From NCBI GenBank assembly GCA_009773565.1, contig WSXY01000002.1, forward strand, positions 124,001 through 188,000: a stretch of DNA of 64,000 bases, in the 5' to 3' direction. Of the stretch, positions 1 through 64,000 are shown piece after piece. A program made the position numbers and the translations under genes. The notes beneath the pieces were generated by a model. It did not search any database. It worked only from the letters and a program-made list of their open reading frames with translations, and was not told where the DNA came from. How positions within the stretch are numbered: the first letter of the stretch is position 1; the number at the start of each line of letters is the position of its first letter. Source of the stretch: Actinomycetota bacterium. GTDB lineage: Bacteria; Actinomycetota; Coriobacteriia; Anaerosomatales; Anaerosomataceae.

Positions 1-82
1 CTCGGGCAGTCCGTACGGGAACGCCAAATCGTATTCGGAACAGCCGAGGGCATTCTCGGTCGATCAGGTGCCATTCTCGCAG

Positions 83-1201
83 CTAGAACCTGCGTACCTC
101 CCGGTAGAGCGTGTCGCGCTGAACCGGCCTGAAGCCCGCATCGCCGATGAGACGGATCAGCTCCTCGCGCGCGAGCATGAAGCGCGTGCCCGCGGCCGCG
201 ACCACGTTCTCCTCGATCATCGTCGAGCCCATGTCATTCGCTCCGAAGACGAGGGCGACCTGGCCGATCTTGGGGCCCTGCGTCACCCACGATGCCTGGA
301 TGTTGGCGACGTTGTCGAGGAACAGCCGCGAGACCGCGAGCGTGCGCAGATACTCCCAGCCGCTCGCTGCGACGCCGCCCTGCTCGCCCTCGAGGTCGGT
401 GTTGCCGGGCTGGAAGCTCCACGGGATGAACGCGCGGAAGCCTACGTGGCCGCCGGCGACAGCTGCGTCCTGCACCTCGCGCACGCGTACGAGGTGCTCA
501 ATGCGTTCCTCGAGCGTCTCGGTGCCGCCGAACATCATCGTCGCGGTCGTCGAGATGTCGAGCTCGTGTGCTTCGCGCATCACGTCCAGCCACTGGTCGC
601 TCGTCGCCTTCTTGGGGGAGACGTGCGAGCGCACACGGTCGACGAGGATCTCGGCGCCGCCGCCCGGCAGCGAGTCGAGACCCGCGTCGCGCAGGAGGGT
701 GAGTACCTCGCGGGTGGAGATGCCAGAGATCTTCGCGATGTGCACCATCTCCGGCGGGCCAAAGCCGTGCACGTGGATCGGATAGCGGCTCTTGAGCTCG
801 CGCAGCATGCTCTCGTACCACTCGATGCCGAGGGTCGGGTGCAGTCCGCCTTGCAGCAGGATCGCCGTGCCCTCGAGCGCGAGCGTCTCCTCGACCTTCG
901 CGTAAAGGTCCTCAGGCGCCAGCACGTACGCGTCGGGCGCGTCCTCGGCGCGGTAGAAGGCGCAGAAGCGGCAGCCGCTCACGCACACGTTCGTGTAATT
1001 GACGTTGCGGTCGACGATGAACGTCGCCTCGCGCTCCGGGTGCAGCCGATCGCGCATCGCATTCGCGGCGGCCGCGAGTTGCAGTATGTCGGCGTCGCGC
1101 AGGAGAGCGAGCGCTTGCACGGCATCGAGCCGCAGCGTCCCGGCAGCCGCGCTGTTCGCGACCGCGGCGAGGCCGTCCTGCGTGCGCGCGGGTGTCGTCA
1201 C
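83..1201 (-). CDS. mqnC: MqnC, cyclic dehypoxanthinyl futalosine synthase
   Basis: Radical-SAM enzyme of the futalosine route to menaquinone; the family cyclises dehypoxanthine futalosine. The 372-residue product has the radical-SAM cluster motif CVSGCRFC early, after the family block DRNVNYTNVC, and the downstream block LPGGGAEIL typical of MqnC/MqnE. The start is a GTG at 1201-1199 that overlaps the stop of mqnA as GTGA, so translation is probably coupled. An in-frame extension upstream lies wholly inside mqnA and is not credible. It is the last gene of mqnE-mqnA-mqnC. Identification rests on motif, length and operon context; confusion with MqnE is unlikely because that gene is also present here. 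Confidence 0.95.
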   Translation of the reverse strand: MTTPARTQDGLAAVANSAAAGTLRLDAVQALALLRDADILQLAAAANAMRDRLHPEREATFIVDRNVNYTNVCVSGCRFCAFYRAEDAPDAYVLAPEDLYAKVEETLALEGTAILLQGGLHPTLGIEWYESMLRELKSRYPIHVHGFGPPEMVHIAKISGISTREVLTLLRDAGLDSLPGGGAEILVDRVRSHVSPKKATSDQWLDVMREAHELDISTTATMMFGGTETLEERIEHLVRVREVQDAAVAGGHVGFRAFIPWSFQPGNTDLEGEQGGVAASGWEYLRTLAVSRLFLDNVANIQASWVTQGPKIGQVALVFGANDMGSTMIEENVVAAAGTRFMLAREELIRLIGDAGFRPVQRDTLYREVRRF

Positions 1202-2034
1202 GGGGTCTCTCCGAAGATGCGAATCTCCGGTACCGCCTCGAGCTGGCCGATCGCAACCGCCTCGGACAGGTAGCGCTTGAGGCCCTCGCGGTAGCGCGGC
1301 TCGTAGCGGAAGTGGAGCGCGTCGAAATACGACCGGAACCGCTCGGCGGGGAACTGCTCCCAGCGCGCGGCATATTCGCTGATGTCGTCGAGATGGTCGC
1401 GGCAGTAGGCGAGCGAGCTGGTGAGCGCGTCGGCGACCGCCTGCACGGCGTCCGGGCTCGTCTCGGCATACTCGCGGCGGACCGCCCACACGGCGTACAC
1501 CATCGGCAGCCCGGTCCACGTCGTCCACTCGCTGCCGAGGTCGTACGCGTGCAGCCCCTCGGGAACCTCCCAGTAGGCCCGGAGTGCCTCGTCGCCGATG
1601 AGGAGCGCGGCATCGGCATCCCGAAGCATCGCCGGGAGGTCCGGCGGCATCTCGACGTACGTTGCCGAGGCACCCCAGCGCTTCTCGATGAGCACGCGCG
1701 CGAGAACCTGCGAGGTACGCGACGTGTTCGTGAGCGCGACGGTGCGGCCGGAGAGCTCGTCTGCGGGCACTTTCGAGAGCAGCAGGATCGACTGCACCTC
1801 GCCGTCCGAGGAGATCGCGATATCCGGAAGCAGCACGAGGTCGGCCGCGTGACGTGCGTACTCGATCGCAGGGATCGGCGCGATGTCGAGCCGTCCTTCA
1901 AGGATCTCGCCGACGAGGTCGGCCGGGTTCGCCTTCACGAGATCGACGTCGAGAAGCACGTCGTTCTTCACCATGCCGTAGTACAGCGGCAGGCAGTTGA
2001 TGAACTGGATATGGCCGAGACGAGGACGGCCCAC
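1198..2034 (-). CDS. mqnA: MqnA, chorismate dehydratase
   Basis: First committed enzyme of the futalosine menaquinone pathway, converting chorismate to 3-enolpyruvylbenzoate in the cytoplasm. The 278-residue protein has the periplasmic-binding-protein-like fold typical of the family, with the N-terminal block HIQFINCLPLYYG followed by the segment DIAPIPAIEYA. Start GTG at 2034-2032, two bases after the mqnE stop, with a GGAG ribosome-binding site inside the end of mqnE. Its stop overlaps the mqnC start by four bases. Tight packing with two radical-SAM Mqn genes makes the assignment firm. Confidence 0.95.
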   Translation of the reverse strand: MGRPRLGHIQFINCLPLYYGMVKNDVLLDVDLVKANPADLVGEILEGRLDIAPIPAIEYARHAADLVLLPDIAISSDGEVQSILLLSKVPADELSGRTVALTNTSRTSQVLARVLIEKRWGASATYVEMPPDLPAMLRDADAALLIGDEALRAYWEVPEGLHAYDLGSEWTTWTGLPMVYAVWAVRREYAETSPDAVQAVADALTSSLAYCRDHLDDISEYAARWEQFPAERFRSYFDALHFRYEPRYREGLKRYLSEAVAIGQLEAVPEIRIFGETP

Positions 2035-2036
2035 AG

Positions 2037-3143
2037 CTACGCTCCGTCGTAGACGCGCACGACGTTGTAGAGCGTGTCGCGCTCGACCGGCACGTGTCCG
2101 GTCTCGCGGATCATGCCGATGAGGTCGCTCTTTGTGAGCGCTTCGGGCGTTGCGGCACCGGCCATGTGCGTGATGCGCTCCTCGACGACGGTGCCGTCGA
2201 TGTCGTCCACGCCGAAGACGGTGGAGAGCTGCGCAACCTTCAGGCCGACCATGATCCAGAACGCCTTGATGTGCGGGATGTTGTCGAGCATGAGGCGCGC
2301 GATCGCGAGCGTCTTGAGGTCATCGAAGCCGGTCGTTCCCGGGAGGTCCGAAAGCTCGGTGTTGAGCGGGTGGAACGCGAGCGGTATGAATGCGAGGAAG
2401 CCGCCGCTCTTGTCCTGCTGCTCGCGTAGCCGGATGAGGTGGTCGATGCGCTCCTCGAGCGTCTCGATGTGACCGTAGAGCATCGTGCAGTTCGTCTTGA
2501 TGCCGAGCGAATGCGCCTCGCCGTGGATGCGGAGCCAGTCGTCCGCCGCGGTCTTCTTGTCCCACGCGGCCGCGCGTGTGCGCTCGGAGAAGATCTCGGC
2601 GCCCCCACCGGGAAGCGCATCGAGGCCCGCGTCTTTCAGCTGCCGGAGAACCTCAAGGGTCGTCAGCCCGCTGATCTGCGCGTAGAACTCGATCTCCACG
2701 GCGGTGAACGCCTGGATGATGACGTGCGGCGGCAACGCGGCGCGCAGTCGGCTCACCATGTCGATGTAGAACTCGAACGGCCAGTCGGGGTGCAATCCGC
2801 CCACGATGTGCACCTCGTACGCGCCCTCGGGCACGGCCTCCTCGGCGGCTTTCACGATCTCGTCGAGCGTCATCTCATAGGCGCCATCTTGCCCCTTTGA
2901 GCGCGAGAACGCGCAGAACTTGCAGCGGTTCTCGCAGATGTTGGTGGGGTTGATGTGGCGGTTCACCATGAAGTACACGAGGTCGCCGTTGGTGCGCCTG
3001 CGGACGTGATCGGCCATCTGACCGATGCCGATGAGGTCGTCGCTTGCATAAAGCGTCAGGCCGTCTTCGCGCGACAGCCGTTCACCGGCGGCGACTTTGG
3101 TCGAGATGGGCTTGAGCGCGGGGTCGGTGATGTAGAAGGGCAC
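2037..3143 (-). CDS. mqnE: MqnE, aminodeoxyfutalosine synthase
   Basis: Radical-SAM enzyme that joins SAM and the MqnA product to make aminofutalosine. The 368-residue protein has the cluster motif CENRCKFC after NRHINPTN, then HIVGGLHPD and LPGGGAEIF. Start is GTG (3143-3141) with a GAGG-type ribosome-binding site a few bases upstream. It is the first gene of mqnE-mqnA-mqnC on the minus strand and is transcribed divergently from the flavocytochrome at 3297. Menaquinone made here would be the likely lipid electron carrier for the respiratory proteins encoded later in the window. MqnB and MqnD are not seen in the window. Confidence 0.95.
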   Translation of the reverse strand: MPFYITDPALKPISTKVAAGERLSREDGLTLYASDDLIGIGQMADHVRRRTNGDLVYFMVNRHINPTNICENRCKFCAFSRSKGQDGAYEMTLDEIVKAAEEAVPEGAYEVHIVGGLHPDWPFEFYIDMVSRLRAALPPHVIIQAFTAVEIEFYAQISGLTTLEVLRQLKDAGLDALPGGGAEIFSERTRAAAWDKKTAADDWLRIHGEAHSLGIKTNCTMLYGHIETLEERIDHLIRLREQQDKSGGFLAFIPLAFHPLNTELSDLPGTTGFDDLKTLAIARLMLDNIPHIKAFWIMVGLKVAQLSTVFGVDDIDGTVVEERITHMAGAATPEALTKSDLIGMIRETGHVPVERDTLYNVVRVYDGA

Positions 3144-3296
3144 AGGTGCCTCGCCTTCGGACTGGTCGGGGTTGTGCGGTCGACTTCCCTGCTGATTCTA
3201 GCACCGGTCGGGATACGGGTTGGTATACTCTGGCTTGATAGTGGCGGAGGGGACGCCACACCTCCGTACACACACTGAATCGCGAGGTGAACCCGC
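3144..3296. promoter_or_regulatory. divergent promoter region mqnE / flavocytochrome
   Basis: Rightward, an extended -10 element TGGTATACT lies at 3221-3229, without a clear -35 box. Leftward, TAGAAT reads on the minus strand at 3200-3195. A GC-rich hairpin (GTGGCG at 3241-3246 with CGCCAC at 3254-3259) sits in the leader of the rightward gene. AGGTGA at 3285-3290 is the ribosome-binding site for the GTG at 3297. Promoter calls are by eye only. Confidence 0.45.
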
Positions 3297-4637
3297 GTGC
3301 GCTTGATTCTGCGTGGCGTGTTTTGGTTCGGACTGTATCTGACGATCATCTTGCTCCCACTCGTTGTGGCCGTGGTCTTCTTCGATCCGCGACAGGCAGC
3401 GGGCCCGATCGTCTACCTGTCGGCGGCGACCGGCTACATCGCCCTCGTTCTCATGGCCACCGAGCTCGCGCTGGTCTCCCGGTTTCGGGGCGTCGCCGGT
3501 GCGTTCGGAATCGATTCGCTGCTTCAGTTCCACCGGCAGATCGGGATCGCTTCCATGGCCTTCGCGGCGGCACACCTGGTTCTTCTGGTCGCCGATCGGG
3601 CGTACACCATGCGGCTGCTTGTGCCTACGGCAACCACGCCATGGCCGGTGGCTGCGGGGCTTGTGGCCTTCGTCATGGCGGCACTTGTCGTCGGCCTGTC
3701 CGTGTATCGACGCCTGCTCCGGCTCTCCTACGGCATCTGGCACACGACACACGGCGTCCTGTCGCTCATCCTGATCGTCTTTGCAGCCGTCCACATACTC
3801 GCGATCGGCCGTTTCGCGGCGCTTCCGGTCATGCGGACGCTCCTGATCGCCTATCTCGTCTTCTTCGTCGGCATGTTCCTGCGCTATCGGCTCGTCAGAC
3901 CGCTCTCGCTCTGGAGTCAGCCGTGGGAGGTCGTTGAGAACCGTCGCGAGCACGGGCAGTCACACTCGCTCGTGCTCCGGCCGGTCGGTCACGCGGGTTT
4001 TCGTTTTGAGCCCGGGCAGTTCGCCTGGATCGGGTTTGGTCGCAACCCGCTCAGCGCGGATATGCACCCGATCTCGTTCTCGTCGAACGGCGACATCCCC
4101 GACCACGACGGCGCCATCGCCTTCACCATCAAGGAGCTGGGCGACTGGTCGGCCGACATCGTGCCAGACGTACCCGCGGGTACGACCGCGTGGGTCGACG
4201 GCCCCCACGGCGTGTTCACCATCGATCGCGAGGAGGGCGCCGGCTACGTTCTCATCGGTGGCGGTGTTGGGATCACGCCGCTGTACTCGATGCTGCAGGC
4301 GATCGAGACGCGTGCCGACGTGCGGCCAGTGTTCGTCTTCCATGCCGCCAACGACTTCGACGATCTGACATTCCGAGAGGAGCTGGCCGCGATGAGCGCA
4401 CGGATGCCCTCGCTCACGCTGGTATCAGCCCTCGTGCGCGCAGATGATGCCTGGACCGGCGAGCGCGGCTTTGTTGACGCCACCATGCTCACGAGCTACC
4501 TCCCGCCGACCCTCTACCGGCACTTCCAGTACTTCATCTGCGGTCCGACGCCTTTGATGGATGCGATGGAAGATGTTCTGCCGGGCATAGGCGTGCCAGC
4601 GGATCGCATTCATACCGAGCGTTTCGACATGGTGTAG
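3297..4637 (+). CDS. ferric-reductase-like transmembrane flavocytochrome (FAD/NAD(P)H oxidoreductase)
   Basis: A 446-residue NOX/ferric-reductase-type protein. The N-terminal ~200 residues form about six membrane segments with paired histidines spaced 14 apart (H79/H93 and H152/H166), the usual layout for two b haems crossing the membrane. The C-terminal half is an FNR-type module with the flavin block HPISFSS, the nucleotide-binding glycine motif LIGGGVGITP and a late FICGPTPLMDAM block. Such proteins pass electrons from cytoplasmic NAD(P)H through FAD and haem b to the outside. GTG start with AGGTGA six bases upstream. A hexahaem c-type cytochrome follows nine bases downstream, suggesting that it is the external acceptor. 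The exact physiological substrate cannot be read from the sequence. Confidence 0.85.
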   Translation: MRLILRGVFWFGLYLTIILLPLVVAVVFFDPRQAAGPIVYLSAATGYIALVLMATELALVSRFRGVAGAFGIDSLLQFHRQIGIASMAFAAAHLVLLVADRAYTMRLLVPTATTPWPVAAGLVAFVMAALVVGLSVYRRLLRLSYGIWHTTHGVLSLILIVFAAVHILAIGRFAALPVMRTLLIAYLVFFVGMFLRYRLVRPLSLWSQPWEVVENRREHGQSHSLVLRPVGHAGFRFEPGQFAWIGFGRNPLSADMHPISFSSNGDIPDHDGAIAFTIKELGDWSADIVPDVPAGTTAWVDGPHGVFTIDREEGAGYVLIGGGVGITPLYSMLQAIETRADVRPVFVFHAANDFDDLTFREELAAMSARMPSLTLVSALVRADDAWTGERGFVDATMLTSYLPPTLYRHFQYFICGPTPLMDAMEDVLPGIGVPADRIHTERFDMV

Positions 4638-4646
4638 GGGGCTGCT

Positions 4647-5258
4647 TTGAACCATCGCATCGTGTCGACGTTGGTCACGATACTCACCACGCTGTTCGTG
4701 GCCGCCGTAGTCCTGTTCGCCGGTGCCGCAGTGTCGGTTGCTCCCGGCATCGGCGCCGTGCCCGCCCCGAACAATCCGCATCCGGCTTCACAGCACACGG
4801 AGGCGTGCATCGAGTGCCACAACATCGACCTGGTCAGCATCCCGGTGACCCATCGCCTCTTCAACGTGGCCACATGTGAGTCGTGCCATAGCCCTTCCGT
4901 GCGCGTGCAGGTCCCGCACTCGGTGGCCATGGGTGATTCCCGGTGTCCTCTCTGCCATGGCGAGCCTGCGCGCGACTTCGGCATCCCTGTCAGCCACCTG
5001 CGTTTTGAGACCAGGGAGTGCCTGCTCTGCCACCCGGGCGATCCGGCGATGTCAGGCAAGGAGCCCCCGCCAGCCGGCATGTCAAAGAGCCCGGCAAACT
5101 CCATCCCGCATCCCCTGGACGGTACGTTCAAGGATTGCTCGAAATGCCATCACGTCCTCCCGGCAAGCACGTTGCCCGAGAACCACCGGGACTTCGCCGC
5201 TGACACGTGCAGGGATTGCCACGAGTCGGCAGGTCCGGACGCGACCGGCGGCGAGTAA
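4647..5258 (+). CDS. hexahaem c-type cytochrome, exported
   Basis: A 203-residue protein with an N-terminal hydrophobic segment (residues ~8-32, signal anchor or signal peptide) and six CXXCH motifs: CIECH, CESCH, CPLCH, CLLCH, CSKCH and CRDCH. The start is TTG at 4647 with GGGG just upstream. It begins nine bases after the flavocytochrome stop, so the two are probably co-transcribed and act as one electron-transfer module, with the cytochrome on the outer face of the membrane. No other known domain is visible. Confidence 0.88.
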   Translation: MNHRIVSTLVTILTTLFVAAVVLFAGAAVSVAPGIGAVPAPNNPHPASQHTEACIECHNIDLVSIPVTHRLFNVATCESCHSPSVRVQVPHSVAMGDSRCPLCHGEPARDFGIPVSHLRFETRECLLCHPGDPAMSGKEPPPAGMSKSPANSIPHPLDGTFKDCSKCHHVLPASTLPENHRDFAADTCRDCHESAGPDATGGE

Positions 5259-5324
5259 CCAGGGGTATGAACTCCGAGAAGCGAACGGCCATACGTGGGC
5301 CGGTCACGTTCCCGGGAGGTACTG

Positions 5325-6284
5325 ATGAAGCTTAAGAGAGTGGCAACCATCGGTTTCGTACTGCTGCTCACATTCGCGATGGTCGGCTGTGGAACCGCGA
5401 AGACGTCGCCAGGCACCGACAAGAAGCTCGGTCCGGTGACGGTCGGCTCGAAGATCGATACCGAGGGGGGTGTTCTCGGTCAGATCATGATCGCGGCACT
5501 CAAGAATGGTGGCTTCGAAGTCGTCGACAGGACGAAGACGGGGCAAACGGACGTGGTGCGCAAAGCGCTTACCTCAAGCGAGATCGATATCTATCCCGAG
5601 TACACCGGCACCGCGCTGACGCAGTTCTTCCCGGGCGCTGCGGTCGAAGCCGGCGTGAGCAAGGACGCACAAGCGAGCTACGACCTGGTGAAAACACGCG
5701 ATGCTGCGAATGGCATCGTCTGGCTCGAGCGCGCGCCCGCGAACAACACATGGGCGATCGCTATCCCGAAAGCGCTTTCGGACTCTGAGGGTATCAAGAC
5801 CCTCGCTGACTGGGCCGCGTACATCAACAAGGGTGGCGCGGTGAAGCTCGTTGCGTCGCAGGAGTTCATCGACCGCGCCGAAGACGGCGTGCCGGCCATC
5901 GAGAAGGCGTACGGCTTCAAGCTGAAGTCTGCGCAGTTGATCGTGCTTGCCGGTGGGGACACCGCGCAGACCGAGGCCGCCGCAGCGCAGGGCACAAACG
6001 GCGCCAACGCCTCGATGGCGTACGGCACCGACGGGAACCTGTCCGCACTCGGGCTCGTGGTGCTTGAGGACCCGAAGAGTATCTGGCCCGTCTACGAGCC
6101 GGCGCCGACCGTGCGCGCTGAGGTCCTCACCAAGTACCCCGAGATCGCGACCATCCTGGACCCCATCTTCAAGGGGCTGACGCTCGCGACGCTCCAGGAG
6201 CTGAACGGCAAGGTCTCCGTCGACGGGGCAGCCCCGGCGACAGTCGCTACCGACTACCTCAAGTCGAAGGGGCTTATCAAGTAG
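5325..6284 (+). CDS. glycine betaine/osmoprotectant ABC transporter substrate-binding lipoprotein
   Basis: A 319-residue exported lipoprotein. It has a short N-terminal signal ending in the lipobox-like MVGCG, then an OpuAC/YehZ-type quaternary-amine-binding domain with the blocks VGSKIDTEGGVLGQ and DIYPEYTGTA characteristic of this family. The start ATG at 5325 has GGGAGGT five bases upstream; an in-frame start at 5295 would add residues ahead of the signal peptide and lacks support. It is the first gene of a four-gene transporter cluster: binding protein, permease, ATPase, permease. Substrate choice (betaine, choline, carnitine) is not decidable from sequence. Confidence 0.9.
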   Translation: MKLKRVATIGFVLLLTFAMVGCGTAKTSPGTDKKLGPVTVGSKIDTEGGVLGQIMIAALKNGGFEVVDRTKTGQTDVVRKALTSSEIDIYPEYTGTALTQFFPGAAVEAGVSKDAQASYDLVKTRDAANGIVWLERAPANNTWAIAIPKALSDSEGIKTLADWAAYINKGGAVKLVASQEFIDRAEDGVPAIEKAYGFKLKSAQLIVLAGGDTAQTEAAAAQGTNGANASMAYGTDGNLSALGLVVLEDPKSIWPVYEPAPTVRAEVLTKYPEIATILDPIFKGLTLATLQELNGKVSVDGAAPATVATDYLKSKGLIK

Positions 6285-6285
6285 C

Positions 6286-7458
6286 GTGACTCAAACGGCC
6301 GAGCAGACACGGATCGATCGTGTGGCGCTCGTGGGAGCGGTGGTCGCTCTCGCGGGCGCCACCGTGCTGCCATTCGTCGAACTTCGACCGAACCGGCTCG
6401 TTCCCGGCGCGATGCACGGGTTTGCGGCGGCGGGACCGTGGGCGTTCGCGGTGTGGGCGCTCGTTGCGATGGGCTTCACTGCGGCGTTCCTGCGCGGTGT
6501 GAAGGCGCGACTCGTCGCCGGTAGCGTGAGCGCGATCGGCATTGTGGCAGCGCTTTCGTGGGCACTTGGTTCGGCGGCCGATACGCTGCTCGCGGGACAG
6601 GCGCCGGTCTCGCGCGTGTCGATGGGAGCGGGCGTTTGGGTGATGCTCGCTGGTGCAGCGATTCTCGGCTTCGCGGGTCAGGAGCGCACGCACCGCGTGC
6701 TGTGGCGGCTCGTCGCGGCCGCAGTGGTGCTCGTCGCGCTCTTCGGCGCGTTTCACCTGGGCGGGCTCGAGCGCATCTCGCTTGTACGCGAGTTCGAGGT
6801 GCGGGCGTCTTCGTTCTGGGGACTCCTCGGCAACCACCTCGCGCTCGCGAGCGCGGGAGTGGGGCTTGGCGTCATGTTCGGTGTGCCGCTCGGGTTGCTC
6901 GCGACGCGCAATCGACGTGCGCGCGGCGTGGTGCTCGGCGTGACCGGCGTCATCCAGACGGTGCCGAGCCTTGCGCTGCTCGGCCTGCTGATCGTGCCGC
7001 TTTCGGCGCTCAGCCAGGCCGTGCCGGCGCTTCGGGCGATCGGTGTGCACGGTATCGGCGCGGCACCCGGCCTCGTGGCGCTCACGCTGTACGCGCTGCT
7101 GCCGGTGGTGCGCAATACGTACGTCGGACTCTCCGGTGTCGATCCCGCGGCCGTCGACGCGGGTCTCGGCATGGGTATGAGCCGCGGACAACTCCTCATG
7201 CGCGTGGAGTTCCCGCTTGCGCTACCGCTCATCATTGAAGGCGTGCGAACGGCATCCGTGCTGCTCATCGGTATCACCACGCTTACCGCGTTCGCCGGAG
7301 CGAGAAACCTCGGCGTGCTCATCATCGAGGGGCTCGGGCAGTTCGCGCCCGACCTCATCCTCCTCGGAGCGTTGCCGACGATCATGCTCGCCGTGGCAGC
7401 CGATAGTGCGCTCTCGGCGGTCGGACGGGCCGTCACACCGGAAGGGGTTCGCACATGA
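6286..7458 (+). CDS. osmoprotectant ABC transporter permease (YehY-like, long form)
   Basis: A 390-residue integral membrane permease. The C-terminal ~210 residues are the conserved ABC permease domain with the EAA-type loop around GLGMGMSRGQLLMRVEFPLA. The N-terminal ~170 residues add extra hydrophobic helices, as in the longer YehY-type permeases. The GTG start is two bases after the binding-protein stop. The stop overlaps the ATPase start (ATGA). It pairs with the second permease at 8582 to form the membrane channel. Confidence 0.88.
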   Translation: MTQTAEQTRIDRVALVGAVVALAGATVLPFVELRPNRLVPGAMHGFAAAGPWAFAVWALVAMGFTAAFLRGVKARLVAGSVSAIGIVAALSWALGSAADTLLAGQAPVSRVSMGAGVWVMLAGAAILGFAGQERTHRVLWRLVAAAVVLVALFGAFHLGGLERISLVREFEVRASSFWGLLGNHLALASAGVGLGVMFGVPLGLLATRNRRARGVVLGVTGVIQTVPSLALLGLLIVPLSALSQAVPALRAIGVHGIGAAPGLVALTLYALLPVVRNTYVGLSGVDPAAVDAGLGMGMSRGQLLMRVEFPLALPLIIEGVRTASVLLIGITTLTAFAGARNLGVLIIEGLGQFAPDLILLGALPTIMLAVAADSALSAVGRAVTPEGVRT

Positions 7459-8585
7459 TCCGCCTGGAGGGCGTCACCCGGCGCTATGGCGAGAAGACCG
7501 CCGTCGACGAGCTCTCGTTCGAGGTCGCCGAGGGCGAGGTGTGCGTGCTCATCGGGCCGTCGGGTTGTGGCAAGACGACGACGCTCCGCATGATCAACCG
7601 TCTCATCGAGCCGACCGGCGGCCGTATCCTCATCGAAGGCCGCGACATCATGTCGCTTCCCGTCGAGGAACTCCGTCGGGGCCTTGGCTACGTCATCCAG
7701 TCGATCGGACTCTTCCCGCACCTCACGGTCGCGGGCAACATCTCGGTCGTGCCGCGTCTCCTCGGCTGGGACAAAGCCCGTATGGCCGCGCGTGCCGATG
7801 AGCTCCTGCGTCTTGTCGGGCTGCCTCCCGAGGCGTATCGCGACAAGTATCCCCGCCAACTGTCGGGCGGCGAGGCGCAACGCGTAGGAGTCGCGCGAGC
7901 GCTCGCGGCTGACCCGCCCGTGCTGCTCATGGACGAGCCGTTCGGCGCCGTTGATCCGCTCAACCGCGAGCGGCTGCAGACGGAGTTCGCCCGTATCCAG
8001 CGCGAACTCCGCAAGACCGTCATCTTCGTCACGCACGACATCGACGAAGCCATTCGCCTCGCCGACAAGATCGCTATCATGCGCGACGGCAAACTCCAGC
8101 AGTTCGCCTCGCCCGAGGAGCTCCTCAACCATCCGGCGAACAAGTTCGTTCACGATTTCGTGGGCGCCGACCGCGCACTCAAGCGACTCGTGCGCGTGAA
8201 GGTGTCGGATGTGATGCGCTCGCCCGCGACCGTCTTCGCGAACGCGGGCGAGATCGGTTTCCGGGAAGCGGCCGGTCGCAGGCGCTTCACGTACGTCCTC
8301 GAGCCCGACGGGCGTCTTCTCGGATGGATTGACACCCACGATCTCGACCAGGGCCTCAGCGCCGAAGAGGCCATCACGCTTGTGGATGCGGGGGAGGCGT
8401 CCGTGGGACCCGACACGAGCCTCCGGGATGCGCTTTCCAGGATGCTCGGACTCGGCTTCCGCAGCATCGCCGTGACCGATGACGGGTGCCGGCTCATCGG
8501 CGAGGTCACGTTCTCGTCGGTGGAAGCCGCTATGGCCGAGGGTGACGAGCATATCGCGGCTCCTGCGGAGGCTGATGCCGGGTGA
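7455..8585 (+). CDS. osmoprotectant ABC transporter ATP-binding protein with CBS domains
   Basis: A 376-residue ATPase. Walker A GPSGCGKTT is at ~35-43, the signature LSGGE at ~138, Walker B LLMDEPFGAVD at ~157, and the switch histidine lies in VTHDIDEA. The C-terminal ~130 residues (from about KVSDVMRSPATV) form a CBS-domain region that, in OpuCA-type ATPases, senses ionic strength or nucleotides. The start ATG overlaps the upstream permease by four bases and the end overlaps the next permease by four, so all three are translationally coupled. It energises uptake of betaine-like solutes. Confidence 0.92.
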   Translation: MIRLEGVTRRYGEKTAVDELSFEVAEGEVCVLIGPSGCGKTTTLRMINRLIEPTGGRILIEGRDIMSLPVEELRRGLGYVIQSIGLFPHLTVAGNISVVPRLLGWDKARMAARADELLRLVGLPPEAYRDKYPRQLSGGEAQRVGVARALAADPPVLLMDEPFGAVDPLNRERLQTEFARIQRELRKTVIFVTHDIDEAIRLADKIAIMRDGKLQQFASPEELLNHPANKFVHDFVGADRALKRLVRVKVSDVMRSPATVFANAGEIGFREAAGRRRFTYVLEPDGRLLGWIDTHDLDQGLSAEEAITLVDAGEASVGPDTSLRDALSRMLGLGFRSIAVTDDGCRLIGEVTFSSVEAAMAEGDEHIAAPAEADAG

Positions 8586-9325
8586 CACCGCATCGCCGCA
8601 GGAACGCCGCACTCACCGTTGCCGGAGCACTCGCATTCGCCGTGCTCGTGAGCGCACCGTCTCTCTGGGAGGCCGCGCTCAGGCCGCTCTTCCCGCAGTT
8701 GCGCGACGTCCTCATGCCGCGAGACACGCTCGCGACCTTCGTTCTGCAGCACCTCGCGCTCGTGGGCATCTCGAGCGGGCTCACCATCGTCGTCGGTGTG
8801 CCTCTCGGCATCTGGGTGACGCGTGTGGGTGGTCGGGACTTCCGGCCGTTCGTTGTGGCGGCGACCGACCTCGGGCAGACGTTTCCGCCGGTGGCGGTTC
8901 TCGCGCTTGCGATGCCGGTTCTTGGCTTCGGCTTCTGGCCGACGATCGTGGCGCTCTTCATCTACGGGCTGTTTCCGGTCGTCAGCGGCACCATCGCGGG
9001 TATCGAATCCGTGCCTGCCCCCGTCGTGGACGCCGCGCGGGGGATGGGCATGAGTCCGACGCAGGTTCTCTTCCGGGCGGAGTTGCCGCTCGCGGCCCGC
9101 ATGATCCTCTCAGGAATCCGCACGTCGATGGCGATCAATATCGGCACAGCCACGGTCGGGGCAGCCATCGGTACCGGTGGTCTTGGCGTGCCGATCATCG
9201 GCGGGCTGGCCGTGCAGAACATGGCGTACGTGCTTGAAGGCGCGCTCCCGGCCGCGCTGCTCGCGGTGCTAGCCGACGCCATGCTTGCGCAAGTAGAGGC
9301 TGCGGTCACGGTTCGCTCCGACTGA
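8582..9325 (+). CDS. osmoprotectant ABC transporter permease (OpuCB/YehW-like)
   Basis: A 247-residue permease with about six membrane helices and the conserved EAA-type loop (ARGMGMSPTQVLFRAELPLA). GTG start inside the end of the ATPase gene (GTGA overlap). It completes the transporter. The coding sequence ends before an AT-richer intergenic stretch carrying the operator of the next, probably acquired, module. The second permease is shorter than the first, as in yehZYXW-type systems. Confidence 0.9.
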   Translation: MTPHRRRNAALTVAGALAFAVLVSAPSLWEAALRPLFPQLRDVLMPRDTLATFVLQHLALVGISSGLTIVVGVPLGIWVTRVGGRDFRPFVVAATDLGQTFPPVAVLALAMPVLGFGFWPTIVALFIYGLFPVVSGTIAGIESVPAPVVDAARGMGMSPTQVLFRAELPLAARMILSGIRTSMAINIGTATVGAAIGTGGLGVPIIGGLAVQNMAYVLEGALPAALLAVLADAMLAQVEAAVTVRSD

Positions 9326-9377
9326 ACGGGTATCCCGGCGTCGGTCCTCATGCGTTGACGTCGTATGCGGATTGAAA

Positions 9378-9428
9378 GCAAGTATAACTGCTCTTGACAA
9401 CTCGGAAAGAGCAAGCATAATTGCTCTT
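9378..9428 (+). promoter_or_regulatory. promoter and paired palindromic operators of the mobile mystery A/B pair
   Basis: Near-consensus sigma70 promoter TTGACA (9394-9399), 16 bases, CATAAT (9416-9421). A perfect 8-bp inverted repeat AAGAGCAA (9407-9414)/TTGCTCTT (9421-9428) covers the -10 box. A related copy (9378-9395) lies exactly 33 bp upstream and overlaps the -35 box. Two operators three helical turns apart suggest cooperative autorepression by the HTH protein encoded next. The stretch is clearly more AT-rich than its surroundings. Confidence 0.75.
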
Positions 9429-9459
9429 AAAGTGAACGCGAAAGCAAGAGAGGTTGCTA

Positions 9460-9927
9460 ATGGCTACTCCGGTAGAGTCCAAGAGGGCGCGCGAAGCGCT
9501 CGATCAGCGGCTTGTTCCGCTTGGACCGTCCTCACGCTATGCACCGCCACGCCTTGGATGGGTCCGGGCGATCAGGGATGCGCTCGGCATGACAGCGGCC
9601 GACCTTGCTGCCCGCATGGGGGTCACGAGTCCGGCTGTGCGCTCGCTCGAGAAGAACGAGACGGACGGGGGAGTCCGCCTTTCTACACTTCGGCGCGCGG
9701 CTGAGGCGATGGACTGCGCACTCGTCTACGCCTTTATCCCGAACAGCACGCTGCAGCAGACGGTCGAAACCCAGGCCGCGAGCATCCTCGAAGAGCAGCT
9801 CAAGCGCGTCCATCAAACGATGGCACTGGAGGCTCAGGAGGGGGAGGTCCTTCCCGCTTCTGTGAAAGCCCAGCTTGAAGAGGTCACCGCGTCGGGACGG
9901 CTCTGGTCGGGAGCAGCGACGAGGTGA
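9460..9927 (+). CDS. mobile mystery protein A (HTH antitoxin-like regulator)
   Basis: A 155-residue cytoplasmic protein with an N-terminal helix-turn-helix of the Xre type (around LGMTAADLAARMGV and VRSLEKNETDGGV) followed by LRRAAEAMDCALVYAFIP. This architecture matches the family annotated 'mobile mystery protein A', which is found beside a Fic protein and often on mobile elements. The ATG at 9460 has AGAGAGG six bases upstream; a TTG at 9454 would overlap that site. It probably represses its own promoter through the palindromes at 9378-9428 and restrains the neighbouring Fic protein. The antitoxin role is inferred from context. Confidence 0.88.
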   Translation: MATPVESKRAREALDQRLVPLGPSSRYAPPRLGWVRAIRDALGMTAADLAARMGVTSPAVRSLEKNETDGGVRLSTLRRAAEAMDCALVYAFIPNSTLQQTVETQAASILEEQLKRVHQTMALEAQEGEVLPASVKAQLEEVTASGRLWSGAATR

Positions 9928-10538
9928 CGGCTAATCCTTTCCAGGAGCCCGAGGGCGCGACGCCCTTGAGCCCTGAATACGTGAAAGGTCTCATGCCGAC
10001 CTGGGTCGCGACCCGAGCAGATCTCAACGCTGTCGAGCAGGAGAATATCGCGCGGGCGATTGCGTGGGCCTCGGCGAACCGCGGGTTGAGTTCGCTTCCG
10101 TCGCTCATGGCCGAACGGTCGATCAAGATGCTGCACGCGCGCATGTTCGCCGACGTCTGGAAGTGGGCCGGCCGCTACCGGCAGCACGACACGAACATGG
10201 GGACCAACTGGCCCTACATCTCAGGGCAGGTCCGCGATCTGCTTGAGGACGTTCTGGTGCAAGTCTCGGACATCGAGAACCTTCCATGGTCCGCCGACGA
10301 ACTCGCGGTTCGGTTTCACCATCGGTTGGTTGTGATTCACCCGTTCCCTAATGGCAATGGCCGGCATTCTCGGCTTGCGGCCGATTTACTGGTGCAGGCG
10401 CTCGGTATGCCCGCGTTCGCGTGGGGTTCTGAGAACCTGAACCGCCCGGGCGAGGCGCGGCGAGCGTACTTGGATGCGCTGCGTACAGCTGACAACTCGT
10501 ACGATTACCGGCCCTTGACCGAGTTCGCGCGCTCATGA
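9924..10538 (+). CDS. mobile mystery protein B, Fic/DOC-family protein
   Basis: A 204-residue Fic protein with the catalytic motif HPFPNGNGRHSR starting at H139. In this fold the histidine and GNGR loop catalyse AMP (or other nucleotide/phosphate) transfer onto a hydroxyl of a target protein. The GTG start overlaps the stop of mobile mystery A by four bases, a typical toxin-antitoxin arrangement. No clear inhibitory (S/T)XXXE(G/N) helix is visible within it, so inhibition may come from the partner. The target is unknown. Context and base composition suggest acquisition by transfer. Confidence 0.88.
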   Translation: MTANPFQEPEGATPLSPEYVKGLMPTWVATRADLNAVEQENIARAIAWASANRGLSSLPSLMAERSIKMLHARMFADVWKWAGRYRQHDTNMGTNWPYISGQVRDLLEDVLVQVSDIENLPWSADELAVRFHHRLVVIHPFPNGNGRHSRLAADLLVQALGMPAFAWGSENLNRPGEARRAYLDALRTADNSYDYRPLTEFARS

Positions 10539-10563
10539 CGGGGCACCAGAGTTCCGCCTGCGG

Positions 10564-10598
10564 TTGTATCCGGACGTTCCAGACCTATACTTCGAGCA
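10564..10598 (+). promoter_or_regulatory. tilS promoter, apparently leaderless
   Basis: TTGTAT (10564-10569), 16 bases, TATACT (10586-10591). Only six bases separate the -10 box from the ATG at 10598, so transcription would start at or beside the A of the start codon. No ribosome-binding site precedes that ATG, consistent with a leaderless message. Confidence 0.6.
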
Positions 10599-12007
10599 TG
10601 ACTCCGCTACCCGATATCGCACGCGCCACCGTCGCCGAACACGCGATGCTGCCCGAGGGCGTCGTCGTCCTCGTGATGGTTTCCGGCGGCGCTGACAGCG
10701 TGTCGCTCCTGAGGCTCCTCGCGTCGGGCGACCTTGGCGACTTCGTCGGGCGTCTCTCGGTCCTCCACGTCAATCACCTCCTGCGCGGCGATGCATCCGA
10801 CGGCGACGCCGCCTCGGTTGAGGCGCTCTGCGTGGAACTTGGTGTTCCGTGCCGCGTCGTGCGCTTCGACGTCGCCGCATATGCGGAGGCCGAAGCGCTC
10901 AACCTCGAAGACGCCGGTCGTCGCGTCCGCTATCGCTTCGCCGACGACGAGCTTGACGCCCGTTGCGCCGCACTGGGTCTGTCGCCGCTCCGGGGCCGCA
11001 TCGCCGTCGCCCACACGCTCGACGACCAGTCCGAGACGTTCCTCATGCGGCTCGTGACGGGCGCCGGTCCCGGCGGCTTGCGCGCGATCCCGGCCGTGCG
11101 CGGGCGTATCGTGCGGCCGCTCCTCGGCGCCAAGCGTGGCGATGTGCTCGCCTACCTCACCTCTCTTGATCAGCACTGGCGCGAGGACGCATCCAACGCC
11201 GACACCTCTCGCCTGCGCTCGTGGGTGCGCCACGACCTGCTGCCACTTGTCCGCGAGCAGAATCCGTCGTTCTCAGACACCCTTGCGCGCACCGTCCGTA
11301 TCATCGCCGAGGAGGACTCGCTGCTGAGCGAGATGGCCAGCGCCTTCTCGCGCGATTTCGGTGGCCTCGAAGCCGGGCGACTCGTCTTCGAGCGCGCGCA
11401 ACTTGCCACGCTCTCGCGCCCGATGGCGCGGCGGACCGTTCGCGAGGCGCTGCTCCGCGCGTTCCCCGAGGCGTCTCGCCTCGAGGCGGCGCACGTCGAG
11501 GCGCTCGTCGACGGGCTCTCGGTTGACGGTTTTGCGCACGACCTTCCCTTTGGTCTGCGTGCCGAGGACGAGTACGGTAAACTGGCAATCTTCCGGCGCG
11601 ACGACGTTGTTGTTCCGGTGGCACCTTGTTTGCTCGAATGGCCGGGAACGTGCGGCCTCGGTGCGCTCGGCTCGATTGAGGCTCGCATCGTGGACGCGGG
11701 GGAGGTCACCGACGACCCCTTCTCGGCATACGTGAATGCGGATCTGTTCGCGGGTCCGCTCACCGTGGACGGGCCGCGACCGGGTGACCGGATGACGCCG
11801 CTCGGGATGGACGGTACGAAGAAGCTCTCGGACCTGCTCGTAGATGTGAAGGTTCCGAAACGGCTTCGTGCCAGCACCCCGGTCGTGCGCGATGGTGAAC
11901 GTATCGTGTGGGTCGCCGGTGTTCGGCTGGACGAGGCGTACAAGGTGACGCCGGAGACGCGCGCAGTGGTGGCGCTAACCTGGCACAGAGACGACAATGG
12001 CAGTTGA
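10598..12007 (+). CDS. tilS: TilS, tRNA(Ile)-lysidine synthase
   Basis: A 469-residue cytoplasmic enzyme that converts C34 of the AUA-reading tRNA-Ile to lysidine using ATP and lysine. The PP-loop motif SGGADS is at residues 29-34, with [19 protein letters not shown] following and a C-terminal TilS substrate-binding domain (from ~370, with [13 protein letters not shown] and the KKLSDLL block). The start ATG at 10598 is supported by an ideally placed promoter just upstream; a longer in-frame reading from 10535 starts inside the fic gene and is rejected. It is followed by hpt and ftsH, a gene order common in Gram-positive bacteria. Confidence 0.95.
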
Positions 12008-12054
12008 CCGGGGTCGAGCGACCACCGGCACGGGGGACTGAAGGGACGCTTCGG

Positions 12055-12594
12055 ATGCATCCGGACCTCAAGGAGATCGTCTATACCGAAGAGCAGATCC
12101 AGCAGCGCGTTCGGGAGCTCGGCGCCGAGATCGCTGCCGAGTACGAAGGTCGGTCGCTGCTGCTCGTAGGTGTCCTGCGGGGTGCTGCGCTCTTCGTCGC
12201 CGATCTGGCCCGGGCGATCGACGGCCCCGTCGAGATCGACTTCATGGCGGTCTCGAGCTACGGCTCTTCAACCAAGTCCTCGGGCGTCGTTCGCATCATC
12301 AAGGACCTCGATGAGGTCATCGATGGCCGCGACGTTCTCGTCGTCGAGGACATTCTCGACACGGGTCTGACGCTCAAGTACCTGCTCCGCAACCTTGCTT
12401 CGCGCAAGCCCCGCAGCCTCGAAGTCGTGACGCTGCTCTCTAAAGAGGGTAAGCAACGGGTACCTATCGACTGCAAGTACACGGGTTTCGCCATACCCGA
12501 CGAGTTCGTTGTCGGCTACGGCCTGGATTACGCCGAGAAGTACCGCAATCTGCCTTACATCGGAATACTGAAGCCAGAGGTCTACACCAACTAG
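12055..12594 (+). CDS. hpt: hypoxanthine phosphoribosyltransferase
   Basis: A 179-residue purine-salvage enzyme making IMP (and usually GMP) from hypoxanthine or guanine and PRPP. The PRPP-binding motif VVEDILDTG lies near residues 96-104, with the N-terminal [11 protein letters not shown] loop and the C-terminal [19 protein letters not shown] block typical of bacterial HPRTs. Start ATG at 12055 with AAGGGA about eight bases upstream. An in-frame extension to 11908 lies inside tilS and is not credible. It sits between tilS and ftsH. Confidence 0.95.
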
Positions 12595-12615
12595 GCCCGA
12601 CAGGGAGTGTTGAGC

Positions 12616-14634
12616 TTGAATAGGAACCTGAGGACCGCGCTCCTCTATCTGTTGTTCATCGTTGTCGCGCTGCTGATCATCGCGAACAACTTCCAGTCGA
12701 CCTCCAAGGTCACCGAGCTGTCCTCGAACGATTTCATCTCGGCGCTCAAGGACAACCGGGTCATCACGGCCGACGTGCTCCTGAAGACGCAGGTCGTCTC
12801 CGGCGACTACTATGCCGACGCCGCTGCGAAGACGAAGAAGACCAAGTCGCAGTACACGACCACGTATCTCAGCGGCGAGTCGTTCGCCACGCTGCTCCAG
12901 CAGTACCCGGCGGTCAAATACAACGCCGATACCCAGGATCCGCAGTGGTGGGTCTCGCTCCTCGTGCAGATCGTGCCGATCATCCTCATCGTCGGCGTGA
13001 TGTTCTTCTTCATCAACCAGATGCAGGGCGGGAATTCGAAGGTGATGTCGTTCGGGAAGTCGCGCGCCAAGCGGCTCACGCGCGATCAGCCGAGAATCTC
13101 TTTCAAGGACGTCGCCGGTGTGAATGAAGCGGTCGAGGAGCTTCAGGAGATCAAGGAGTTCCTCGCGAACCCGGGCAAGTTCCAGGCACTCGGCGCCAAG
13201 ATTCCCAAGGGCGTCTTGCTTGTCGGACCTCCCGGAACCGGCAAGACGCTGCTCGCTCGCGCTGTCGCGGGTGAAGCAGGCGTGCCGTTCTTCACCATCG
13301 CCGGTTCTGACTTTGTCGAGATGTTCGTCGGCGTCGGCGCAAGCCGCGTCCGCGACCTGTTCGAGCAGGCGAAAGCGGCCAGCCCGTGCATCGTCTTCAT
13401 CGACGAACTTGATGCCGTCGGTCGCATGCGTGGCGCCGGTCTCGGTGGCGGTCACGATGAGCGCGAACAGACGCTCAACCAGCTGCTTGTCGAGATGGAC
13501 GGCTTCGACCTCAAAGACAACGTCATCGTCATGGCGGCAACCAACCGTCCCGACGTGCTCGACTCGGCGCTCCTTCGCCCCGGCCGTTTCGATCGCCAGA
13601 TCATGGTGGACCGCCCCGACCTCAAAGGCCGTGCCGAGATCCTCAAGATCCACACGCGTGGCAAGCCGATGGTCGAGGAGATCGACCTTGAGGTCATCGC
13701 TCGCCGGACGCCCGGTTTCACCGGCGCCGATCTGGCGAACATGGTGAACGAGGCGGCCCTTCTCGCCGCACGACATGGCAAGAAGAGCATCGAGATGCTC
13801 GAGCTCGAGGAGTCCATCGAGCGGGTCATCGCCGGTCCGGAGAAGAAGAGCCGCATCATCTCCGACAGGGAGAAGCGGATCATCGCGTACCACGAGGCCG
13901 GGCACGCGCTTGTCGGCCACGTGCTGCCCAACACCGATCCGATCCACAAGATCAGCGTCATCTCGCGCGGACGCGCGCTCGGGTACACGCTCGCGCTCCC
14001 GATCGAGGACAAGTTCCTGAACGCCAAGGGCGAGATGCTCGACGAGCTCGCCATGCTGCTTGGCGGACGTGTTGCCGAGGAGATCGCGATCGGCGACATC
14101 ACGACCGGCGCCAGCAATGACATCGAGCGCGCCACCAAGCTCGCCCGCCAGATGATCACGCGCTACGGCATGTCGGACAAGCTCGGCCCGATGACCCTCG
14201 GCGAGCAGGAGCACGAGGTGTTCCTCGGCAGGGACTTCTCCAACACGCCCAACTACAGCCCGGAGATCGCCTACGAGATCGACAAGGAAGTCCGGCGTCT
14301 CATCGACGAGGCCTTCGACAAGGCGTTCAAGATCCTCACGGAGCGTCGCGCGCAGCTCGATCTCATGGCGGAGGTGCTCGTAGAGCGCGAGACCGTCGAC
14401 AAGGAAGAGCTTGCGGCGCTGCTTTCCGACACGTGGGACGAGTACCTCGTGAAGGAGAAGGCGCAGCAGGTCGTGGATGACGCCAAGAAGGTCGAGGACG
14501 ACGCGAAGAAGGCCGAGGACGTGGCGACCGCCGCGGCATCCGCGCCGGAGCAGGCATCCGAGCCGGAGCCGGATGACACGCCGCCGATCGCTGACGTGCC
14601 GTCGCTCGTCAACCCGGACGAGTCCGCACGCTAG
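12616..14634 (+). CDS. ftsH: FtsH, ATP-dependent membrane zinc metalloprotease
   Basis: A 672-residue hexameric AAA+ protease for membrane-protein quality control. There are two membrane segments (residues ~7-24 and ~115-135) flanking an extracytoplasmic domain. Walker A GPPGTGKT starts near 204, Walker B is FIDELDAVG, the SRH region is [17 protein letters not shown], the zinc motif HEAGH is at 426-430 and the third ligand is D502. I place the start at TTG 12616 because GGGAG at 12603-12607 is eight bases upstream; the in-frame GTG at 12607 overlaps that site. The C-terminal ~50 residues are acidic and low complexity. A strong hairpin follows the gene. Confidence 0.95.
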
Positions 14635-14662
14635 CGCGTCGACGCTACACCGCAACACGTCC

Positions 14663-14696
14663 GATGGGGGATACTGTGAGAGCAGTGTCCCCCATC
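14663..14696 (+). terminator. intrinsic-terminator-like hairpin after ftsH
   Basis: A 14-bp stem (14663-14676 with 14683-14696, one G-T wobble) closes a 6-nt loop. It starts 28 bases after the ftsH stop and 20 bases before folE. The following TGTATT is a weak U-tract, so termination may be partial. Confidence 0.6.
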
Positions 14697-14716
14697 TGTA
14701 TTCCTGGAGCGTGCTC

Positions 14717-15280
14717 ATGGATCGCGAGAAGATCGAACAGGGTGTCCGCCTGATTCTCGAAGGCGTGGGTGAGGACCCTGCACGCGAGGGTCTGCTCGAC
14801 ACGCCACGCCGCGTCGCGAGCATGTACGAGGAGATCTTCTCGGGACTCTCGCAGGACGCCGCCGAGCACTTCCGCGTGACGTTCAACGAGGGTCACCAGG
14901 AGATGGTGCTCATCCGCGATATTCCGCTCTACTCGGTGTGCGAGCATCATCTGTTGCCGTTCATCGGTCGGGCGCACGTCGCCTACATCCCCGGTAAGGA
15001 CGGCCGCATATGCGGACTGTCGAAGCTCGCGCGGGTCGTCGACGTGTTCGCCAAGCGGCCGCAGGTGCAGGAGCGCCTCACGTCGCAGATCGCCGAGACG
15101 ATCGTCGAGCATCTCGACCCGCAGGGCGTCATGGTCGTCATCGAGGCCGAGCACCTCTGCATGTCCATGCGCGGCGTCCAGAAGCCGGGCGCCATCACCA
15201 CCACGAGTGCGGTTCGCGGCATCTTCGAGCGCAACATCGCAACCCGTGCTGAAGCGATGTCGCTCATCAAGGGCGCGTAG
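14717..15280 (+). CDS. folE: FolE, GTP cyclohydrolase I
   Basis: A 187-residue enzyme making 7,8-dihydroneopterin triphosphate from GTP, the first step of folate synthesis. It has the zinc/active-site blocks [10 protein letters not shown] and [11 protein letters not shown], and the C-terminal [10 protein letters not shown] typical of type IA enzymes. The start ATG at 14717 has TGGAG upstream; the longer in-frame reading begins inside ftsH. It begins the folate genes folE, folP and folK, which are interrupted by a toxin-antitoxin pair. No folB is seen nearby. Confidence 0.95.
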
Positions 15281-15315
15281 GGTGTGATCAATGCTCGGTG
15301 AGGTTGGAAATCGGT

Positions 15316-15351
15316 TTGGTTCTGTTTAAGCGGGGGGCGTATCATCAAACC
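15316..15351 (+). promoter_or_regulatory. promoter of the ParE/RelE-type pair, apparently leaderless
   Basis: TTGGTT (15316-15321), 18 bases, TATCAT (15340-15345), then six bases to the ATG at 15352. No ribosome-binding site is visible, so the transcript is probably leaderless, as for tilS. The -35 box is weak. Confidence 0.45.
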
Positions 15352-15564
15352 ATGAGTACACCGGCTATCGATATCAAACAGCTCGCACCGGAGGAGCGCC
15401 TCAAGCTCATTGGCGACCTTTGGGAGAGCCTGCGTGCTCAGCCTGATGCGCTCCGGCTCACTGCGGCGCAGAAGGCGGAGCTCGACCGCCGCCTCGACTC
15501 GCTCGATCGGGGCACTGCTGACGTCATGACGTGGGATGAGGCCAAGCGTCGGCTTCGTAGCTGA
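15352..15564 (+). CDS. addiction-module component (antitoxin)
   Basis: A 70-residue protein of the 'addiction module component' type: short and mostly helical, with the blocks LKLIGDLWESL and LDRRLDSLDRG and the C-terminal VMTWDEAKRRLR found in these antitoxins. The ATG at 15352 directly follows a promoter-like element. The next gene starts five bases downstream and encodes a ParE/RelE-fold toxin, so the pair reads as a type II toxin-antitoxin module inserted between folE and folP. Function is inferred from family likeness and gene pairing. Confidence 0.82.
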   Translation: MSTPAIDIKQLAPEERLKLIGDLWESLRAQPDALRLTAAQKAELDRRLDSLDRGTADVMTWDEAKRRLRS

Positions 15565-15569
15565 TTCCG

Positions 15570-15869
15570 TTGTCGAAGCTATGGATTCTTTCCGATGCTC
15601 TCGTCGATATCGAGAGCGCACGGGAATGGTATGAGATTCAGCGCCCGGGTCTTGGCGATGAGTTCCTCGAGTCGGTGGATGATGCGATTGAATCGGTGCT
15701 TAACTTCCCGGCCGCCTATCCTGTGGATTACCGCGAGGCGCGCCGCTTTCTGGTCGAGCGATTCCCCTACTGCTTGTACTACCGACTCGATGTTGAGGGG
15801 ATCCTTGTGGTCGCGTGCCTCCATGCAGCGCGTGATCCGGTTCGCATGCATCGTCGCTTGCGCGGCTGA
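15570..15869 (+). CDS. ParE/RelE-family toxin
   Basis: A 99-residue protein with the ParE/RelE layout: an N-terminal helix pair (ALVDIESAREWYEIQRPGLG), the conserved FPAAYP segment, and C-terminal strands with YCLYYRLD and VVACLHAARDP. ParE types poison gyrase and RelE types cleave mRNA; the sequence alone does not decide between them. The start is TTG at 15570, five bases after the antitoxin stop; no ATG is available before the conserved region. It is probably neutralised by the antitoxin encoded just upstream. Confidence 0.82.
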   Translation: MSKLWILSDALVDIESAREWYEIQRPGLGDEFLESVDDAIESVLNFPAAYPVDYREARRFLVERFPYCLYYRLDVEGILVVACLHAARDPVRMHRRLRG

Positions 15870-15960
15870 CGTATCGAGTAGCACGCCAAGAGGTAGACTG
15901 ACATTGACGAGCGTGCACGAACGCTTGTGCGCTCCCCAATAGCCAGCAAGGAGAACGAAG

Positions 15961-16803
15961 ATGCAGCAGGTGTGGCGCTGCGGCCGATTCGAGGTCGCGC
16001 TTGGCGAGACGCTTGTCATGGGCGTCCTCAACGTCACGCCCGACTCATTCTCAGACGGCGGTCAGTACGCGGATCCTATCGCAGCTGTGAACCGCGGCCG
16101 GCAGATGGTCGCACTCGGTGCGCAGATCATCGACGTCGGTGGCGAGTCCACACGTCCGGGCGCCGCCGCAGTCTCGCCAGCGCACGAGATCGTGCGCGTG
16201 CGCCCGATCATCCAGGCGCTCGCGCGGGATTTCGGCGTGCCCGTCTCGGTCGACACGCGTCACGCGGATGTAGCCCGCGCGGCGGTCGAGGCCGGCGCAA
16301 GCGTCATCAACGACGTATCGGGCTTCCGCGACTCGGAGATGATCGAGGTCGCGTGTGCGTGCGATGCCGGACTTGTTGTGATGCACATGCTCGGCGAGCC
16401 CAAGACGATGCAGGCCGAGCCACGCTACGACGACGTGGTAGCCGAGGTCGGCGCGTATCTCCTCGGCAGGGCGCAGGAGCTGGAGGCTGCGGGGATCGCG
16501 CGCGAGCGCATCTGCATCGATCCCGGCATCGGCTTCGGCAAGACGCTCGAGCACAACCTCGAGCTGCTCCGAAGGCTGCCGGAACTGGCGGCGTCCGGCT
16601 ATCCGGTGCTGCTCGGCGCTTCTCGCAAGAGCCTCATCGGTGCCGTGCTCGGCGAGCCGGACCCGACAAGACGGCTCGAAGGCAGCCTCGCGATCGCTGC
16701 GTGGGCCGCTTCGCACGGTGCCGACGTCGTGCGCGTGCATGATGTCGAGGAAACCGTGCGGACGCTCCGGATGTTGCATGCGATCCAGGGTGAGCGAGCA
16801 TGA
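15961..16803 (+). CDS. folP: FolP, dihydropteroate synthase
   Basis: A 280-residue TIM-barrel enzyme that condenses dihydropterin pyrophosphate with p-aminobenzoate. Signature blocks are MGVLNVTPDSFSDGG near residue 20, GGESTRPGA near 60, and DPGIGFGKT and LLGASRKSLIG in the C-terminal half. The ATG at 15961 has AAGGAG upstream. The last four bases overlap the folK start (ATGA), so the two are co-translated. In many bacteria folB lies between folP and folK; here it does not. Confidence 0.96.
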   Translation: MQQVWRCGRFEVALGETLVMGVLNVTPDSFSDGGQYADPIAAVNRGRQMVALGAQIIDVGGESTRPGAAAVSPAHEIVRVRPIIQALARDFGVPVSVDTRHADVARAAVEAGASVINDVSGFRDSEMIEVACACDAGLVVMHMLGEPKTMQAEPRYDDVVAEVGAYLLGRAQELEAAGIARERICIDPGIGFGKTLEHNLELLRRLPELAASGYPVLLGASRKSLIGAVLGEPDPTRRLEGSLAIAAWAASHGADVVRVHDVEETVRTLRMLHAIQGERA

Positions 16804-17903
16804 GCCGCTGGGATGACGTGCCGCCGGACAACGAGCGCCAAAGCGAGCACCGCGGCGGCGTACCCGTCGACCGCATCCTGTGGGACATGGAGCCGGTGGA
16901 AGTCGATGACCCCGCGGCCCTTGCTGCCGCCGAAGCTGCTGTTCGCGGCGAGAACTCGCCGGTCATTCCGATCGACACCGACGATCCGCCACCGCCTGCT
17001 GGCTGGCGGGCGCTGGTTGGCTGGCCGCGGCTTGAGGACCAGCGACACAGGACGCTTGCGTACATCGGGCTCGGGTCGAACCTTGGCGACCGTGCGGCGA
17101 ACCTTGCCGCCGCGCTGCGGGCGATCGGCTCACTGCCCGACACGGAGGGCCTTGGCGTCTCTCGCGCCTACGAGTCCGAGCCGTGGGGCGGCGTCGAGCA
17201 GCCAGCGTACGCGAATGCCGTCGCGGTCGTGGCGACCGACCTGCGCGCTGACCAACTGCTGGACGCGCTGCACGACATCGAAGCGGCGCTTGGACGCATT
17301 CGCGGCGGGCGCTTCGGGCCGCGCACGATCGATCTCGACATCCTGCTCTTCGGCGACGAGGAGTGGGAACGCGCCGACCTCACCATCCCGCACCCGCGCA
17401 TGCTCGAGCGCGCGTTCGTCGTGGCGCCGCTCCTCGAGGTCGACCCGCGGGCAACCATGCCCGACGGCGCGCCGGTCACCCGTGAGCGAGCGACTCTCGG
17501 GCGCATCACGGGCGTTCTCGGCGCGATTCCCGGCTTCGGGCGCTCGACCGTTCTTCCGGCCGAGGAGACCGCTCGTGAGCCCCTCGAGTTCCCCGGCACG
17601 TTCGCCACGACCGGCGCTGCCGAACTCGCACCCGAGGACGCGTGGGTCGCGATCGAGTCCGGGATCCAGGGCGTGCTCATGGGCGCCAATGGCACGATGA
17701 CGATGCAGATCCACCAGGGTGTGCTCGAATCCGCCGGCATCCCGGCGACGCTCGACCCGCCGCCCATCTTCTCGTCGCCCGGACTGCCGCACTTCGCGGC
17801 CATGGAGCGCGTCCGTCTCATGGTGCCGCGCGAGTATGAGGCCGAGGCACGCCGCACGCTCATCAACGCGCAGCGTGGCGGGATGGCGCGCCCGAGGGAG
17901 TAG
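16800..17903 (+). CDS. folK: FolK (HPPK) with N- and C-terminal extensions
   Basis: A 367-residue protein. Residues ~87-250 are hydroxymethyl-dihydropterin pyrophosphokinase, with YIGLGSNLGDR, GPRTIDLDILLFG and IPHPRMLERAFV. This domain is usually a ~160-residue stand-alone enzyme. An ~86-residue acidic/proline-rich N-terminal extension precedes it. From ~275 to the end is a separate domain (WVAIESGIQGVLMGANG, LESAGIPATLDPPP, VRLMVPREYEAEARRTL) that resembles the DUF2007 'putative signal transducing' fold. The start overlaps folP by four bases. The HPPK activity is well supported; the role of the two extensions is unknown. Confidence 0.9.
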   Translation: MSRWDDVPPDNERQSEHRGGVPVDRILWDMEPVEVDDPAALAAAEAAVRGENSPVIPIDTDDPPPPAGWRALVGWPRLEDQRHRTLAYIGLGSNLGDRAANLAAALRAIGSLPDTEGLGVSRAYESEPWGGVEQPAYANAVAVVATDLRADQLLDALHDIEAALGRIRGGRFGPRTIDLDILLFGDEEWERADLTIPHPRMLERAFVVAPLLEVDPRATMPDGAPVTRERATLGRITGVLGAIPGFGRSTVLPAEETAREPLEFPGTFATTGAAELAPEDAWVAIESGIQGVLMGANGTMTMQIHQGVLESAGIPATLDPPPIFSSPGLPHFAAMERVRLMVPREYEAEARRTLINAQRGGMARPRE

Positions 17904-17920
17904 CTGTCAGTCGGGTGTGG

Positions 17921-17954
17921 TATAAGGGTAGAGAACGCAATTCTCTACCGGAGG
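17921..17954 (+). promoter_or_regulatory. vapBC promoter, palindromic operator and ribosome-binding site
   Basis: A -10 box TATAAG (17921-17926) is followed at once by a perfect 9-bp inverted repeat, GGTAGAGAA (17927-17935) and TTCTCTACC (17941-17949), with a 5-bp spacer. GGAGG (17950-17954) then serves the ATG at 17961. The operator spans the expected transcription start, as expected for autorepression by VapB/VapBC. No clear -35 box. Confidence 0.7.
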
Positions 17955-17960
17955 CACACC

Positions 17961-18242
17961 ATGTCGAAGTTGAACATCTCAATGCCACAGGAGTTGCTCG
18001 AGCAGATCGATGCTGAGGCCGAATGCCTCGGCATCAGCCGCAGCGGGCTCATCCAGGAAGCGTCCGTGCGCTACATGGCGCAAACTCAGGCCGATCGCGA
18101 AGCCGAGACACGCCGGTTGCGTGGCCAGGCTGCCGCGCGGCGCATGAAGTCAATCGGCGCCGAGATCGGGTTGACGTCATCCGACACCGTGTCGCTGCTC
18201 GCCGAGGCGCGCGCTGTCGAGGAGTCCCGCCATGACCGCTGA
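17961..18242 (+). CDS. ribbon-helix-helix antitoxin (VapB-like)
   Basis: A 93-residue protein with an N-terminal ribbon-helix-helix DNA-binding fold: the strand KLNISMPQELLEQID, then helices with CLGISRSGLIQEASVRYM. The C-terminal half is charged and helical, where toxin binding is usual. GGAGG is six bases upstream of the ATG and a palindromic operator overlaps its promoter. It overlaps the PIN-domain gene by 11 bases. Role as antitoxin and autoregulator is inferred from fold and pairing. Confidence 0.87.
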   Translation: MSKLNISMPQELLEQIDAEAECLGISRSGLIQEASVRYMAQTQADREAETRRLRGQAAARRMKSIGAEIGLTSSDTVSLLAEARAVEESRHDR

Positions 18243-18654
18243 GGCGCCGCTTGTCGTGGTGGACGCGAGCGTCGCCGTGAAGTGGTTCGTCTACAGCGGC
18301 GAGGATAGTGTGGCGGATGCAGATGAACTCCTCGCGCGGCACATCGACGGCGAGGTGCGCTTAGCGGCCCCGTCGGTGCTCGCGCACGAGGTACTCAACG
18401 TCTTGCGTCGTCCGGGTCGTGGTGCACCCGCACTGGCCGATGCGATGGAGGCACTCTTCGAGACGGGCGTTCTGTTCGTTGCACCGGATCAGGGGCTGAT
18501 GATCCGAGCCGCCGAGTTGGTGGCCGAATGTGGGTTGTCGACATTCGACGCCGCTTACGTTGCGCTCGCCGATACCCTCGGGTGCGAGCTCATCACCGCT
18601 GACCGACGGCTCGCGCACGCCGTCGGGGATAGAATCGGCGTTCGAATTCTCTAG
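18232..18654 (+). CDS. PIN-domain toxin (VapC-like ribonuclease)
   Basis: A 140-residue PIN-domain nuclease with the expected acidic metal ligands visible: D11 (VVVDASV), E53 (LAHEVLN), D106 (STFDAAYVAL) and D124 (ITADRRL). VapC toxins cleave specific tRNA or rRNA sites when freed of antitoxin. The ATG lies inside the antitoxin gene (11-base overlap), giving coupled translation. All catalytic positions are intact, so it should be active. The target RNA is unknown. Confidence 0.9.
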   Translation: MTAEAPLVVVDASVAVKWFVYSGEDSVADADELLARHIDGEVRLAAPSVLAHEVLNVLRRPGRGAPALADAMEALFETGVLFVAPDQGLMIRAAELVAECGLSTFDAAYVALADTLGCELITADRRLAHAVGDRIGVRIL

Positions 18655-18731
18655 GATCGCCGATGTGTTTGCGTCACCCCGATTGGATACTTCTTCTCGA
18701 ATGCCTTGCCGATGACCGAGGGCCCCGGTGT

Positions 18732-18806
18732 TATAATCGAACGCCCACCCGCTAAGGGCTGCCTGGACCTGCTACCTGGGCCGGGACTGCCGGGAAGGAG
18801 CGACCG
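18732..18806 (+). promoter_or_regulatory. panB promoter (-10) and structured leader
   Basis: Perfect -10 box TATAAT at 18732-18737 without a convincing -35. The ~60-nt leader is GC-rich and can form at least two small hairpins (GCCTGG with CCTGGGC, and CCGG with CCGG around 18781-18795). A GAAGGAG ribosome-binding site precedes the ATG at 18807. Position upstream of panB invites comparison with the published 'pan' RNA motif, but I cannot confirm that match by eye. Confidence 0.4.
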
Positions 18807-19688
18807 ATGAGCGCCACCACCAATACACAGGCGCGCGTCACCACCACCACCCTGAGCGACATGAAAGTCGCCGGGGACCCCATCGTGATGGTCACCGCAT
18901 ACGACACCCCCTCCGCGCGACTCGCCGGAGAGGCGGGCGTCGACGCCATTCTCGTCGGCGATTCGCTCGGCATGACCGTGCTCGGGTACGACAGCACGCT
19001 GCCGGTCACCCTCGACGACATGCTCCGCCACACCGCTGCGGTCGTGCGCGGGACCTCGCGCGCGCTCGTGATCGCCGACATGCCGTTCCTCACGTTCCAG
19101 GTCTCGCCCAAGGAGGCTGTCCGCAACGCCGGGCGCTTGCTGGCCGAGGCGGGCGCGACCGCCGTCAAGCTTGAAGGCGGCGCGTCGATCGCGCCGACCG
19201 TCGAGCGCATGGTCGCGGCCGGCATCCCGGTTATGGGCCACATCGGCCTCACGCCGCAGTCCGTGAACGTCTTCGGTGGCTTCAAGGTGCAGGGTCGCGA
19301 GACCGACTCGGCCATCGCGCTCGTGCAAGACGCGCTCGCGCTTGAAGCAGCCGGCGCCTTCGCGGTCGTGCTCGAACTCGTGCCGGCCGAACTTGCCGCA
19401 ATCATCTCCGAAGAGCTGTCGATCCCCACGATCGGCATCGGCGCCGGTGCCGGGTGCGACGGCCAGGTACAGGTCTTCCACGACCTGCTCGGCCTTGGCA
19501 CGTTCATGCCGAAGCACGCGAAGCGTTACGCGGCGGTCGGCGATGCGATCCGCACGGCCATCAGCTCGTACGCCGCGGAGGTCCGCTCGGGTGCGTTTCC
19601 CGCCGAAGAGCACCTCTCGCATCTTGACGCCGACGTGGTCGGCGAGCTCGAGACCGCGCTGCCGCTTACGCCCGGGGAGGACGTGTGA
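18807..19688 (+). CDS. panB: PanB, ketopantoate hydroxymethyltransferase
   Basis: A 293-residue enzyme making ketopantoate from 2-ketoisovalerate and methylene-tetrahydrofolate, the first step of pantothenate synthesis. Family blocks: [64 protein letters not shown] and [19 protein letters not shown]. Start ATG at 18807 with GAAGGAG upstream. It overlaps panC and heads a tightly packed panB-panC-nadA-nadB-nadC operon. Its folate co-substrate ties it to the fol genes upstream. Confidence 0.97.
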
Positions 19689-20542
19689 CGATGGAGCGAG
19701 TCGGCTCGATCGAGGAGGTCCGCCAGGCGGTTCTCGCCGCGCGCCGCGAGGGCAAGCGCATCGCGCTCGTCCCGACGATGGGCGCGCTCCATGCGGGGCA
19801 CCTGTCGCTCGTCGACGCCGCGTGCAAGCGCGCGGACTACGTGGTGGTGTCGATCTTCGTCAACCCGACGCAGTTCGGTCCCGGCGAGGATTTCGCGGCG
19901 TACCCGCGGGACCTCGAGCGCGACTTCGACCTGCTCCGCTCCGAGGGTGCCGACCTCGTCTTCACGCCGAGCGTCGACGCGATGTACGCGGCTGACGCCC
20001 AGGTGACCGTCGCGCCCGGTCCCCTCGGTGACGTCTTCGAGGGCGAGATCCGCCCCGGGCACTTCTCGGGCGTGTGCACGGTCGTCGCCAAGCTCTTCGG
20101 GATCGTCCAGCCCGACCTCGCGTTCTTCGGCGAGAAGGACTTCCAGCAGCTCGCCATCGTCAAGCGCATGGTGTGCGACCTCGACCTGCCCGTGCGCATC
20201 GTGGCGTGCCCGATCGTCCGGGTGCCTGACGGTCTCGCGCTCTCAAGCCGCAACGTCTACCTCTCAGCCGGGGAGCGCCACGCGGCCACCGTGCTCTACC
20301 GCGCGCTCCGCACCGCCGAGACGCTCGCGCTCGGTGGCGAGACCGACGCCGCACTGCTCGCCGAAGCGATGCGCGCGTGTATCGCCGAGGAGCCGCTCGC
20401 GACGCTCGACTACGCGGCGGTCATCGACCCGGCGACGCTCCGGACGCTTGACGTGCTTGCGGGTCCCGCACGCGCCCTCGTGGCGGTCCGGCTCGGCGAG
20501 ACGCGACTCATCGACAACATGCCGCTATCGACGGGAGCCTAG
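19685..20542 (+). CDS. panC: PanC, pantothenate synthetase
   Basis: A 285-residue ATP-dependent ligase joining pantoate and beta-alanine. Motifs seen: [15 protein letters not shown] near the N terminus (the HXGH nucleotide-binding element), [24 protein letters not shown] and ALSSRNVYL. The start is GTG at 19685, overlapping the panB stop, or ATG at 19691 two codons on. It is followed three bases later by nadA rather than by panD, so the source of beta-alanine lies outside the window or uses another route. Confidence 0.97.
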
Positions 20543-20545
20543 GCC

Positions 20546-21469
20546 GTGACACCGCGCGAGGACATCACCGCCATCCAGGCCGAGATCCGGCGCCTTGCGC
20601 GTGAGCGCGACGCCGTCGTCATCGCGCACAACTACCAGCGCGCCGAGGTGCAGGACGCCGCGTCGTTCGTCGGCGATTCGCTCGGGCTGTCTCGCGAGGC
20701 GGCGCAGACCGACGCATCGGTCATCGTCTTCGCGGGAGTGCACTTCATGGCCGAGACCGCGAAGATCCTCTCGCCGGAGCGAATGGTGTTGCTGCCCGAG
20801 CCCGGCGCCGGTTGCCCGATGGCCAACATGATCACCGCCGAGCAGGCCCGCGCGTTCAAGGCCGAGCACCCCGGGCTGCCGCTCGTGACGTACGTGAACT
20901 CCTCGGCGGCAGTCAAAGCCGAGACCGATATCTGCTGCACCTCGGCCAACGCAGTCGAAGTCGTGCGCTCGCTTGGTGTGCCGAAGGTGCTTTTCGCGCC
21001 GGACCGCAATCTTGGCGCGTGGGTCGCCTCGCAGCTTCCCGAGGTCGAGATCATCTCGTGGGACGGGTACTGCCCGATCCACGATGTGGTCACGCCCAAG
21101 ATGGTCATCGAGATGGTGGACATCCACCCGCTCGCTGAGGTGCTTACCCATCCCGAGTGTCGCCCCGACGTGAACTCGATTGCCGACGCGGTGCTCTCCA
21201 CGAGCGGCATGCTCCGGCACGTCGTGACGTCGCCCGCGGACGAGTTCGTCGTGGTGACAGAGGTCGGGCTGCTCCACGGCCTCTCGAAGGCGGCTCCGGG
21301 CAAGCGCTTCTACAACGTCGAGCCCAAGATGCTCTGCCCGAACATGAAGCTCACGACGCTCACGAAGGTGCGCGACTGCATCCGCGACATGACCGGCGAG
21401 GTGACGGTGCCCGATGACATCCGCGAGCGCGCTCTCGCGTCCGTCGAGCGGATGGTGGCGCTCGGGTGA
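20546..21469 (+). CDS. nadA: NadA, quinolinate synthase
   Basis: A 307-residue [4Fe-4S] enzyme that condenses iminoaspartate with dihydroxyacetone phosphate to quinolinate. Cluster cysteines are visible in the contexts SSAAVKAETDICCTSANA, a central one in HPEC, and a C-terminal EPKMLCPNMK. The N-terminal block is AHNYQRAEVQDAASFVGDSL. GTG start three bases after panC; the end overlaps nadB by four bases. With nadB and nadC it makes the full de novo pyridine route. Confidence 0.97.
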   Translation: MTPREDITAIQAEIRRLARERDAVVIAHNYQRAEVQDAASFVGDSLGLSREAAQTDASVIVFAGVHFMAETAKILSPERMVLLPEPGAGCPMANMITAEQARAFKAEHPGLPLVTYVNSSAAVKAETDICCTSANAVEVVRSLGVPKVLFAPDRNLGAWVASQLPEVEIISWDGYCPIHDVVTPKMVIEMVDIHPLAEVLTHPECRPDVNSIADAVLSTSGMLRHVVTSPADEFVVVTEVGLLHGLSKAAPGKRFYNVEPKMLCPNMKLTTLTKVRDCIRDMTGEVTVPDDIRERALASVERMVALG

Positions 21470-23118
21470 GCGCGCCTGCCGGCCCCCGCTACCTCCTCGG
21501 CTTCGACACTGACGCGCTGCCTCGCCGCGAGTGTGACGTGCTCGTCGTCGGCAGCGGCATCGCCGGGCTTGTTGCGGCGCTCCAGGCATCCGCTTTCGCG
21601 CGCGTCCTCCTCGTCACCAAAGGTGAGCTTTCCGAGACGAACACCTGGTACGCGCAGGGCGGCATCGCCGGCGCTGTTGGCGAGATGGACTCGGTCGAGT
21701 TGCATCTCTCGGACACGCTCGTCGTCGGCCAGGGGCTCTGCGAGCCCGAGGTCGTGCGCGCTGTCGTGGGCGAGGCGGTCGACGCGCTTGCGGAGCTCCA
21801 GCAGCTTGGCGTCGCCTTCGATCGCGCGGCTGACGGGCGCGTCGCGCTCGCGCGCGAGGGCGGGCACTCGCTTCCGCGCGTGCTGCACACGGGAGACGCG
21901 ACCGGCGCCGAAGTACAAGACACCCTCTCGGCTGTCGTGCGCCGGAGCCCCGGCATCGAGCTCATCGAGGAAGCGTTCCTCGTCGATCTGCTGACCGAGA
22001 ACGGCCGCTGCGTTGGCGCTCTCGTGCTCGAGCAGGGTGCGAGCGAGCCGACGGCCGTGTGGGCGGGCGCGACGGTGCTTGCCACCGGCGGTTGCGGCCA
22101 GGTCTACCGCATCACCACCAACCCGCTTATCGCAACGGGCGACGGTATCGCTGCCGCGTGGCGCGCGGGTGCAGAGCTGGCCGACATGGAGTTCGTGCAG
22201 TTCCACCCGACGGCGTTTGACAGCGCATCGAGCCCGAAATTCCTCATCACCGAGGCGCTCCGTGGCGACGGCGCCTACCTGCTCGACTGTAGCGAACAGC
22301 GCTTCATGCCCGGCATCCACCCGCTTGCCGAACTCGCACCGCGCGACGTCGTGAGCCGCGAGATCGAGAAGGTGATGGCGCGTTGCGGTCGCCCGAACGT
22401 GTGGCTCGACGCGCGCCACCTCGGCGAGACGCACCTCCGCGAGCGCTTCCCGAACATCTGGGAGACGTGCGCCGAGGCTGGTTTCAACCTCGCGCGCGAT
22501 CTCATCCCCGTCGCGCCTGCCGCGCACTACATGGTCGGCGGTGTGCTCGTCGACATCGACGGCCGCTCGACGCTGCCGGGCCTTTACGCGTCGGGTGAAG
22601 TGACCTCCTCGGGCCTGCACGGCGCGAACCGCCTTGCGAGCAACTCGCTCCTCGAGGGCCTTGTCTTCTCGCGCCGGATTGTGCGCGCCCTGGCCTCGAC
22701 GGCGCTCGTTCCGGGCGTATCGCGCATCGTCGTTGACGTCCCTGGCGACACCACGTGCGGGACGGATCTTGCGCGCGCGACTATCCAGAACACGATGAGC
22801 TCCTCGGTGGGGATGACGCGCACGCGGGACGTCCTTGCCGCAGCGTGCGACTTGCTGACCGAGCTCGAGGGCGTGCTTGGCGGTCCGGCCGTCGATGTCG
22901 AGGCGATGGAGTCGCGCAATATGGCGACCGTTGCTGGGCTGATCGCCCGGGCCGCGCAGTACCGTTGCGAGAGCCGCGGCACCCACTACCGTGCCGATTT
23001 CCCGCAGCGCGATGACGAGCACTGGCGCTTCCGGCTGGCGTGGCGTCGCGAGGTCGGGGCACCCCGCGAGATTCCCGTGGGCGCCGCGCCCGAAGCCGGC
23101 GCTGTCGGACTGGAGTGA
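21466..23118 (+). CDS. nadB: NadB, L-aspartate oxidase
   Basis: A 550-residue FAD enzyme oxidising aspartate to iminoaspartate for NadA. The N-terminal dinucleotide-binding motif is VVGSGIAGLVAAL, followed by ETNTWYAQGGIAG and, in the middle, EFVQFHPTAF and AAHYMVGGVLVD. GEVTSSGLHGANRLASNSL marks the FAD-linked active-site region. In anaerobes fumarate can serve as electron acceptor. GTG start overlapping nadA by four bases; nadC follows within six bases. Confidence 0.97.
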   Translation: MSAPAGPRYLLGFDTDALPRRECDVLVVGSGIAGLVAALQASAFARVLLVTKGELSETNTWYAQGGIAGAVGEMDSVELHLSDTLVVGQGLCEPEVVRAVVGEAVDALAELQQLGVAFDRAADGRVALAREGGHSLPRVLHTGDATGAEVQDTLSAVVRRSPGIELIEEAFLVDLLTENGRCVGALVLEQGASEPTAVWAGATVLATGGCGQVYRITTNPLIATGDGIAAAWRAGAELADMEFVQFHPTAFDSASSPKFLITEALRGDGAYLLDCSEQRFMPGIHPLAELAPRDVVSREIEKVMARCGRPNVWLDARHLGETHLRERFPNIWETCAEAGFNLARDLIPVAPAAHYMVGGVLVDIDGRSTLPGLYASGEVTSSGLHGANRLASNSLLEGLVFSRRIVRALASTALVPGVSRIVVDVPGDTTCGTDLARATIQNTMSSSVGMTRTRDVLAAACDLLTELEGVLGGPAVDVEAMESRNMATVAGLIARAAQYRCESRGTHYRADFPQRDDEHWRFRLAWRREVGAPREIPVGAAPEAGAVGLE

Positions 23119-23123
23119 TCGAG

Positions 23124-24029
23124 ATGCCGATTCCCCCGCTTCCACCGATCGACGACGTCGTAGCCGCTGCGCTCGCGGAAGACTTCGGCATTCCCGTCGG
23201 CCGCCTCGCCGGCGAGGACTTCGCGCTGCTTGCGCGCGATGTGACCTCGGCTGCGGTCGTTCCCGATGACGCCCGTTTCACCGGCGTCATCGCCGCCCGC
23301 GGAGACGCCGTCGTGTGCGGCCTGCCGGTTGTCGCGCGCGTCTTCGAGCTGCTCGCGGCGGCCGTCGGCTCACCCGACGACGTCGAGGTACTCCCGCTCG
23401 TTGCCGAGGGAACCCGCGTCGTTGCGGGCGTGCCGGTCATGGAAGTCGCGGGTTCGGCTCGCATCGTACTCGCCGCCGAACGGACCGCGCTCGACTTCCT
23501 CATGGTGCTCTCGGGCATCGCGAGCGAGGCGAATCGCTGGCAGACCGAGGCGGGCGAGCGGCTCCGCGTGTTCGATACCCGCAAGACGTTGCCCGGCCTT
23601 CGCGCGCTCAGCAAGTACGCGGTGGCGGTCGGCGGCGCGCACAACCATCGCGCCGGACTCTGGGACATGGTGCTCGTGAAGGACAACCATCTCGCGTACG
23701 CGGGTGGCGTGAGCGCGGCGCTCGCGAGTGCGCGCGCAAGCGCGCCCGGGCTGCGCGTGGAGATCGAAGCCGACACGCTCGAGCAGGCGCTCGAAGCCGC
23801 CTGCGCCGGCGCGGATATCGTCATGCTCGACAACTTCGATGACGCTGCGCTCGCTGCGGCGGTCGAGGCGATTCGCGCGACTGGTGCACCATGCGAGATA
23901 GAGGCATCCGGCGGCATCCGGTTCGAGCGCCTGCGCTCGCTCGGGGCCACCGGCGTCGACATCGTTTCTTCAAGCGCGATCGCCCTTGCCCAGCCCGCCG
24001 ATTTCGGGCTAGATGAACTGAGCGCGTAG
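23124..24029 (+). CDS. nadC: NadC, nicotinate-nucleotide pyrophosphorylase
   Basis: A 301-residue quinolinate phosphoribosyltransferase. Diagnostic blocks: ALAEDFG near the start, DTRKTLPGLRALSKYAV, GGAHNHRAGLWDMVLVKDNH, MLDNFDD and EASGGIRFERL. The ATG at 23124 has GGAG eight bases upstream; a GTG at 23115 overlapping the nadB stop is the alternative. It completes nadABC and appears to be the last gene of the pan-nad operon. Confidence 0.96.
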   Translation: MPIPPLPPIDDVVAAALAEDFGIPVGRLAGEDFALLARDVTSAAVVPDDARFTGVIAARGDAVVCGLPVVARVFELLAAAVGSPDDVEVLPLVAEGTRVVAGVPVMEVAGSARIVLAAERTALDFLMVLSGIASEANRWQTEAGERLRVFDTRKTLPGLRALSKYAVAVGGAHNHRAGLWDMVLVKDNHLAYAGGVSAALASARASAPGLRVEIEADTLEQALEAACAGADIVMLDNFDDAALAAAVEAIRATGAPCEIEASGGIRFERLRSLGATGVDIVSSSAIALAQPADFGLDELSA

Positions 24030-24080
24030 CCGCGCCGCACCATCGCATCCCCGGCATGCCCCTCTAACGCGAGAGAATCC

Positions 24081-24539
24081 GTGACTCCAGACGCCGAAAC
24101 CATCAGAGCCGCCTATATCGAGTGGGTTCGACGCGCCACATTCTCGGGCGCCGGACTCTTCGTTCTTATCGCCGCCGAGCAGCTCGCCGTGCGCTCGGAT
24201 TTTTGGGGCGCACCCGGTGGTGGCGGAGCGCTGCGTTATCTCTTCTGGTCGGTCGGAGTCGCCGCCGTGTTCGTTGGCAGGAACATGAAGCAGCGCGGGT
24301 TGGCGGCCGGCGCCGATACACTCGAGGCATCGCGCTCGCTCTCGTGGAAGCTCGTCGTGTTCGCGCTCATTCCGGCACCGATCGGCTTTATACTGTCGTT
24401 TCTGACGCGCAGCGCAGTCGACTTTCTCGCGATGCTGCTTGTCTCGCTTGTTGCGTTCGCGCTCCTGTTTCCCCCTTACAAACTGTGGCTCGCCTGGAAC
24501 ACTCCGGTTGCGCCTGCCGACGAGAGTGAGCCCGCATGA
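24081..24539 (+). CDS. small integral membrane protein, unknown function
   Basis: A 152-residue protein with about four hydrophobic segments (residues ~20-36, 48-64, 88-108 and 114-136) and a short acidic C terminus. No family was recognised. GTG start at 24081 without a strong ribosome-binding site. It overlaps the DedA-family gene by four bases (ATGA), so the two are likely co-translated. A role with DedA in the membrane is possible but not shown. Confidence 0.7.
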   Translation: MTPDAETIRAAYIEWVRRATFSGAGLFVLIAAEQLAVRSDFWGAPGGGGALRYLFWSVGVAAVFVGRNMKQRGLAAGADTLEASRSLSWKLVVFALIPAPIGFILSFLTRSAVDFLAMLLVSLVAFALLFPPYKLWLAWNTPVAPADESEPA

Positions 24540-25282
24540 CACCGCAGACCGGCGTCCCCGTTATCGATTGGTTCCTCGCCGCGCTGAACGACTGGGGCTA
24601 CCTGATCGTCTTCCTGCTCGCCATCTCCGAGAACCTCTTCATCATCGGCTCGTTCACGCCCGGCGAGACGATCGTCATGGCGGCGGGCTTTGTGACCATC
24701 AAGGGCTCGCTCGACCCGACGCTTGTGACCGCCTGCGCGGTGGCCGGCGCGCTGATCGGCGCGAACATCTCGTATACCTTCGGACGGCGAGGCGGGCGGG
24801 CTGCACTCCTGCGCTGGGGAGGTCGCTTCTTTGACGAGGAGCGCATCATCGCGGCAGAGGAGTATTTCGAGCGGCACGGCAACAAGACGGTCGTGATCTC
24901 GCGGTTTGCCGCGCTCTTCAAGAACTTCGTGCCGGTTATCGCCGGCGCCTCCAAGATGCGAATCTGGATCTTCGAGCTGTGGATGCTCATCGGCGCGACG
25001 ATCTACACGCTGCTCATGCTCGTTCTGGGCAGGGTCTTTGCCGAGAACTTCGACAAGGCGCTCCGCATTGCGCGCAACATCACGTGGTTCGGGATGGTGC
25101 TGCTCGTCGTTATGGTGGCGTTCCTATTGTGGGGTCGTCGAAAGTACACAAAGCGCAAGGTCGAAGTGCTCGCTAGCGCGGCCGAGGCCGACCATGACGG
25201 CGAGAATGGGTCGGAGCACGGTGCGGCCCCGGGCGCGCTCTCGGCAGACGCCGTGGCGGAGGCTCCGGATGAAGAGCCGTAG
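24536..25282 (+). CDS. DedA-family membrane protein (VTT domain)
   Basis: A 248-residue protein with the DedA/VTT layout: an N-terminal re-entrant region containing ENLFIIGSFTPGET, a glycine-rich stretch, then FGRRGGR, the conserved EEYFERHGNKTVVISRF block with the SRF(A/V) arginine, and KNFVPVIAGASKM. Family members act as lipid scramblases or flippases or support proton-motive-force-linked transport. The C-terminal ~35 residues are a charged acidic tail. The ATG overlaps the preceding membrane protein by four bases; the end overlaps birA by 14 bases. Confidence 0.9.
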   Translation: MTPQTGVPVIDWFLAALNDWGYLIVFLLAISENLFIIGSFTPGETIVMAAGFVTIKGSLDPTLVTACAVAGALIGANISYTFGRRGGRAALLRWGGRFFDEERIIAAEEYFERHGNKTVVISRFAALFKNFVPVIAGASKMRIWIFELWMLIGATIYTLLMLVLGRVFAENFDKALRIARNITWFGMVLLVVMVAFLLWGRRKYTKRKVEVLASAAEADHDGENGSEHGAAPGALSADAVAEAPDEEP

Positions 25283-26264
25283 GTCGCTCGTCGCTGCCGC
25301 GCTCGCGAAGGCGGGCGGCGTCGGGGTGTCGGGCGAGCAGCTCGGGAAGCTTCTCGGCATAAGCCGGGTGGCGATCGCCAAGCACATCACTGCACTCCGA
25401 GATGCCGGTTACGAGATCAGCGCAGTTCACGGCGAGGGCTACCGCCTCAACGCGATGCCGCAGCGGCTCGTACCCGTTGAAGTCGAGCGGCTGCTCGTAG
25501 AACCGCTTTGGACCCGCATCGAGGGATCGCCCGAGACCGCTTCGACCAACGATGACTGCAAGGCGCTCGCGCGCGCCGGTGCGCTCGCGGGCACGGTGGT
25601 CATGAGCGGGCGGCAGACCGGCGGCAAGGGTCGGCTCGGCCGCACGTGGGTCTCGCCTGTTGGCGGCGTGTATCTTTCCGCGCTCCTGACGCCGTCGTGC
25701 GGGCCTGCTGATGTCGCTCCGCTCGCTCTTGCGTGTGCACTCGGCGTTGCGCGCGGGCTCGAGTCCCTCGGCGTCGACTGCCAGCTGAAGTGGCCGAACG
25801 ATGTCCTCATCGGAGGCCGCAAGGTAGCGGGTATTCTGCTCGAGATGTCAGCCGAGGCCGACCGTGTCGACTGGGTGGTTGTCGGGTGCGGCATCAATGT
25901 CGCGCGTGCCGAGGGCTGCTTCGCGGAGGCCGCGTTTCTTGCGGACGTCGTCGAGGTGCCGCCATCGAATGTCGCGGCGGCGGTTCTCGACGGCATCGCG
26001 GTCGCGTATCGTGATTTTGAAGCGGGTGGGTTCGCGGCGATGCGCGCTGCGTACGAATCGCGCCACTCGCTTGCAGCGTGCGAGGTCGTCGTCCGCGACG
26101 GCACCGGCCGCATCGTCGCGGCGGGGGAGTCGGTCGGCGTCGACGACGCAGGGCGCCTGCTCGTGCGCGACGCGAGCGGGATCGTGCCAGTCGTCGCAGG
26201 CGAGGTTACCTTGCGCCAGCCCGAGAGGAATGGCGACGTTGACGCGCCGCCTGCGGGCGTTTAG
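25269..26264 (+). CDS. birA: BirA, bifunctional biotin-protein ligase and repressor
   Basis: A 331-residue protein with an N-terminal winged helix (residues ~5-60, LGKLLGISRVAIAKHITAL) and a biotin-ligase domain. The ligase domain shows the adenylate loop GGKGRLGRTW, the block LKWPNDVLIGGRKVAGIL and a C-terminal SH3-like domain. It attaches biotin to carboxylase carrier domains. The HTH makes it the group II type that also represses biotin genes. The ATG at 25269 lies 14 bases inside the DedA-family gene. A matching operator precedes bioY at 52123-52151 in this window, supporting the repressor role. Confidence 0.95.
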   Translation: MKSRRSLVAAALAKAGGVGVSGEQLGKLLGISRVAIAKHITALRDAGYEISAVHGEGYRLNAMPQRLVPVEVERLLVEPLWTRIEGSPETASTNDDCKALARAGALAGTVVMSGRQTGGKGRLGRTWVSPVGGVYLSALLTPSCGPADVAPLALACALGVARGLESLGVDCQLKWPNDVLIGGRKVAGILLEMSAEADRVDWVVVGCGINVARAEGCFAEAAFLADVVEVPPSNVAAAVLDGIAVAYRDFEAGGFAAMRAAYESRHSLAACEVVVRDGTGRIVAAGESVGVDDAGRLLVRDASGIVPVVAGEVTLRQPERNGDVDAPPAGV

Positions 26265-26276
26265 GGTTTACCGAGT

Positions 26277-26293
26277 CGCCCGGTCTCCGGGCG
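26277..26293 (+). other. GC-rich hairpin between birA and the FKBP gene
   Basis: Perfect 7-bp inverted repeat (26277-26283 with 26287-26293) around a 3-nt loop, 12 bases after the birA stop. There is no U-tract behind it, so it may be a weak terminator or an RNA-stability element. Confidence 0.4.
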
Positions 26294-26324
26294 CCCAGAC
26301 CGCATCGTTTCGAGGAGGCACTCC

Positions 26325-26765
26325 ATGCCCGCAGTTTCCGGTGACACGGTCACCGTCCACTACACCGGTACGCTCGCCGACGGTACGCAGTTCGACTCGA
26401 GCGAAGGTCGCGAGCCGCTGCTCTTCACCCTCGGTGCAGGCGACGTCATCCCCGGCTTCGACGAGGCCGTCACAGGTCTCGAGCCCGGCGAGAAGACGAC
26501 GGTCACGATTCCGTCCGATGAGGCGTACGGCCCCCGCTACGACGAGGCTGTCCAGGAAGTCCCCATCGACGCATTTGGTGAAGGTGCTCCGGACATCGGC
26601 GCCGTGATCACGGTCATCGCCGATGACAGCTCACGCATGGCTGCCAGCGTCGTAGCAATCAGCGATGATTTGATGACCGTAACGGTCGATTTCAACCATC
26701 CGCTCGCCGGCGAGGAGCTCACCTTCGAGATTGAGCTCGTAGAGATTGTTCCGGCCTCAGCGTAG
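26325..26765 (+). CDS. FKBP-type peptidyl-prolyl cis-trans isomerase (SlyD-like)
   Basis: A 146-residue cytoplasmic isomerase with the SlyD arrangement: an FKBP strand VTVHYTGTLADGTQFDSS, then GDVIPGFDEAVTGLEPGE, an inserted chaperone flap from about residue 65 to 120, and the closing FNHPLAGEELTFEIELV. The histidine-rich metal tail of E. coli SlyD is absent. GGAGG lies upstream of the ATG at 26325. It stands alone between birA and the cytochrome island. Confidence 0.92.
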   Translation: MPAVSGDTVTVHYTGTLADGTQFDSSEGREPLLFTLGAGDVIPGFDEAVTGLEPGEKTTVTIPSDEAYGPRYDEAVQEVPIDAFGEGAPDIGAVITVIADDSSRMAASVVAISDDLMTVTVDFNHPLAGEELTFEIELVEIVPASA

Positions 26766-26781
26766 GCGCGTTGCCGTCGCG

Positions 26782-26986
26782 TTGACATGCTGTAACAGCA
26801 ACACCTATTGTGTGGTCAGGTCATGTGACCCTCGGCACAAGGCGGAGTCGTTCGTTGCCGACGTCTGCGTTCCGGGGAGGGTGCCGGTACACCCGCAATC
26901 GTGAATGTCGCGTAGCACGTGATCGAAGAGGTCGGTTGTCTGGGGGGAAGGCGCTTGCGCGCCCGGTCCCCGCACGAGGGTAGGGG
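26782..26986 (+). promoter_or_regulatory. promoter and long leader of cytochrome block A
   Basis: TTGACA (26782-26787), 18 bases, TATTGT (26806-26811). Between the boxes lies the small palindrome TGCTGTAACAGCA (26788-26800). Just downstream is GGTCA-TG-TGACC (26819-26830). About 170 nt of non-coding leader separate the promoter from the GTG at 26987. I see no known riboswitch in it. TGTAAC at 26791-26796 equals one half of the operator found at 34354 and 44601, but the second half is missing. Confidence 0.5.
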
Positions 26987-27856
26987 GTGTCGGCGATTCT
27001 TCTGGCTAACGTGAACGTCTGGCTCGATATCATCTTCGTTACGCTTGAGATTCTTGTGTTCATCGTCTTCTTTGTGGTGCACCTGGGTGTCAGCATCCCC
27101 ACGGGACGCTTCCGCAAACAGTGGATAGAGAAGAAGTGGCCAAAGCACGACTGGCGCGCTCCTGCTCTTCCGAAGCTCATTCACTTCCAGCACCTCGTTA
27201 TGATGCTGCTGCTGGGTCTTTCCGGCATGTACATCCGCTTCCCGTTCTTTGAGGGCGGTCGGACCGCGATGCGGTACGTTCACTACGTCGCGATGGTCAT
27301 CGTCGGTATCAACTTCTTGTGGCGACTGTGGTACGCGTTCTACTCCAAGGAGCGCGACTACAAGGAATTCGCAATCGGCAAGAAGGACCTCGCCACGCTG
27401 CTGGGTGTCGTCGCCTATTACACCTACTTCAGCAACGACAAGCCGCACGTCGCGAAGTACAACGTCATGCAGAAGATGGCCTACGACATGTTCGGTCTTC
27501 TGATGATTGCCCAGGGCTTCACCGGCCTCGCGCTCCTGACGCAGCCGTTCCTTTTCGGCACGAGCCCGCGCGAACTTCTCATCGGCTGGTGGCTCGGGCC
27601 GCTCGTCGGCGGAACCGCCATGGCCGGCGCATGGATCCGCGTCGTGCACTACGCGATCAACTGGCTCTTCATTATCATCACGACCGTTCACATCTATCTG
27701 GCGGCCGGCATCGACCTGCCGTGCACGCTCGACTTCTTCGGTCTCAAGAAGCTTGAGACCGATCCGAACGCATATCACCACGATCACGATGACGACCATG
27801 ACGACCACCACGCGGATGCACCGGCGCTTTCGCCGGCTGCCGCCGAAGCGGACTGA
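26987..27856 (+). CDS. membrane cytochrome b subunit (b561/HyaC-type)
   Basis: A 289-residue protein with about five membrane segments. Histidines sit in helices as expected for b-haem ligation: HFQHLV, RYVHYV, RVVHYAINW and TTVHIYL. The fold resembles the di-haem cytochrome b subunits of hydrogenases and formate dehydrogenases, which link periplasmic redox proteins to the quinone pool. The C-terminal ~25 residues are rich in His and Asp (HHDHDDDHDDHH) and may bind metal. GTG start at 26987 after GAGGGTAGGGG. It is the first gene of a run of cytochrome genes, so it probably connects menaquinone with the multihaem proteins encoded next. Confidence 0.85.
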   Translation: MSAILLANVNVWLDIIFVTLEILVFIVFFVVHLGVSIPTGRFRKQWIEKKWPKHDWRAPALPKLIHFQHLVMMLLLGLSGMYIRFPFFEGGRTAMRYVHYVAMVIVGINFLWRLWYAFYSKERDYKEFAIGKKDLATLLGVVAYYTYFSNDKPHVAKYNVMQKMAYDMFGLLMIAQGFTGLALLTQPFLFGTSPRELLIGWWLGPLVGGTAMAGAWIRVVHYAINWLFIIITTVHIYLAAGIDLPCTLDFFGLKKLETDPNAYHHDHDDDHDDHHADAPALSPAAAEAD

Positions 27857-27866
27857 GGTCACAGTG

Positions 27867-28814
27867 ATGCGCGCAACACGGATACGGCTGATCGCGATAG
27901 CGGTTCTCGCAACCGTACTGATTGCGGTTCCCGCAGTGGCGCTTGCCGTAACGCCAGCTACGTCGCCGCTGACAATGACCACGTCGGTGGCAACGCGGTC
28001 GGTCTCGCCGACGGCCCCGTACGCGCTCGACTTCACGCTGCCAACCGAGAGCAAGGCTGGCTGCATGGTCTGCCATGGCGACAAGAACCTGACGCGCCTC
28101 AAGGGCGGCAAGACGATCAACTACTTCATTGACGCCGAGGCAATCGGAAAATCGACGCATGCGAATCAGTTCTGCGTGAGTTGCCACCTGGACTTCGCGT
28201 ACAAGGCGCCGCACACAACGAGTGATTGGCAGTCGACGGCAAAGCTCGCCTGCAAGAACTGTCACAACGACCAGTTCCTGGCGTTCGGCAAGGGCGCCCA
28301 CCGTCGCGCGATCGATGCGACCGGAACGGCGGCCAAACTTGAGGCCACAAAGCCGCTCTGCGGGGATTGCCACGGCAGCCACGACATCATGCGCCTCAAG
28401 GAGACCTCTGAGGGCGTCGCGGCAGTGGGTAAGGCAGAGTTGCATGCTCGCGGCTACGAGGTGTGTGGCCGTTGCCACCAGGACTACTGGAACAGCTACA
28501 ACGACTACTATCACGGCGCTGCCTACAAGGCCGGTGCGAAGGATGCTCCCGCGTGCTGGGACTGCCACGGCTGGCACGATATCTACCCGTCAAAAGATGT
28601 GCGCTCCAAGGTCAATGCGGCGCATCTCGTGGAGACGTGTAGCACGGGCGACGGTTGTCACCAGCAGCACGGCACCGCAAGCGATGAGTTCATCAAGGCG
28701 AGCGCCTCGATGATTCACGGCAAGCAGAAGGTACGGGCCGAAAACCCCGTTCTGGTGTTCTTGAAGCGAATAACTGACGCAGTAGGGGGCTTGTTCGGCG
28801 GATCGTCAAAGTGA
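27867..28814 (+). CDS. multihaem c-type cytochrome (6 CXXCH + 1 CX5CH)
   Basis: A 315-residue exported cytochrome. A signal segment at residues ~6-26 is followed by six CXXCH motifs (CMVCH, CVSCH, CKNCH, CGDCH, CGRCH, CWDCH) and a last motif with wider spacing, CSTGDGCH. The segment YYHGAAYKAGAKDAPACW is nearly repeated in the next gene's product, showing that the two C-terminal halves are paralogous. The C terminus ends in a short hydrophobic stretch (VLVFLKRITDAVGGLFGG) that could hold it at the membrane. ATG at 27867, ten bases after the cytochrome b gene. Confidence 0.87.
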   Translation: MRATRIRLIAIAVLATVLIAVPAVALAVTPATSPLTMTTSVATRSVSPTAPYALDFTLPTESKAGCMVCHGDKNLTRLKGGKTINYFIDAEAIGKSTHANQFCVSCHLDFAYKAPHTTSDWQSTAKLACKNCHNDQFLAFGKGAHRRAIDATGTAAKLEATKPLCGDCHGSHDIMRLKETSEGVAAVGKAELHARGYEVCGRCHQDYWNSYNDYYHGAAYKAGAKDAPACWDCHGWHDIYPSKDVRSKVNAAHLVETCSTGDGCHQQHGTASDEFIKASASMIHGKQKVRAENPVLVFLKRITDAVGGLFGGSSK

Positions 28815-28858
28815 CCGCACTGTCCGTGAGGACACGAGAGACGAGAAGGTAAGGGGAT

Positions 28859-30121
28859 ATGAGGTTGAAGAGGGAGACACGCTCCGGCAAGCATGTCTCG
28901 CGGCTCCTGCTCATCGTGGTAGCGCTTGCTGCGCTGGCGATTGCGCCAGCCGCATCATCGGCAATCACGATTGAACTTGGCGGCGAGGTCTTCAAGGACA
29001 AGTGCACGCCTTGTCACGCTGATATTTCGAAGCTCAAGGAAAGCAACATCATCTTCACGCACGGTAGTCATATCAGTTACGCGTGTAGCAGCTGCCACAC
29101 CGAGTACCCGCACCGTCCTCAGGGCACGCTTCGCGTTGTCATGAAGGACTGCTTCAATTGCCACGCGCTCAATCACGGGCCGCAGGGTCTCATGGCCACC
29201 GGCGTCTGCACCGATTGCCACAAGCCGGGGCCGACCAAGCGTCGTCCGGTGTCGCACATCGAGGACTGGAAGAACAAGCCCCACGTGGCACCGTCTCTCA
29301 CCAGCCTGCAGACGGAGTGCGCTATGTGCCATACGCAGGCGCAGTGCGACACGTGTCACCTGAAGACAGGTGTCCAGTGGACGCCCGCGGTGCCGTTCAC
29401 GTATAACCCGGGCAACGGCTGCCAGGCATGTCACGGCAACCCGAACCTCACCAAGCTGGCCGGTGGGCTTATCAAGTCCTACCAGGTTTCCGGCATCGAG
29501 GCGTCCGCGCACAGGGACATCACCTGCACCCAGTGCCATCCTGACTTCAACTACGGTGCCGGTGCGCCCAAGCCCAAGACCAACCTCTGGAACGTCAACG
29601 CGGGCCTTGCCTGCGGTGACTGCCATGATCACGACGGTCAGACGGCCGCGTACAACAAGTCGATCCACGCCGAGGGTATCGCCCGCGGCAACCTGAAGTC
29701 AGCCACGTGTGGCTCCTGCCACGGCGGGCACGACATCCCCCTGACGAAGGATAACCAGGAGGCTTCAGAGACCGTTCACGCTTCATCGGAGAAGATGTGC
29801 GGCGGTTGCCACAAGGACTACTACGACAGCTATGCTGACTACTACCACGGTGCTCCGTACAAGGCGGGCGCGAAGGATGCTCCCGCGTGCTGGCAGTGCC
29901 ACACCGCGCACGAGATTCAGCCGTCGACCGACAAGGCCTCGTCGACCTATCCGACGAAGCTTGCGGCGACCTGCGGAAGCGGAACATGCCATGACCAGCA
30001 CGGCGATGCTTCCGAGGCATTCATCAGGAACTCGGCGGGCATGATCCACGGCAAGAAGGACGCACGCGCAAACAATCCGGTCTTGAAACTCATTGGTTCG
30101 GTCTTCGGAGGCGGCTCGTAG
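28859..30121 (+). CDS. multihaem c-type cytochrome (12 CXXCH + 1 CX4CH)
   Basis: A 420-residue exported cytochrome with an N-terminal signal (residues ~12-35), twelve CXXCH motifs spread along the chain and a final CGSGTCH, a CX4CH spacing. Its C-terminal ~170 residues closely follow the preceding protein, including YYHGAPYKAGAKDAPACW and the closing MIHGK block, so the pair arose by duplication with an added haem-rich N-terminal part. The ATG at 28859 has AGAAGGT about eight bases upstream. It probably forms part of a haem wire with its neighbours outside the membrane. Confidence 0.87.
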   Translation: MRLKRETRSGKHVSRLLLIVVALAALAIAPAASSAITIELGGEVFKDKCTPCHADISKLKESNIIFTHGSHISYACSSCHTEYPHRPQGTLRVVMKDCFNCHALNHGPQGLMATGVCTDCHKPGPTKRRPVSHIEDWKNKPHVAPSLTSLQTECAMCHTQAQCDTCHLKTGVQWTPAVPFTYNPGNGCQACHGNPNLTKLAGGLIKSYQVSGIEASAHRDITCTQCHPDFNYGAGAPKPKTNLWNVNAGLACGDCHDHDGQTAAYNKSIHAEGIARGNLKSATCGSCHGGHDIPLTKDNQEASETVHASSEKMCGGCHKDYYDSYADYYHGAPYKAGAKDAPACWQCHTAHEIQPSTDKASSTYPTKLAATCGSGTCHDQHGDASEAFIRNSAGMIHGKKDARANNPVLKLIGSVFGGGS

Positions 30122-30125
30122 GAGC

Positions 30126-31718
30126 ATGGCATCTAACCGGGTAGCAAGGACAATCGTGTTGGCGGTGGTCGCCTTTGTATCGACCGCCGCCTTCCTCGCG
30201 GCCCCCATTCTTCCGGCCCGAAGCGAAGTCGACGCTCCGCCGATCGACGTGACCGCTCCGGTCACCGCCAGCAACTGCACACCATGTCACGCGGTCATCG
30301 GGGCGTCTCGCAATCCGCGGGTGCTGTTCAATCATGCGTCGCACCTCATCGCAGATTGCTCAGCGTGTCACTTCACGAATCCGCACGAGGCGGGCAAGAC
30401 GACGACTCCGCCCATGTCCTCGTGCTTCACGTGTCACGGTCTCACGCACGGTCCAACAGGTGTCATCGCGAGTGGCGAATGCATCGATTGCCACCCGAAG
30501 AAATACCCGTTGCGGCCCGTGAGCCACGTGAAGGACTGGAAAGTGAAGCCGCACGCCACCGCGAGCAAGGCAGGTGTGAACGGGTGTTTGCTGTGCCACG
30601 ATCCGGTCACCGGTTGCGACACATGCCACATCAAGGAGAACGTCAACGTCGGACCGATGCCGGCAATCTACCTCCGGACCGTCGGGGTTAAGCCCGATCA
30701 GCCCTCAGTCCTTGTCGACCCTGATGCGCCCGTCAGTATGAGCCAATGCGGGTTCTGTCATCCGGACATCGATACCTTCAAAGCGGGTCGCATCATCTTC
30801 AAGCACGAGGATCACCTGAAGCGCGACTACCAATGCACCGCCTGCCACCCGGTGTTCCCGCACCGACCGGCGAGCGTCGACAAGAACTCTATGCGCGCAT
30901 GCTACCGGTGTCACGGTCTTGAGCATGGCGCGAACGGGGCGGTCGCGACCGAGAAGTGCGAGGCGTGCCATCCAAAGGAGTTCAAGCTCACACCCGCGGA
31001 CCACACCGTCACCTTCCTGAGCGGGCAGCATAAAGAGCGCGCGCTTGCCGATGGTGGGTACTGCACCATGTGCCACAAAGCATCAGTTTGCGTGAAGTGT
31101 CACAACGGTGGCACGAAGCTTGCGAGCGGTAAGACCAGCCTCAAGGTTATTCCGGCAGATCACCGCAAACCGCAGTGGTCATCACAGCACGGACCGCTGT
31201 TCCTCGCGCAGAAGGGTCAGTGTGCGATCTGCCACGATTCGAAGTCGTGCCAGACGTGTCACCAGACGACGATGCCGCACCCGACCGACTGGCTTGCGGC
31301 ACACGCCAAGAGCAAGGGCCTTTCCGGCCCGGACTGCAAGGTGTGTCATAAGGAGCGCGAGGCGTGTCAGGACTGTCATCACGCGACCGTACGGTCGGTG
31401 GAGTTGGTAGCGAAGAACTGCGTGAAGTGTCACCCGGAGATGAAGAAGGAGCCTGCGACCAGCATCAAGAATGCAGGGCTTGCAGAGCACGCGGTTCACT
31501 TCAAAGTCGCCGAGAAGAAGGGTAAGCCGTACGTGTGCGATGACTGTCACATCGGCTTCGGCAGCACCGGCGTCCGGGTCGACAACCCGCTCACCGGGCC
31601 GCACGACATGCGTGGCTGCTACGATTGCCACGGAAGTCTGGATATCCGCAACATTCTCATCGCGCCGTGGCCGGGTTCGGAACTCTGCCGCCGCTGCCAT
31701 ACCGACCTCAAGCTGTAA
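30126..31718 (+). CDS. 20-haem c-type cytochrome, exported
   Basis: A 530-residue protein with an N-terminal signal (residues ~8-32) and twenty CXXCH motifs, about one per 26 residues; no other fold is visible. Repeated blocks such as ADCSACHFTNPH and YQCTACHPVFPHRP, each followed by a HG-containing CXXCH, suggest internal duplication. ATG at 30126 with GGAG four bases upstream, only four bases after the previous cytochrome stop. Such haem density is typical of long-range electron wires in extracellular or periplasmic electron transfer. The partner and final acceptor are unknown. Confidence 0.88.
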   Translation: MASNRVARTIVLAVVAFVSTAAFLAAPILPARSEVDAPPIDVTAPVTASNCTPCHAVIGASRNPRVLFNHASHLIADCSACHFTNPHEAGKTTTPPMSSCFTCHGLTHGPTGVIASGECIDCHPKKYPLRPVSHVKDWKVKPHATASKAGVNGCLLCHDPVTGCDTCHIKENVNVGPMPAIYLRTVGVKPDQPSVLVDPDAPVSMSQCGFCHPDIDTFKAGRIIFKHEDHLKRDYQCTACHPVFPHRPASVDKNSMRACYRCHGLEHGANGAVATEKCEACHPKEFKLTPADHTVTFLSGQHKERALADGGYCTMCHKASVCVKCHNGGTKLASGKTSLKVIPADHRKPQWSSQHGPLFLAQKGQCAICHDSKSCQTCHQTTMPHPTDWLAAHAKSKGLSGPDCKVCHKEREACQDCHHATVRSVELVAKNCVKCHPEMKKEPATSIKNAGLAEHAVHFKVAEKKGKPYVCDDCHIGFGSTGVRVDNPLTGPHDMRGCYDCHGSLDIRNILIAPWPGSELCRRCHTDLKL

Positions 31719-31742
31719 TCCGGACAATGGAGTGACTGCCGA

Positions 31743-32741
31743 GTGAAGCTGAATCTGTCTACTCGTTCGCTCGATATCGCCGTCAAGATCGTCGGGCTCC
31801 TTGTCGTGGTAGCGCTCGTCTATCTCGGCTTCACCATCTGGTCCAATGAGCGCTCCCAGCAGGACAACAGCGTCACCGGGCGCGCAATCGAGAGCCTCAT
31901 CAAGGTCGTCAAGGAGAAGCCCCGCGACCCAGGTGCCCGTATCTTGCTGGCCCAGGCGTTCGCGTCGGCTGGACGTATGGACGAGGCGGTCGAGCAGTTC
32001 CAGAACGCCCTCAAACTGGATACAAAGAACTCTTCGGCGCTTGAAGGCCTCGGCCTGATCGCCATGCAGCGCGAGGAGTGGCGCACGGCTGAGGGCTACT
32101 GGCGCCGCATCGTTGAGAACCTGAAGTCCGGTCAGTACGCCAGCCAGGACCAGCGACTGGAGCGCGCGTATTACTACCTCGGCCTCACCCTCATCGAGCT
32201 CAAGGACTATCAGAACTCGGTGCTCTTCCTAAAAGAGGCCCTTCGGATGCGACGCGACGCGGCTGACACCCACTACGCGATCTCCGTGGCGTATCGCGAA
32301 CTCGGTTCGGTGTCCAATCAGCGCAAAGAGCTGGAGACCGCACTCTCGTTCATTCCCACGCTTCCCGAGGCGAACTACGACATGGGCCTGCTGCTGCTCG
32401 CGGATGACGATCAGGCCGGAGCGGCTGAGCTGTTCCGTAGATCCGTTGATAATGCGCCGGGCCGCGCCGAACCGATGACCGAACTCAGCAAATTCGGATC
32501 TGTCACCGAGCGGCTCGCCAAGGCGAAGTCGCTTATGAAGAGCGACCCGAAAGCTGCGCTTATCGAGGCGCGCATCGCGATTGCCATCGATCCCCAGAAC
32601 CTCGAAGCGGCACGGCTCGTCGCAGCTCTACTTGAGGGACTAGGGAAGTCAGAGGACGCAGTCGCGGCGTACGAGCGTGTGCTGACGATCTCGACAAACG
32701 ATACTGCCGCAGCAGAGGCCATAAAGCGCCTCGCCAAGTGA
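31743..32741 (+). CDS. membrane-anchored tetratricopeptide-repeat protein
   Basis: A 332-residue protein with one N-terminal membrane segment (residues ~15-33) and then TPR repeats across the rest (ARILLAQAFASAGRMDEAVE, SSALEGLGLIAMQREEW, RAYYYLGLTLIELKDY, THYAISVAYRELGS and others). TPR domains bind partner proteins. GTG start 24 bases after the 20-haem cytochrome; 28 bases before the NHL gene. Its place inside the cytochrome operon suggests a scaffold or assembly factor for the complex. Membrane orientation is not certain. Confidence 0.82.
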   Translation: MKLNLSTRSLDIAVKIVGLLVVVALVYLGFTIWSNERSQQDNSVTGRAIESLIKVVKEKPRDPGARILLAQAFASAGRMDEAVEQFQNALKLDTKNSSALEGLGLIAMQREEWRTAEGYWRRIVENLKSGQYASQDQRLERAYYYLGLTLIELKDYQNSVLFLKEALRMRRDAADTHYAISVAYRELGSVSNQRKELETALSFIPTLPEANYDMGLLLLADDDQAGAAELFRRSVDNAPGRAEPMTELSKFGSVTERLAKAKSLMKSDPKAALIEARIAIAIDPQNLEAARLVAALLEGLGKSEDAVAAYERVLTISTNDTAAAEAIKRLAK

Positions 32742-32769
32742 CGAACGACGTGAAGATGGAGCGTGAAGC

Positions 32770-34302
32770 GTGACCGAATCTAGTCGCAGGCTGTCCAACT
32801 ATCTCGCCGAGCGCGAGCGAAGTGGTCGCGCCAAGAAGATCATCGCGCTGGCGCTCCTAGCATTGCTGCTGCTCCTTCTCGTGTGGATGACCCTTAACTA
32901 CCTGCAGAACGGACGCGTCGTAATCCCGTTCATTACAACGACGACCGAGGCTGTCGTTCCTCCCGAGTATCTCTATTCCATTGCGGGTCCTGAGGGAGCA
33001 GATGCTCTGACCCAGCCCATCGGAGTCGCCGTCTCCGCAAGCGACCGTGTCTACATCGTCGACAACAAGAGCGCGACGGTCCGCTGCTATGACGTGGACG
33101 GACGGTACCGATTCTCCTTCAAGACCATCAATGACGGCGCGAACAAGGCGCTTGTCCAGCCCGCACGCGTCGCCGAGGGTCCCGGGGGCGAGATCTGGGT
33201 CACCGACCGCAGACTCCGGTCTATCTACATCTTTGATCGTGACGGCGCCTTCAAGCGGAAGTTCGCGCCGGAAGGCGACGCACCAGAGGATTGGGCGCCT
33301 ATCTGGGTGTCGTTTGACGCCCAGGGCAACACATATGTTTGCGACATCGGCTTGACCTCAGAGCATCAGGTGATCGTCTACGACTCAAGCGGAGTCGAGG
33401 TCGCACGCTTCGGAAAGACCGTTCAGGCAAAGCGGATGCTTGAGGCGCCGGGCGGATTCTACTACCCCAACGGAGTTGCCGTCGCCAAGAACGGAGACAT
33501 CTTCGTCTCCGACAGCAACAACCGACGCGTCCAGGTCTTCGACAAGGCCGGTGCGTTCAAGTACATCATCTCGACGTCGGGTACGCCTCGCGGCGTTGTC
33601 ATCGACAAGGAGCAGCGACTCTACGTCGTTGACGCATTCGCGCACACGATCGATATCTACAACCTTCAGGGCAAGCGCATCGCCGGCTTCGGCGGCAATG
33701 GCGTTGAACTCGGGAAGTTCCAGTACCCGACCGACATCGCCATCGACAAGCGTGGTCGCCTGTTCATCTCCGATCGAGAGAACAACCAGGTTCAAGTCTG
33801 GGGTTGGCCGACCACCACGCTCATCCCGCCGATCGAGGTTCCCAAGACCCCGATGCAGTGGGTCATCTGCCTCTCGCCGCTCCTCCTGTTCTTGTTGCCG
33901 CTTCTGAGGCGCAAGCGCTCGTTTGTTGTCACCAGCGATTTCGTCGAGGGAATGGCGCTTGCGGAGATGATTCACCTCATGGTCGATCGTCGCTTCAAGT
34001 GGCTTGTTCCTGCAGCCGAGATGGACTCATACGAGGGCAGGATTCTTGAGGGCGTGAAGCTTGGCGATCTCCTGGCGGGTACGGCTCACTCCGAGTCTGA
34101 TGTCGTGGAACTCATTGAGAAGACCGGTATCACACGTCCGACAGCCATCCTCCTTACGATGTCGCAGCGTGCTGGCAGACTTGCCACAGAGGACTCCGAT
34201 TTGCGCCGGTCCGCCCAGTCGATGGGCGTTGAAGTCTTCGATCGTATGACATTCGTCGACACCTTTGGTGGCAGGGCAGCGAGCACCAAGGATGCCGGGT
34301 AG
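32770..34302 (+). CDS. membrane NHL beta-propeller protein with C-terminal PIN-like cytoplasmic domain
   Basis: A 510-residue protein: a membrane helix (~22-44), an NHL-type beta-propeller (~70-360, repeats such as QPIGVAVSASDRVYIVD, YPNGVAVAKNGDIFVSD and YPTDIAIDKRGRLFISD), a second membrane helix (~366-388), then ~120 residues on the other side. That last domain (FVVTSDFVEGM through RAGRLATEDSDLRRSAQSMG) has the strand pattern of PIN-like nuclease folds, but the catalytic acids are not assured. A paralogue with the same order is at 43059. GTG start 28 bases after the TPR gene. It may be a docking or sensing module for the cytochromes. Confidence 0.75.
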   Translation: MTESSRRLSNYLAERERSGRAKKIIALALLALLLLLLVWMTLNYLQNGRVVIPFITTTTEAVVPPEYLYSIAGPEGADALTQPIGVAVSASDRVYIVDNKSATVRCYDVDGRYRFSFKTINDGANKALVQPARVAEGPGGEIWVTDRRLRSIYIFDRDGAFKRKFAPEGDAPEDWAPIWVSFDAQGNTYVCDIGLTSEHQVIVYDSSGVEVARFGKTVQAKRMLEAPGGFYYPNGVAVAKNGDIFVSDSNNRRVQVFDKAGAFKYIISTSGTPRGVVIDKEQRLYVVDAFAHTIDIYNLQGKRIAGFGGNGVELGKFQYPTDIAIDKRGRLFISDRENNQVQVWGWPTTTLIPPIEVPKTPMQWVICLSPLLLFLLPLLRRKRSFVVTSDFVEGMALAEMIHLMVDRRFKWLVPAAEMDSYEGRILEGVKLGDLLAGTAHSESDVVELIEKTGITRPTAILLTMSQRAGRLATEDSDLRRSAQSMGVEVFDRMTFVDTFGGRAASTKDAG

Positions 34303-34310
34303 GTGCACGA

Positions 34311-34370
34311 TTGACACGGGACCGTAACGTCGGTACGCTTGTAAGCGTGTCATTGTAACTACAGTTACAA
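34311..34370 (+). promoter_or_regulatory. formate dehydrogenase operon promoter and inverted-repeat operator
   Basis: Promoter TTGACA (34311-34316), 17 bases, TACGCT (34334-34339). Fourteen to thirty-one bases further lies a perfect inverted repeat TTGTAAC-TACA-GTTACAA (34353-34370), i.e. just inside the transcribed region, a position that suits a repressor. The same TGTAAC-N4-GTTACA sequence occurs at 44601-44616 in front of the surface-protein gene. The layout fits CRP/FNR-type or Rex-type dimeric regulators; the actual factor is unknown. Confidence 0.7.
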
Positions 34371-34423
34371 ACTCCAGAGAACGATCCCGGCAGGTCTCTT
34401 TGGAGCAACAGAATAGGCCGTTC

Positions 34424-34518
34424 GTCTCCGAGCCCCCGGACCTACAGCAATAGCCATGGTTCTCGGGCCGATAGGGTGCCACTGGAAACGGTGACGCCTC
34501 CCCACCTGGAAAGGAGAC
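34424..34518 (+). ncRNA. molybdenum/tungsten cofactor (Moco) riboswitch
   Basis: The leader RNA carries the features I recall of the Moco RNA motif. A closing stem GTCTCC (34424-34429) pairs with GGAGAC (34513-34518), CGAGCC directly follows the 5' strand, and the 3' core reads GCCTCCC, then CTGGAAAGG, before the closing stem. Comparison with the E. coli moaA leader from memory gives the same order of conserved blocks. It precedes a gene for a molybdopterin enzyme, so it most likely senses cofactor supply for formate dehydrogenase. Whether it prefers molybdenum or tungsten cofactor cannot be said. Confidence 0.85.
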
Positions 34519-34758
34519 AGCGCCCAGCCCCTGATAGCAGGGGGCTGTGACGCGTCAGCCCTGGGTAAGGGAGGCGATCGACAGACAGAATTCCGGTCAC
34601 ACACGCAAAGTATCCACGCGTGGGTGGACCGGTTTCTTGTTTTCCCCCCAGACGGTCATTGCACGGGAAAGGAGGTGGCGCCAGCAAGGTCGGTTTGGAC
34701 AGAAGCACTGCTCCTCACGTGGCATCTCGAAGGATCCACGGAACAGAGAGGGAAAGGT
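34519..34758 (+). promoter_or_regulatory. untranslated leader between riboswitch and formate dehydrogenase
   Basis: About 240 nt with no credible gene. It contains a hairpin AGCCCC...GGGGCT (within 34525-34546) right after the riboswitch, a longer imperfect stem built on CCGGTC (near 34592) and GACCGG (near 34627), and AGGGAAAGGT just before the ATG at 34759. The hairpins are candidates for the expression platform. No poly-U run is seen after them except TTGTTTT near 34637. Confidence 0.5.
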
Positions 34759-37700
34759 ATGGCTAAAGATAAGGAACACGAAGGGAAGTTCGAGCTTTCA
34801 CGGCGCGACTTCCTGAAGGCTGGCGCTGCTGCAGCCGTCGTGGGGGCAACCGGTGCTGACATGGTGGTCACCGCCTCACGCGCGGTGGCCGCGGACGTTG
34901 CCGCAACCTACACGACCACCTGTCCGTACTGCTCTGCGCAGTGTGGCCAGAAGGTCGACGTAGATGCGTCCGGCAACGTGCTCGACATCTACGGTGACCC
35001 GATCAACCCGACCAGCCGTGGCGGTCTGTGCTCTAAGGGCGCCGGTTCGTTCCAGCTGGTCAACAATGCTCGTCGTCTAGGCGTGCCAGAGCATACGGCA
35101 GCCGTTGACACGTTTGACTTCACCGGTGATACAGGTGGGAATGCGTCCGGCGTCGCCTGGAAGCGTACCGGCAACGAGGCCTGGGCTCCAATGGGCCTCG
35201 ATACTGCGTTCACGGAGATCGCAACGAGCCTGACGGCCATTCGTGGTACGGTCACGCCCGGCTCGACCGCAGCATCGAACGCGAGGACGGTCATGTTCTT
35301 CGGTTCTTCGCACATGAACCTTGAGCCGAACTACATCTACCGCAAACTCATCGCCGAGTTCGGTACGAGCCAGGTCGAGCACCAGGCCCGTATATGACAC
35401 TCGTCCACAGTGGCCGGTCTTGGCCGCACATTTGGACGAGGCGCGATGACGAACAACTGGGTGGACCTCGATAACTCGACGATGTTCTTCGTGTGTGGGG
35501 CAAACCCCGCCGAGAACCATCCCGCATCAATCGGGCACCTGAACACTGCACGGTTCGACGTGAACGCCCGTGGCAGGAATGCCGCGCTCGTCGTAGTCGA
35601 CCCCCGGCAGACCCGCACCGCCCGCATGATCAATTCCGGTTACGACTCGACCAACGTGAACGACATGCGGAAGCACGATCGCTTTGTCCGCATCCGTCCC
35701 GGAACGAACATCGCGTTCATCAACGGCGTGCTGAACTCCATCATCACGTGGATGTACGCCAACTCGACCAGCGACGCGGCGACGAAGTTCTTCGCGTGGC
35801 ATAACGGCACTGCGGCCGCTCACACCTCATACGGTCGTCAGTTCACGCCGGACGACGGCCACGAGATCAAGCACACGTTGACCCAGGTTGAGCTCACGGG
35901 TGCGACGTACACTGACGCACTAGCCGCAGTGACTGTAGCTCCGCTCTCCGGTGGATGGCCGAAGTACTGCGACTCTCGCGTAAAGGTCGACACCGCATCG
36001 GGCGACTACAAGCGTGTGAAGCTGACAACATCGACGGGTATCGCATTCAGCAACATGCCGGAGTTTGCGGCGAACATCGACGATCCGGATTGCGTCTTCC
36101 AGCTCCTCAAGACGCATGTGGCGAAGTACCCGGCGGCAACGGTCGCCGCGATCTGCGGTTGCACAGAGGCCGATATCGCTGCGGTTCGTGACGCGTTCAT
36201 CGCCAACAGCCGCTTCGCGAGTTCCGACTTCGCGGCCACTTCGGCCACGATCACCGCTGCCGGCTACCGCACCACGTGCATCATGTACGCGATGGGTGCC
36301 ACGCAGTTCACGAGCGGCTCACAGGGCGTTCGGTCCTACGCCATCATCCAGACCCTCATGGGCAACATGGGACGTGCGGGTGGCGGCATCAACGCTCTCC
36401 GTGGTATTCACAACGTCCAGGGTTCGACGGATATGGGATTGTTGTTCGACCTCATTCCGGCGTACTCGGGTAACCCGGCTGAGGATCAGTCGTACGCTGA
36501 CTACTCGAACAAGTTGTTCGGCAACCGCGTTAAGGCTACGACCCTCAACGGAGTCACGCCTACGGTAACAAAGAGCGCGTACACCGAAGCCGACATCGAG
36601 TGGCAGCAGCGCGGGTTCTACAACATGACCCGTGAGTGGTTCGGGAGCCGTACCATCACAGGTGCAACAACCGACGCCGCAACGTTTGACAAGCTGTATG
36701 ACTGCTGGCCCAAGGGTAACGGCGTTCAGCACATTGCGGGCTTCCGCCGGATGTGTGCAACTGAGGCCGACGTACCGGGAGCCGAGTACCACTACACACC
36801 CGTAGTTGGTGCTCCGCGCATTGCGGCTGCAGTTGTGTGGGGCCAGAACCCCGCCGTCACCGAGCCGAACCAGGGTGCGGTCCGCGCAGGGCTCGAGAAC
36901 CTCGACCTGCTCGTGGTCACAGACATGTTTGCGACCGAGACCGCACAGTGCAAGCGCAAGGCGACGGGCGTCACGTATCTTCTCCCCGCATGTTCGCATG
37001 TTGAGGAAGCCGGATCTGTGGCCAGCTCGGGACGATGGATCCAGTGGCGCGATCGTGCGTGCGCACCGAAGGGCAAGAGCAAGAGCGACCTCGAGTTGCT
37101 GCACCGCTTTGCCTACGCACTCAATACCGCGGGAGCGTTCAGCCACATCAAAGCACAGTGGGCTGGCACGACGATCGAGACGTCGGATGCGTACAACGTG
37201 CTCTGGGGAAAGTATGGTTGGGACGGCACAGGTAGCTTCGAGGCCGTGAGCGGCCGCGACTACGAAGGTGTTCTCCTCACTGGCAGCGAGTACGTGGCTG
37301 AGCAGATCTTCAAGGAGATGTGCGCTCCGCTCGACGGCTATTCAGCGGTCGGAGCCCATGCAGATTTCGTTGGTGGTCACAAGGGCACCATGTGGATCTA
37401 CTCCGGTGCGAACGTTGCTCACGGAGGCGCCTACAACCCGGATAGCAAGCTGGATGGTTACCCGGCGATCAATGCGATCAAGGCCAACTCCATGGTGGTT
37501 ACTGGCCACGCCGCGACCACCTGGGCCTTCAACGCAGATACGGGCAAGATTTCGCGTGCCTCTGCCTCCAGCACCCTCCCAGAGAACACACCAGTTCTCG
37601 TCACCTACGATTACGGCAACGCGGTAAGCGGTTGGACTGCTGTGGCCAATGAAAGCGTCACACTGGTCGGCACGACAGGGGTCACGCTCTCCTACAAGGC

Positions 37701-38649
37701 GCTTGCGCCTGCATGGGCGAAGTGGGATCTTGCGAACCGCGCGAAGGTGCGCAAGGGCGCGCCAGAGCACGCCGGCCCATCACTCCAGTTCCATCGCTAC
37801 GGCTGGGCATGGTTGCTCAACCGACGCGTCATGTACAACAACGGCGAGCTTCCTGGCGAAGTGGCCGATGTCTTCGTCGCTCCCGGCTATCTCGCGCGTT
37901 TGTGGACCATCGGCGGCGGCAACACGCTCGCTGACTGGTCATGGTTGTACCGTACGTACAACCAGCTCAAGGACGTTCCTGATGCTGGCACGGGTGTCGG
38001 AGGGAACCACGTGTTCCCCGGACGCTTCCCCGCATACACGGAGCCCTATGAGACTCCGTACGACGGTACCACTACGGCTCCCAACCTCGTGGCGACGTGG
38101 GGTCGTAACACCTCGGGAACCGTTAGCGGCGTGGTTGGCACCACGGGCAACCTGGTCTTCCCCGATACACTCAGGGGTACGGCGGCGAACTTCCCGCTGG
38201 TGCTCACCACCATCCGGTGCGTTGAGCACTTCCAGGGTGGGCCCATCACTCGCAACAACCCGTGGAACGTGGAGCTTGAGCCCGATCCGTGGGTCGAGAT
38301 CAACTCAGTCGATGCTGTTGCAAAGGGCATCAAGGATGGCGACTGGGTCAACATCACCACCGCCCGCGGCGATAGCCTCACGAGCCAGAACGGCCGTACG
38401 ATCAAGGACGGCGGCGCCCTCGATGCCGGAACCTGGAATCGGGGCTTCAAGGCTCGTGTTGGTGTCGGTCCGCTGGCAAACCAGCGTGTCGCACCCGGCA
38501 CCGTGGCGATTCCCTGGCACTGGGGCGACCGTGGCCTCGGCGTGGGAGCTCGTGCGAACGACCTGTGTATCGATGCATGGGACGTGAACACCATGATTCC
38601 CGAGTACAAAGCCTGCTTGTGCTCAATCGAGAAGATCGTACAACCGTAG
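34759..38649 (+). CDS. selenocysteine formate dehydrogenase, catalytic subunit (Mo/W-bis-MGD, TAT-exported)
   Basis: One gene interrupted by an in-frame UGA at 35395-35397, read as Sec213. The flanking residues ARI-U-HSSTVAGL and then TFGRGAMTN are those of the FdnG-type active site, and a SECIS hairpin follows at the usual distance. The product is 1,296 residues, longer than typical FdnG (~1,015). The N terminus has a twin-arginine signal SRRDFLK (14-20), then the [4Fe-4S] ligands C55, C58, C62 and C91; later come molybdopterin-binding blocks and a C-terminal dinucleotide-binding domain. It oxidises formate outside the membrane. The ATG at 34759 has AGGGAAAGG upstream. A conventional gene caller would report two broken genes here. 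Confidence 0.93.
35395..35427 (+). promoter_or_regulatory. UGA(Sec) codon and SECIS hairpin
   Basis: UGA at 35395-35397. A 6-bp stem, GTGGCC (35410-35415) with GGCCGC (35422-35427, one G-U pair), closes the loop GGTCTT. The GGUC loop begins 18 nt after the UGA, the same distance and loop sequence as in the E. coli fdhF SECIS as I recall it. This directs SelB-dependent selenocysteine insertion; selA, selB and selC are not in the window. Confidence 0.85.
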
Positions 38650-38666
38650 AAAGGGGGTGGTGAGTG

Positions 38667-39551
38667 ATGAGTACTATGGCGATTCTCCAAGATGTCGATA
38701 AGTGCATGCGCTGCAACGGTTGTGTTGTCAGCTGCAAGCGGACGTGGAAGATGAAGGCGCTCCAGTTCGGTGTCCACAAGACGGCGCCGGATCAGCGTGT
38801 CATCATAAAGTCCCAGAAGCGCGTCGACATGGGTCCGTTCATGCGCTACAGCTGCTGGCATTGCAGTAACCCGCCCTGCGTGAAGCGCTGCCCGTTTAGC
38901 GCAATCACCAAGAAGACCAATGGCGCAGTGACAATCGATCACGAACTCTGTACGCCCGGTGGAACGAATGCAGCCGGCGTCACGTGCACGAAGCAGTGCC
39001 AGGTCGACTGTGGTCGCGGTGGCTATCCGAAGATCGGTATGGGTAGCGACAACTATCCCACCTCCGACAAGGCCTACAAGTGCACGATGTGCTACGGACG
39101 TGCGGGAGCTCCGCTTCCGCTTCCGGCCAGTCAAACTAACAGTGGAGATTTGATCGCGGCCTATGGCCCGGCTCTCCCCACCAAGGCGACGACCGCCGAG
39201 ATCACCGCCGTTCCGCAGAAGGCGCATCAGCCTTCATGCGTGTACACGTGCCCGGCGAAGGCAATGTCATGGGACACGAGGGACAACATCATCGCGTACA
39301 TGAACAACGCCTCCAACCGGTTCATCTCAGGTCAGGGTGACGGCTCGGTCTTCTGGGCCAGCCGCAAGTACCTGCTCATCGCACCGAAGGCCGACCCGTT
39401 CGTGGAGGATCACATCACTCCGCTTATGTCGAGTCTGGTCTCTGGTCCTTTCGCGAAAGCAGCACTTGTGCCTACACTGCTCGCGGGCGGCCTTGTAGCC
39501 GTCATCGCACGTCGCCAGCGCTTGGCTGACGAGACTATGGGAGAGGTGTGA
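38667..39551 (+). CDS. formate dehydrogenase iron-sulfur subunit (four [4Fe-4S] clusters)
   Basis: A 294-residue FdnH/HybA-type ferredoxin protein. Four cysteine groups are visible: CMRCNGCVVSC, CWHCSNPPCVKRC, a third with CTKQCQVDC, and a split fourth with CTMC and CVYTCPAKAM. A C-terminal hydrophobic helix (~260-285, ALVPTLLAGGLVAVIA) should anchor it in the membrane. It would take electrons from the Sec subunit to the membrane. ATG at 38667 with AAGGGGGTG about nine bases upstream; a GTG one codon earlier is possible. No cytochrome b gene follows directly; a hexahaem cytochrome does. Confidence 0.92.
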   Translation: MSTMAILQDVDKCMRCNGCVVSCKRTWKMKALQFGVHKTAPDQRVIIKSQKRVDMGPFMRYSCWHCSNPPCVKRCPFSAITKKTNGAVTIDHELCTPGGTNAAGVTCTKQCQVDCGRGGYPKIGMGSDNYPTSDKAYKCTMCYGRAGAPLPLPASQTNSGDLIAAYGPALPTKATTAEITAVPQKAHQPSCVYTCPAKAMSWDTRDNIIAYMNNASNRFISGQGDGSVFWASRKYLLIAPKADPFVEDHITPLMSSLVSGPFAKAALVPTLLAGGLVAVIARRQRLADETMGEV

Positions 39552-40744
39552 TGGCTGTGAAGAAGCGTTTTCTGCTTGTTGCGGTCTTCGCGGTGGCCGT
39601 TGCGGTTCTTCTGGCCCCTGGCGTTGCGTTCGCGAACTACTCTATCCACGGTAGCTACACGATGAGCACCGATGCGTGCGCCGGTTGTCACCGTGCGCAC
39701 ACTGCGGCTAGCAGCATCACGTGGACGAGGAACGATGGCTCGACCGGTGGCAGTGCGCTGTTGCTCGGAACCTCGACCAGCACCGATGATTTCTGCTACA
39801 CGTGTCACGGTACGGCCATGCTCGGTGCCGATACCAACGTCTTTGACGGCAAGTTCGAGGCCGATAGCGGTCTGAACTCTGCCGGTCAGAACCTCAACGG
39901 CGGCGGTTTCAACCCGGCGATGTTCCCGACGCAGCACTATCCTAACAACACGACGTGGGTCGCCTATGGCGGCGGCACGACGGGCCGTAGTGGCATCATC
40001 AGCACCGGTGGTGAGCAGGTCGTTATCGGTTGCACCGTCTGCCATGATGTCCATGGTTCGTCGAACTACCGTCTGTTGAAGGACGTCGTCAACGGTGTGA
40101 CGGTTGGTGGCTACACCGGCGATTCGTACAACCCGACACCGACCCCGTGGGTCATTTCGTCGGAGCCTGGATACCCGACCACCGGCTGGCTGCTTCACGA
40201 GCCGGGCGGCGTGCAGGTTGCCGGTTACACACCGGACTACACTGACGCCCGCTACGCCAAGGCACCGGGTCTGGACCAGACAAAGGGTATCAGTGGTTGG
40301 TGTGCGTCGTGTCACACGCAGTACAACACGTGGTCCTCGATGGGAACATCGCGCACCGCAAGCGTGTATGACTCGAACGACGGCTTCGGCCTCGTGACGC
40401 GTCACCGCCACCCGGTGAACGTGCCGCTCAGCAACTACCAGGGCGCTCGTTCGCTCGTCATCACGGCTGGTGTGCTCCCGCTCGCTCACGACAATGCGGC
40501 GGACTACAGCGGCCTGAAGAACACGTCATCTGACTGGATCGACTGCCTGACGTGCCATGTGGGCCACGGTTCTTCGGCTCTCATGACCGGCTATGCGGCA
40601 GTTGCGGATTCGACGGATCCTCTGCCTGACTCAAGCTACGGTCTAACCCCTGGCGACGGTCTCGGCAGCGTTCCGCCGGACGATGGCAACGCACTGCTCC
40701 GCGGTAACAACCGCTTCGCGTGTGAAGCCTGCCACAACAAGTAA
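39551..40744 (+). CDS. hexahaem c-type cytochrome, exported
   Basis: A 397-residue protein with a clear signal peptide (KKRFLLVAVFAVAVAVLLAP, cleavage after AFA) and six CXXCH motifs (CAGCH, CYTCH, CTVCH, CASCH, CLTCH, CEACH). The motifs are widely spaced by Gly/Ser/Thr-rich segments, unlike the dense cytochromes of block A. Distal histidines such as HRAH and HDVHG resemble the doubled-CXXCH/c3-like pattern. The ATG at 39551 shares its first base with the last base of the upstream subunit's stop (TGATG), so translation is coupled. It is the likely electron acceptor for this formate dehydrogenase. Confidence 0.87.
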   Translation: MAVKKRFLLVAVFAVAVAVLLAPGVAFANYSIHGSYTMSTDACAGCHRAHTAASSITWTRNDGSTGGSALLLGTSTSTDDFCYTCHGTAMLGADTNVFDGKFEADSGLNSAGQNLNGGGFNPAMFPTQHYPNNTTWVAYGGGTTGRSGIISTGGEQVVIGCTVCHDVHGSSNYRLLKDVVNGVTVGGYTGDSYNPTPTPWVISSEPGYPTTGWLLHEPGGVQVAGYTPDYTDARYAKAPGLDQTKGISGWCASCHTQYNTWSSMGTSRTASVYDSNDGFGLVTRHRHPVNVPLSNYQGARSLVITAGVLPLAHDNAADYSGLKNTSSDWIDCLTCHVGHGSSALMTGYAAVADSTDPLPDSSYGLTPGDGLGSVPPDDGNALLRGNNRFACEACHNK

Positions 40745-40752
40745 GCGAGCAG

Positions 40753-42228
40753 ATGACGTCGAAGATCAACGTCAGACGCGACGGGAAGGGTCGGGACATC
40801 CCCGGCCCTTCCCCTTCGCGTCGGGGCACAACTGTTGCGGTCGCCGTGACGGTCCTGGTGTTCGCGCTTGCTGCACAGTTCGCGGTCGGCATTGAGGCGC
40901 GTAGAACGCTCTCAGCTGAGGTTCTTGCCGCCGCCGCAGCGGTGTTCGGGGCGGTCGGGATGCTCATCGTCAGCGGTCCCCTCCGTGGCCGGCAGGTCAG
41001 CAATCCGACGGGGATGCTCGTCTCGCTCGTACTCGGTGCGTTCGGTCTCTTCGGGGCACCGTACATGGTGTTCCTCCACCGCTACTCGGATGCTCCTCCC
41101 GGGAGCGAAGTGCTCTTCCTCACCACGGCCGCCTGGTCGGCTATTCTCGTGTTGCTCACCCTCCGTCGGCGTACGTCGGACATCATCGTGTTCGCCGGTG
41201 CGCTGCTTATCCTCGGCGGTATCGCCGGAATCGTCGGCAACTGGGAGCGGCCCAGCTCGTTCTCACCCTTTGTCCGCTATGTCGTCGAGGAGCGCTGGAT
41301 GCTTCTCGCCGGTGTGGCATGGGCACTTCTCTGGCAGCAACTCGGCCGCGCGAAAGAGCGTAGCGACGTTGACGGTGTAGCGATTCCTGCCGCTGTTGGC
41401 GGAATACTCGCCGCCGTGCTCACGGCCTTCGCTCACGCCAATGATGTGAACATCCCGGCCGCGCTTTCGCATGGTGGCTTCTGGCTCTACTCCGTTGCAG
41501 CGATCGCCTCTGGTGCCGCGATGCTGCTCGCGCTTCGCACAGGTGGGGTTCGTGTTGTCGCGGGTGCGGTTGCCTTGCCTGCGGTCGCACTCACGGTTTT
41601 GACCCTCATCGAGCAGGCGACGGGCGCTTTTGGACCGCAGCCGATCCTGCTCATCCCGGCCTTCGGAGGCGCGGTGGTCGCACTGGCCGGCGCGACGCTC
41701 GTTTGGCTGCCCGACACGGGCGAGACGACGGAAGGCGTGCGCTCGGCCTGTCGCTTTGCGCTAACGATCTCCGCGGCTGCAGTCCTGGCAGCGTTCATCG
41801 GCCTTGCACTCCCCGCACTTCAGGGCCGTGCGACCGGCTTGCGCACGAGCGGTGCGTCCTTCGACGCCACGTTCGTCTTGCGCGGCATCGAAGTCGCGGG
41901 GCCGTGGATCGCCGTTGGCATCACGGTCGCTGTACTTGGCATGGTGCTTTCTCGTGTGGCCACCCGTGCGCGCGCGCTCGCGCTCGCGGCCGCGCTTCTC
42001 GCATGGCCGCTCGTGTGGGCGACCCCGCTACGCACGCTGACGAGGTTCATCCCGTCGGAAGTGCAGGTCGACTTTGGAAGCGAATTCGCCGCGATCGCGT
42101 TCTCCCGGCTCCCTGTGCCAGCCGTCTTTGTGGCACTTGGTGGCGCGGCGGGCGCGCTCGCGTTACTGTTGGTCTGTCGAAGAGAACCCCGGGCGCCCGA
42201 TGTCCAGGCGAGTCCTATCGAGAGGTGA
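40753..42228 (+). CDS. polytopic membrane protein, unknown function
   Basis: A 491-residue protein with roughly 12-13 hydrophobic helices in alternation and short loops. No transporter, cytochrome b or cytochrome-assembly motif was recognised. A few membrane-embedded or loop histidines (FLHRYSD, AHANDVN, LSHGGF) could bind haem or quinone, but this is only a possibility. ATG at 40753, eight bases after the hexahaem cytochrome; the lipoprotein gene follows five bases later. In this operon it occupies the place where a quinone-reacting membrane subunit would be expected. Confidence 0.75.
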   Translation: MTSKINVRRDGKGRDIPGPSPSRRGTTVAVAVTVLVFALAAQFAVGIEARRTLSAEVLAAAAAVFGAVGMLIVSGPLRGRQVSNPTGMLVSLVLGAFGLFGAPYMVFLHRYSDAPPGSEVLFLTTAAWSAILVLLTLRRRTSDIIVFAGALLILGGIAGIVGNWERPSSFSPFVRYVVEERWMLLAGVAWALLWQQLGRAKERSDVDGVAIPAAVGGILAAVLTAFAHANDVNIPAALSHGGFWLYSVAAIASGAAMLLALRTGGVRVVAGAVALPAVALTVLTLIEQATGAFGPQPILLIPAFGGAVVALAGATLVWLPDTGETTEGVRSACRFALTISAAAVLAAFIGLALPALQGRATGLRTSGASFDATFVLRGIEVAGPWIAVGITVAVLGMVLSRVATRARALALAAALLAWPLVWATPLRTLTRFIPSEVQVDFGSEFAAIAFSRLPVPAVFVALGGAAGALALLLVCRREPRAPDVQASPIER

Positions 42229-42233
42229 TTCCC

Positions 42234-43058
42234 GTGAAGCGATTTGTAAGCGTGTTCCTCGCGCTGGCACTGCTGTCTTCGGCCATGATGATTGGTGGCT
42301 GTAAGCAACGAAAGGTGACAGTCAAGACCGGCGAGATCGTGATCTGCACGGCCGGCGAGATCATCTCGGACAACACCAAGGAGCTTCAGGTTCCCGAGAA
42401 GGACGTGGCCAAGTACTCGGTCACGACGCGGGTGACGACGTGCGAGGACCACGGTAACGTTGCGTCGTTGTACGACGATGCACAAGCGGCCATAGCCGCA
42501 GGCGACCTGGATGCCGCCGCTGCCAAGCTGCGCGAGCTCCTGGCTCTCAATCCAACGTACAAGCTGGCCTCATCACAGCTCAAAGACATCGATGCCGGCA
42601 AGAAGCCCGCGAAGGACCCCGGGTCATCGAGTGGTACGACGACGAGCACGCCAAAGCCCGATGACTCTACCGCTGCGGTTTCGAACCTCGTGAAGTACGT
42701 GCCGGACACGGTCGTCGGATACTCGGCGCAGGGAATCATCGCCGACCCCGCCTCGATTGCGCGCACCTACCTCCCGACATCGGGCAACGCAGATCAACTT
42801 GTGATCATGGCCGATCAGACGGTGGACGCGAAGTCCGCTGCAACGACGATCGCGACGCTCAAGACGGTGTATCCCGGCTCAGGAGCTGCGGTGACGATCG
42901 GCAGCAAGACGGGGTACTTCGGGGTGCGAGACGGGTTCGCCTTCGTCGTAGTCGCCGACGGCCCCATCGTGGTTTCGGTCGAGTTGCACGCCAAGACGGG
43001 CAAGGCCATTGACCTCAAGGCTGCTGCTCTGAAGGTCGCCTCGGCGATCGTTCGATAG
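42234..43058 (+). CDS. lipoprotein with a short TPR-like segment, unknown function
   Basis: A 274-residue exported lipoprotein: signal helix then the lipobox MIGGC at about residues 18-22. A TPR-like stretch (YDDAQAAIAAGDLDAAAAKL) is followed by a Ser/Thr/Pro/Lys linker near 120-140, then a globular C-terminal domain of ~130 residues with no recognised family. I place the start at GTG 42234 because AGAGG lies about eight bases upstream; a GTG at 42225 is too close to that site. It stands between the polytopic membrane protein and the second NHL protein, with no gap before the latter. Confidence 0.75.
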   Translation: MKRFVSVFLALALLSSAMMIGGCKQRKVTVKTGEIVICTAGEIISDNTKELQVPEKDVAKYSVTTRVTTCEDHGNVASLYDDAQAAIAAGDLDAAAAKLRELLALNPTYKLASSQLKDIDAGKKPAKDPGSSSGTTTSTPKPDDSTAAVSNLVKYVPDTVVGYSAQGIIADPASIARTYLPTSGNADQLVIMADQTVDAKSAATTIATLKTVYPGSGAAVTIGSKTGYFGVRDGFAFVVVADGPIVVSVELHAKTGKAIDLKAAALKVASAIVR

Positions 43059-44576
43059 ATGGCGCACGTGGCACCTGGCGAGACCAGCGACACCGGGTGG
43101 AAGCGCTTCTTGCCGCGCTACCGCTACCAGCGTCGCCGCTACATCCTCTGCGGTGTGGCGCTGACACTTGTGGCTCTCGCCGCTTTGGCGCTCGCGTTGA
43201 TGCCGCCTACACAGGCCTCCGTGCCGGGCGTCGGGGGCATCTCAGATGCGCTCCGTGTGCGGCCGCAGTACGCGTTCTCGTTTCCCGCGTCCGGTGCGCA
43301 GCCCCTCATTCGCCCCATCAGCGTCGTCGCGGCGAAGGATCGCGTCTACGTCGTTGACTCGGGCGTAGGTCTCATTCGCGTCTTTGACGATCGTGGTGTC
43401 GACCGTGCGGTGATCGGGAGCGGCACGCTCGATGTTCCTGTGTACGCCGCGCGCGATGCGGCGCGTGGCATTCTCTACGTCACCGATCGCAAACTGGCGA
43501 CCGTCTTCAGGTTCGATGAGACCGACGGGTCTCTTCTCGGCCCGCTCGTGCCAAAGCCCGCCACCGAGGGCACAGGGAGTGCGGAGTCGACTGCATGGGC
43601 GCCACTCGGTATTGATGTTGCCGACGACGGAACCGTATGGGTGAGTGACGTGCTCGCGCGGCATCGCGTGCTGGTCGTGGAGCCCGACGGGACGATTGTT
43701 CGAGAGGTCGGGGGTGCGCAAGCGGCGGGGGAGACGACGGGCGTTGCGGTCGCTCTCGACTATCCAAACGGTGTGAGTGTGGGCGCCAATGAGGTCTGGG
43801 TCTCGGACAGCAACAATCGGCGGGTCGTGGTCTTTGGACGGGACGGCTCGTTCAGGCGCGTTCTTAACGTCGACGGTCTGGCGCGCGGCATCGATTTCGT
43901 CCCGGGCGAGAGTGCGGGCACGGGTGCCGACTCTGAGCTTGTTGTCGTAGCCGATGCACTCGCGCAGGATATCGCCGTATGGGACGCCTCGGGCGAGGTT
44001 CTCGGCAGATTCGGCGGGCCGGGGCCCAGTGCCGGCCAGCTCGCATTTCCCAACGACGTTGATTCGGACGTCGACGGTAGGCGCCTCTATGTCGCCGATA
44101 CCGGAAATCGCCGTGTACAGGCGTGGATCTGGACGGACGCAACGGGATCGCGAGGGCCGCTCGGCACTTTGGTCCAATCGCTGGATGCGTCCGGGCGAGT
44201 GCCGTACGTTCTCGTGGCGATCGTACTGGTGCTGGTCGCCGTCGGCCTTGTAGTGACGGCCCTTGCGCCCCTTACTTTTGTTGTGACCGCCGATGTGGTC
44301 GCCACGATGACCCAGCGCGGCCGCATGGCGCGTCTGGCCGGTCGCGGCCGAAGGTTCGTGACCACGCCAGCCATTGCTGAAGCCGCAGTGCTGCCCGCCT
44401 CGATCGTGGTTGAGGATTCCGGCATCGACGAGCCCGGCGAAGCGCTCCGTGCCCTTGTGCGGCGTCACCGCATTCTCTTGACCGAGGACCCGCTTCTCAT
44501 GCGCGATTTCCAGGCAGGAGGCGCGGATGTATTCAATGCGACCACATTCGCCGAGGTGTTCAACCGGCGTCGCTGA
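43059..44576 (+). CDS. second membrane NHL beta-propeller protein with C-terminal PIN-like domain
   Basis: A 505-residue paralogue of the protein at 32770: membrane helix (~30-50), NHL-type propeller (~70-370, e.g. YPNGVSVGANEVWVSDSNNR and FPNDVDSDVDGRRLYVAD), second helix (~385-410), then a ~95-residue domain. The last domain ends RHRILLTEDPLLMRDFQAGG, again like the closing half of PIN-like folds. It starts at the base after the lipoprotein stop. The occurrence of the same architecture at the end of both cytochrome blocks suggests a shared part in assembling or docking each chain. Confidence 0.75.
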   Translation: MAHVAPGETSDTGWKRFLPRYRYQRRRYILCGVALTLVALAALALALMPPTQASVPGVGGISDALRVRPQYAFSFPASGAQPLIRPISVVAAKDRVYVVDSGVGLIRVFDDRGVDRAVIGSGTLDVPVYAARDAARGILYVTDRKLATVFRFDETDGSLLGPLVPKPATEGTGSAESTAWAPLGIDVADDGTVWVSDVLARHRVLVVEPDGTIVREVGGAQAAGETTGVAVALDYPNGVSVGANEVWVSDSNNRRVVVFGRDGSFRRVLNVDGLARGIDFVPGESAGTGADSELVVVADALAQDIAVWDASGEVLGRFGGPGPSAGQLAFPNDVDSDVDGRRLYVADTGNRRVQAWIWTDATGSRGPLGTLVQSLDASGRVPYVLVAIVLVLVAVGLVVTALAPLTFVVTADVVATMTQRGRMARLAGRGRRFVTTPAIAEAAVLPASIVVEDSGIDEPGEALRALVRRHRILLTEDPLLMRDFQAGGADVFNATTFAEVFNRRR

Positions 44577-44617
44577 CGACTGGCACGGCGACTGCTAGTA
44601 TGTAACTCCAGTTACAA
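44573..44617 (+). promoter_or_regulatory. promoter and second copy of the TGTAAC-N4-GTTACA operator
   Basis: CTGACG (44573-44578), 17 bases, TAGTAT (44596-44601), with the perfect inverted repeat TGTAAC-TCCA-GTTACA (44601-44616) touching the -10 box. The repeat equals the one at 34354-34369 except for the spacer base. Its position over the start site again suits repression. It drives the 1,405-residue surface protein. Confidence 0.65.
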
Positions 44618-44670
44618 CTGATGTCCAACTGCCTTGATGGCGACCGCTTGCGTCCTGAGGACGAGGTGTG

Positions 44671-47600
44671 ATGAGAAGCCTGACGCGCCGCTTGTCGGCG
44701 ATACTCTCTGTGACGCTTGCATTGGCGATTCTGCCGGTGCAGTCGCTTGCAATCCCCACTGCCGTCGCTGCCACTTCGACGATCGCTCCCGCATCGATAC
44801 CGAGCGTCGATCTCAAGTGCGTTACCTTTGTGACCGACACAATCGCCTTCGCGGCCGGGGCCGGTGGCACCATCATCAAGACGACCAACGGTGGCGATAA
44901 CTGGACACCACTTGCCACAGGTACTACGATCGCCGACTTCCGCGGCATCGCATTCTGGAGTGCCACCAGCGGCATCGCCGTGACGTACGACCGCAAGGTC
45001 TACGGCACGAGCAACGGCGGGTCGACGTGGTCTCTGGTGAACGCAGATATGACTCAGTACGCCCAGGGTACGCCGGCCATCGGCATGAGCGCGGTTGCTG
45101 CGCTTCCGGCGAACCCGGGAGTAGCGTTCCTCGCTGGCGGTGATCCAAATCCGATCGATGACACGCAGGAACCGGCAACGGTGTGGAGGTCGGCTACCTC
45201 CGGGGCGAACTGGGGTCAGAAGCCGATTCTTGAGGACATACGTCATCCTGAGATTCTAGGGGCCGAGATTACCCTAGTCGGCGAGGGAGAGTTCCTCGGC
45301 ATCGACTTTATCGACGCGCAGCGTGGGTGGGCAGTCGGTGACGACCTCTACTCTGCTGACGCGACCGCGCCGGTCTACGCGACCACCAACGGTGGCATCA
45401 ACTGGACGCAGCAGTCGTTCGGTCTGCCTCTCCGCCTCACCGGAGTCTCCTTCGCAAGCGCTACGGCCGGCGCTATCGTAAGCGACGAAAGCCGCGTCTT
45501 CCGTACCACCAACGGCGGCAGCACCTGGGTCGAGGGGACGTCACCGGTCACCTCGTCGCTCAGTGGCGTCGCACTGCTCGACGCATCGAATGGCTGGGCC
45601 GCGGGGGCGAGCGGGACACTGCTACGCACCACTAACGGCGGTGCGTCGTGGGTCTCAGGCACAAGCCCGACGTTCCAGGACCTCTACGCGATCAACTTCT
45701 CCGGTACCCATGGCATTGCCGTCGGCAAGTTCGGCACGGTCGTGATTACGGATGACGGCGTCAACTGGAGAGTTCCCAACCCTGATACGACCGGTCCGAC
45801 GATGACCTCGCTCAGCTCATCGACGCATCCCGTTGAAGCGACGTGGTACCGCTCTGGCAGCGCGACGGTGTCCTGGACGGCGACTGACTCATCCGGCGTG
45901 ACCGGCTACTCCTACGTGTTCGACACATCGCCGGGGACAGTTCCGGATACGATAAGCGAAGGGGCCTCGACTACGACGTCGCCGACGTTGACGAGCGGCC
46001 TCAGATACTTCCACGTGAGAGCGGTCGATGCATTCGGCAACTGGGGTGAGACGACCCACCGCGCGATCAAGGTTGATACTGCGCCTCCGTCCACAGGCGA
46101 CAATGCGCTGGCTGCGTACGCTGCAGCGACCGTCATAACCCTCACACCGACGGATGCGCTCTCCGGTGTTGCGAACACGTACTTCGTGCTCGATGGCGTG
46201 CCCGGTACCGGCACAAGCGTCGGTGTGTCCACCGAGGGCGTCCACGCACTCGACTACGCCTCGGTCGACGTGGCCGGTAATCGCGAGGCCACGACGACGG
46301 TCAGCTTCACGGTTGATATGAGCGGTCCGTCGATGACCACGATCACATCGTCCACACACTCTTCGCCTGACGCATGGTATTCGAGCAACGACCCGGCGTT
46401 CACCTGGACCGCGACAGACGCGTACTCCACTGTCGCCGGCTACTCATACTCGCTCGACACGTCACCGGCGACGACGCCCGACACGTTCTCCGAGGGCTCG
46501 GCTGTCTCCAAGAGTTACACGAACGTGGTCGATGGCGTGCGGTACTTCCACATTCGCGCCGTTGACTCGCTTGGCAACTGGGGCGCGGCGACTCACCGCG
46601 CGATTCGTGTCGACACCACGCCTCCGTCCACGACCGATAATCACCTCCCGGCGTACACGGGAACCGCCGTGATCGCGCTCACGCCGACCGACGCGCACGC
46701 CGGCGTGGCGAACACCTACTACTCGCTCGACGGCGTTCCCGGCACGGGCACGACGGTTTTCGTGCCCGCTGAGGGCGCTCACGTGCTGGAGTACGCCTCG
46801 GTCGATGCGGTCGGCAATCGCGAAACCACGGTAACAGTCGATTTCAGAATCGACCTTACGGGACCGTCCCTCACGTCGCTGACGTCTTCGACCCACCCTT
46901 CGTCGAGTACGTGGTACTCGCACAAAGATCCCGCTTTTGCCTGGAGCGCAACCGATCCGGGGGGAGTGGCCGGCTACTCGTACCTGCTCGACGAGGTGTC
47001 CTCCACTGTTCCGCCTGAGACGAATCTCGGCTCCGCAGAGGCGACATCGCTCGCCAACATCACTGACGGCACGTGGTACTTCCACATCCGGGCGGTTGAT
47101 TCGGGTGGAAACTGGAGCGGTGCGAGCGTTCTGCCGGTCAACATCGATACGACCGTGCCGTCAACCACCGACAACGCTGTTAGCACCTACACATCGACCG
47201 CGGTGATCACGCTGACGCCAACCGACGCGTCCTCAGGGGTGGCGAACACGCACTTCGTGCTCGATGACGTGCCCGGCACCGGCACCACGGTACTTGCGTA
47301 CACCGAGGGCCCGCACAAGCTGGACTACGCCTCCGTTGACGCAGCCGGGAACCGCGAGGGCACGACAACTGTCGGTTTCCTAGTCGACAGCACCGGTCCG
47401 TCGATGACCACGCCCACATCCACCACGCATTCTTTGCAGGACGCATGGTATCGGAGTAACGACCCCGCGTTCGCCTGGACCGCGACTGACGCGTACTCTA
47501 CCGTCGCTGGCTACTCATACGTTCTCGACACGTCACCGGTGACGACGCCGGGTACGCTCTCCAGGGGCTCGGCTATCTCCACGACGTACGCAAATGTCGC

Positions 47601-48888
47601 CGATGGCCTGCAGTACTTCCATGTGCGGGCCGTTGACTCGCGCGGCAACTGGGGTGCGGCGAGCCATTTCCAGGTGAAGATCGATGCCACGGGTCCGATA
47701 GTCACCGCGGTCGCAAGCGCGCAGAGCGGGGAAGACGCGACCGTCACTATTGCGGCAAGCGACGCGACGTCCGGTCTTTCGCATATCGACTGGAAGATCA
47801 CTGGTGGCTCGTCGGGGACGAGCCTCACTCCGCCGGCGCAGGTGCCGTTGATGGGCGTCGGTGTGCACACCGTCACGTACTCTGGCACCGACAACGCCGG
47901 CAATACGACCGTGAAGACGATTGTCGTCACCATCGTGCAGCCGGAGACCGTCATCACTCCCGTAGCGGGCGGGACCCGCTACACGACGGCCGTCGAAACG
48001 TCCAAGCTTACGTTCCCGGTCGCCGGCAGCGTGAGGAACGTCGTCATCGCAACCGGTGCGGACTGGCCAGACGCCCTTGGTGGTGCCGCTCTCGCAGGTC
48101 AGGTCGGCGGACCGATTCTGCTGACGGACCCGAAAACGCTGCCCCCCGCTGTCGCCGCGGAGATTAGGCGTCTCGGCGCCACCAAGGCATACATTCTCGG
48201 TGGAACGGGCGCAGTTTCGCTTCCGGTCGAGATTGCCATCAGGGCACTCGGGGTGAGCACCGAGCGGCTCGCCGGAGGCAATCGCTATACGACCGCGAAC
48301 GCGATCGCCCGCAAGGCGACAGAACTCCGAAGCACCCCCTACGACGGGACGATGTTCGTTGCGAGTGGTGCCAACTTCCCCGACGCGCTTGCGGCATCAC
48401 CGCTCGCAGCGGCGAAAGGGTGGCCGCTGTACCTCTCCGCTTCGACCGGCCTCACCGCCGAGACGCTTGCGACGATGGAGGTGCGAGGTTCGCGAGTCAT
48501 CATCCTCGGCGGGGAGGGTGCCGTGTCGCTGTTCGTCGAGAGACAGCTTCGCGCTCATTTCACGAGTGTCACGCGGCTTGCGGGAGGCAATCGGTATACG
48601 ACCGGGCTCGAGATCGTGAAGTTCGGCACGGGGCCTGGCGGCGCCGGTCTTACCTGGCGTACACCCGCGCTGGCGACGGGCACAGGCTTCCCCGACGCGC
48701 TCGCCGGCGGCGTCCTGCAGGGCCGTAGCGGTTCAGTGCTGCTGCTGACATCAGGTTCGGCTCTCACGCCCGAGGTGGGCAGCGCGATCACCAGCAACAA
48801 GGCAGCAATCAGAGAGATCCGGTACCTCGGTGGTACCGGCGCCGTGTCGCCTGCCGTGAGGGCGTCGGTCGAAGTGCTGGTCCAGTAG
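44671..48888 (+). CDS. large surface protein: BNR/Ycf48-like propeller, Ig-like repeats, CWB2 cell-wall-binding repeats
   Basis: A 1,405-residue exported protein. A signal peptide (residues ~8-34) is followed by a BNR/Ycf48-type propeller (to ~370) with repeated TTNGGxxW-like strands. About 630 residues of tandem Ig-like/OmpL47-like modules follow (see repeat feature). The C-terminal ~310 residues hold three CWB2 cell-wall-binding repeats, each beginning AGGxRYTT and containing WPDALGG/FPDALAG and LGGxGAVS. CWB2 anchors proteins to Gram-positive cell walls. The start ATG 44671 has GAGG nearby; GTG 44668 is possible. It shares an operator sequence with the formate dehydrogenase operon, so it may be a surface scaffold for electron transfer. 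Confidence 0.85.
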   Translation: MRSLTRRLSAILSVTLALAILPVQSLAIPTAVAATSTIAPASIPSVDLKCVTFVTDTIAFAAGAGGTIIKTTNGGDNWTPLATGTTIADFRGIAFWSATSGIAVTYDRKVYGTSNGGSTWSLVNADMTQYAQGTPAIGMSAVAALPANPGVAFLAGGDPNPIDDTQEPATVWRSATSGANWGQKPILEDIRHPEILGAEITLVGEGEFLGIDFIDAQRGWAVGDDLYSADATAPVYATTNGGINWTQQSFGLPLRLTGVSFASATAGAIVSDESRVFRTTNGGSTWVEGTSPVTSSLSGVALLDASNGWAAGASGTLLRTTNGGASWVSGTSPTFQDLYAINFSGTHGIAVGKFGTVVITDDGVNWRVPNPDTTGPTMTSLSSSTHPVEATWYRSGSATVSWTATDSSGVTGYSYVFDTSPGTVPDTISEGASTTTSPTLTSGLRYFHVRAVDAFGNWGETTHRAIKVDTAPPSTGDNALAAYAAATVITLTPTDALSGVANTYFVLDGVPGTGTSVGVSTEGVHALDYASVDVAGNREATTTVSFTVDMSGPSMTTITSSTHSSPDAWYSSNDPAFTWTATDAYSTVAGYSYSLDTSPATTPDTFSEGSAVSKSYTNVVDGVRYFHIRAVDSLGNWGAATHRAIRVDTTPPSTTDNHLPAYTGTAVIALTPTDAHAGVANTYYSLDGVPGTGTTVFVPAEGAHVLEYASVDAVGNRETTVTVDFRIDLTGPSLTSLTSSTHPSSSTWYSHKDPAFAWSATDPGGVAGYSYLLDEVSSTVPPETNLGSAEATSLANITDGTWYFHIRAVDSGGNWSGASVLPVNIDTTVPSTTDNAVSTYTSTAVITLTPTDASSGVANTHFVLDDVPGTGTTVLAYTEGPHKLDYASVDAAGNREGTTTVGFLVDSTGPSMTTPTSTTHSLQDAWYRSNDPAFAWTATDAYSTVAGYSYVLDTSPVTTPGTLSRGSAISTTYANVADGLQYFHVRAVDSRGNWGAASHFQVKIDATGPIVTAVASAQSGEDATVTIAASDATSGLSHIDWKITGGSSGTSLTPPAQVPLMGVGVHTVTYSGTDNAGNTTVKTIVVTIVQPETVITPVAGGTRYTTAVETSKLTFPVAGSVRNVVIATGADWPDALGGAALAGQVGGPILLTDPKTLPPAVAAEIRRLGATKAYILGGTGAVSLPVEIAIRALGVSTERLAGGNRYTTANAIARKATELRSTPYDGTMFVASGANFPDALAASPLAAAKGWPLYLSASTGLTAETLATMEVRGSRVIILGGEGAVSLFVERQLRAHFTSVTRLAGGNRYTTGLEIVKFGTGPGGAGLTWRTPALATGTGFPDALAGGVLQGRSGSVLLLTSGSALTPEVGSAITSNKAAIREIRYLGGTGAVSPAVRASVEVLVQ
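45793..47690 (+). repeat. tandem intragenic repeats, about 3.5 copies of a ~534-bp unit
   Basis: Units start at 45793, 46324, 46861 and 47395 (177, 179 and 178 codons apart), the last being about half length. Each unit encodes two Ig-like modules: one with YFHVRAVD and GNWG, the other with TLTPTDA, GVANTYF and VPGTGT. They lie in frame inside the surface-protein gene and are similar at the DNA level, so copy number could vary by recombination. Confidence 0.85.
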
Positions 48889-49032
48889 GCAGGGAAGTGC
48901 CTCCGACGTGCAGAAATATCCCCAGATGAGGGTGCAGATGTCGTTGCCTCGTCGTATACTCTGCGCAGGGGTTTCGCGGCAGGCTTCCGGCAGACGCCTA
49001 AAGCCGCATCAGTGACAGTCCGGGATGGTGTA
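48889..49032 (+). promoter_or_regulatory. intergenic region before the propeller cytochrome
   Basis: Contains a -10-like TATACT (48955-48960) without a good -35 box, and a small hairpin GGCA...TGCC just after the previous stop. No copy of the TGTAAC inverted repeat is present. Confidence 0.35.
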
Positions 49033-52000
49033 ATGGTCAGGGGACCGGGGTATCGTCGCCGCAGTATTCTTGCGGTCGTGGCGCTCGCATTCGCGTGCGC
49101 TCTCCTTGGTTTTCCCGCGTTCGCCTTCGCTGCGACCGCTCCTCACGTCGCTGACTCCACGACACCCGACACATGTGCGATGTGCCACCGCGGACACACC
49201 GCTCCCGGTTCCTTCGGGCGGGTCGCGGCTGATAGCTGGGAGATGACCTCCAGCGCACTCGCGCTCGCCACGCCATCGAACACCGGCGATACGCAACTCT
49301 GCTACGTGTGCCACGGGTTTGAGGCGCTTGGCTCAGGCACCGATGTGCAGTCGTCGTTCTCGGCAACGTCGGCGCACTCTCTGGCGCCCTCGTCCACGGT
49401 GTACGGCCCGTCGGTCAAGTACTGCAGCAGTTGCCACGATTCCCATGGCACCGACGAGATCACGAGCGGCACACCGTACCCAAAGCTCCTTCGCTCGCGC
49501 ACCTCGACCGGAACCCAGTTCTTCCAGGCCGAGGAGTACTGCGCGACGTGTCACCTCAATCGCCCGCTTGACACGTTCGACGGGCTTACCATCTACCGCC
49601 AGACCGGCCACTACTCCAAGCTGCCGGATCCCGCGAATGGAACGAAGATCCGCTGCTCGATCTGTCACGTCGCCCATGGCTCGGCAATCGCGCCGCTCCT
49701 GGTCAGCGAGATCGCCTCACCGGCGCTCGTCGCGACCTTCACGGTGCCGGCGAACGATCGCCGCCTGTGCCTCGGCTGCCACCCGACCTCGTTCGGGACG
49801 TTCCCGGGTTCTGTCGCGTATGCGCTCTCAGGTCATGCGGTTTCCTCGGCTCTCACCACGGAGACAGGCGAGTGGCCCGCGGCTGACGCGAAGCGCCTCG
49901 TTGGCGAGTGCCAGGTATGCCATGCGCCGATGGGCCGCGACAACGGCTCCGGAACCGCGATTCCCAAGCTTGTTGACGCGACCGGGCGCGCACTCTGCGA
50001 CCGCTGCCACGACGCTGACGGACCTGCTTCCACCGATACCTCCTCGCTTGCGTATCCGGCGGCGGCCGCGACTGACCTCGAGTTGCTCGTAGCGATCTCG
50101 CCGACGGCAACGACCGCCGCGCAGGGTCGCCTCGCGGTCTACGGTACCGAGGCGACGTCCACCGCACCGCGAGCCCTTGTCGGCCCGCGTGAGTATCGGG
50201 CTGCCGGTCCCGTGGGCGACATGGCGGTTGGCGATATCGACGGCGACGGCGACATCGAGACGCTCGTCACGCAGACGAATGCGACGCAGCTGACCGTGTT
50301 CCGGTCGGATGCGCTGAAGGGTCTGACCACGTTCGGCACCGGTGCCGGCGCCATGACAATCGCGGCGAGTGCCGAGTACATCGCCATCGCCGACGTGCTC
50401 GGTGATTTCAACGCGCTTCCCGAGATCCTCGCGCTCGATGCTGACGCCGACAACCTGTACGTGTACCGGTGGGACGCGACGCTCCACGTGCCTGTCCTCG
50501 TCGGCGGCATGACGAACCCGATTCCCGTGGGCGGTGCTGGCAGGCCGACGGGCATCGCAACGGGTGGCCTCGTCGGAACAGCATTTGCGGATGCCGTCGT
50601 TACAAGCGACGCGGGTCAGTACGAACTCCTTTCCGAGGGCTCACCGGGCGTCTTCTCGGTGGTACAGACCGTGACGACCCTGGCGGGTCCGCGAGGTCCT
50701 TCTATCGGCAACGTATGGGATGCCGCCGGAGTGGAGATCGCGATCGCCAACAGTGGCGAGACGAGCGACACCGTCTCCGTCTTTGCAGCCGACGGGACGC
50801 TTCTCGGTCATGTGAAGGTCGATGCCGAGACGGGCGCACAGGCGTGGGATACGCTTATCGCCGATGTCCTGCCGACAAGCGCGGGCGCTGAGCTTTCGGT
50901 CGCGGTCTACGGCGCTGACGGGACAAGCACGGTGAACGTGTTCCCGCAGGCGACCGGCGGACTCGATACGCCGCAGCCCTACGATACCGGCAAGGGTTAC
51001 GGCACCGGTTCGCTCGCATCCGGCGATATCGACGGTGACAGCCAGACAGAACTCATCGCCGGCAACGGCGGTTGGTGGGATCGCGACGCGACCAAGGACA
51101 TGGCGCCGAGCGTTCAGGTCTTCGACCACCTCTTCTCGACGCTCTCCATGGGTGCACCGCTGTGGAGCGGTGGCGTGGAGCTCGCGGGTACCGCACCTGC
51201 TCTCGCAGTTGCCGATGTCGGCGGCGTCGGCCCCTCGCGACATCCTGTCGGAGCGGTCGCAGGTGCGCATAACTCCACCGAGACACCCGCGTTCGCGCGT
51301 CACGTCGAGTGCGTCGATTGTCACGACCCGCACGAGGCCACAAGCACAGTCGGCGTTGCGCCGCTCGCGTACGGTCGCATCAAGGGCGTCTTCGGTGTTG
51401 CGATTACCAACACCGGCGCCGGAACGGCGATCACGTACGGCGATGCACAGCCCGTCGTCCGCGAATACGAACTCTGTCTCAAGTGCCACTCGGGCTACTC
51501 GAACCTCGAAGGCGGGCGCAATATCGCGAGCGAGGTCAACACGCGCAACGTGTCAGTCCACGGCGTCGAAGAGGCATACACAGCCGCCGCGAACGCTTCA
51601 ACCTTCGAGACCGGCTGGAGCAACGACTCCGTCCTCTACTGCGTGGACTGTCACGACAGCGCGAATAGCGCCGTCGGTGCTGTCCGGGGGCCACACGTCT
51701 CGACGGCCGCTCCAATCCTCGCCCGCCCGTACCTGGGAGTGCTGCCCGGCGATACGAACCTGCTGTGCTACGACTGCCATAAGCGCACGGTGTACTTCAC
51801 CGGAACGGCCGACACCGGCACGGAGAGCCTCTTCTACGCTGGCGCTACGAACAAGGCGCTTCACAGCCTTCACGTGAGCGATCACGGCTTCGGCTGTGCC
51901 ACGTGCCACGAGAGCCACGGTTCGCCGACCGAGGATCGCATCATGCGTGCGGATGTGGGCTACTCGCTCAACGCCGGCGGCGGCACGTGCGACAACAGCT

Positions 52001-52038
52001 GCCACCCCTCGCCGACGACGAGCACGTACGCGCGCTAG
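49033..52038 (+). CDS. multihaem cytochrome with an inserted FG-GAP/VCBS beta-propeller (13 CXXCH + 1 CX3CH)
   Basis: A ~1,001-residue exported protein. After a signal peptide come eight CXXCH motifs (residues ~48-335), then a ~390-residue haem-free beta-propeller (~347-735) with FG-GAP/VCBS-type calcium-binding strands (VGDIDGDGDIETLV, SGDIDGDSQTELIAG). Five more CXXCH motifs follow, and a final CDNSCH with CX3CH spacing near the C terminus. One chain thus holds two haem clusters flanking a propeller. The start is uncertain: ATG 49033 has a weak GGGATGG site; GTG 49012 is in frame. No anchor is visible, so it is probably secreted or surface-associated. Confidence 0.86.
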   Translation: MVRGPGYRRRSILAVVALAFACALLGFPAFAFAATAPHVADSTTPDTCAMCHRGHTAPGSFGRVAADSWEMTSSALALATPSNTGDTQLCYVCHGFEALGSGTDVQSSFSATSAHSLAPSSTVYGPSVKYCSSCHDSHGTDEITSGTPYPKLLRSRTSTGTQFFQAEEYCATCHLNRPLDTFDGLTIYRQTGHYSKLPDPANGTKIRCSICHVAHGSAIAPLLVSEIASPALVATFTVPANDRRLCLGCHPTSFGTFPGSVAYALSGHAVSSALTTETGEWPAADAKRLVGECQVCHAPMGRDNGSGTAIPKLVDATGRALCDRCHDADGPASTDTSSLAYPAAAATDLELLVAISPTATTAAQGRLAVYGTEATSTAPRALVGPREYRAAGPVGDMAVGDIDGDGDIETLVTQTNATQLTVFRSDALKGLTTFGTGAGAMTIAASAEYIAIADVLGDFNALPEILALDADADNLYVYRWDATLHVPVLVGGMTNPIPVGGAGRPTGIATGGLVGTAFADAVVTSDAGQYELLSEGSPGVFSVVQTVTTLAGPRGPSIGNVWDAAGVEIAIANSGETSDTVSVFAADGTLLGHVKVDAETGAQAWDTLIADVLPTSAGAELSVAVYGADGTSTVNVFPQATGGLDTPQPYDTGKGYGTGSLASGDIDGDSQTELIAGNGGWWDRDATKDMAPSVQVFDHLFSTLSMGAPLWSGGVELAGTAPALAVADVGGVGPSRHPVGAVAGAHNSTETPAFARHVECVDCHDPHEATSTVGVAPLAYGRIKGVFGVAITNTGAGTAITYGDAQPVVREYELCLKCHSGYSNLEGGRNIASEVNTRNVSVHGVEEAYTAAANASTFETGWSNDSVLYCVDCHDSANSAVGAVRGPHVSTAAPILARPYLGVLPGDTNLLCYDCHKRTVYFTGTADTGTESLFYAGATNKALHSLHVSDHGFGCATCHESHGSPTEDRIMRADVGYSLNAGGGTCDNSCHPSPTTSTYAR

Positions 52039-52096
52039 CCGGGCACAACACGCGCTTTCTGCGCACACATTGCCACAACCTTCGGCTGTCTTCGTG

Positions 52097-52152
52097 TTGA
52101 CGCTCGCTCCGTTCTTGGCTACTGTAAACCGCATCGACATGACAGTTTACTA
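52097..52152 (+). promoter_or_regulatory. bioY promoter with BirA-type biotin operator
   Basis: Promoter TTGACG (52097-52102), 17 bases, TACTGT (52120-52125). The biotin-operator half-sites TGTAAAC (52123-52129) and GTTTACT (52145-52151; 6 of 7 complementary) begin inside the -10 box. The sequence resembles the known TTGTAAACC/GGTTTACAA BirA site, with a slightly shorter spacer than the E. coli site. Binding by biotinyl-AMP-BirA here would block transcription of the biotin transporter gene. Confidence 0.8.
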
Positions 52153-52166
52153 AGGCTGGAGATCCG

Positions 52167-52712
52167 ATGCCCCAATCAAGAACACGAACGATGGTCGTTG
52201 CGTCGCTGGTTGCCGCGCTTATCGCAGTCGGGGCGTTCGTGAGCGTACCCGTAGGGGCCGTGCCGATCACGCTTCAGATGTTCGCGGTCGTGCTGGCTGC
52301 GCTGCTCCTGTCGTCCGGTGGGGCGTTTGCGGCTACATCGGTCTACGTGCTGCTGGGTGCTGTCGGTGTTCCCGTGTTCGCCGGCGGCAAAGCCGGGCTG
52401 GCCGTGCTCTTCGGGCCGACCGGGGGCTTTCTGCTCGGCTTCGTGGTCGGCGCGATCGCCGGAGCCGAGGTGCGGCAGTTCCTTCATGGCCGTGTGCCAA
52501 CGGTGGTCGCAGACGGATTCGCCGCCGCAGTCGTCATCGCGAGCGTGTACCTGCTCGGCTGGGCGCAGCTGGTCGTCGTGACGGACATGAGCCCTGTGGC
52601 TGCATTCGCCGCCGGAGTCGCACCGTTTTTGGTCTTTGACGCTCTCAAGGCCGTCGCGGCGGTTGCTTTTGCCACGGCAATACGGCGAGCCCGGGCGATA
52701 CCTGCCGCGTGA
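52167..52712 (+). CDS. bioY: BioY, biotin transporter substrate-specific component
   Basis: A 181-residue membrane protein with about six helices and the BioY blocks PITLQMFAVVLAALLL and YVLLGAVGVPVFAGG, then GPTGGFLLGF. BioY binds biotin as the S component of an ECF transporter; the ATPase and EcfT units are not in the window. ATG at 52167 with GGAG upstream. A BirA-type operator overlaps its promoter, matching the HTH-bearing BirA encoded at 25269. Confidence 0.95.
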   Translation: MPQSRTRTMVVASLVAALIAVGAFVSVPVGAVPITLQMFAVVLAALLLSSGGAFAATSVYVLLGAVGVPVFAGGKAGLAVLFGPTGGFLLGFVVGAIAGAEVRQFLHGRVPTVVADGFAAAVVIASVYLLGWAQLVVVTDMSPVAAFAAGVAPFLVFDALKAVAAVAFATAIRRARAIPAA

Positions 52713-52780
52713 GCCTTTCCCGTGTCAGACCCTCCCTATAGGATAGAGACGGATATACGCCTGCCCGTCCTGGAGGAATC

Positions 52781-54031
52781 ATGACGCGACCCGTTCGCTT
52801 CGTACACGCGGCCGACCTGCATCTCGACGCGCCCTTCGGCGGCGTTGATGCGCAGGACACGCGCGTGCGTGACGCGCTCGCAGCGTCCACCTACCGCGCG
52901 CTCGACGCGCTTGTGGCTGCCTGCATCGAGCGGGATGTCGACTTCCTCGTCATCGCGGGCGATGTCTACAACCAGGCCGAGAGGCGAGTCCGTTCTCAGC
53001 TCGCGTTCGCAAAAGCCGCTGCTGCGCTCGAGAACGCGGGCATTCCGGTGTTCGTGGCACACGGGAATCACGATCCGTCGTCGGGATGGTCAGCAGGAAT
53101 CGCCATGCCGGGCAACGTGCGCGTATTCGCCGATGACCGAGTCGAGCGTGTCGAGGTCGAGCGCGATGGCGAGGTCCTGTGCGCGCTCTACGGCCGCAGC
53201 TACCGTCGATCAGCTGAGACGGCCAACCTCGCCAAGGATTTCAAGCGTTCGGCGGGCGATACCGTAGCGGTCGGAGTACTGCATACGAACGTCGGCGGCC
53301 GCTCCGGCTACGACGATTACGCGCCATGTTCGCTCGCCGATCTCCGCTCCGGTGGCATGGACTACTGGGCGCTCGGACACATCCACAAGCCGGAGATCCT
53401 CTCGGAGGCACCCTTTGCGGTCTATGCGGGCTGCCCGCAGGGGCTCGACCCCACTCAGTCGGGACCACGCGGCTGTTACGCGGTCACTATCGACGCCGGC
53501 GCCGTCTCGGCCGAGTTCGTTCCGCTCGCCGCACTCCAGTGGCACCAGGCCGAGGTGGACATCTCGGCAGCAACGCGCCTCGACGACGTTCGAGATGCCA
53601 TCGCTCTAGCGGTCGACGCGTCGCTTGCTTCCGTGCGCGTGCCGGTCATCGTGCGCCTCGACCTCACGGGACGCTCCGAGGCACACGCGTCGCTCCAGAT
53701 TTCGGGAGCGCTTCAGGCGCTCGTCGAAGACGCGCGCGAGGAAGCGCTCGGGTTCGAGCCGTGGGCGTGGATCGACCGGGTGCGCGACCGCAGCAGGCCC
53801 GCAATCGATCTCGATGCGCTTCGGGGCGCGGAGGACTTCACCGGTGACGTGGTTCGACTTGCCGACGACCTGCTGGTCGATACGACATCCGCGGCCGCGC
53901 TTCTCGACGAGATCGCCGGTCCGCTCCTTGAGCGTGTCGGCGACCCGACGCTGTCTCCCGATGTGGCTGATGTCCTCACGCGTGCGCGGGATCTTGCGCT
54001 CGATCGCCTGCTGGCGGGAGATGCCCGATGA
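52781..54031 (+). CDS. SbcD/YhaO-like DNA repair metallophosphoesterase
   Basis: A 416-residue nuclease-type calcineurin-like phosphoesterase. Metal-binding motifs are in order: HAADLHLD (9-16), AGDVYNQ, AHGNHDP and, further on, LGHIHKPEIL. The C-terminal ~160 residues are the capping region. The ATG at 52781 has GGAGG upstream. It overlaps the following ATPase gene by four bases. Together they form an SbcCD-like or YhaON-like pair for processing DNA ends or hairpins. The partner gene is frameshifted here, so the working state of the pair is uncertain. Confidence 0.9.
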   Translation: MTRPVRFVHAADLHLDAPFGGVDAQDTRVRDALAASTYRALDALVAACIERDVDFLVIAGDVYNQAERRVRSQLAFAKAAAALENAGIPVFVAHGNHDPSSGWSAGIAMPGNVRVFADDRVERVEVERDGEVLCALYGRSYRRSAETANLAKDFKRSAGDTVAVGVLHTNVGGRSGYDDYAPCSLADLRSGGMDYWALGHIHKPEILSEAPFAVYAGCPQGLDPTQSGPRGCYAVTIDAGAVSAEFVPLAALQWHQAEVDISAATRLDDVRDAIALAVDASLASVRVPVIVRLDLTGRSEAHASLQISGALQALVEDAREEALGFEPWAWIDRVRDRSRPAIDLDALRGAEDFTGDVVRLADDLLVDTTSAAALLDEIAGPLLERVGDPTLSPDVADVLTRARDLALDRLLAGDAR

Positions 54032-56292
54032 GACTGCGACGGATCGAAGCGGAGTCCTTCGGCGCGCTGACAGAGCGCTCGCTCGGTGACCTCGGTGACG
54101 GCCTCACGGTCGTTCTCGGGCCAAATGAGGCCGGCAAGAGCTCATTCACTGCGCTGACGCGCTATGTGTTGTACGGCTTCCCGACAGCGCGCGAGAAAGA
54201 GCCGCAGTACTCGTCGAACAGTGGCCGTCGTTCGGGCCGCCTCGTGTTCGAGGAAGGCGCCGGACAGTGGGCACTTGAGCGTTCAGAAGGCCCCCATGGC
54301 GGACCGGTCACGGTCAGCACTATCACCGGCCCGCCGCGCCCGTCGCTTCAGACCGAGATTACCGCAGGGGTCAGTGCCCTCGCGTTCAAGATCGTTTTCG
54401 GCTTCGGACTCGATGAGATGGCGGCGATCGAAGCCCAGCGCGGCTCGGGCGACGACATCATCGCCCGTCTCTACGCGGCAAGTGTCGGACTCCATACCAG
54501 CCCGCAGGATGTGCGGACGCAGTTGGAGAAGGAGGCCGATGAGTTCTTCGCACCGCGCGGTCGGTCCAAGCGCGTCAACGAGCTCGTCACCCGGTTGCGA
54601 GACGTTCGCAATGAGATTCGCACCGTTCGCGAAGAAGGCGCCGCCTTTGCCGAGGATCGTGGGCGACTCTCGGCTCTCGAGGCGCGCCTGACGGCTGCGG
54701 GGGAGACGCGAACCGCGAAGCGCGCCGCACATTCGATTCTCGCCAGCGTGGTCTCGGGATACGAAGAGCGGATCGCGCAGGTAGAGGAGCGCGAGAGTGA
54801 ACTCACCGACCTTCGCCGGCAGTTGAAAGCAGTCCAGGATTCGCTTGAGCGTGCGGTTCCGGGCGAGCAGGTACTGGCGGCCGGCGATGAGATCGACGCG
54901 CTTGCGGGTGACGTCTCCGCGTACTCACAGAGCCTCGCCGACCTGCGTGAGGCCCAGGCTGCGGTAGCGCAGGCAGAACGCACGCTCGCGGAGGCACTCG
55001 GCGAGACAGGCCTGCCTGGTGAAGACGCGCTTGCGGTCGACCTCGGTCCGGATCTTCTCGCGGCGGTTGAGGAAGCGCGCGATGACCTGCGTCGCCTCGA
55101 AGCGGACCGCGACGCGCGCATTCGCGAGTCCGAGCGGCTGGCAGCGATCGCGGAGCGGAGCGAAAAGGGCCTTCTCGCAGCACTCGAGCCGCTCGGTATC
55201 GCCCCGGGTCCGGGCGCCGGTCGTGCGCTTGACGCATACGCTGCAGATCTTGATGCGCTCGAGGTGGGCGGCAACGTCGGCACCACCGGGCATGTAGAGG
55301 TTCCCGCCATCGTGATGCTCGTTGCGGGGATCGCGGCGCTGGTCGCTGGGCTGCTCTTGAAAGAGACCGTCGCGGCCGTGATCGGCGCACTTCTCGTGCT
55401 TGCCGGTCTCACGTTCGTGGTACGAGGGCTCCTGCGGGGACGGGCCATACGACCGATATCCGGGGTCAATGGCGCGGATACGTTCCGTGCGCGGCGTGCG
55501 CTCGACGCCGCCCGCATCGTATGGCAATCGGCCGAGGAGGCGCGCGAGGCTGCCGAGTCGGCCGCCGCGGACGCCTCGCTGGCAATCGGTACGTACACGA
55601 CCCGGCAAGCGCTGTTCGCTGCACGCACGGCCGCGTCCGGGCTTGCGTCCGGGATGACGCCCGCAGCCGCGGCGCAGATGATATCGCTCGTTCGGGAGGC
55701 ACGACGCGCTGCCACCTCCCTTCAGGCGAAACGGGACTCGGCCGCCGCGCTTGCCGCACGCGTAGACGGGTTCCTCGCGCGGGCTTCTGTAGCGGGCGCT
55801 GCCCTTTCGACCAAGGGTGTCGTTGACCCCGACGCCGTTCCCGGGCTCGTCGGCAGGCTCAAGGATGCTCTCGGCTCGGAGCGTGAGGTCGTTTCGCGGC
55901 GAGTCCAGCACGAGGATGCGGCACGCGACCTGACCGAGCGCATCGAGATCGCCAAAGAGCGACTGACCCGTGCGACGGAGGAAGCGCGGACAATCATCTC
56001 CGAGCGTGGGATCGAGGTCGGCGGCTCTGTCGAACCACTGCGGGAGCAACTTGCCCGTGCAGGGGCCGAATCTCGCGACGCAGATGGCGTGTACGACGAA
56101 GTCGCAGCTGAGCGCTCTCGGCTTCAGGGTACGCTCGACACGCTCGCCGGTGAGGATCGCGGCGCGCAGCTCAGGCTTGATGAGTCCTCGATCAAAGAGC
56201 AGCTTGCCGCCGCCGTGGATCGGTATCTGGTGGCATCGACGGCAGCGCGTATCGTCGCGTGCCGAGGAGATCTTCCGCACCATCACCGGTGA
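54028..56292 (+). CDS. YhaN/SbcC-like ATPase, frame-disrupted (N-terminal and coiled-coil part)
   Basis: A 754-residue reading frame with an N-terminal SMC-like ATPase lobe (Walker A GPNEAGKSS near residue 31, then an AAA_23/27-type region), long heptad-rich coiled coil (~170-360 and ~470-720) and two hydrophobic stretches in the middle (MLVAGIAALVAGLLL and the next), as in the membrane-linked YhaN type. The frame fails at about 56255-56265: after RYLVASTAARIVA it runs into non-homologous residues and stops at 56292. The Walker B half continues in another frame (next entry). Cause may be mutation, sequencing error or, less likely, programmed shifting. Confidence 0.8.
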   Translation: MRLRRIEAESFGALTERSLGDLGDGLTVVLGPNEAGKSSFTALTRYVLYGFPTAREKEPQYSSNSGRRSGRLVFEEGAGQWALERSEGPHGGPVTVSTITGPPRPSLQTEITAGVSALAFKIVFGFGLDEMAAIEAQRGSGDDIIARLYAASVGLHTSPQDVRTQLEKEADEFFAPRGRSKRVNELVTRLRDVRNEIRTVREEGAAFAEDRGRLSALEARLTAAGETRTAKRAAHSILASVVSGYEERIAQVEERESELTDLRRQLKAVQDSLERAVPGEQVLAAGDEIDALAGDVSAYSQSLADLREAQAAVAQAERTLAEALGETGLPGEDALAVDLGPDLLAAVEEARDDLRRLEADRDARIRESERLAAIAERSEKGLLAALEPLGIAPGPGAGRALDAYAADLDALEVGGNVGTTGHVEVPAIVMLVAGIAALVAGLLLKETVAAVIGALLVLAGLTFVVRGLLRGRAIRPISGVNGADTFRARRALDAARIVWQSAEEAREAAESAAADASLAIGTYTTRQALFAARTAASGLASGMTPAAAAQMISLVREARRAATSLQAKRDSAAALAARVDGFLARASVAGAALSTKGVVDPDAVPGLVGRLKDALGSEREVVSRRVQHEDAARDLTERIEIAKERLTRATEEARTIISERGIEVGGSVEPLREQLARAGAESRDADGVYDEVAAERSRLQGTLDTLAGEDRGAQLRLDESSIKEQLAAAVDRYLVASTAARIVACRGDLPHHHR

Positions 56293-56644
56293 CCGCTACG
56301 TGGGACTGAGCGTTGCGCTCGGCAGCAACCGTCTCGAGGTCTTCGACGAGCACGCCGCAGGGAAGACGACCGAGCGCCTCTCGCGGGGTACGGCCGAAGC
56401 GCTCTATCTCGCATTGCGCCTCGGACTCATCTCGCAGCTTGGCGACGTCGGTCCCGGACTACCGCTGCTCATGGACGATGTGCTCGTGAATCTCGACCCG
56501 GAACGTCGTCGCGGTGCCGCAGTGGCGGTTGCCGATCTTGCGCGTGAGCGCCAGATCGTGCTGTTCACCTGCCACCCCGACACCGCGACGCTCCTGGGCG
56601 AGATCGCCCCGGATCACACGAGGATTACGCTGGACCGCTGCTGA
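56250..56644 (+). pseudogene. out-of-frame C-terminal ATPase lobe of the YhaN/SbcC-like gene
   Basis: In the +1 frame relative to the upstream part, the sequence reads RAEEIFRTITGDRYVGLSV, then the ABC signature-like LSRGTAEALYLALRLGL and Walker B PLLMDDVLVNLDPERR, ending at 56644. This is the missing second ATPase half. Compared with family members as I know them, some ~15-20 residues between the coiled coil and RAEEIF seem absent, so the lesion may be a short deletion and not a single base. There is no good start codon, so it is unlikely to be translated alone. Its end overlaps the convergent gene at 56625 by 20 bases. Confidence 0.75.
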
Positions 56645-57836
56645 ACGGCTCGGCGATTGGGAGCCCCTTCGGCTTTCCGAAGATGGTTTCCCAGTCCACG
56701 CGAGCCGTCTTCACCATGAAGTAGGCGAGTGTGATGACCGACCCGATGGTGATAGCGAGCCCGGTGAGACCTTCAAAGAAGAAGCTGTAACTGAACAGCA
56801 CCAGGAACACGAACTGGCTGATCGCAATCTCGGTGAGCGCCTTCCCCAGGCCGAGCGCGAGCCAGAGGTAGCCGACGCACAAGATCACCGAGGTTACCGA
56901 GGCGATCAGGAATGCCGCGTTGATATCGACGCGGTCGACCAGGTACGCGAACAGAAGATGGAAGGCGAAGAAGCCTGCCGCAAGGAATCCGTAGTTCATC
57001 GGGTGGAGGCGGATTCCCTGTGTAGCGGTGAGCAGCACGAGCCCGGCGAAGAAGAACAGCAGCGAGACAGGCGCGAACAGCGAGATACGCGCTGCAAGCG
57101 GACCGGGATTCATCGGCTTGGGCATCGTCAGCGTGATAGGACGACCGCTCACCAGGTTCGCGTACTCCCAGGTCATCGTGGTCCCGGAGCCGTTCTGCGC
57201 GATCTTCGTAGGCGAGACCGCCCCGTCAGGGAAGTCGACGTTCTTGAAGTCGGTCGTCATCGCAAGGGAGAAATCCTTGACGACCCCCACACCGTCGCGC
57301 GCCGAAACGTAGCTCCAGGTGTCGAGGCCCTTTGACCGGTAGCCGGTCGAGACGACTGCAGAGGCGTTGGCCGCGAGCGGGAACACCGCCGATGCCGAAC
57401 CGCCCGCGTACGTGACCGCGACGGGCTTGCCGTCCACACTGACCTCAAAACCGTCGTACTCGCCTTCAGGCGCCGGGAACTCGAGGGAGAACGTTGCCGT
57501 CGTGGGGACTGAGGTGGTGTTCTTCACCCGGTACTCGCCTCGGAAGTCGACGGCGTATGTCGCGTACCACAGGAGTCCCTTGCGGCGCTGATCCAGCTTG
57601 AAGTCAGCCGTGATGTCGCTGCCCATCAAGTCGAGCGTCCCGCGCTTGTTCGGTGAAGCAAAGGTGAGTGTCGGTGCCAGCTGGGCCTGCGGGCCTCCCC
57701 AGAGTCCGGCGACACGCTCTCCGAGCGCATTTCCCGTGTCGTTCGTGCGGTAGTCGACAGAACCCGCCAGTACAAACCAGGCACCTGCGGCAAGCATGAA
57801 GATGAGAGCAATAGCGATGAGGCGCAGTACCGTCAT
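56625..57836 (-). CDS. CreD-family inner membrane protein
   Basis: A 403-residue protein: an N-terminal membrane helix (~5-27), a ~220-residue extracytoplasmic beta-rich domain (YRVKNTTSVPTTATFSLEFP and similar strands), then about five C-terminal helices with IRLHPMNYGFLAAGFFAFHL, ending ARVDWETIFGKP. This matches the CreD layout. ATG with GGAAGGGGA upstream. It lies 153 bases after a sensor-kinase gene on the same strand, giving the order response regulator, kinase, CreD-like protein as in creBCD. In E. coli CreD affects envelope stress and beta-lactam tolerance; the role here is inferred. Confidence 0.82.
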   Translation of the reverse strand: MTVLRLIAIALIFMLAAGAWFVLAGSVDYRTNDTGNALGERVAGLWGGPQAQLAPTLTFASPNKRGTLDLMGSDITADFKLDQRRKGLLWYATYAVDFRGEYRVKNTTSVPTTATFSLEFPAPEGEYDGFEVSVDGKPVAVTYAGGSASAVFPLAANASAVVSTGYRSKGLDTWSYVSARDGVGVVKDFSLAMTTDFKNVDFPDGAVSPTKIAQNGSGTTMTWEYANLVSGRPITLTMPKPMNPGPLAARISLFAPVSLLFFFAGLVLLTATQGIRLHPMNYGFLAAGFFAFHLLFAYLVDRVDINAAFLIASVTSVILCVGYLWLALGLGKALTEIAISQFVFLVLFSYSFFFEGLTGLAITIGSVITLAYFMVKTARVDWETIFGKPKGLPIAEPFSSGPA

Positions 57837-57989
57837 GACAGTTCCCCTTCCCGGATGACATGTCGTCTACGAGTATGGGCAACGCCGTCGCGTAGTTGGC
57901 TGAGGACAGTTGACGTGAAGGCTACGGGACGGTGACGAAGGATGTGTCGAATCGGCTTCGAAGGCCCCGGGCAACGTGACGCGGTTGTG

Positions 57990-59426
57990 TCAGTCGCCGA
58001 TGACAGGCAACCGAAGCGTGAACGCGCTGCCGCCCTCAGGTCGGTTGGCGGCCTCGATAGAGCCCGCATGTGCCGTGACGATCGCCTTGACGATGGCGAG
58101 TCCCAGACCGGCGCCGCCCGTGGAGCGGTCGCGGCTAATCTGAGCGCGGTAGAAGCGCTCGAAGAGATGCGGAAGCGCCTCCGGTGGGATGCCGGGTCCT
58201 TCGTCGAGCACAGCGAGTACTGCATGGTCTCCGTCGCGCGAGAGGAGTACCCGGACGTGTCCGCCGGCCCCCGTCATTCGTGAAGCGTTGTCGATGAGGT
58301 TGGCGATGACCTGCTGGATCCTATCCACGTCGCCGAGGACCGTCGGCGCTTCGCCTTCGGCCGTCACCTGTACGCCACGTGCATCCGTGAGCGGAGCGAG
58401 CGCGCCTATCGCGCGGTCGGCGGCTGCGCGCAAATCGATGCGTCCTAGTGGAAGCTCTCCGGTCGCCCCTTCGATCCGCTGGAGCGTAAGCAAGTCGTTC
58501 GCGAGGCGCGTAAGGCGGTCGGATTCGCGAATGATCGTCTCGAGGAACTGCCGGGCGTCCGCCTCGGGGACGTCGCCGTCAAGCAGCGTCTCAGCCCCGC
58601 CGCGGATTGCGGTCAGAGGTGTGCGAAGCTCGTGGCTGACGTCCGAGACGAAGCGGCTCTTGCGTCGCTCCTCCTCTTTAAGCTCGGTGACGACACGTTG
58701 TACCTCGTCACCCATAGCGTTGAACGCCTCGGCGAGCGCCCGGGTCTCACTCGATCCGCCCGGATGGGCCCTGACCGAGTGGTCACCGGCAGCGAACGCC
58801 TTTGCCGTGACGGACAGGTCCTGGAGCGGTCGTGAGAGCCAGCGCGAGAGCAGCTCTGTCATAAAAAGCGTGAATGCGGCGAACAGTGCCACGACGAGCG
58901 CCATCCGCAGTCGGTAGTCGCGGAGGAGCGTCATGATGGAGAACGTCGTCGACGACGCGTACGCGACGCCGCGAACGTCGCCGTTCGAGAGGATGGGGAC
59001 CGCGACGTAGAGGGCGACGCGACCCTCCTCGGTCATACGTGTCGCCGCACCGTACTCGCCCGCGAGCGCGCGGCGGACTTCGGAACGATCGCCGTACAGG
59101 TCGCCCGCATCCCCCGGAGTGGAATCCGCGATGGCCACACCATCGGCATCGAGCACGCGAAGTCGGGAGGCCGCATACGGTGTGGCGTCTGCAATCGTCA
59201 CCTGGAGTTTGCGTGCGTCAGTTGCCGAGAACTCTGCGGCGCCATTGAGATAGGTGGTCGAGGCAACTGACGCAAGCATCCGGGCCTGGGTGTGGAGCCG
59301 CTCCTCGAGCTTGCGGAGCGCGAAGCCCTCGAGCTCCTTGAGGAAGTAGAACGACAACCCGGCGGCAGCCGTGATCGCGACGATCAGAAACGCCGCGAGA
59401 AGTCTCGCCCGGATAGAAGCCCGCAT
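57990..59426 (-). CDS. sensor histidine kinase (CreC/PhoR-like)
   Basis: A 478-residue membrane kinase: helix ~8-28, an extracytoplasmic sensor (~30-175), helix ~180-200, HAMP (~200-250), then HisKA with the phospho-acceptor in FVSDVSHELRTPL and a HATPase domain with NLIDNASR, LDEGPGIP and GGAGLGLAIV. All catalytic boxes are present. ATG at 59426-59424 with AAAGGA upstream; the longer in-frame start lies inside the response regulator gene. It follows the regulator by ten bases and should phosphorylate it. The signal sensed is unknown. Confidence 0.93.
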   Translation of the reverse strand: MRASIRARLLAAFLIVAITAAAGLSFYFLKELEGFALRKLEERLHTQARMLASVASTTYLNGAAEFSATDARKLQVTIADATPYAASRLRVLDADGVAIADSTPGDAGDLYGDRSEVRRALAGEYGAATRMTEEGRVALYVAVPILSNGDVRGVAYASSTTFSIMTLLRDYRLRMALVVALFAAFTLFMTELLSRWLSRPLQDLSVTAKAFAAGDHSVRAHPGGSSETRALAEAFNAMGDEVQRVVTELKEEERRKSRFVSDVSHELRTPLTAIRGGAETLLDGDVPEADARQFLETIIRESDRLTRLANDLLTLQRIEGATGELPLGRIDLRAAADRAIGALAPLTDARGVQVTAEGEAPTVLGDVDRIQQVIANLIDNASRMTGAGGHVRVLLSRDGDHAVLAVLDEGPGIPPEALPHLFERFYRAQISRDRSTGGAGLGLAIVKAIVTAHAGSIEAANRPEGGSAFTLRLPVIGD

Positions 59427-59436
59427 GCGTCCTTTG

Positions 59437-60135
59437 CTAGACCGAGATGCGATAGCCATACCCGCGTACCGTCTCCACGAGTGCCGGATCGGCCCCGGCC
59501 TGAGTGAGTTTGTCGCGAAGCCGCTTCACGTGCGTGTCCACCGTCTTGGTCTCGACGAGGTACTGCCAGCCCCACGCTTCATGAAGCAGCTGTTCGCGTG
59601 AAAGGACCTTGCTCGCATGGCGCATGAGGCAGGCAAGCAGTTCGAATTCGCGTGGCGTCAGGTCGATGAGCGTTCCGCCGAACGTCGCTTCGTGCCCGGC
59701 TTCGTCAAGGTGGATTCCGGATGCCTCAAAGGGCACGCCTTCGGGAACATCACCTGCGGTGCTCTTGCCGCCCGATCTGCGGAGTAGCGCCTTGACGCGC
59801 GCCTGGAGTTCTCGGATGCCGAACGGCTTTGCGAGGTAGTCATCGCCGCCAAGCTCGAGCCCGACAACTTTGTCGAGTTCGGTGTCGCGTGCCGAGAGGA
59901 ACAGCACCGGGACGTTGCCGACAGCGCGGAGCTTGCGGCACACCTCGTACCCGTCGGTCCCCGGCAACATGATGTCGAGTATGACGAGGTCGAAGGCCTC
60001 CTCGGACGCCTTCGCCAATGCTTCGTCACCGTCTCTGACACACGTGACTTCGTAGCTCTCTTTGCGGAGGTTGTACGATACGAACTGCAGGATTGAATCT
60101 TCGTCGTCAACGACAAGAATGCGTGAAGTCGTCAT
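59437..60135 (-). CDS. OmpR-family response regulator (CreB/PhoP-like)
   Basis: A 232-residue two-domain regulator. Receiver: acidic pocket DDE (10-12), phospho-acceptor D54 in VILDIMLPG, and the lysine in LAKPFG. DNA-binding winged helix: LIDLTPREFELLACLMRHAS and VDTHVKRLRDKL, ending GYGYRISV. ATG at 60135-60133 with GGGAGA six bases upstream; an in-frame start nine codons earlier is less likely. First gene of the creBCD-like set. A -10-like TATCAT reads leftward at 60181-60176. Confidence 0.94.
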   Translation of the reverse strand: MTTSRILVVDDEDSILQFVSYNLRKESYEVTCVRDGDEALAKASEEAFDLVILDIMLPGTDGYEVCRKLRAVGNVPVLFLSARDTELDKVVGLELGGDDYLAKPFGIRELQARVKALLRRSGGKSTAGDVPEGVPFEASGIHLDEAGHEATFGGTLIDLTPREFELLACLMRHASKVLSREQLLHEAWGWQYLVETKTVDTHVKRLRDKLTQAGADPALVETVRGYGYRISV

Positions 60136-60290
60136 CGTTGGTCTCCCGCTCTCGATGAACACCCGGAACGATGCGATGATAGCACCACGTTACCTGCCGT
60201 TCGGTTCGCGTTGACAGGCCGTTATCGCCCCGATGCGCATATGATACGAGCGACCCGCCGCGTGGCGGAGCGCAACGAAGGGAGCCGGCG

Positions 60291-61055
60291 ATGATCCTCG
60301 CCGTCGATGTCGGCAATACGCAGACAGTGCTTGGCCTTTTCACGGGGCGCGAGCTCAGCAGCCATTGGCGTGTGGCGACCGACCCCACCCTCACGGCCGA
60401 CGAACTTCGCGTGAAGATCGGCGGGCTCCTTGGCCTCGACGGTCTTGGCTGGCCCGACATCGAGCGCATCGTGCTCTCATCGGTGGTGCCTGCGCTGACC
60501 GCGCACTACGAGGAGATGTCGGTGCGCGCCACGGGGACCTCTCCGCTGACCGTAGGTCCCGGAATCAAGACCGGCATGCCTATCAAGTACGACAACCCGC
60601 ATGAGGTCGGTGCGGACAGAATCGTGAACGGGATTGCGGCATTCGAGGCATTCGGCGGCCCGATCATCATCATCGACTTCGGAACCGCGACGACGCTCGA
60701 CGTTGTAGACGGCACCGGTGCGTATCTCGGTGGGGCGATCGCCCCGGGAGTCGAGACCAGCGCCGAGGCCCTGTTTGCCCGCGCTGCCCGGCTCGCCAAG
60801 GTCGATCTGGATCCGCCCACGAAGGTGATCGGCACGAATACGCGCGAGTCCGTTCAGGCAGGGTTGCTGTTCGGTGAGGCGGCGATGGTGGACGGACTGG
60901 TGAGGCGCGCCTGGGGTGAGCTTGGCGGGGAGTGTCCCGTCGTTGCGACGGGTGGTCTCGCCGAGCGTATGGCGCCGCTTTGCGAGGTTATCGGTCACGT
61001 CGATCCCGACCTGACGCTCAAGGGACTCATGCTCGTTTACCAGCGCAACATCTGA
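60291..61055 (+). CDS. coaX: CoaX, type III pantothenate kinase
   Basis: A 254-residue ASKHA-fold kinase that starts CoA synthesis from pantothenate. Motifs: the phosphate-binding DVGNTQTVLGLF at the N terminus, GADRIVNGIAA with the catalytic aspartate, IIDFGTATTLDVVD, and GGAIAPG. Type III kinases need a monovalent cation and are not feedback-inhibited by CoA. ATG at 60291 with GGGAGCC upstream; a -10-like TATGAT is at 60240-60245. It uses the pantothenate made by the panBC products encoded at 18.8-20.5 kb. Confidence 0.96.
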   Translation: MILAVDVGNTQTVLGLFTGRELSSHWRVATDPTLTADELRVKIGGLLGLDGLGWPDIERIVLSSVVPALTAHYEEMSVRATGTSPLTVGPGIKTGMPIKYDNPHEVGADRIVNGIAAFEAFGGPIIIIDFGTATTLDVVDGTGAYLGGAIAPGVETSAEALFARAARLAKVDLDPPTKVIGTNTRESVQAGLLFGEAAMVDGLVRRAWGELGGECPVVATGGLAERMAPLCEVIGHVDPDLTLKGLMLVYQRNI

Positions 61056-61115
61056 TTGCTTTCGTGCGCCCGCCCTCGGCACACGGTTTGCTCATGAATC
61101 GGTGCTGTAGAGCGT

Positions 61116-61283
61116 TTGTCGGTGGTACCCGGTGATGGTACTATTTCACTGTTCAGGCAAGCAGACGACAGAAGCGGTGCTCCGCATCTTGTAATGCGGT
61201 CCTTCCCTCTGGGCGCCCGCTCAGCTGCGAGCAATTAATGCGGTCTCTGCGCGCGGTGCGCGCGGTTCAAGGGAGTGAAGCGC
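61116..61283 (+). promoter_or_regulatory. ccmE promoter and leader
   Basis: TTGTCG (61116-61121), 17 bases, TACTAT (61139-61144). The ~130-nt leader holds a hairpin CCGCAT (61182-61187)/ATGCGG (61194-61199) and another GC-rich repeat just before the gene. AAGGGAG at 61269-61275 is the ribosome-binding site. No known riboswitch was recognised. Confidence 0.5.
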
Positions 61284-61973
61284 GTGAACAAACGAGCGAG
61301 GCAGCGGCTCATCGGCGTCACGATCATCGTTCTCCTCATTGTCGCGGCGCTCATCTTTGGGGCGAGCACGACCGGTGCAGGCGGCGCATACAAGAAGACG
61401 GTCGCCGAGGTTGGCAGCGACAAGACACTCATCGGTAAGCAGGTCCAGGTGCAGGGTCCCGTACTCAAGGGCTCGTGGAAGCCGGGGGCCAAGCCGTTCA
61501 TCTTCTCGATTGGCGATGTAACCAATCCGAACGCCACGCCCCTCAAGGTGATCTGGGATCGTCCGGTTCCGAGCGCCTTTGGAGACGGCACGACCGCGAT
61601 CGTCACCGGTATTGTCGGTGAGGATGGCGCCGTGACCGCGAAAACACTCATCACGCAGTGCCCGTCGAAGTACGCGTCGGCCACGGGTGCGCTCACCGTC
61701 ACCGAGCTACTCAAGGCCGACATGCAAAAGACAGCCGCCACGTTCCACGTGACCGGCTATGTGGTCAACGGCACGATTCAGTCCGCAGGCTCCGCAGAGC
61801 GGTTCTCGGTAGGCACGACGTCCGCCGGTACCGAGAAGGTTGCGGTCAACTACGACGGCGCCCTTCCGCAGGGCATGGTCGATGGCAGCAAGGTCGTCAT
61901 CTCCGGCTCACTTGGTGACAACGGCGTGTTCCTCGCCACAGATGTTGCGATTGACGAGGCCGAGAAGAAATAG
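61284..61973 (+). CDS. ccmE: CcmE-type haem chaperone with CXXXY motif and a second OB-like domain
   Basis: A 229-residue membrane-anchored protein of cytochrome c maturation: an N-terminal helix (~10-30), then an OB-fold (VQVQGPVLKGSW, LKVIWDRPVPSAF) ending in the haem-binding motif CPSKY (C126, Y130). This is the CXXXY variant in place of the HXXXY of E. coli. A second ~70-residue OB-like domain (FHVTGYVVNGTI through VFLATDVAI) follows, making it longer than the usual ~150 residues. I place the start at GTG 61284, eight bases after AAGGGAG; GTG 61275 overlaps that site. It is followed by ccmF, supporting the assignment. Confidence 0.88.
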   Translation: MNKRARQRLIGVTIIVLLIVAALIFGASTTGAGGAYKKTVAEVGSDKTLIGKQVQVQGPVLKGSWKPGAKPFIFSIGDVTNPNATPLKVIWDRPVPSAFGDGTTAIVTGIVGEDGAVTAKTLITQCPSKYASATGALTVTELLKADMQKTAATFHVTGYVVNGTIQSAGSAERFSVGTTSAGTEKVAVNYDGALPQGMVDGSKVVISGSLGDNGVFLATDVAIDEAEKK

Positions 61974-61995
61974 CGTCCGACTGGTGGAGACCCGC

Positions 61996-62010
61996 CGCGG
62001 CTTAGCCGCG
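61996..62010 (+). other. short GC hairpin between ccmE and ccmF
   Basis: Perfect 6-bp stem CGCGGC/GCCGCG around TTA, 20 bases before the ccmF start. No U-tract follows; it may slow read-through or mark an RNA-processing site. Confidence 0.35.
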
Positions 62011-62030
62011 CGTGATCGAACGGAGTGGGA

Positions 62031-64000
62031 ATGGATCTTTCGACGCTCGGCAATCTCTTGTTGGCTCTGGCCAGCATCTCGGCGCTCGGGTCGATTGCGG
62101 CTATCGCGTTCACGTCGTTCACAGGCAAGTCGGATACATCGCGGGTGACCGGACACGTGCTGACGTTCGTTTCCACGGCGTTCACATCGCTGGCGACGTT
62201 CCTTCTGCTCACGGCGTTTCTCGGCGAGAACTTTAAACTTGAGTACGTCGCCTACAACCACCCGACCATCGTTGGTCCGTGGTCGTGGCTCTATAAGGTT
62301 TCGGGCGTATGGGCGGGTCGCGAAGGCTCGCTCCTGTTCTGGGCGTGGCTGCTGTCCCTCTTTGCAGCCTGGATCGCGTATCGGTTCCTCGCGAAGCGCG
62401 ACCGCCTTGCCACCACGGCGCTCGGCATCATGAACTTTGTTCAACTGTTCTTCCTCACAGCGCTGTTCATCCCGCTCAACAACCCCTTCAAGCTCCTGCC
62501 GCCCGAGTACCTTGATCCGAACACGGGCCAGCTGCTCATCCAGGCGGCCATGAACCCGCTCCTGCAGACGTGGGCGATGATCGCGCATCCGCCGACGCTC
62601 TTCCTGGGGTATGCGGGGCTGACGGTGCCGTTCGCATTCGCAATGGCAGCGCTCTTCACCGGGGATACCTCCAAGCACTGGGTTCAGATCTCCGATCGCA
62701 TCACGGTGTTCTCGTGGCTCATGCTCGGTATCGGGATCGGTCTTGGCGCGGTCTGGGCGTATATCGAGCTCGCCTTCGGCGGTTACTGGGCATGGGATCC
62801 GGTCGAGAACGCCTCGCTGCTCCCGTGGCTGACGGGCGTCGGACTCCTTCACTCTATGACGGTCTACCGGAAGCGCGACGGTTTTCGTGCGTGGACGATC
62901 TTCATGGCGGCTGCGACATTCGTGTTCGTGTTGCTCGGCACGTTCATCACACGGTCCGGCATCGTGAGCTCGGTTCACGCCTTCCAGGAGGACCCGCTCT
63001 CGTTCTGGCTCTTCCTGTCGATGATGGTCGGATCACTGGGTGTCGCGCTGGTCGGAATCTGGTTCCGCCGGGACAAGCTCAGGGGCAATGACACGTTCGA
63101 TCGCCTCTTCTCCAAGGAGGGGTCGTACTATTTCAACAACGTGATCATGCTGGTCGCGGCTGTGATGGTCGCGTACCTCACGCTGTCGCAGGCACTTCCG
63201 AAGTGGTTGCCGGGTGGCGGCCAGGTCTTTGGCGCGGCGACATACGATATCCTCGCCCGGCCAGTCGGCATCTTCTACATCCTCGTGATGTCGGTGTGCC
63301 CGATACTCTCGTGGGGCGGGGCTGGCTGGAATGCGTTCTGGAGCAGGGCGAAGTGGCCGATCTTCGGCGCTGCTGGCGTCGGCGCGGTCCTCCTCACCAT
63401 CTGGGCGTTTGCAATGATGCCGTACTACAATCCGACAGCCACCTCGATGCCGCTCTTGAATCACACGGTTGCAATCGTCGGTCTGCTCGTCGCGTCACTC
63501 TCGATCTCATTGCCGATCTACCTCTTCATCGATGGAACGCTCAAGCGATCGGCGGCCAAGGGCGAGAGTTTTGGAAAGGCGCTCTTCAACATACTCACCA
63601 AGGCGCGCTCGCAGTCGGGCGGTTATCTGACGCACCTGGGCATGGGTATTATCCTTGTCGGGCTGATCGGCTCGACAATGTACGTACGGACGTACGAGAC
63701 GGCGATCCCGCAGACGCCCGGCGCCAAGATCGAGGCCGGCGCATATACGTTCAACTTCGGCGGTATCGAAGAGATCACTAAGGCCAACGGCGACGGACAG
63801 GTCACGGCGATTCTCAACGTGACGCTTAATGGCAAGCCGGCCGGTACCGTGAAGCCGCGCATCATCTATCCGAAGCAGCTTGAGCAGGAGGGGTCTTCGA
63901 CCCAGAAGGTCTCGCTCATTCAGCAGCCGCTTAAGGACATCTTCGTTTCGTTCTCCGGCGTCGACCAGGCCGAGAACGCTGTGTTCACGGTGAAGTTCTT
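62031..64000 (+). CDS. ccmF: CcmF, cytochrome c haem lyase subunit (partial, runs off the window end)
   Basis: At least 656 residues are visible; the frame is open at base 64000. It is a polytopic membrane protein with the family's tryptophan-rich WWD-type region (GGYWAWDPVENASLLPWL), flanking histidines (e.g. IAHPP, GLLHSM), and the FITRSGIVSSVHAF block. CcmF receives haem from CcmE and attaches it to CXXCH motifs outside the membrane. ATG at 62031 with GGAG upstream, 57 bases after ccmE. The many c-type cytochromes in this window depend on it. Confidence 0.94.
   Translation, partial: MDLSTLGNLLLALASISALGSIAAIAFTSFTGKSDTSRVTGHVLTFVSTAFTSLATFLLLTAFLGENFKLEYVAYNHPTIVGPWSWLYKVSGVWAGREGSLLFWAWLLSLFAAWIAYRFLAKRDRLATTALGIMNFVQLFFLTALFIPLNNPFKLLPPEYLDPNTGQLLIQAAMNPLLQTWAMIAHPPTLFLGYAGLTVPFAFAMAALFTGDTSKHWVQISDRITVFSWLMLGIGIGLGAVWAYIELAFGGYWAWDPVENASLLPWLTGVGLLHSMTVYRKRDGFRAWTIFMAAATFVFVLLGTFITRSGIVSSVHAFQEDPLSFWLFLSMMVGSLGVALVGIWFRRDKLRGNDTFDRLFSKEGSYYFNNVIMLVAAVMVAYLTLSQALPKWLPGGGQVFGAATYDILARPVGIFYILVMSVCPILSWGGAGWNAFWSRAKWPIFGAAGVGAVLLTIWAFAMMPYYNPTATSMPLLNHTVAIVGLLVASLSISLPIYLFIDGTLKRSAAKGESFGKALFNILTKARSQSGGYLTHLGMGIILVGLIGSTMYVRTYETAIPQTPGAKIEAGAYTFNFGGIEEITKANGDGQVTAILNVTLNGKPAGTVKPRIIYPKQLEQEGSSTQKVSLIQQPLKDIFVSFSGVDQAENAVFTVKF

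Follow-up and report, generated by a model that had tools for sequence, protein, structure and literature searches.

The window, that is, the whole stretch of 64,000 nucleotides that was analysed, carries a gene for the alpha subunit of a formate dehydrogenase (FDH), which is interrupted by an in-frame TGA and surrounded by genes for multiheme cytochromes. The features of the locus are as follows.

28859-30121, + strand: 12-heme cytochrome c (CxxCH count; syntenic in relatives)
30093-31718, + strand: 20-heme cytochrome c (CxxCH count), adjoining the 12-heme gene; syntenic
31743-34302, + strand: TPR membrane protein and NHL-propeller membrane protein (Pfam), upstream of the riboswitch; syntenic
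34414-34531, + strand: Moco (molybdenum/tungsten cofactor) riboswitch RF01055 in the fdhA leader (Rfam)
34759-38649, + strand: fdhA, FDH alpha subunit, predicted selenoprotein of 1296 aa with TAT signal, 4Fe-4S site and bis-MGD domains
35395-35397, + strand: in-frame TGA for selenocysteine (Sec), residue 213, with His214 next (alignment to solved FDHs; conserved in relatives; TGC in two paralogues)
35402-35440, + strand: bacterial SECIS hairpin (fold, sub-threshold SECIS_3 match, synonymous constraint, stability scan)
38664-39551, + strand: fdhB, iron-sulfur beta subunit; cysteines for four [4Fe-4S] clusters, membrane helix at the C-terminus; syntenic
39548-40744, + strand: 6-heme c-type cytochrome (6 CxxCH, signal peptide, Paired_CXXCH_1); syntenic in relatives
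40753-42228, + strand: polytopic membrane protein with about 13 transmembrane helices (TM), without conserved His or assigned family
42234-52038, + strand: downstream part of the cluster (small lipoprotein-like protein, second NHL protein, 1406-aa surface protein, 13-heme cytochrome)

The operon and its surroundings

The order 12-heme, 20-heme, TPR, NHL, riboswitch, fdhA, fdhB, 6-heme, 13-TM, lipoprotein-like and NHL is conserved in relatives, including EMTCatB1, in a comparison that reached as far as the second NHL gene. The riboswitch scored 71.2 bits against a gathering score of 36, has a Mo/W-related gene downstream and was found upstream of the orthologous fdhA in all 10 relatives tested; together with the surrounding operon, it adds to what an earlier note on this DNA had described.

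The best NCBIfam matches of FdhB were FDH3_beta and FDH-beta, both sub-threshold, and its membrane helix lies near residue 262. No gene for a cytochrome b gamma subunit (FdnI) was found beside fdhA, and the 6-heme cytochrome is the probable direct electron acceptor, judging from the adjacency of its gene. The 13-TM protein was considered as a hidden cytochrome b and ruled out, since the alignment contained no conserved His. It is conserved beside the FDH in relatives, with the motifs NWERPSSFSPFVR and IPSEVQVDFGSEF, and had no Pfam or NCBIfam match; a fold search gave a weak DMT-transporter-like match from a low-confidence model (pLDDT 68).

The two NHL-propeller membrane proteins (32770-34302 and 43059-44576) flank the FDH operon; past the membrane helices, the C-terminal part of both appears PIN-like by eye, with no Pfam match in that part. 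Further downstream, the 1406-aa surface protein (44668-48888) has repeats and, by eye, a cell-wall-binding-like C-terminus, and the 13-heme cytochrome (1008 aa, 49012-52038) closes the cluster.

The alpha subunit and its relatives

When the TGA at 35395-35397, the sole in-frame stop, is read as selenocysteine, 34759-38649 translates into a protein of 1296 aa, with an expected size of about 130 kDa, followed by a stop. Translation table 11 instead gives two open reading frames, 34624-35397 (257 aa) and 35410-38649 (1079 aa), as the earlier note had recognized when it described one selenoprotein seen as two broken genes. The splitting that it expected of standard annotation thus occurs; calling the enzyme hidden overstates the case, as its orthologue in EMTCatB1 has already appeared in print as a formate dehydrogenase with high expression (PMC7943316).

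The alpha subunit contains the Pfam domains TAT_signal, Molybdop_Fe4S4, Molybdopterin and Molydop_binding. Its best NCBIfam match was TIGR01553 (formate-DH-alph; E 6.7e-121), with 404.8 bits against an equivalog cut-off of 814.2; therefore, we file it as a formate dehydrogenase of the superfamily and not as an FdnG equivalog. Expanded loops are probably part of the reason for this low score. Comparison with solved structures placed the Desulfovibrio formate dehydrogenases as best matches, closely followed by E. coli FdnG; residue 213 aligned with the active-site Sec/Cys of solved FDHs, confirming the proposed Sec position of the UGA. The catalytic residues U213-H214 and R547 (in NALRG) and the N-terminal 4Fe-4S cysteines 55/58/62/91 are present. 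The protein thus combines the Sec-His pair, catalytic Arg, 4Fe-4S cysteines and bis-MGD domains of FdnG/FdhA-type respiratory FDHs, and its gene has an in-frame UGA at the Sec/Cys position of a known family, which is one of the marks of a selenoprotein gene. The excess of about 280 residues over FdnG claimed earlier was measured as 281 (E. coli FdnG, 1015 aa, 1kqf_A); the extra residues are scattered among several loops, and window-specific pieces at 897-983 make up the largest share. The alpha subunit was the sole PF00384 (Molybdopterin-family) enzyme found in the genome (98.5% complete assembly).

A relative of the alpha subunit is encoded by 71 of 99 related Coriobacteriia genomes, with a TGA-containing match in at least 62 of the 71 (a hand count among the matches listed). 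The TGA is retained throughout the order. Among the same matches, two shorter paralogues that cover the residue-213 position without a TGA encode Cys at this site (TGC). A tree of 33 proteins grouped the enzymes of the order in a single clade (100/100), separate from the FdnG-type enzymes with Sec or Cys.

In five relatives, the FDH alpha subunit contains an additional in-frame domain (about 285-315 aa) that is absent from close sister enzymes. It lies at these positions:

Locus L131, 2248-3120: inserted domain
Locus L132, 2408-3280: inserted domain
Locus L133, 2144-3097: inserted domain
Locus L134, 4504-5406, - strand: inserted domain
Locus L135, after a site equivalent to window-protein residue ~576: inserted domain

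The insertion site corresponds to residue ~164-171 in four relatives and to ~576 in one, where the domain is homologous. The domain matched no Pfam family and, among the 99 genomes, was present in FDHs only; its AlphaFold model (pLDDT 86) resembles GH43/GH62 five-bladed propellers. Horizontal transfer of the propeller between two relatives, considered because the domains are 69% identical versus 55% for the host core, was not supported, since the host N-terminus is equally 69% identical. One contig (C316 of G029, loci L043 and L134) holds two UGA-containing FDH genes in tandem, one with the inserted propeller and the other apparently without it at that site.

The hairpin after the UGA and the selenocysteine machinery

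The earlier note had placed a hairpin at 35410-35427, with a GGUC loop 18 nt after the UGA. The hairpin itself was borne out by fold and constraint; its upper stem (35410-35416/35421-35427, 7 bp) closes a loop that reads GUCU, 19 nt past the UGA, or GGUCUU once the closing G-U pair is opened. A longer lower stem is formed by CUCGUCC/GGACGAG. From the UGA onwards, 46 nt fold with a dG of -23 kcal/mol (z -4.1); 0 of 200 shuffles and, within the gene, 0 of the 1235 other in-frame positions were as stable.

The same codons are under constraint at the RNA level. The window was compared with 28 relatives, giving 29 sequences. For the 11 codons downstream of the TGA that are invariant and synonymously free, the excess codon identity averaged 0.41, compared with 0.084 gene-wide (z 7.3), a value reached by 0 of 100,000 random draws. 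No other part of the gene is as strongly conserved at synonymous sites, apart from stretches overlapping this one, and the rare codons GGA and CGA are retained at sites pairing with TCG and TCC. The hairpin after the TGA is real, beyond chance. The SECIS prediction that had been proposed as a check returned a match to Rfam SECIS_3 (RF01989; 33.6 bits, E 1.9e-4) that stayed below the gathering score of 63; all 10 relatives tested had matches as well, with 31-47 bits. According to a review, many bacterial SECIS elements are unlike those of E. coli; therefore, missing the curated score is not defining in itself. The hairpin fits the bacterial SECIS rule as quoted in PMC13188914, as do those of 26 of 26 distinct relatives.

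The genome encodes selA (C16:22000-23358), selB (C16:18991-20865), selD (C16:24695-25612) and tRNA-Sec (selC; anticodon tca, found by both Rfam and ARAGORN), grouped within 11.5 kb on contig C16. Hence, a lack of selenocysteine machinery, which the earlier note had named as grounds for refutation, does not apply. SelD (G000:C16:24695-25612, L130) carries its own in-frame TGA at the usual position, so the genome has at least two selenoproteins. Across the relatives, selA was present in 54 and absent from 8 genomes with a UGA-containing FDH, versus 15 and 22 for genomes without one (Fisher p 2.5e-6, a value that overstates independence because the genomes are related). For the 8 of 62 UGA-FDH genomes without selA, assembly gaps are the likelier cause, since several of them have selB fragments at contig ends.

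These data bear on two ways in which the gene might not encode a selenoprotein. The TGA could stem from faulty sequencing or assembly, or from a recent nonsense mutation, making the gene that of a Cys enzyme or a pseudogene, and the window does come from a 25-contig assembly. However, the TGA-containing match recurs in at least 62 genomes from independent assemblies, which speaks against sequencing error, the codons around it are constrained at the RNA level, and the frame is otherwise open across 1296 codons; we reject this explanation as vanishingly improbable. Alternatively, translation could stop at the TGA and restart at GTG 35410, yielding two polypeptides that assemble as a split enzyme, since both reading frames are open in table 11. 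Such a restart would fall inside the hairpin, with no visible Shine-Dalgarno sequence, and would lose the catalytic Sec-His pair, whereas selABCD are present and selA is associated with the UGA-containing FDH in relatives; we consider a split enzyme very improbable.

Formate oxidation outside the membrane and known systems

Taken together, we propose, with a probability of about 0.9, that fdhA is an intact selenoprotein gene for the catalytic subunit of an extracytoplasmic respiratory FDH, predicted from its sequence to feed the co-encoded and neighbouring multiheme cytochromes. SelB would bind the hairpin after UGA-213 and bring Sec-tRNA, and the ribosome would insert Sec and read on. Judging from the TAT signal, the folded, cofactor-loaded alpha subunit would be exported together with the Fe-S beta subunit, which its C-terminal helix may hold in the membrane. 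Formate would then be oxidised on the outer side of the membrane, with Mo(W)-bis-MGD/Sec213/His214/Arg547 as the active site. Electrons would travel via the Fe-S clusters to the 6-heme cytochrome of the operon, on to the 12- and 20-heme cytochromes encoded nearby and finally to an acceptor outside the cell, for example Fe(III) or an electrode. The step from the beta subunit to the 6-heme cytochrome is suggested by the adjacency of their genes. As is typical of its family, the Moco riboswitch in the leader may couple expression to cofactor supply.

Extracytoplasmic formate oxidation feeding extracellular electron transfer is the best reading of the locus, and a very likely one. Neither formate-tetrahydrofolate ligase (FTHFS) nor FocA was found in the 98.5% complete, 25-contig assembly, which fits a respiratory rather than an assimilatory role outside the cytoplasm. 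Metal-dependent FDHs are reversible, and the enzyme might instead work mainly as a CO2 reductase, either to fix carbon, as proposed for cultured Anaerosomatales (PMC9686372), or to take up electrons from a cathode (PMC7943316). On a biocathode, the EMTCatB1 FDH genes 1c0408/1c0407 and the multiheme gene 1c0406 ranked among the top 10% of transcripts (PMC7943316), and a role there implies an enzyme run in reverse. The FDH MCL4079382-3, whose numbers fall inside the multiheme cluster MCL4079376-90, has been placed in CO2 reduction within the reductive glycine pathway (PMC9686372). However, the TAT signal places the window enzyme outside, which makes cytosolic formate production for carbon fixation unlikely and, if the enzyme of PMC9686372 is its orthologue, argues against a cytosolic role for that enzyme as well; moreover, with no FTHFS or FocA found, formate made outside would not obviously be assimilable in the host. 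We therefore regard a mainly reverse function as unlikely.

Formate oxidation outside the cytoplasm, the preferred reading, would be in keeping with cultured Anaerosomatales, which use formate for growth together with Fe(III) or sulfur compounds and in which no quinone was detected (PMC9686372). More tentatively, and with the balance of probability somewhat against it, we hypothesize that Anaerosomatales (OPB41) possess a distinct clade of expanded, exported Sec-FDHs that feeds the multiheme wire directly, without cytochrome b or quinone. Since the alpha subunit is the cell's only PF00384 enzyme, growth on formate would then depend jointly on selenium supply and the Moco riboswitch. The route from formate to cytochromes becomes testable in cultured Anaerosomatales through selenium or tungsten/molybdenum limitation.

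As selenocysteine biology, the enzyme is ordinary. The earlier note had called Sec use uncommon in actinobacteria, which is overstated: Actinobacteria are among three selenoprotein-rich phyla (PMC1794560), and a Sec formate dehydrogenase is already known there from the Sec fdnG locus of Corynebacterium aurimucosum (PMC2830990). Among bacterial selenoproteins, Sec formate dehydrogenase is the most widespread (PMC5029168). In C. aurimucosum, the sel genes adjoin fdnG, whereas in the window genome they lie on another contig.

Close counterparts are known within the order. EMTCatB1 locus L056 is syntenic with the window, with the TGA present, and its genes are presumably those numbered 1c0408-1c0406, going by their description. 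These were published as an FDH and a multiheme cytochrome, as in the window (PMC7943316), and the Parvivirga cluster MCL4079376-90 resembles the window by description (PMC9686372). The available portions of the two reports do not discuss selenocysteine, the riboswitch or the TAT location of the enzyme. Published work on relatives calls the enzyme of the cluster a molybdopterin oxidoreductase or formate dehydrogenase; here it is read as a selenoprotein with an export signal.

E. coli FdnGHI (1kqf) shares the Sec alpha subunit with TAT signal, the in-frame UGA with hairpin and the Fe-S beta subunit with membrane helix. The longer window alpha subunit, however, belongs to a separate clade, and a 6-heme cytochrome c is encoded where FdnI, a cytochrome b, would be. 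FdhABC3 of Desulfovibrio also employs a multiheme cytochrome c. As is predicted for the window enzyme, Desulfovibrio FdhAB and FdhABC3 (1h0h, 6sdv), the best solved sequence relatives, are periplasmic Sec or W enzymes; in contrast to them, the window has a longer alpha subunit with expanded loops, a cytochrome of a different family and an actinobacterial operon with 12- and 20-heme cytochromes.
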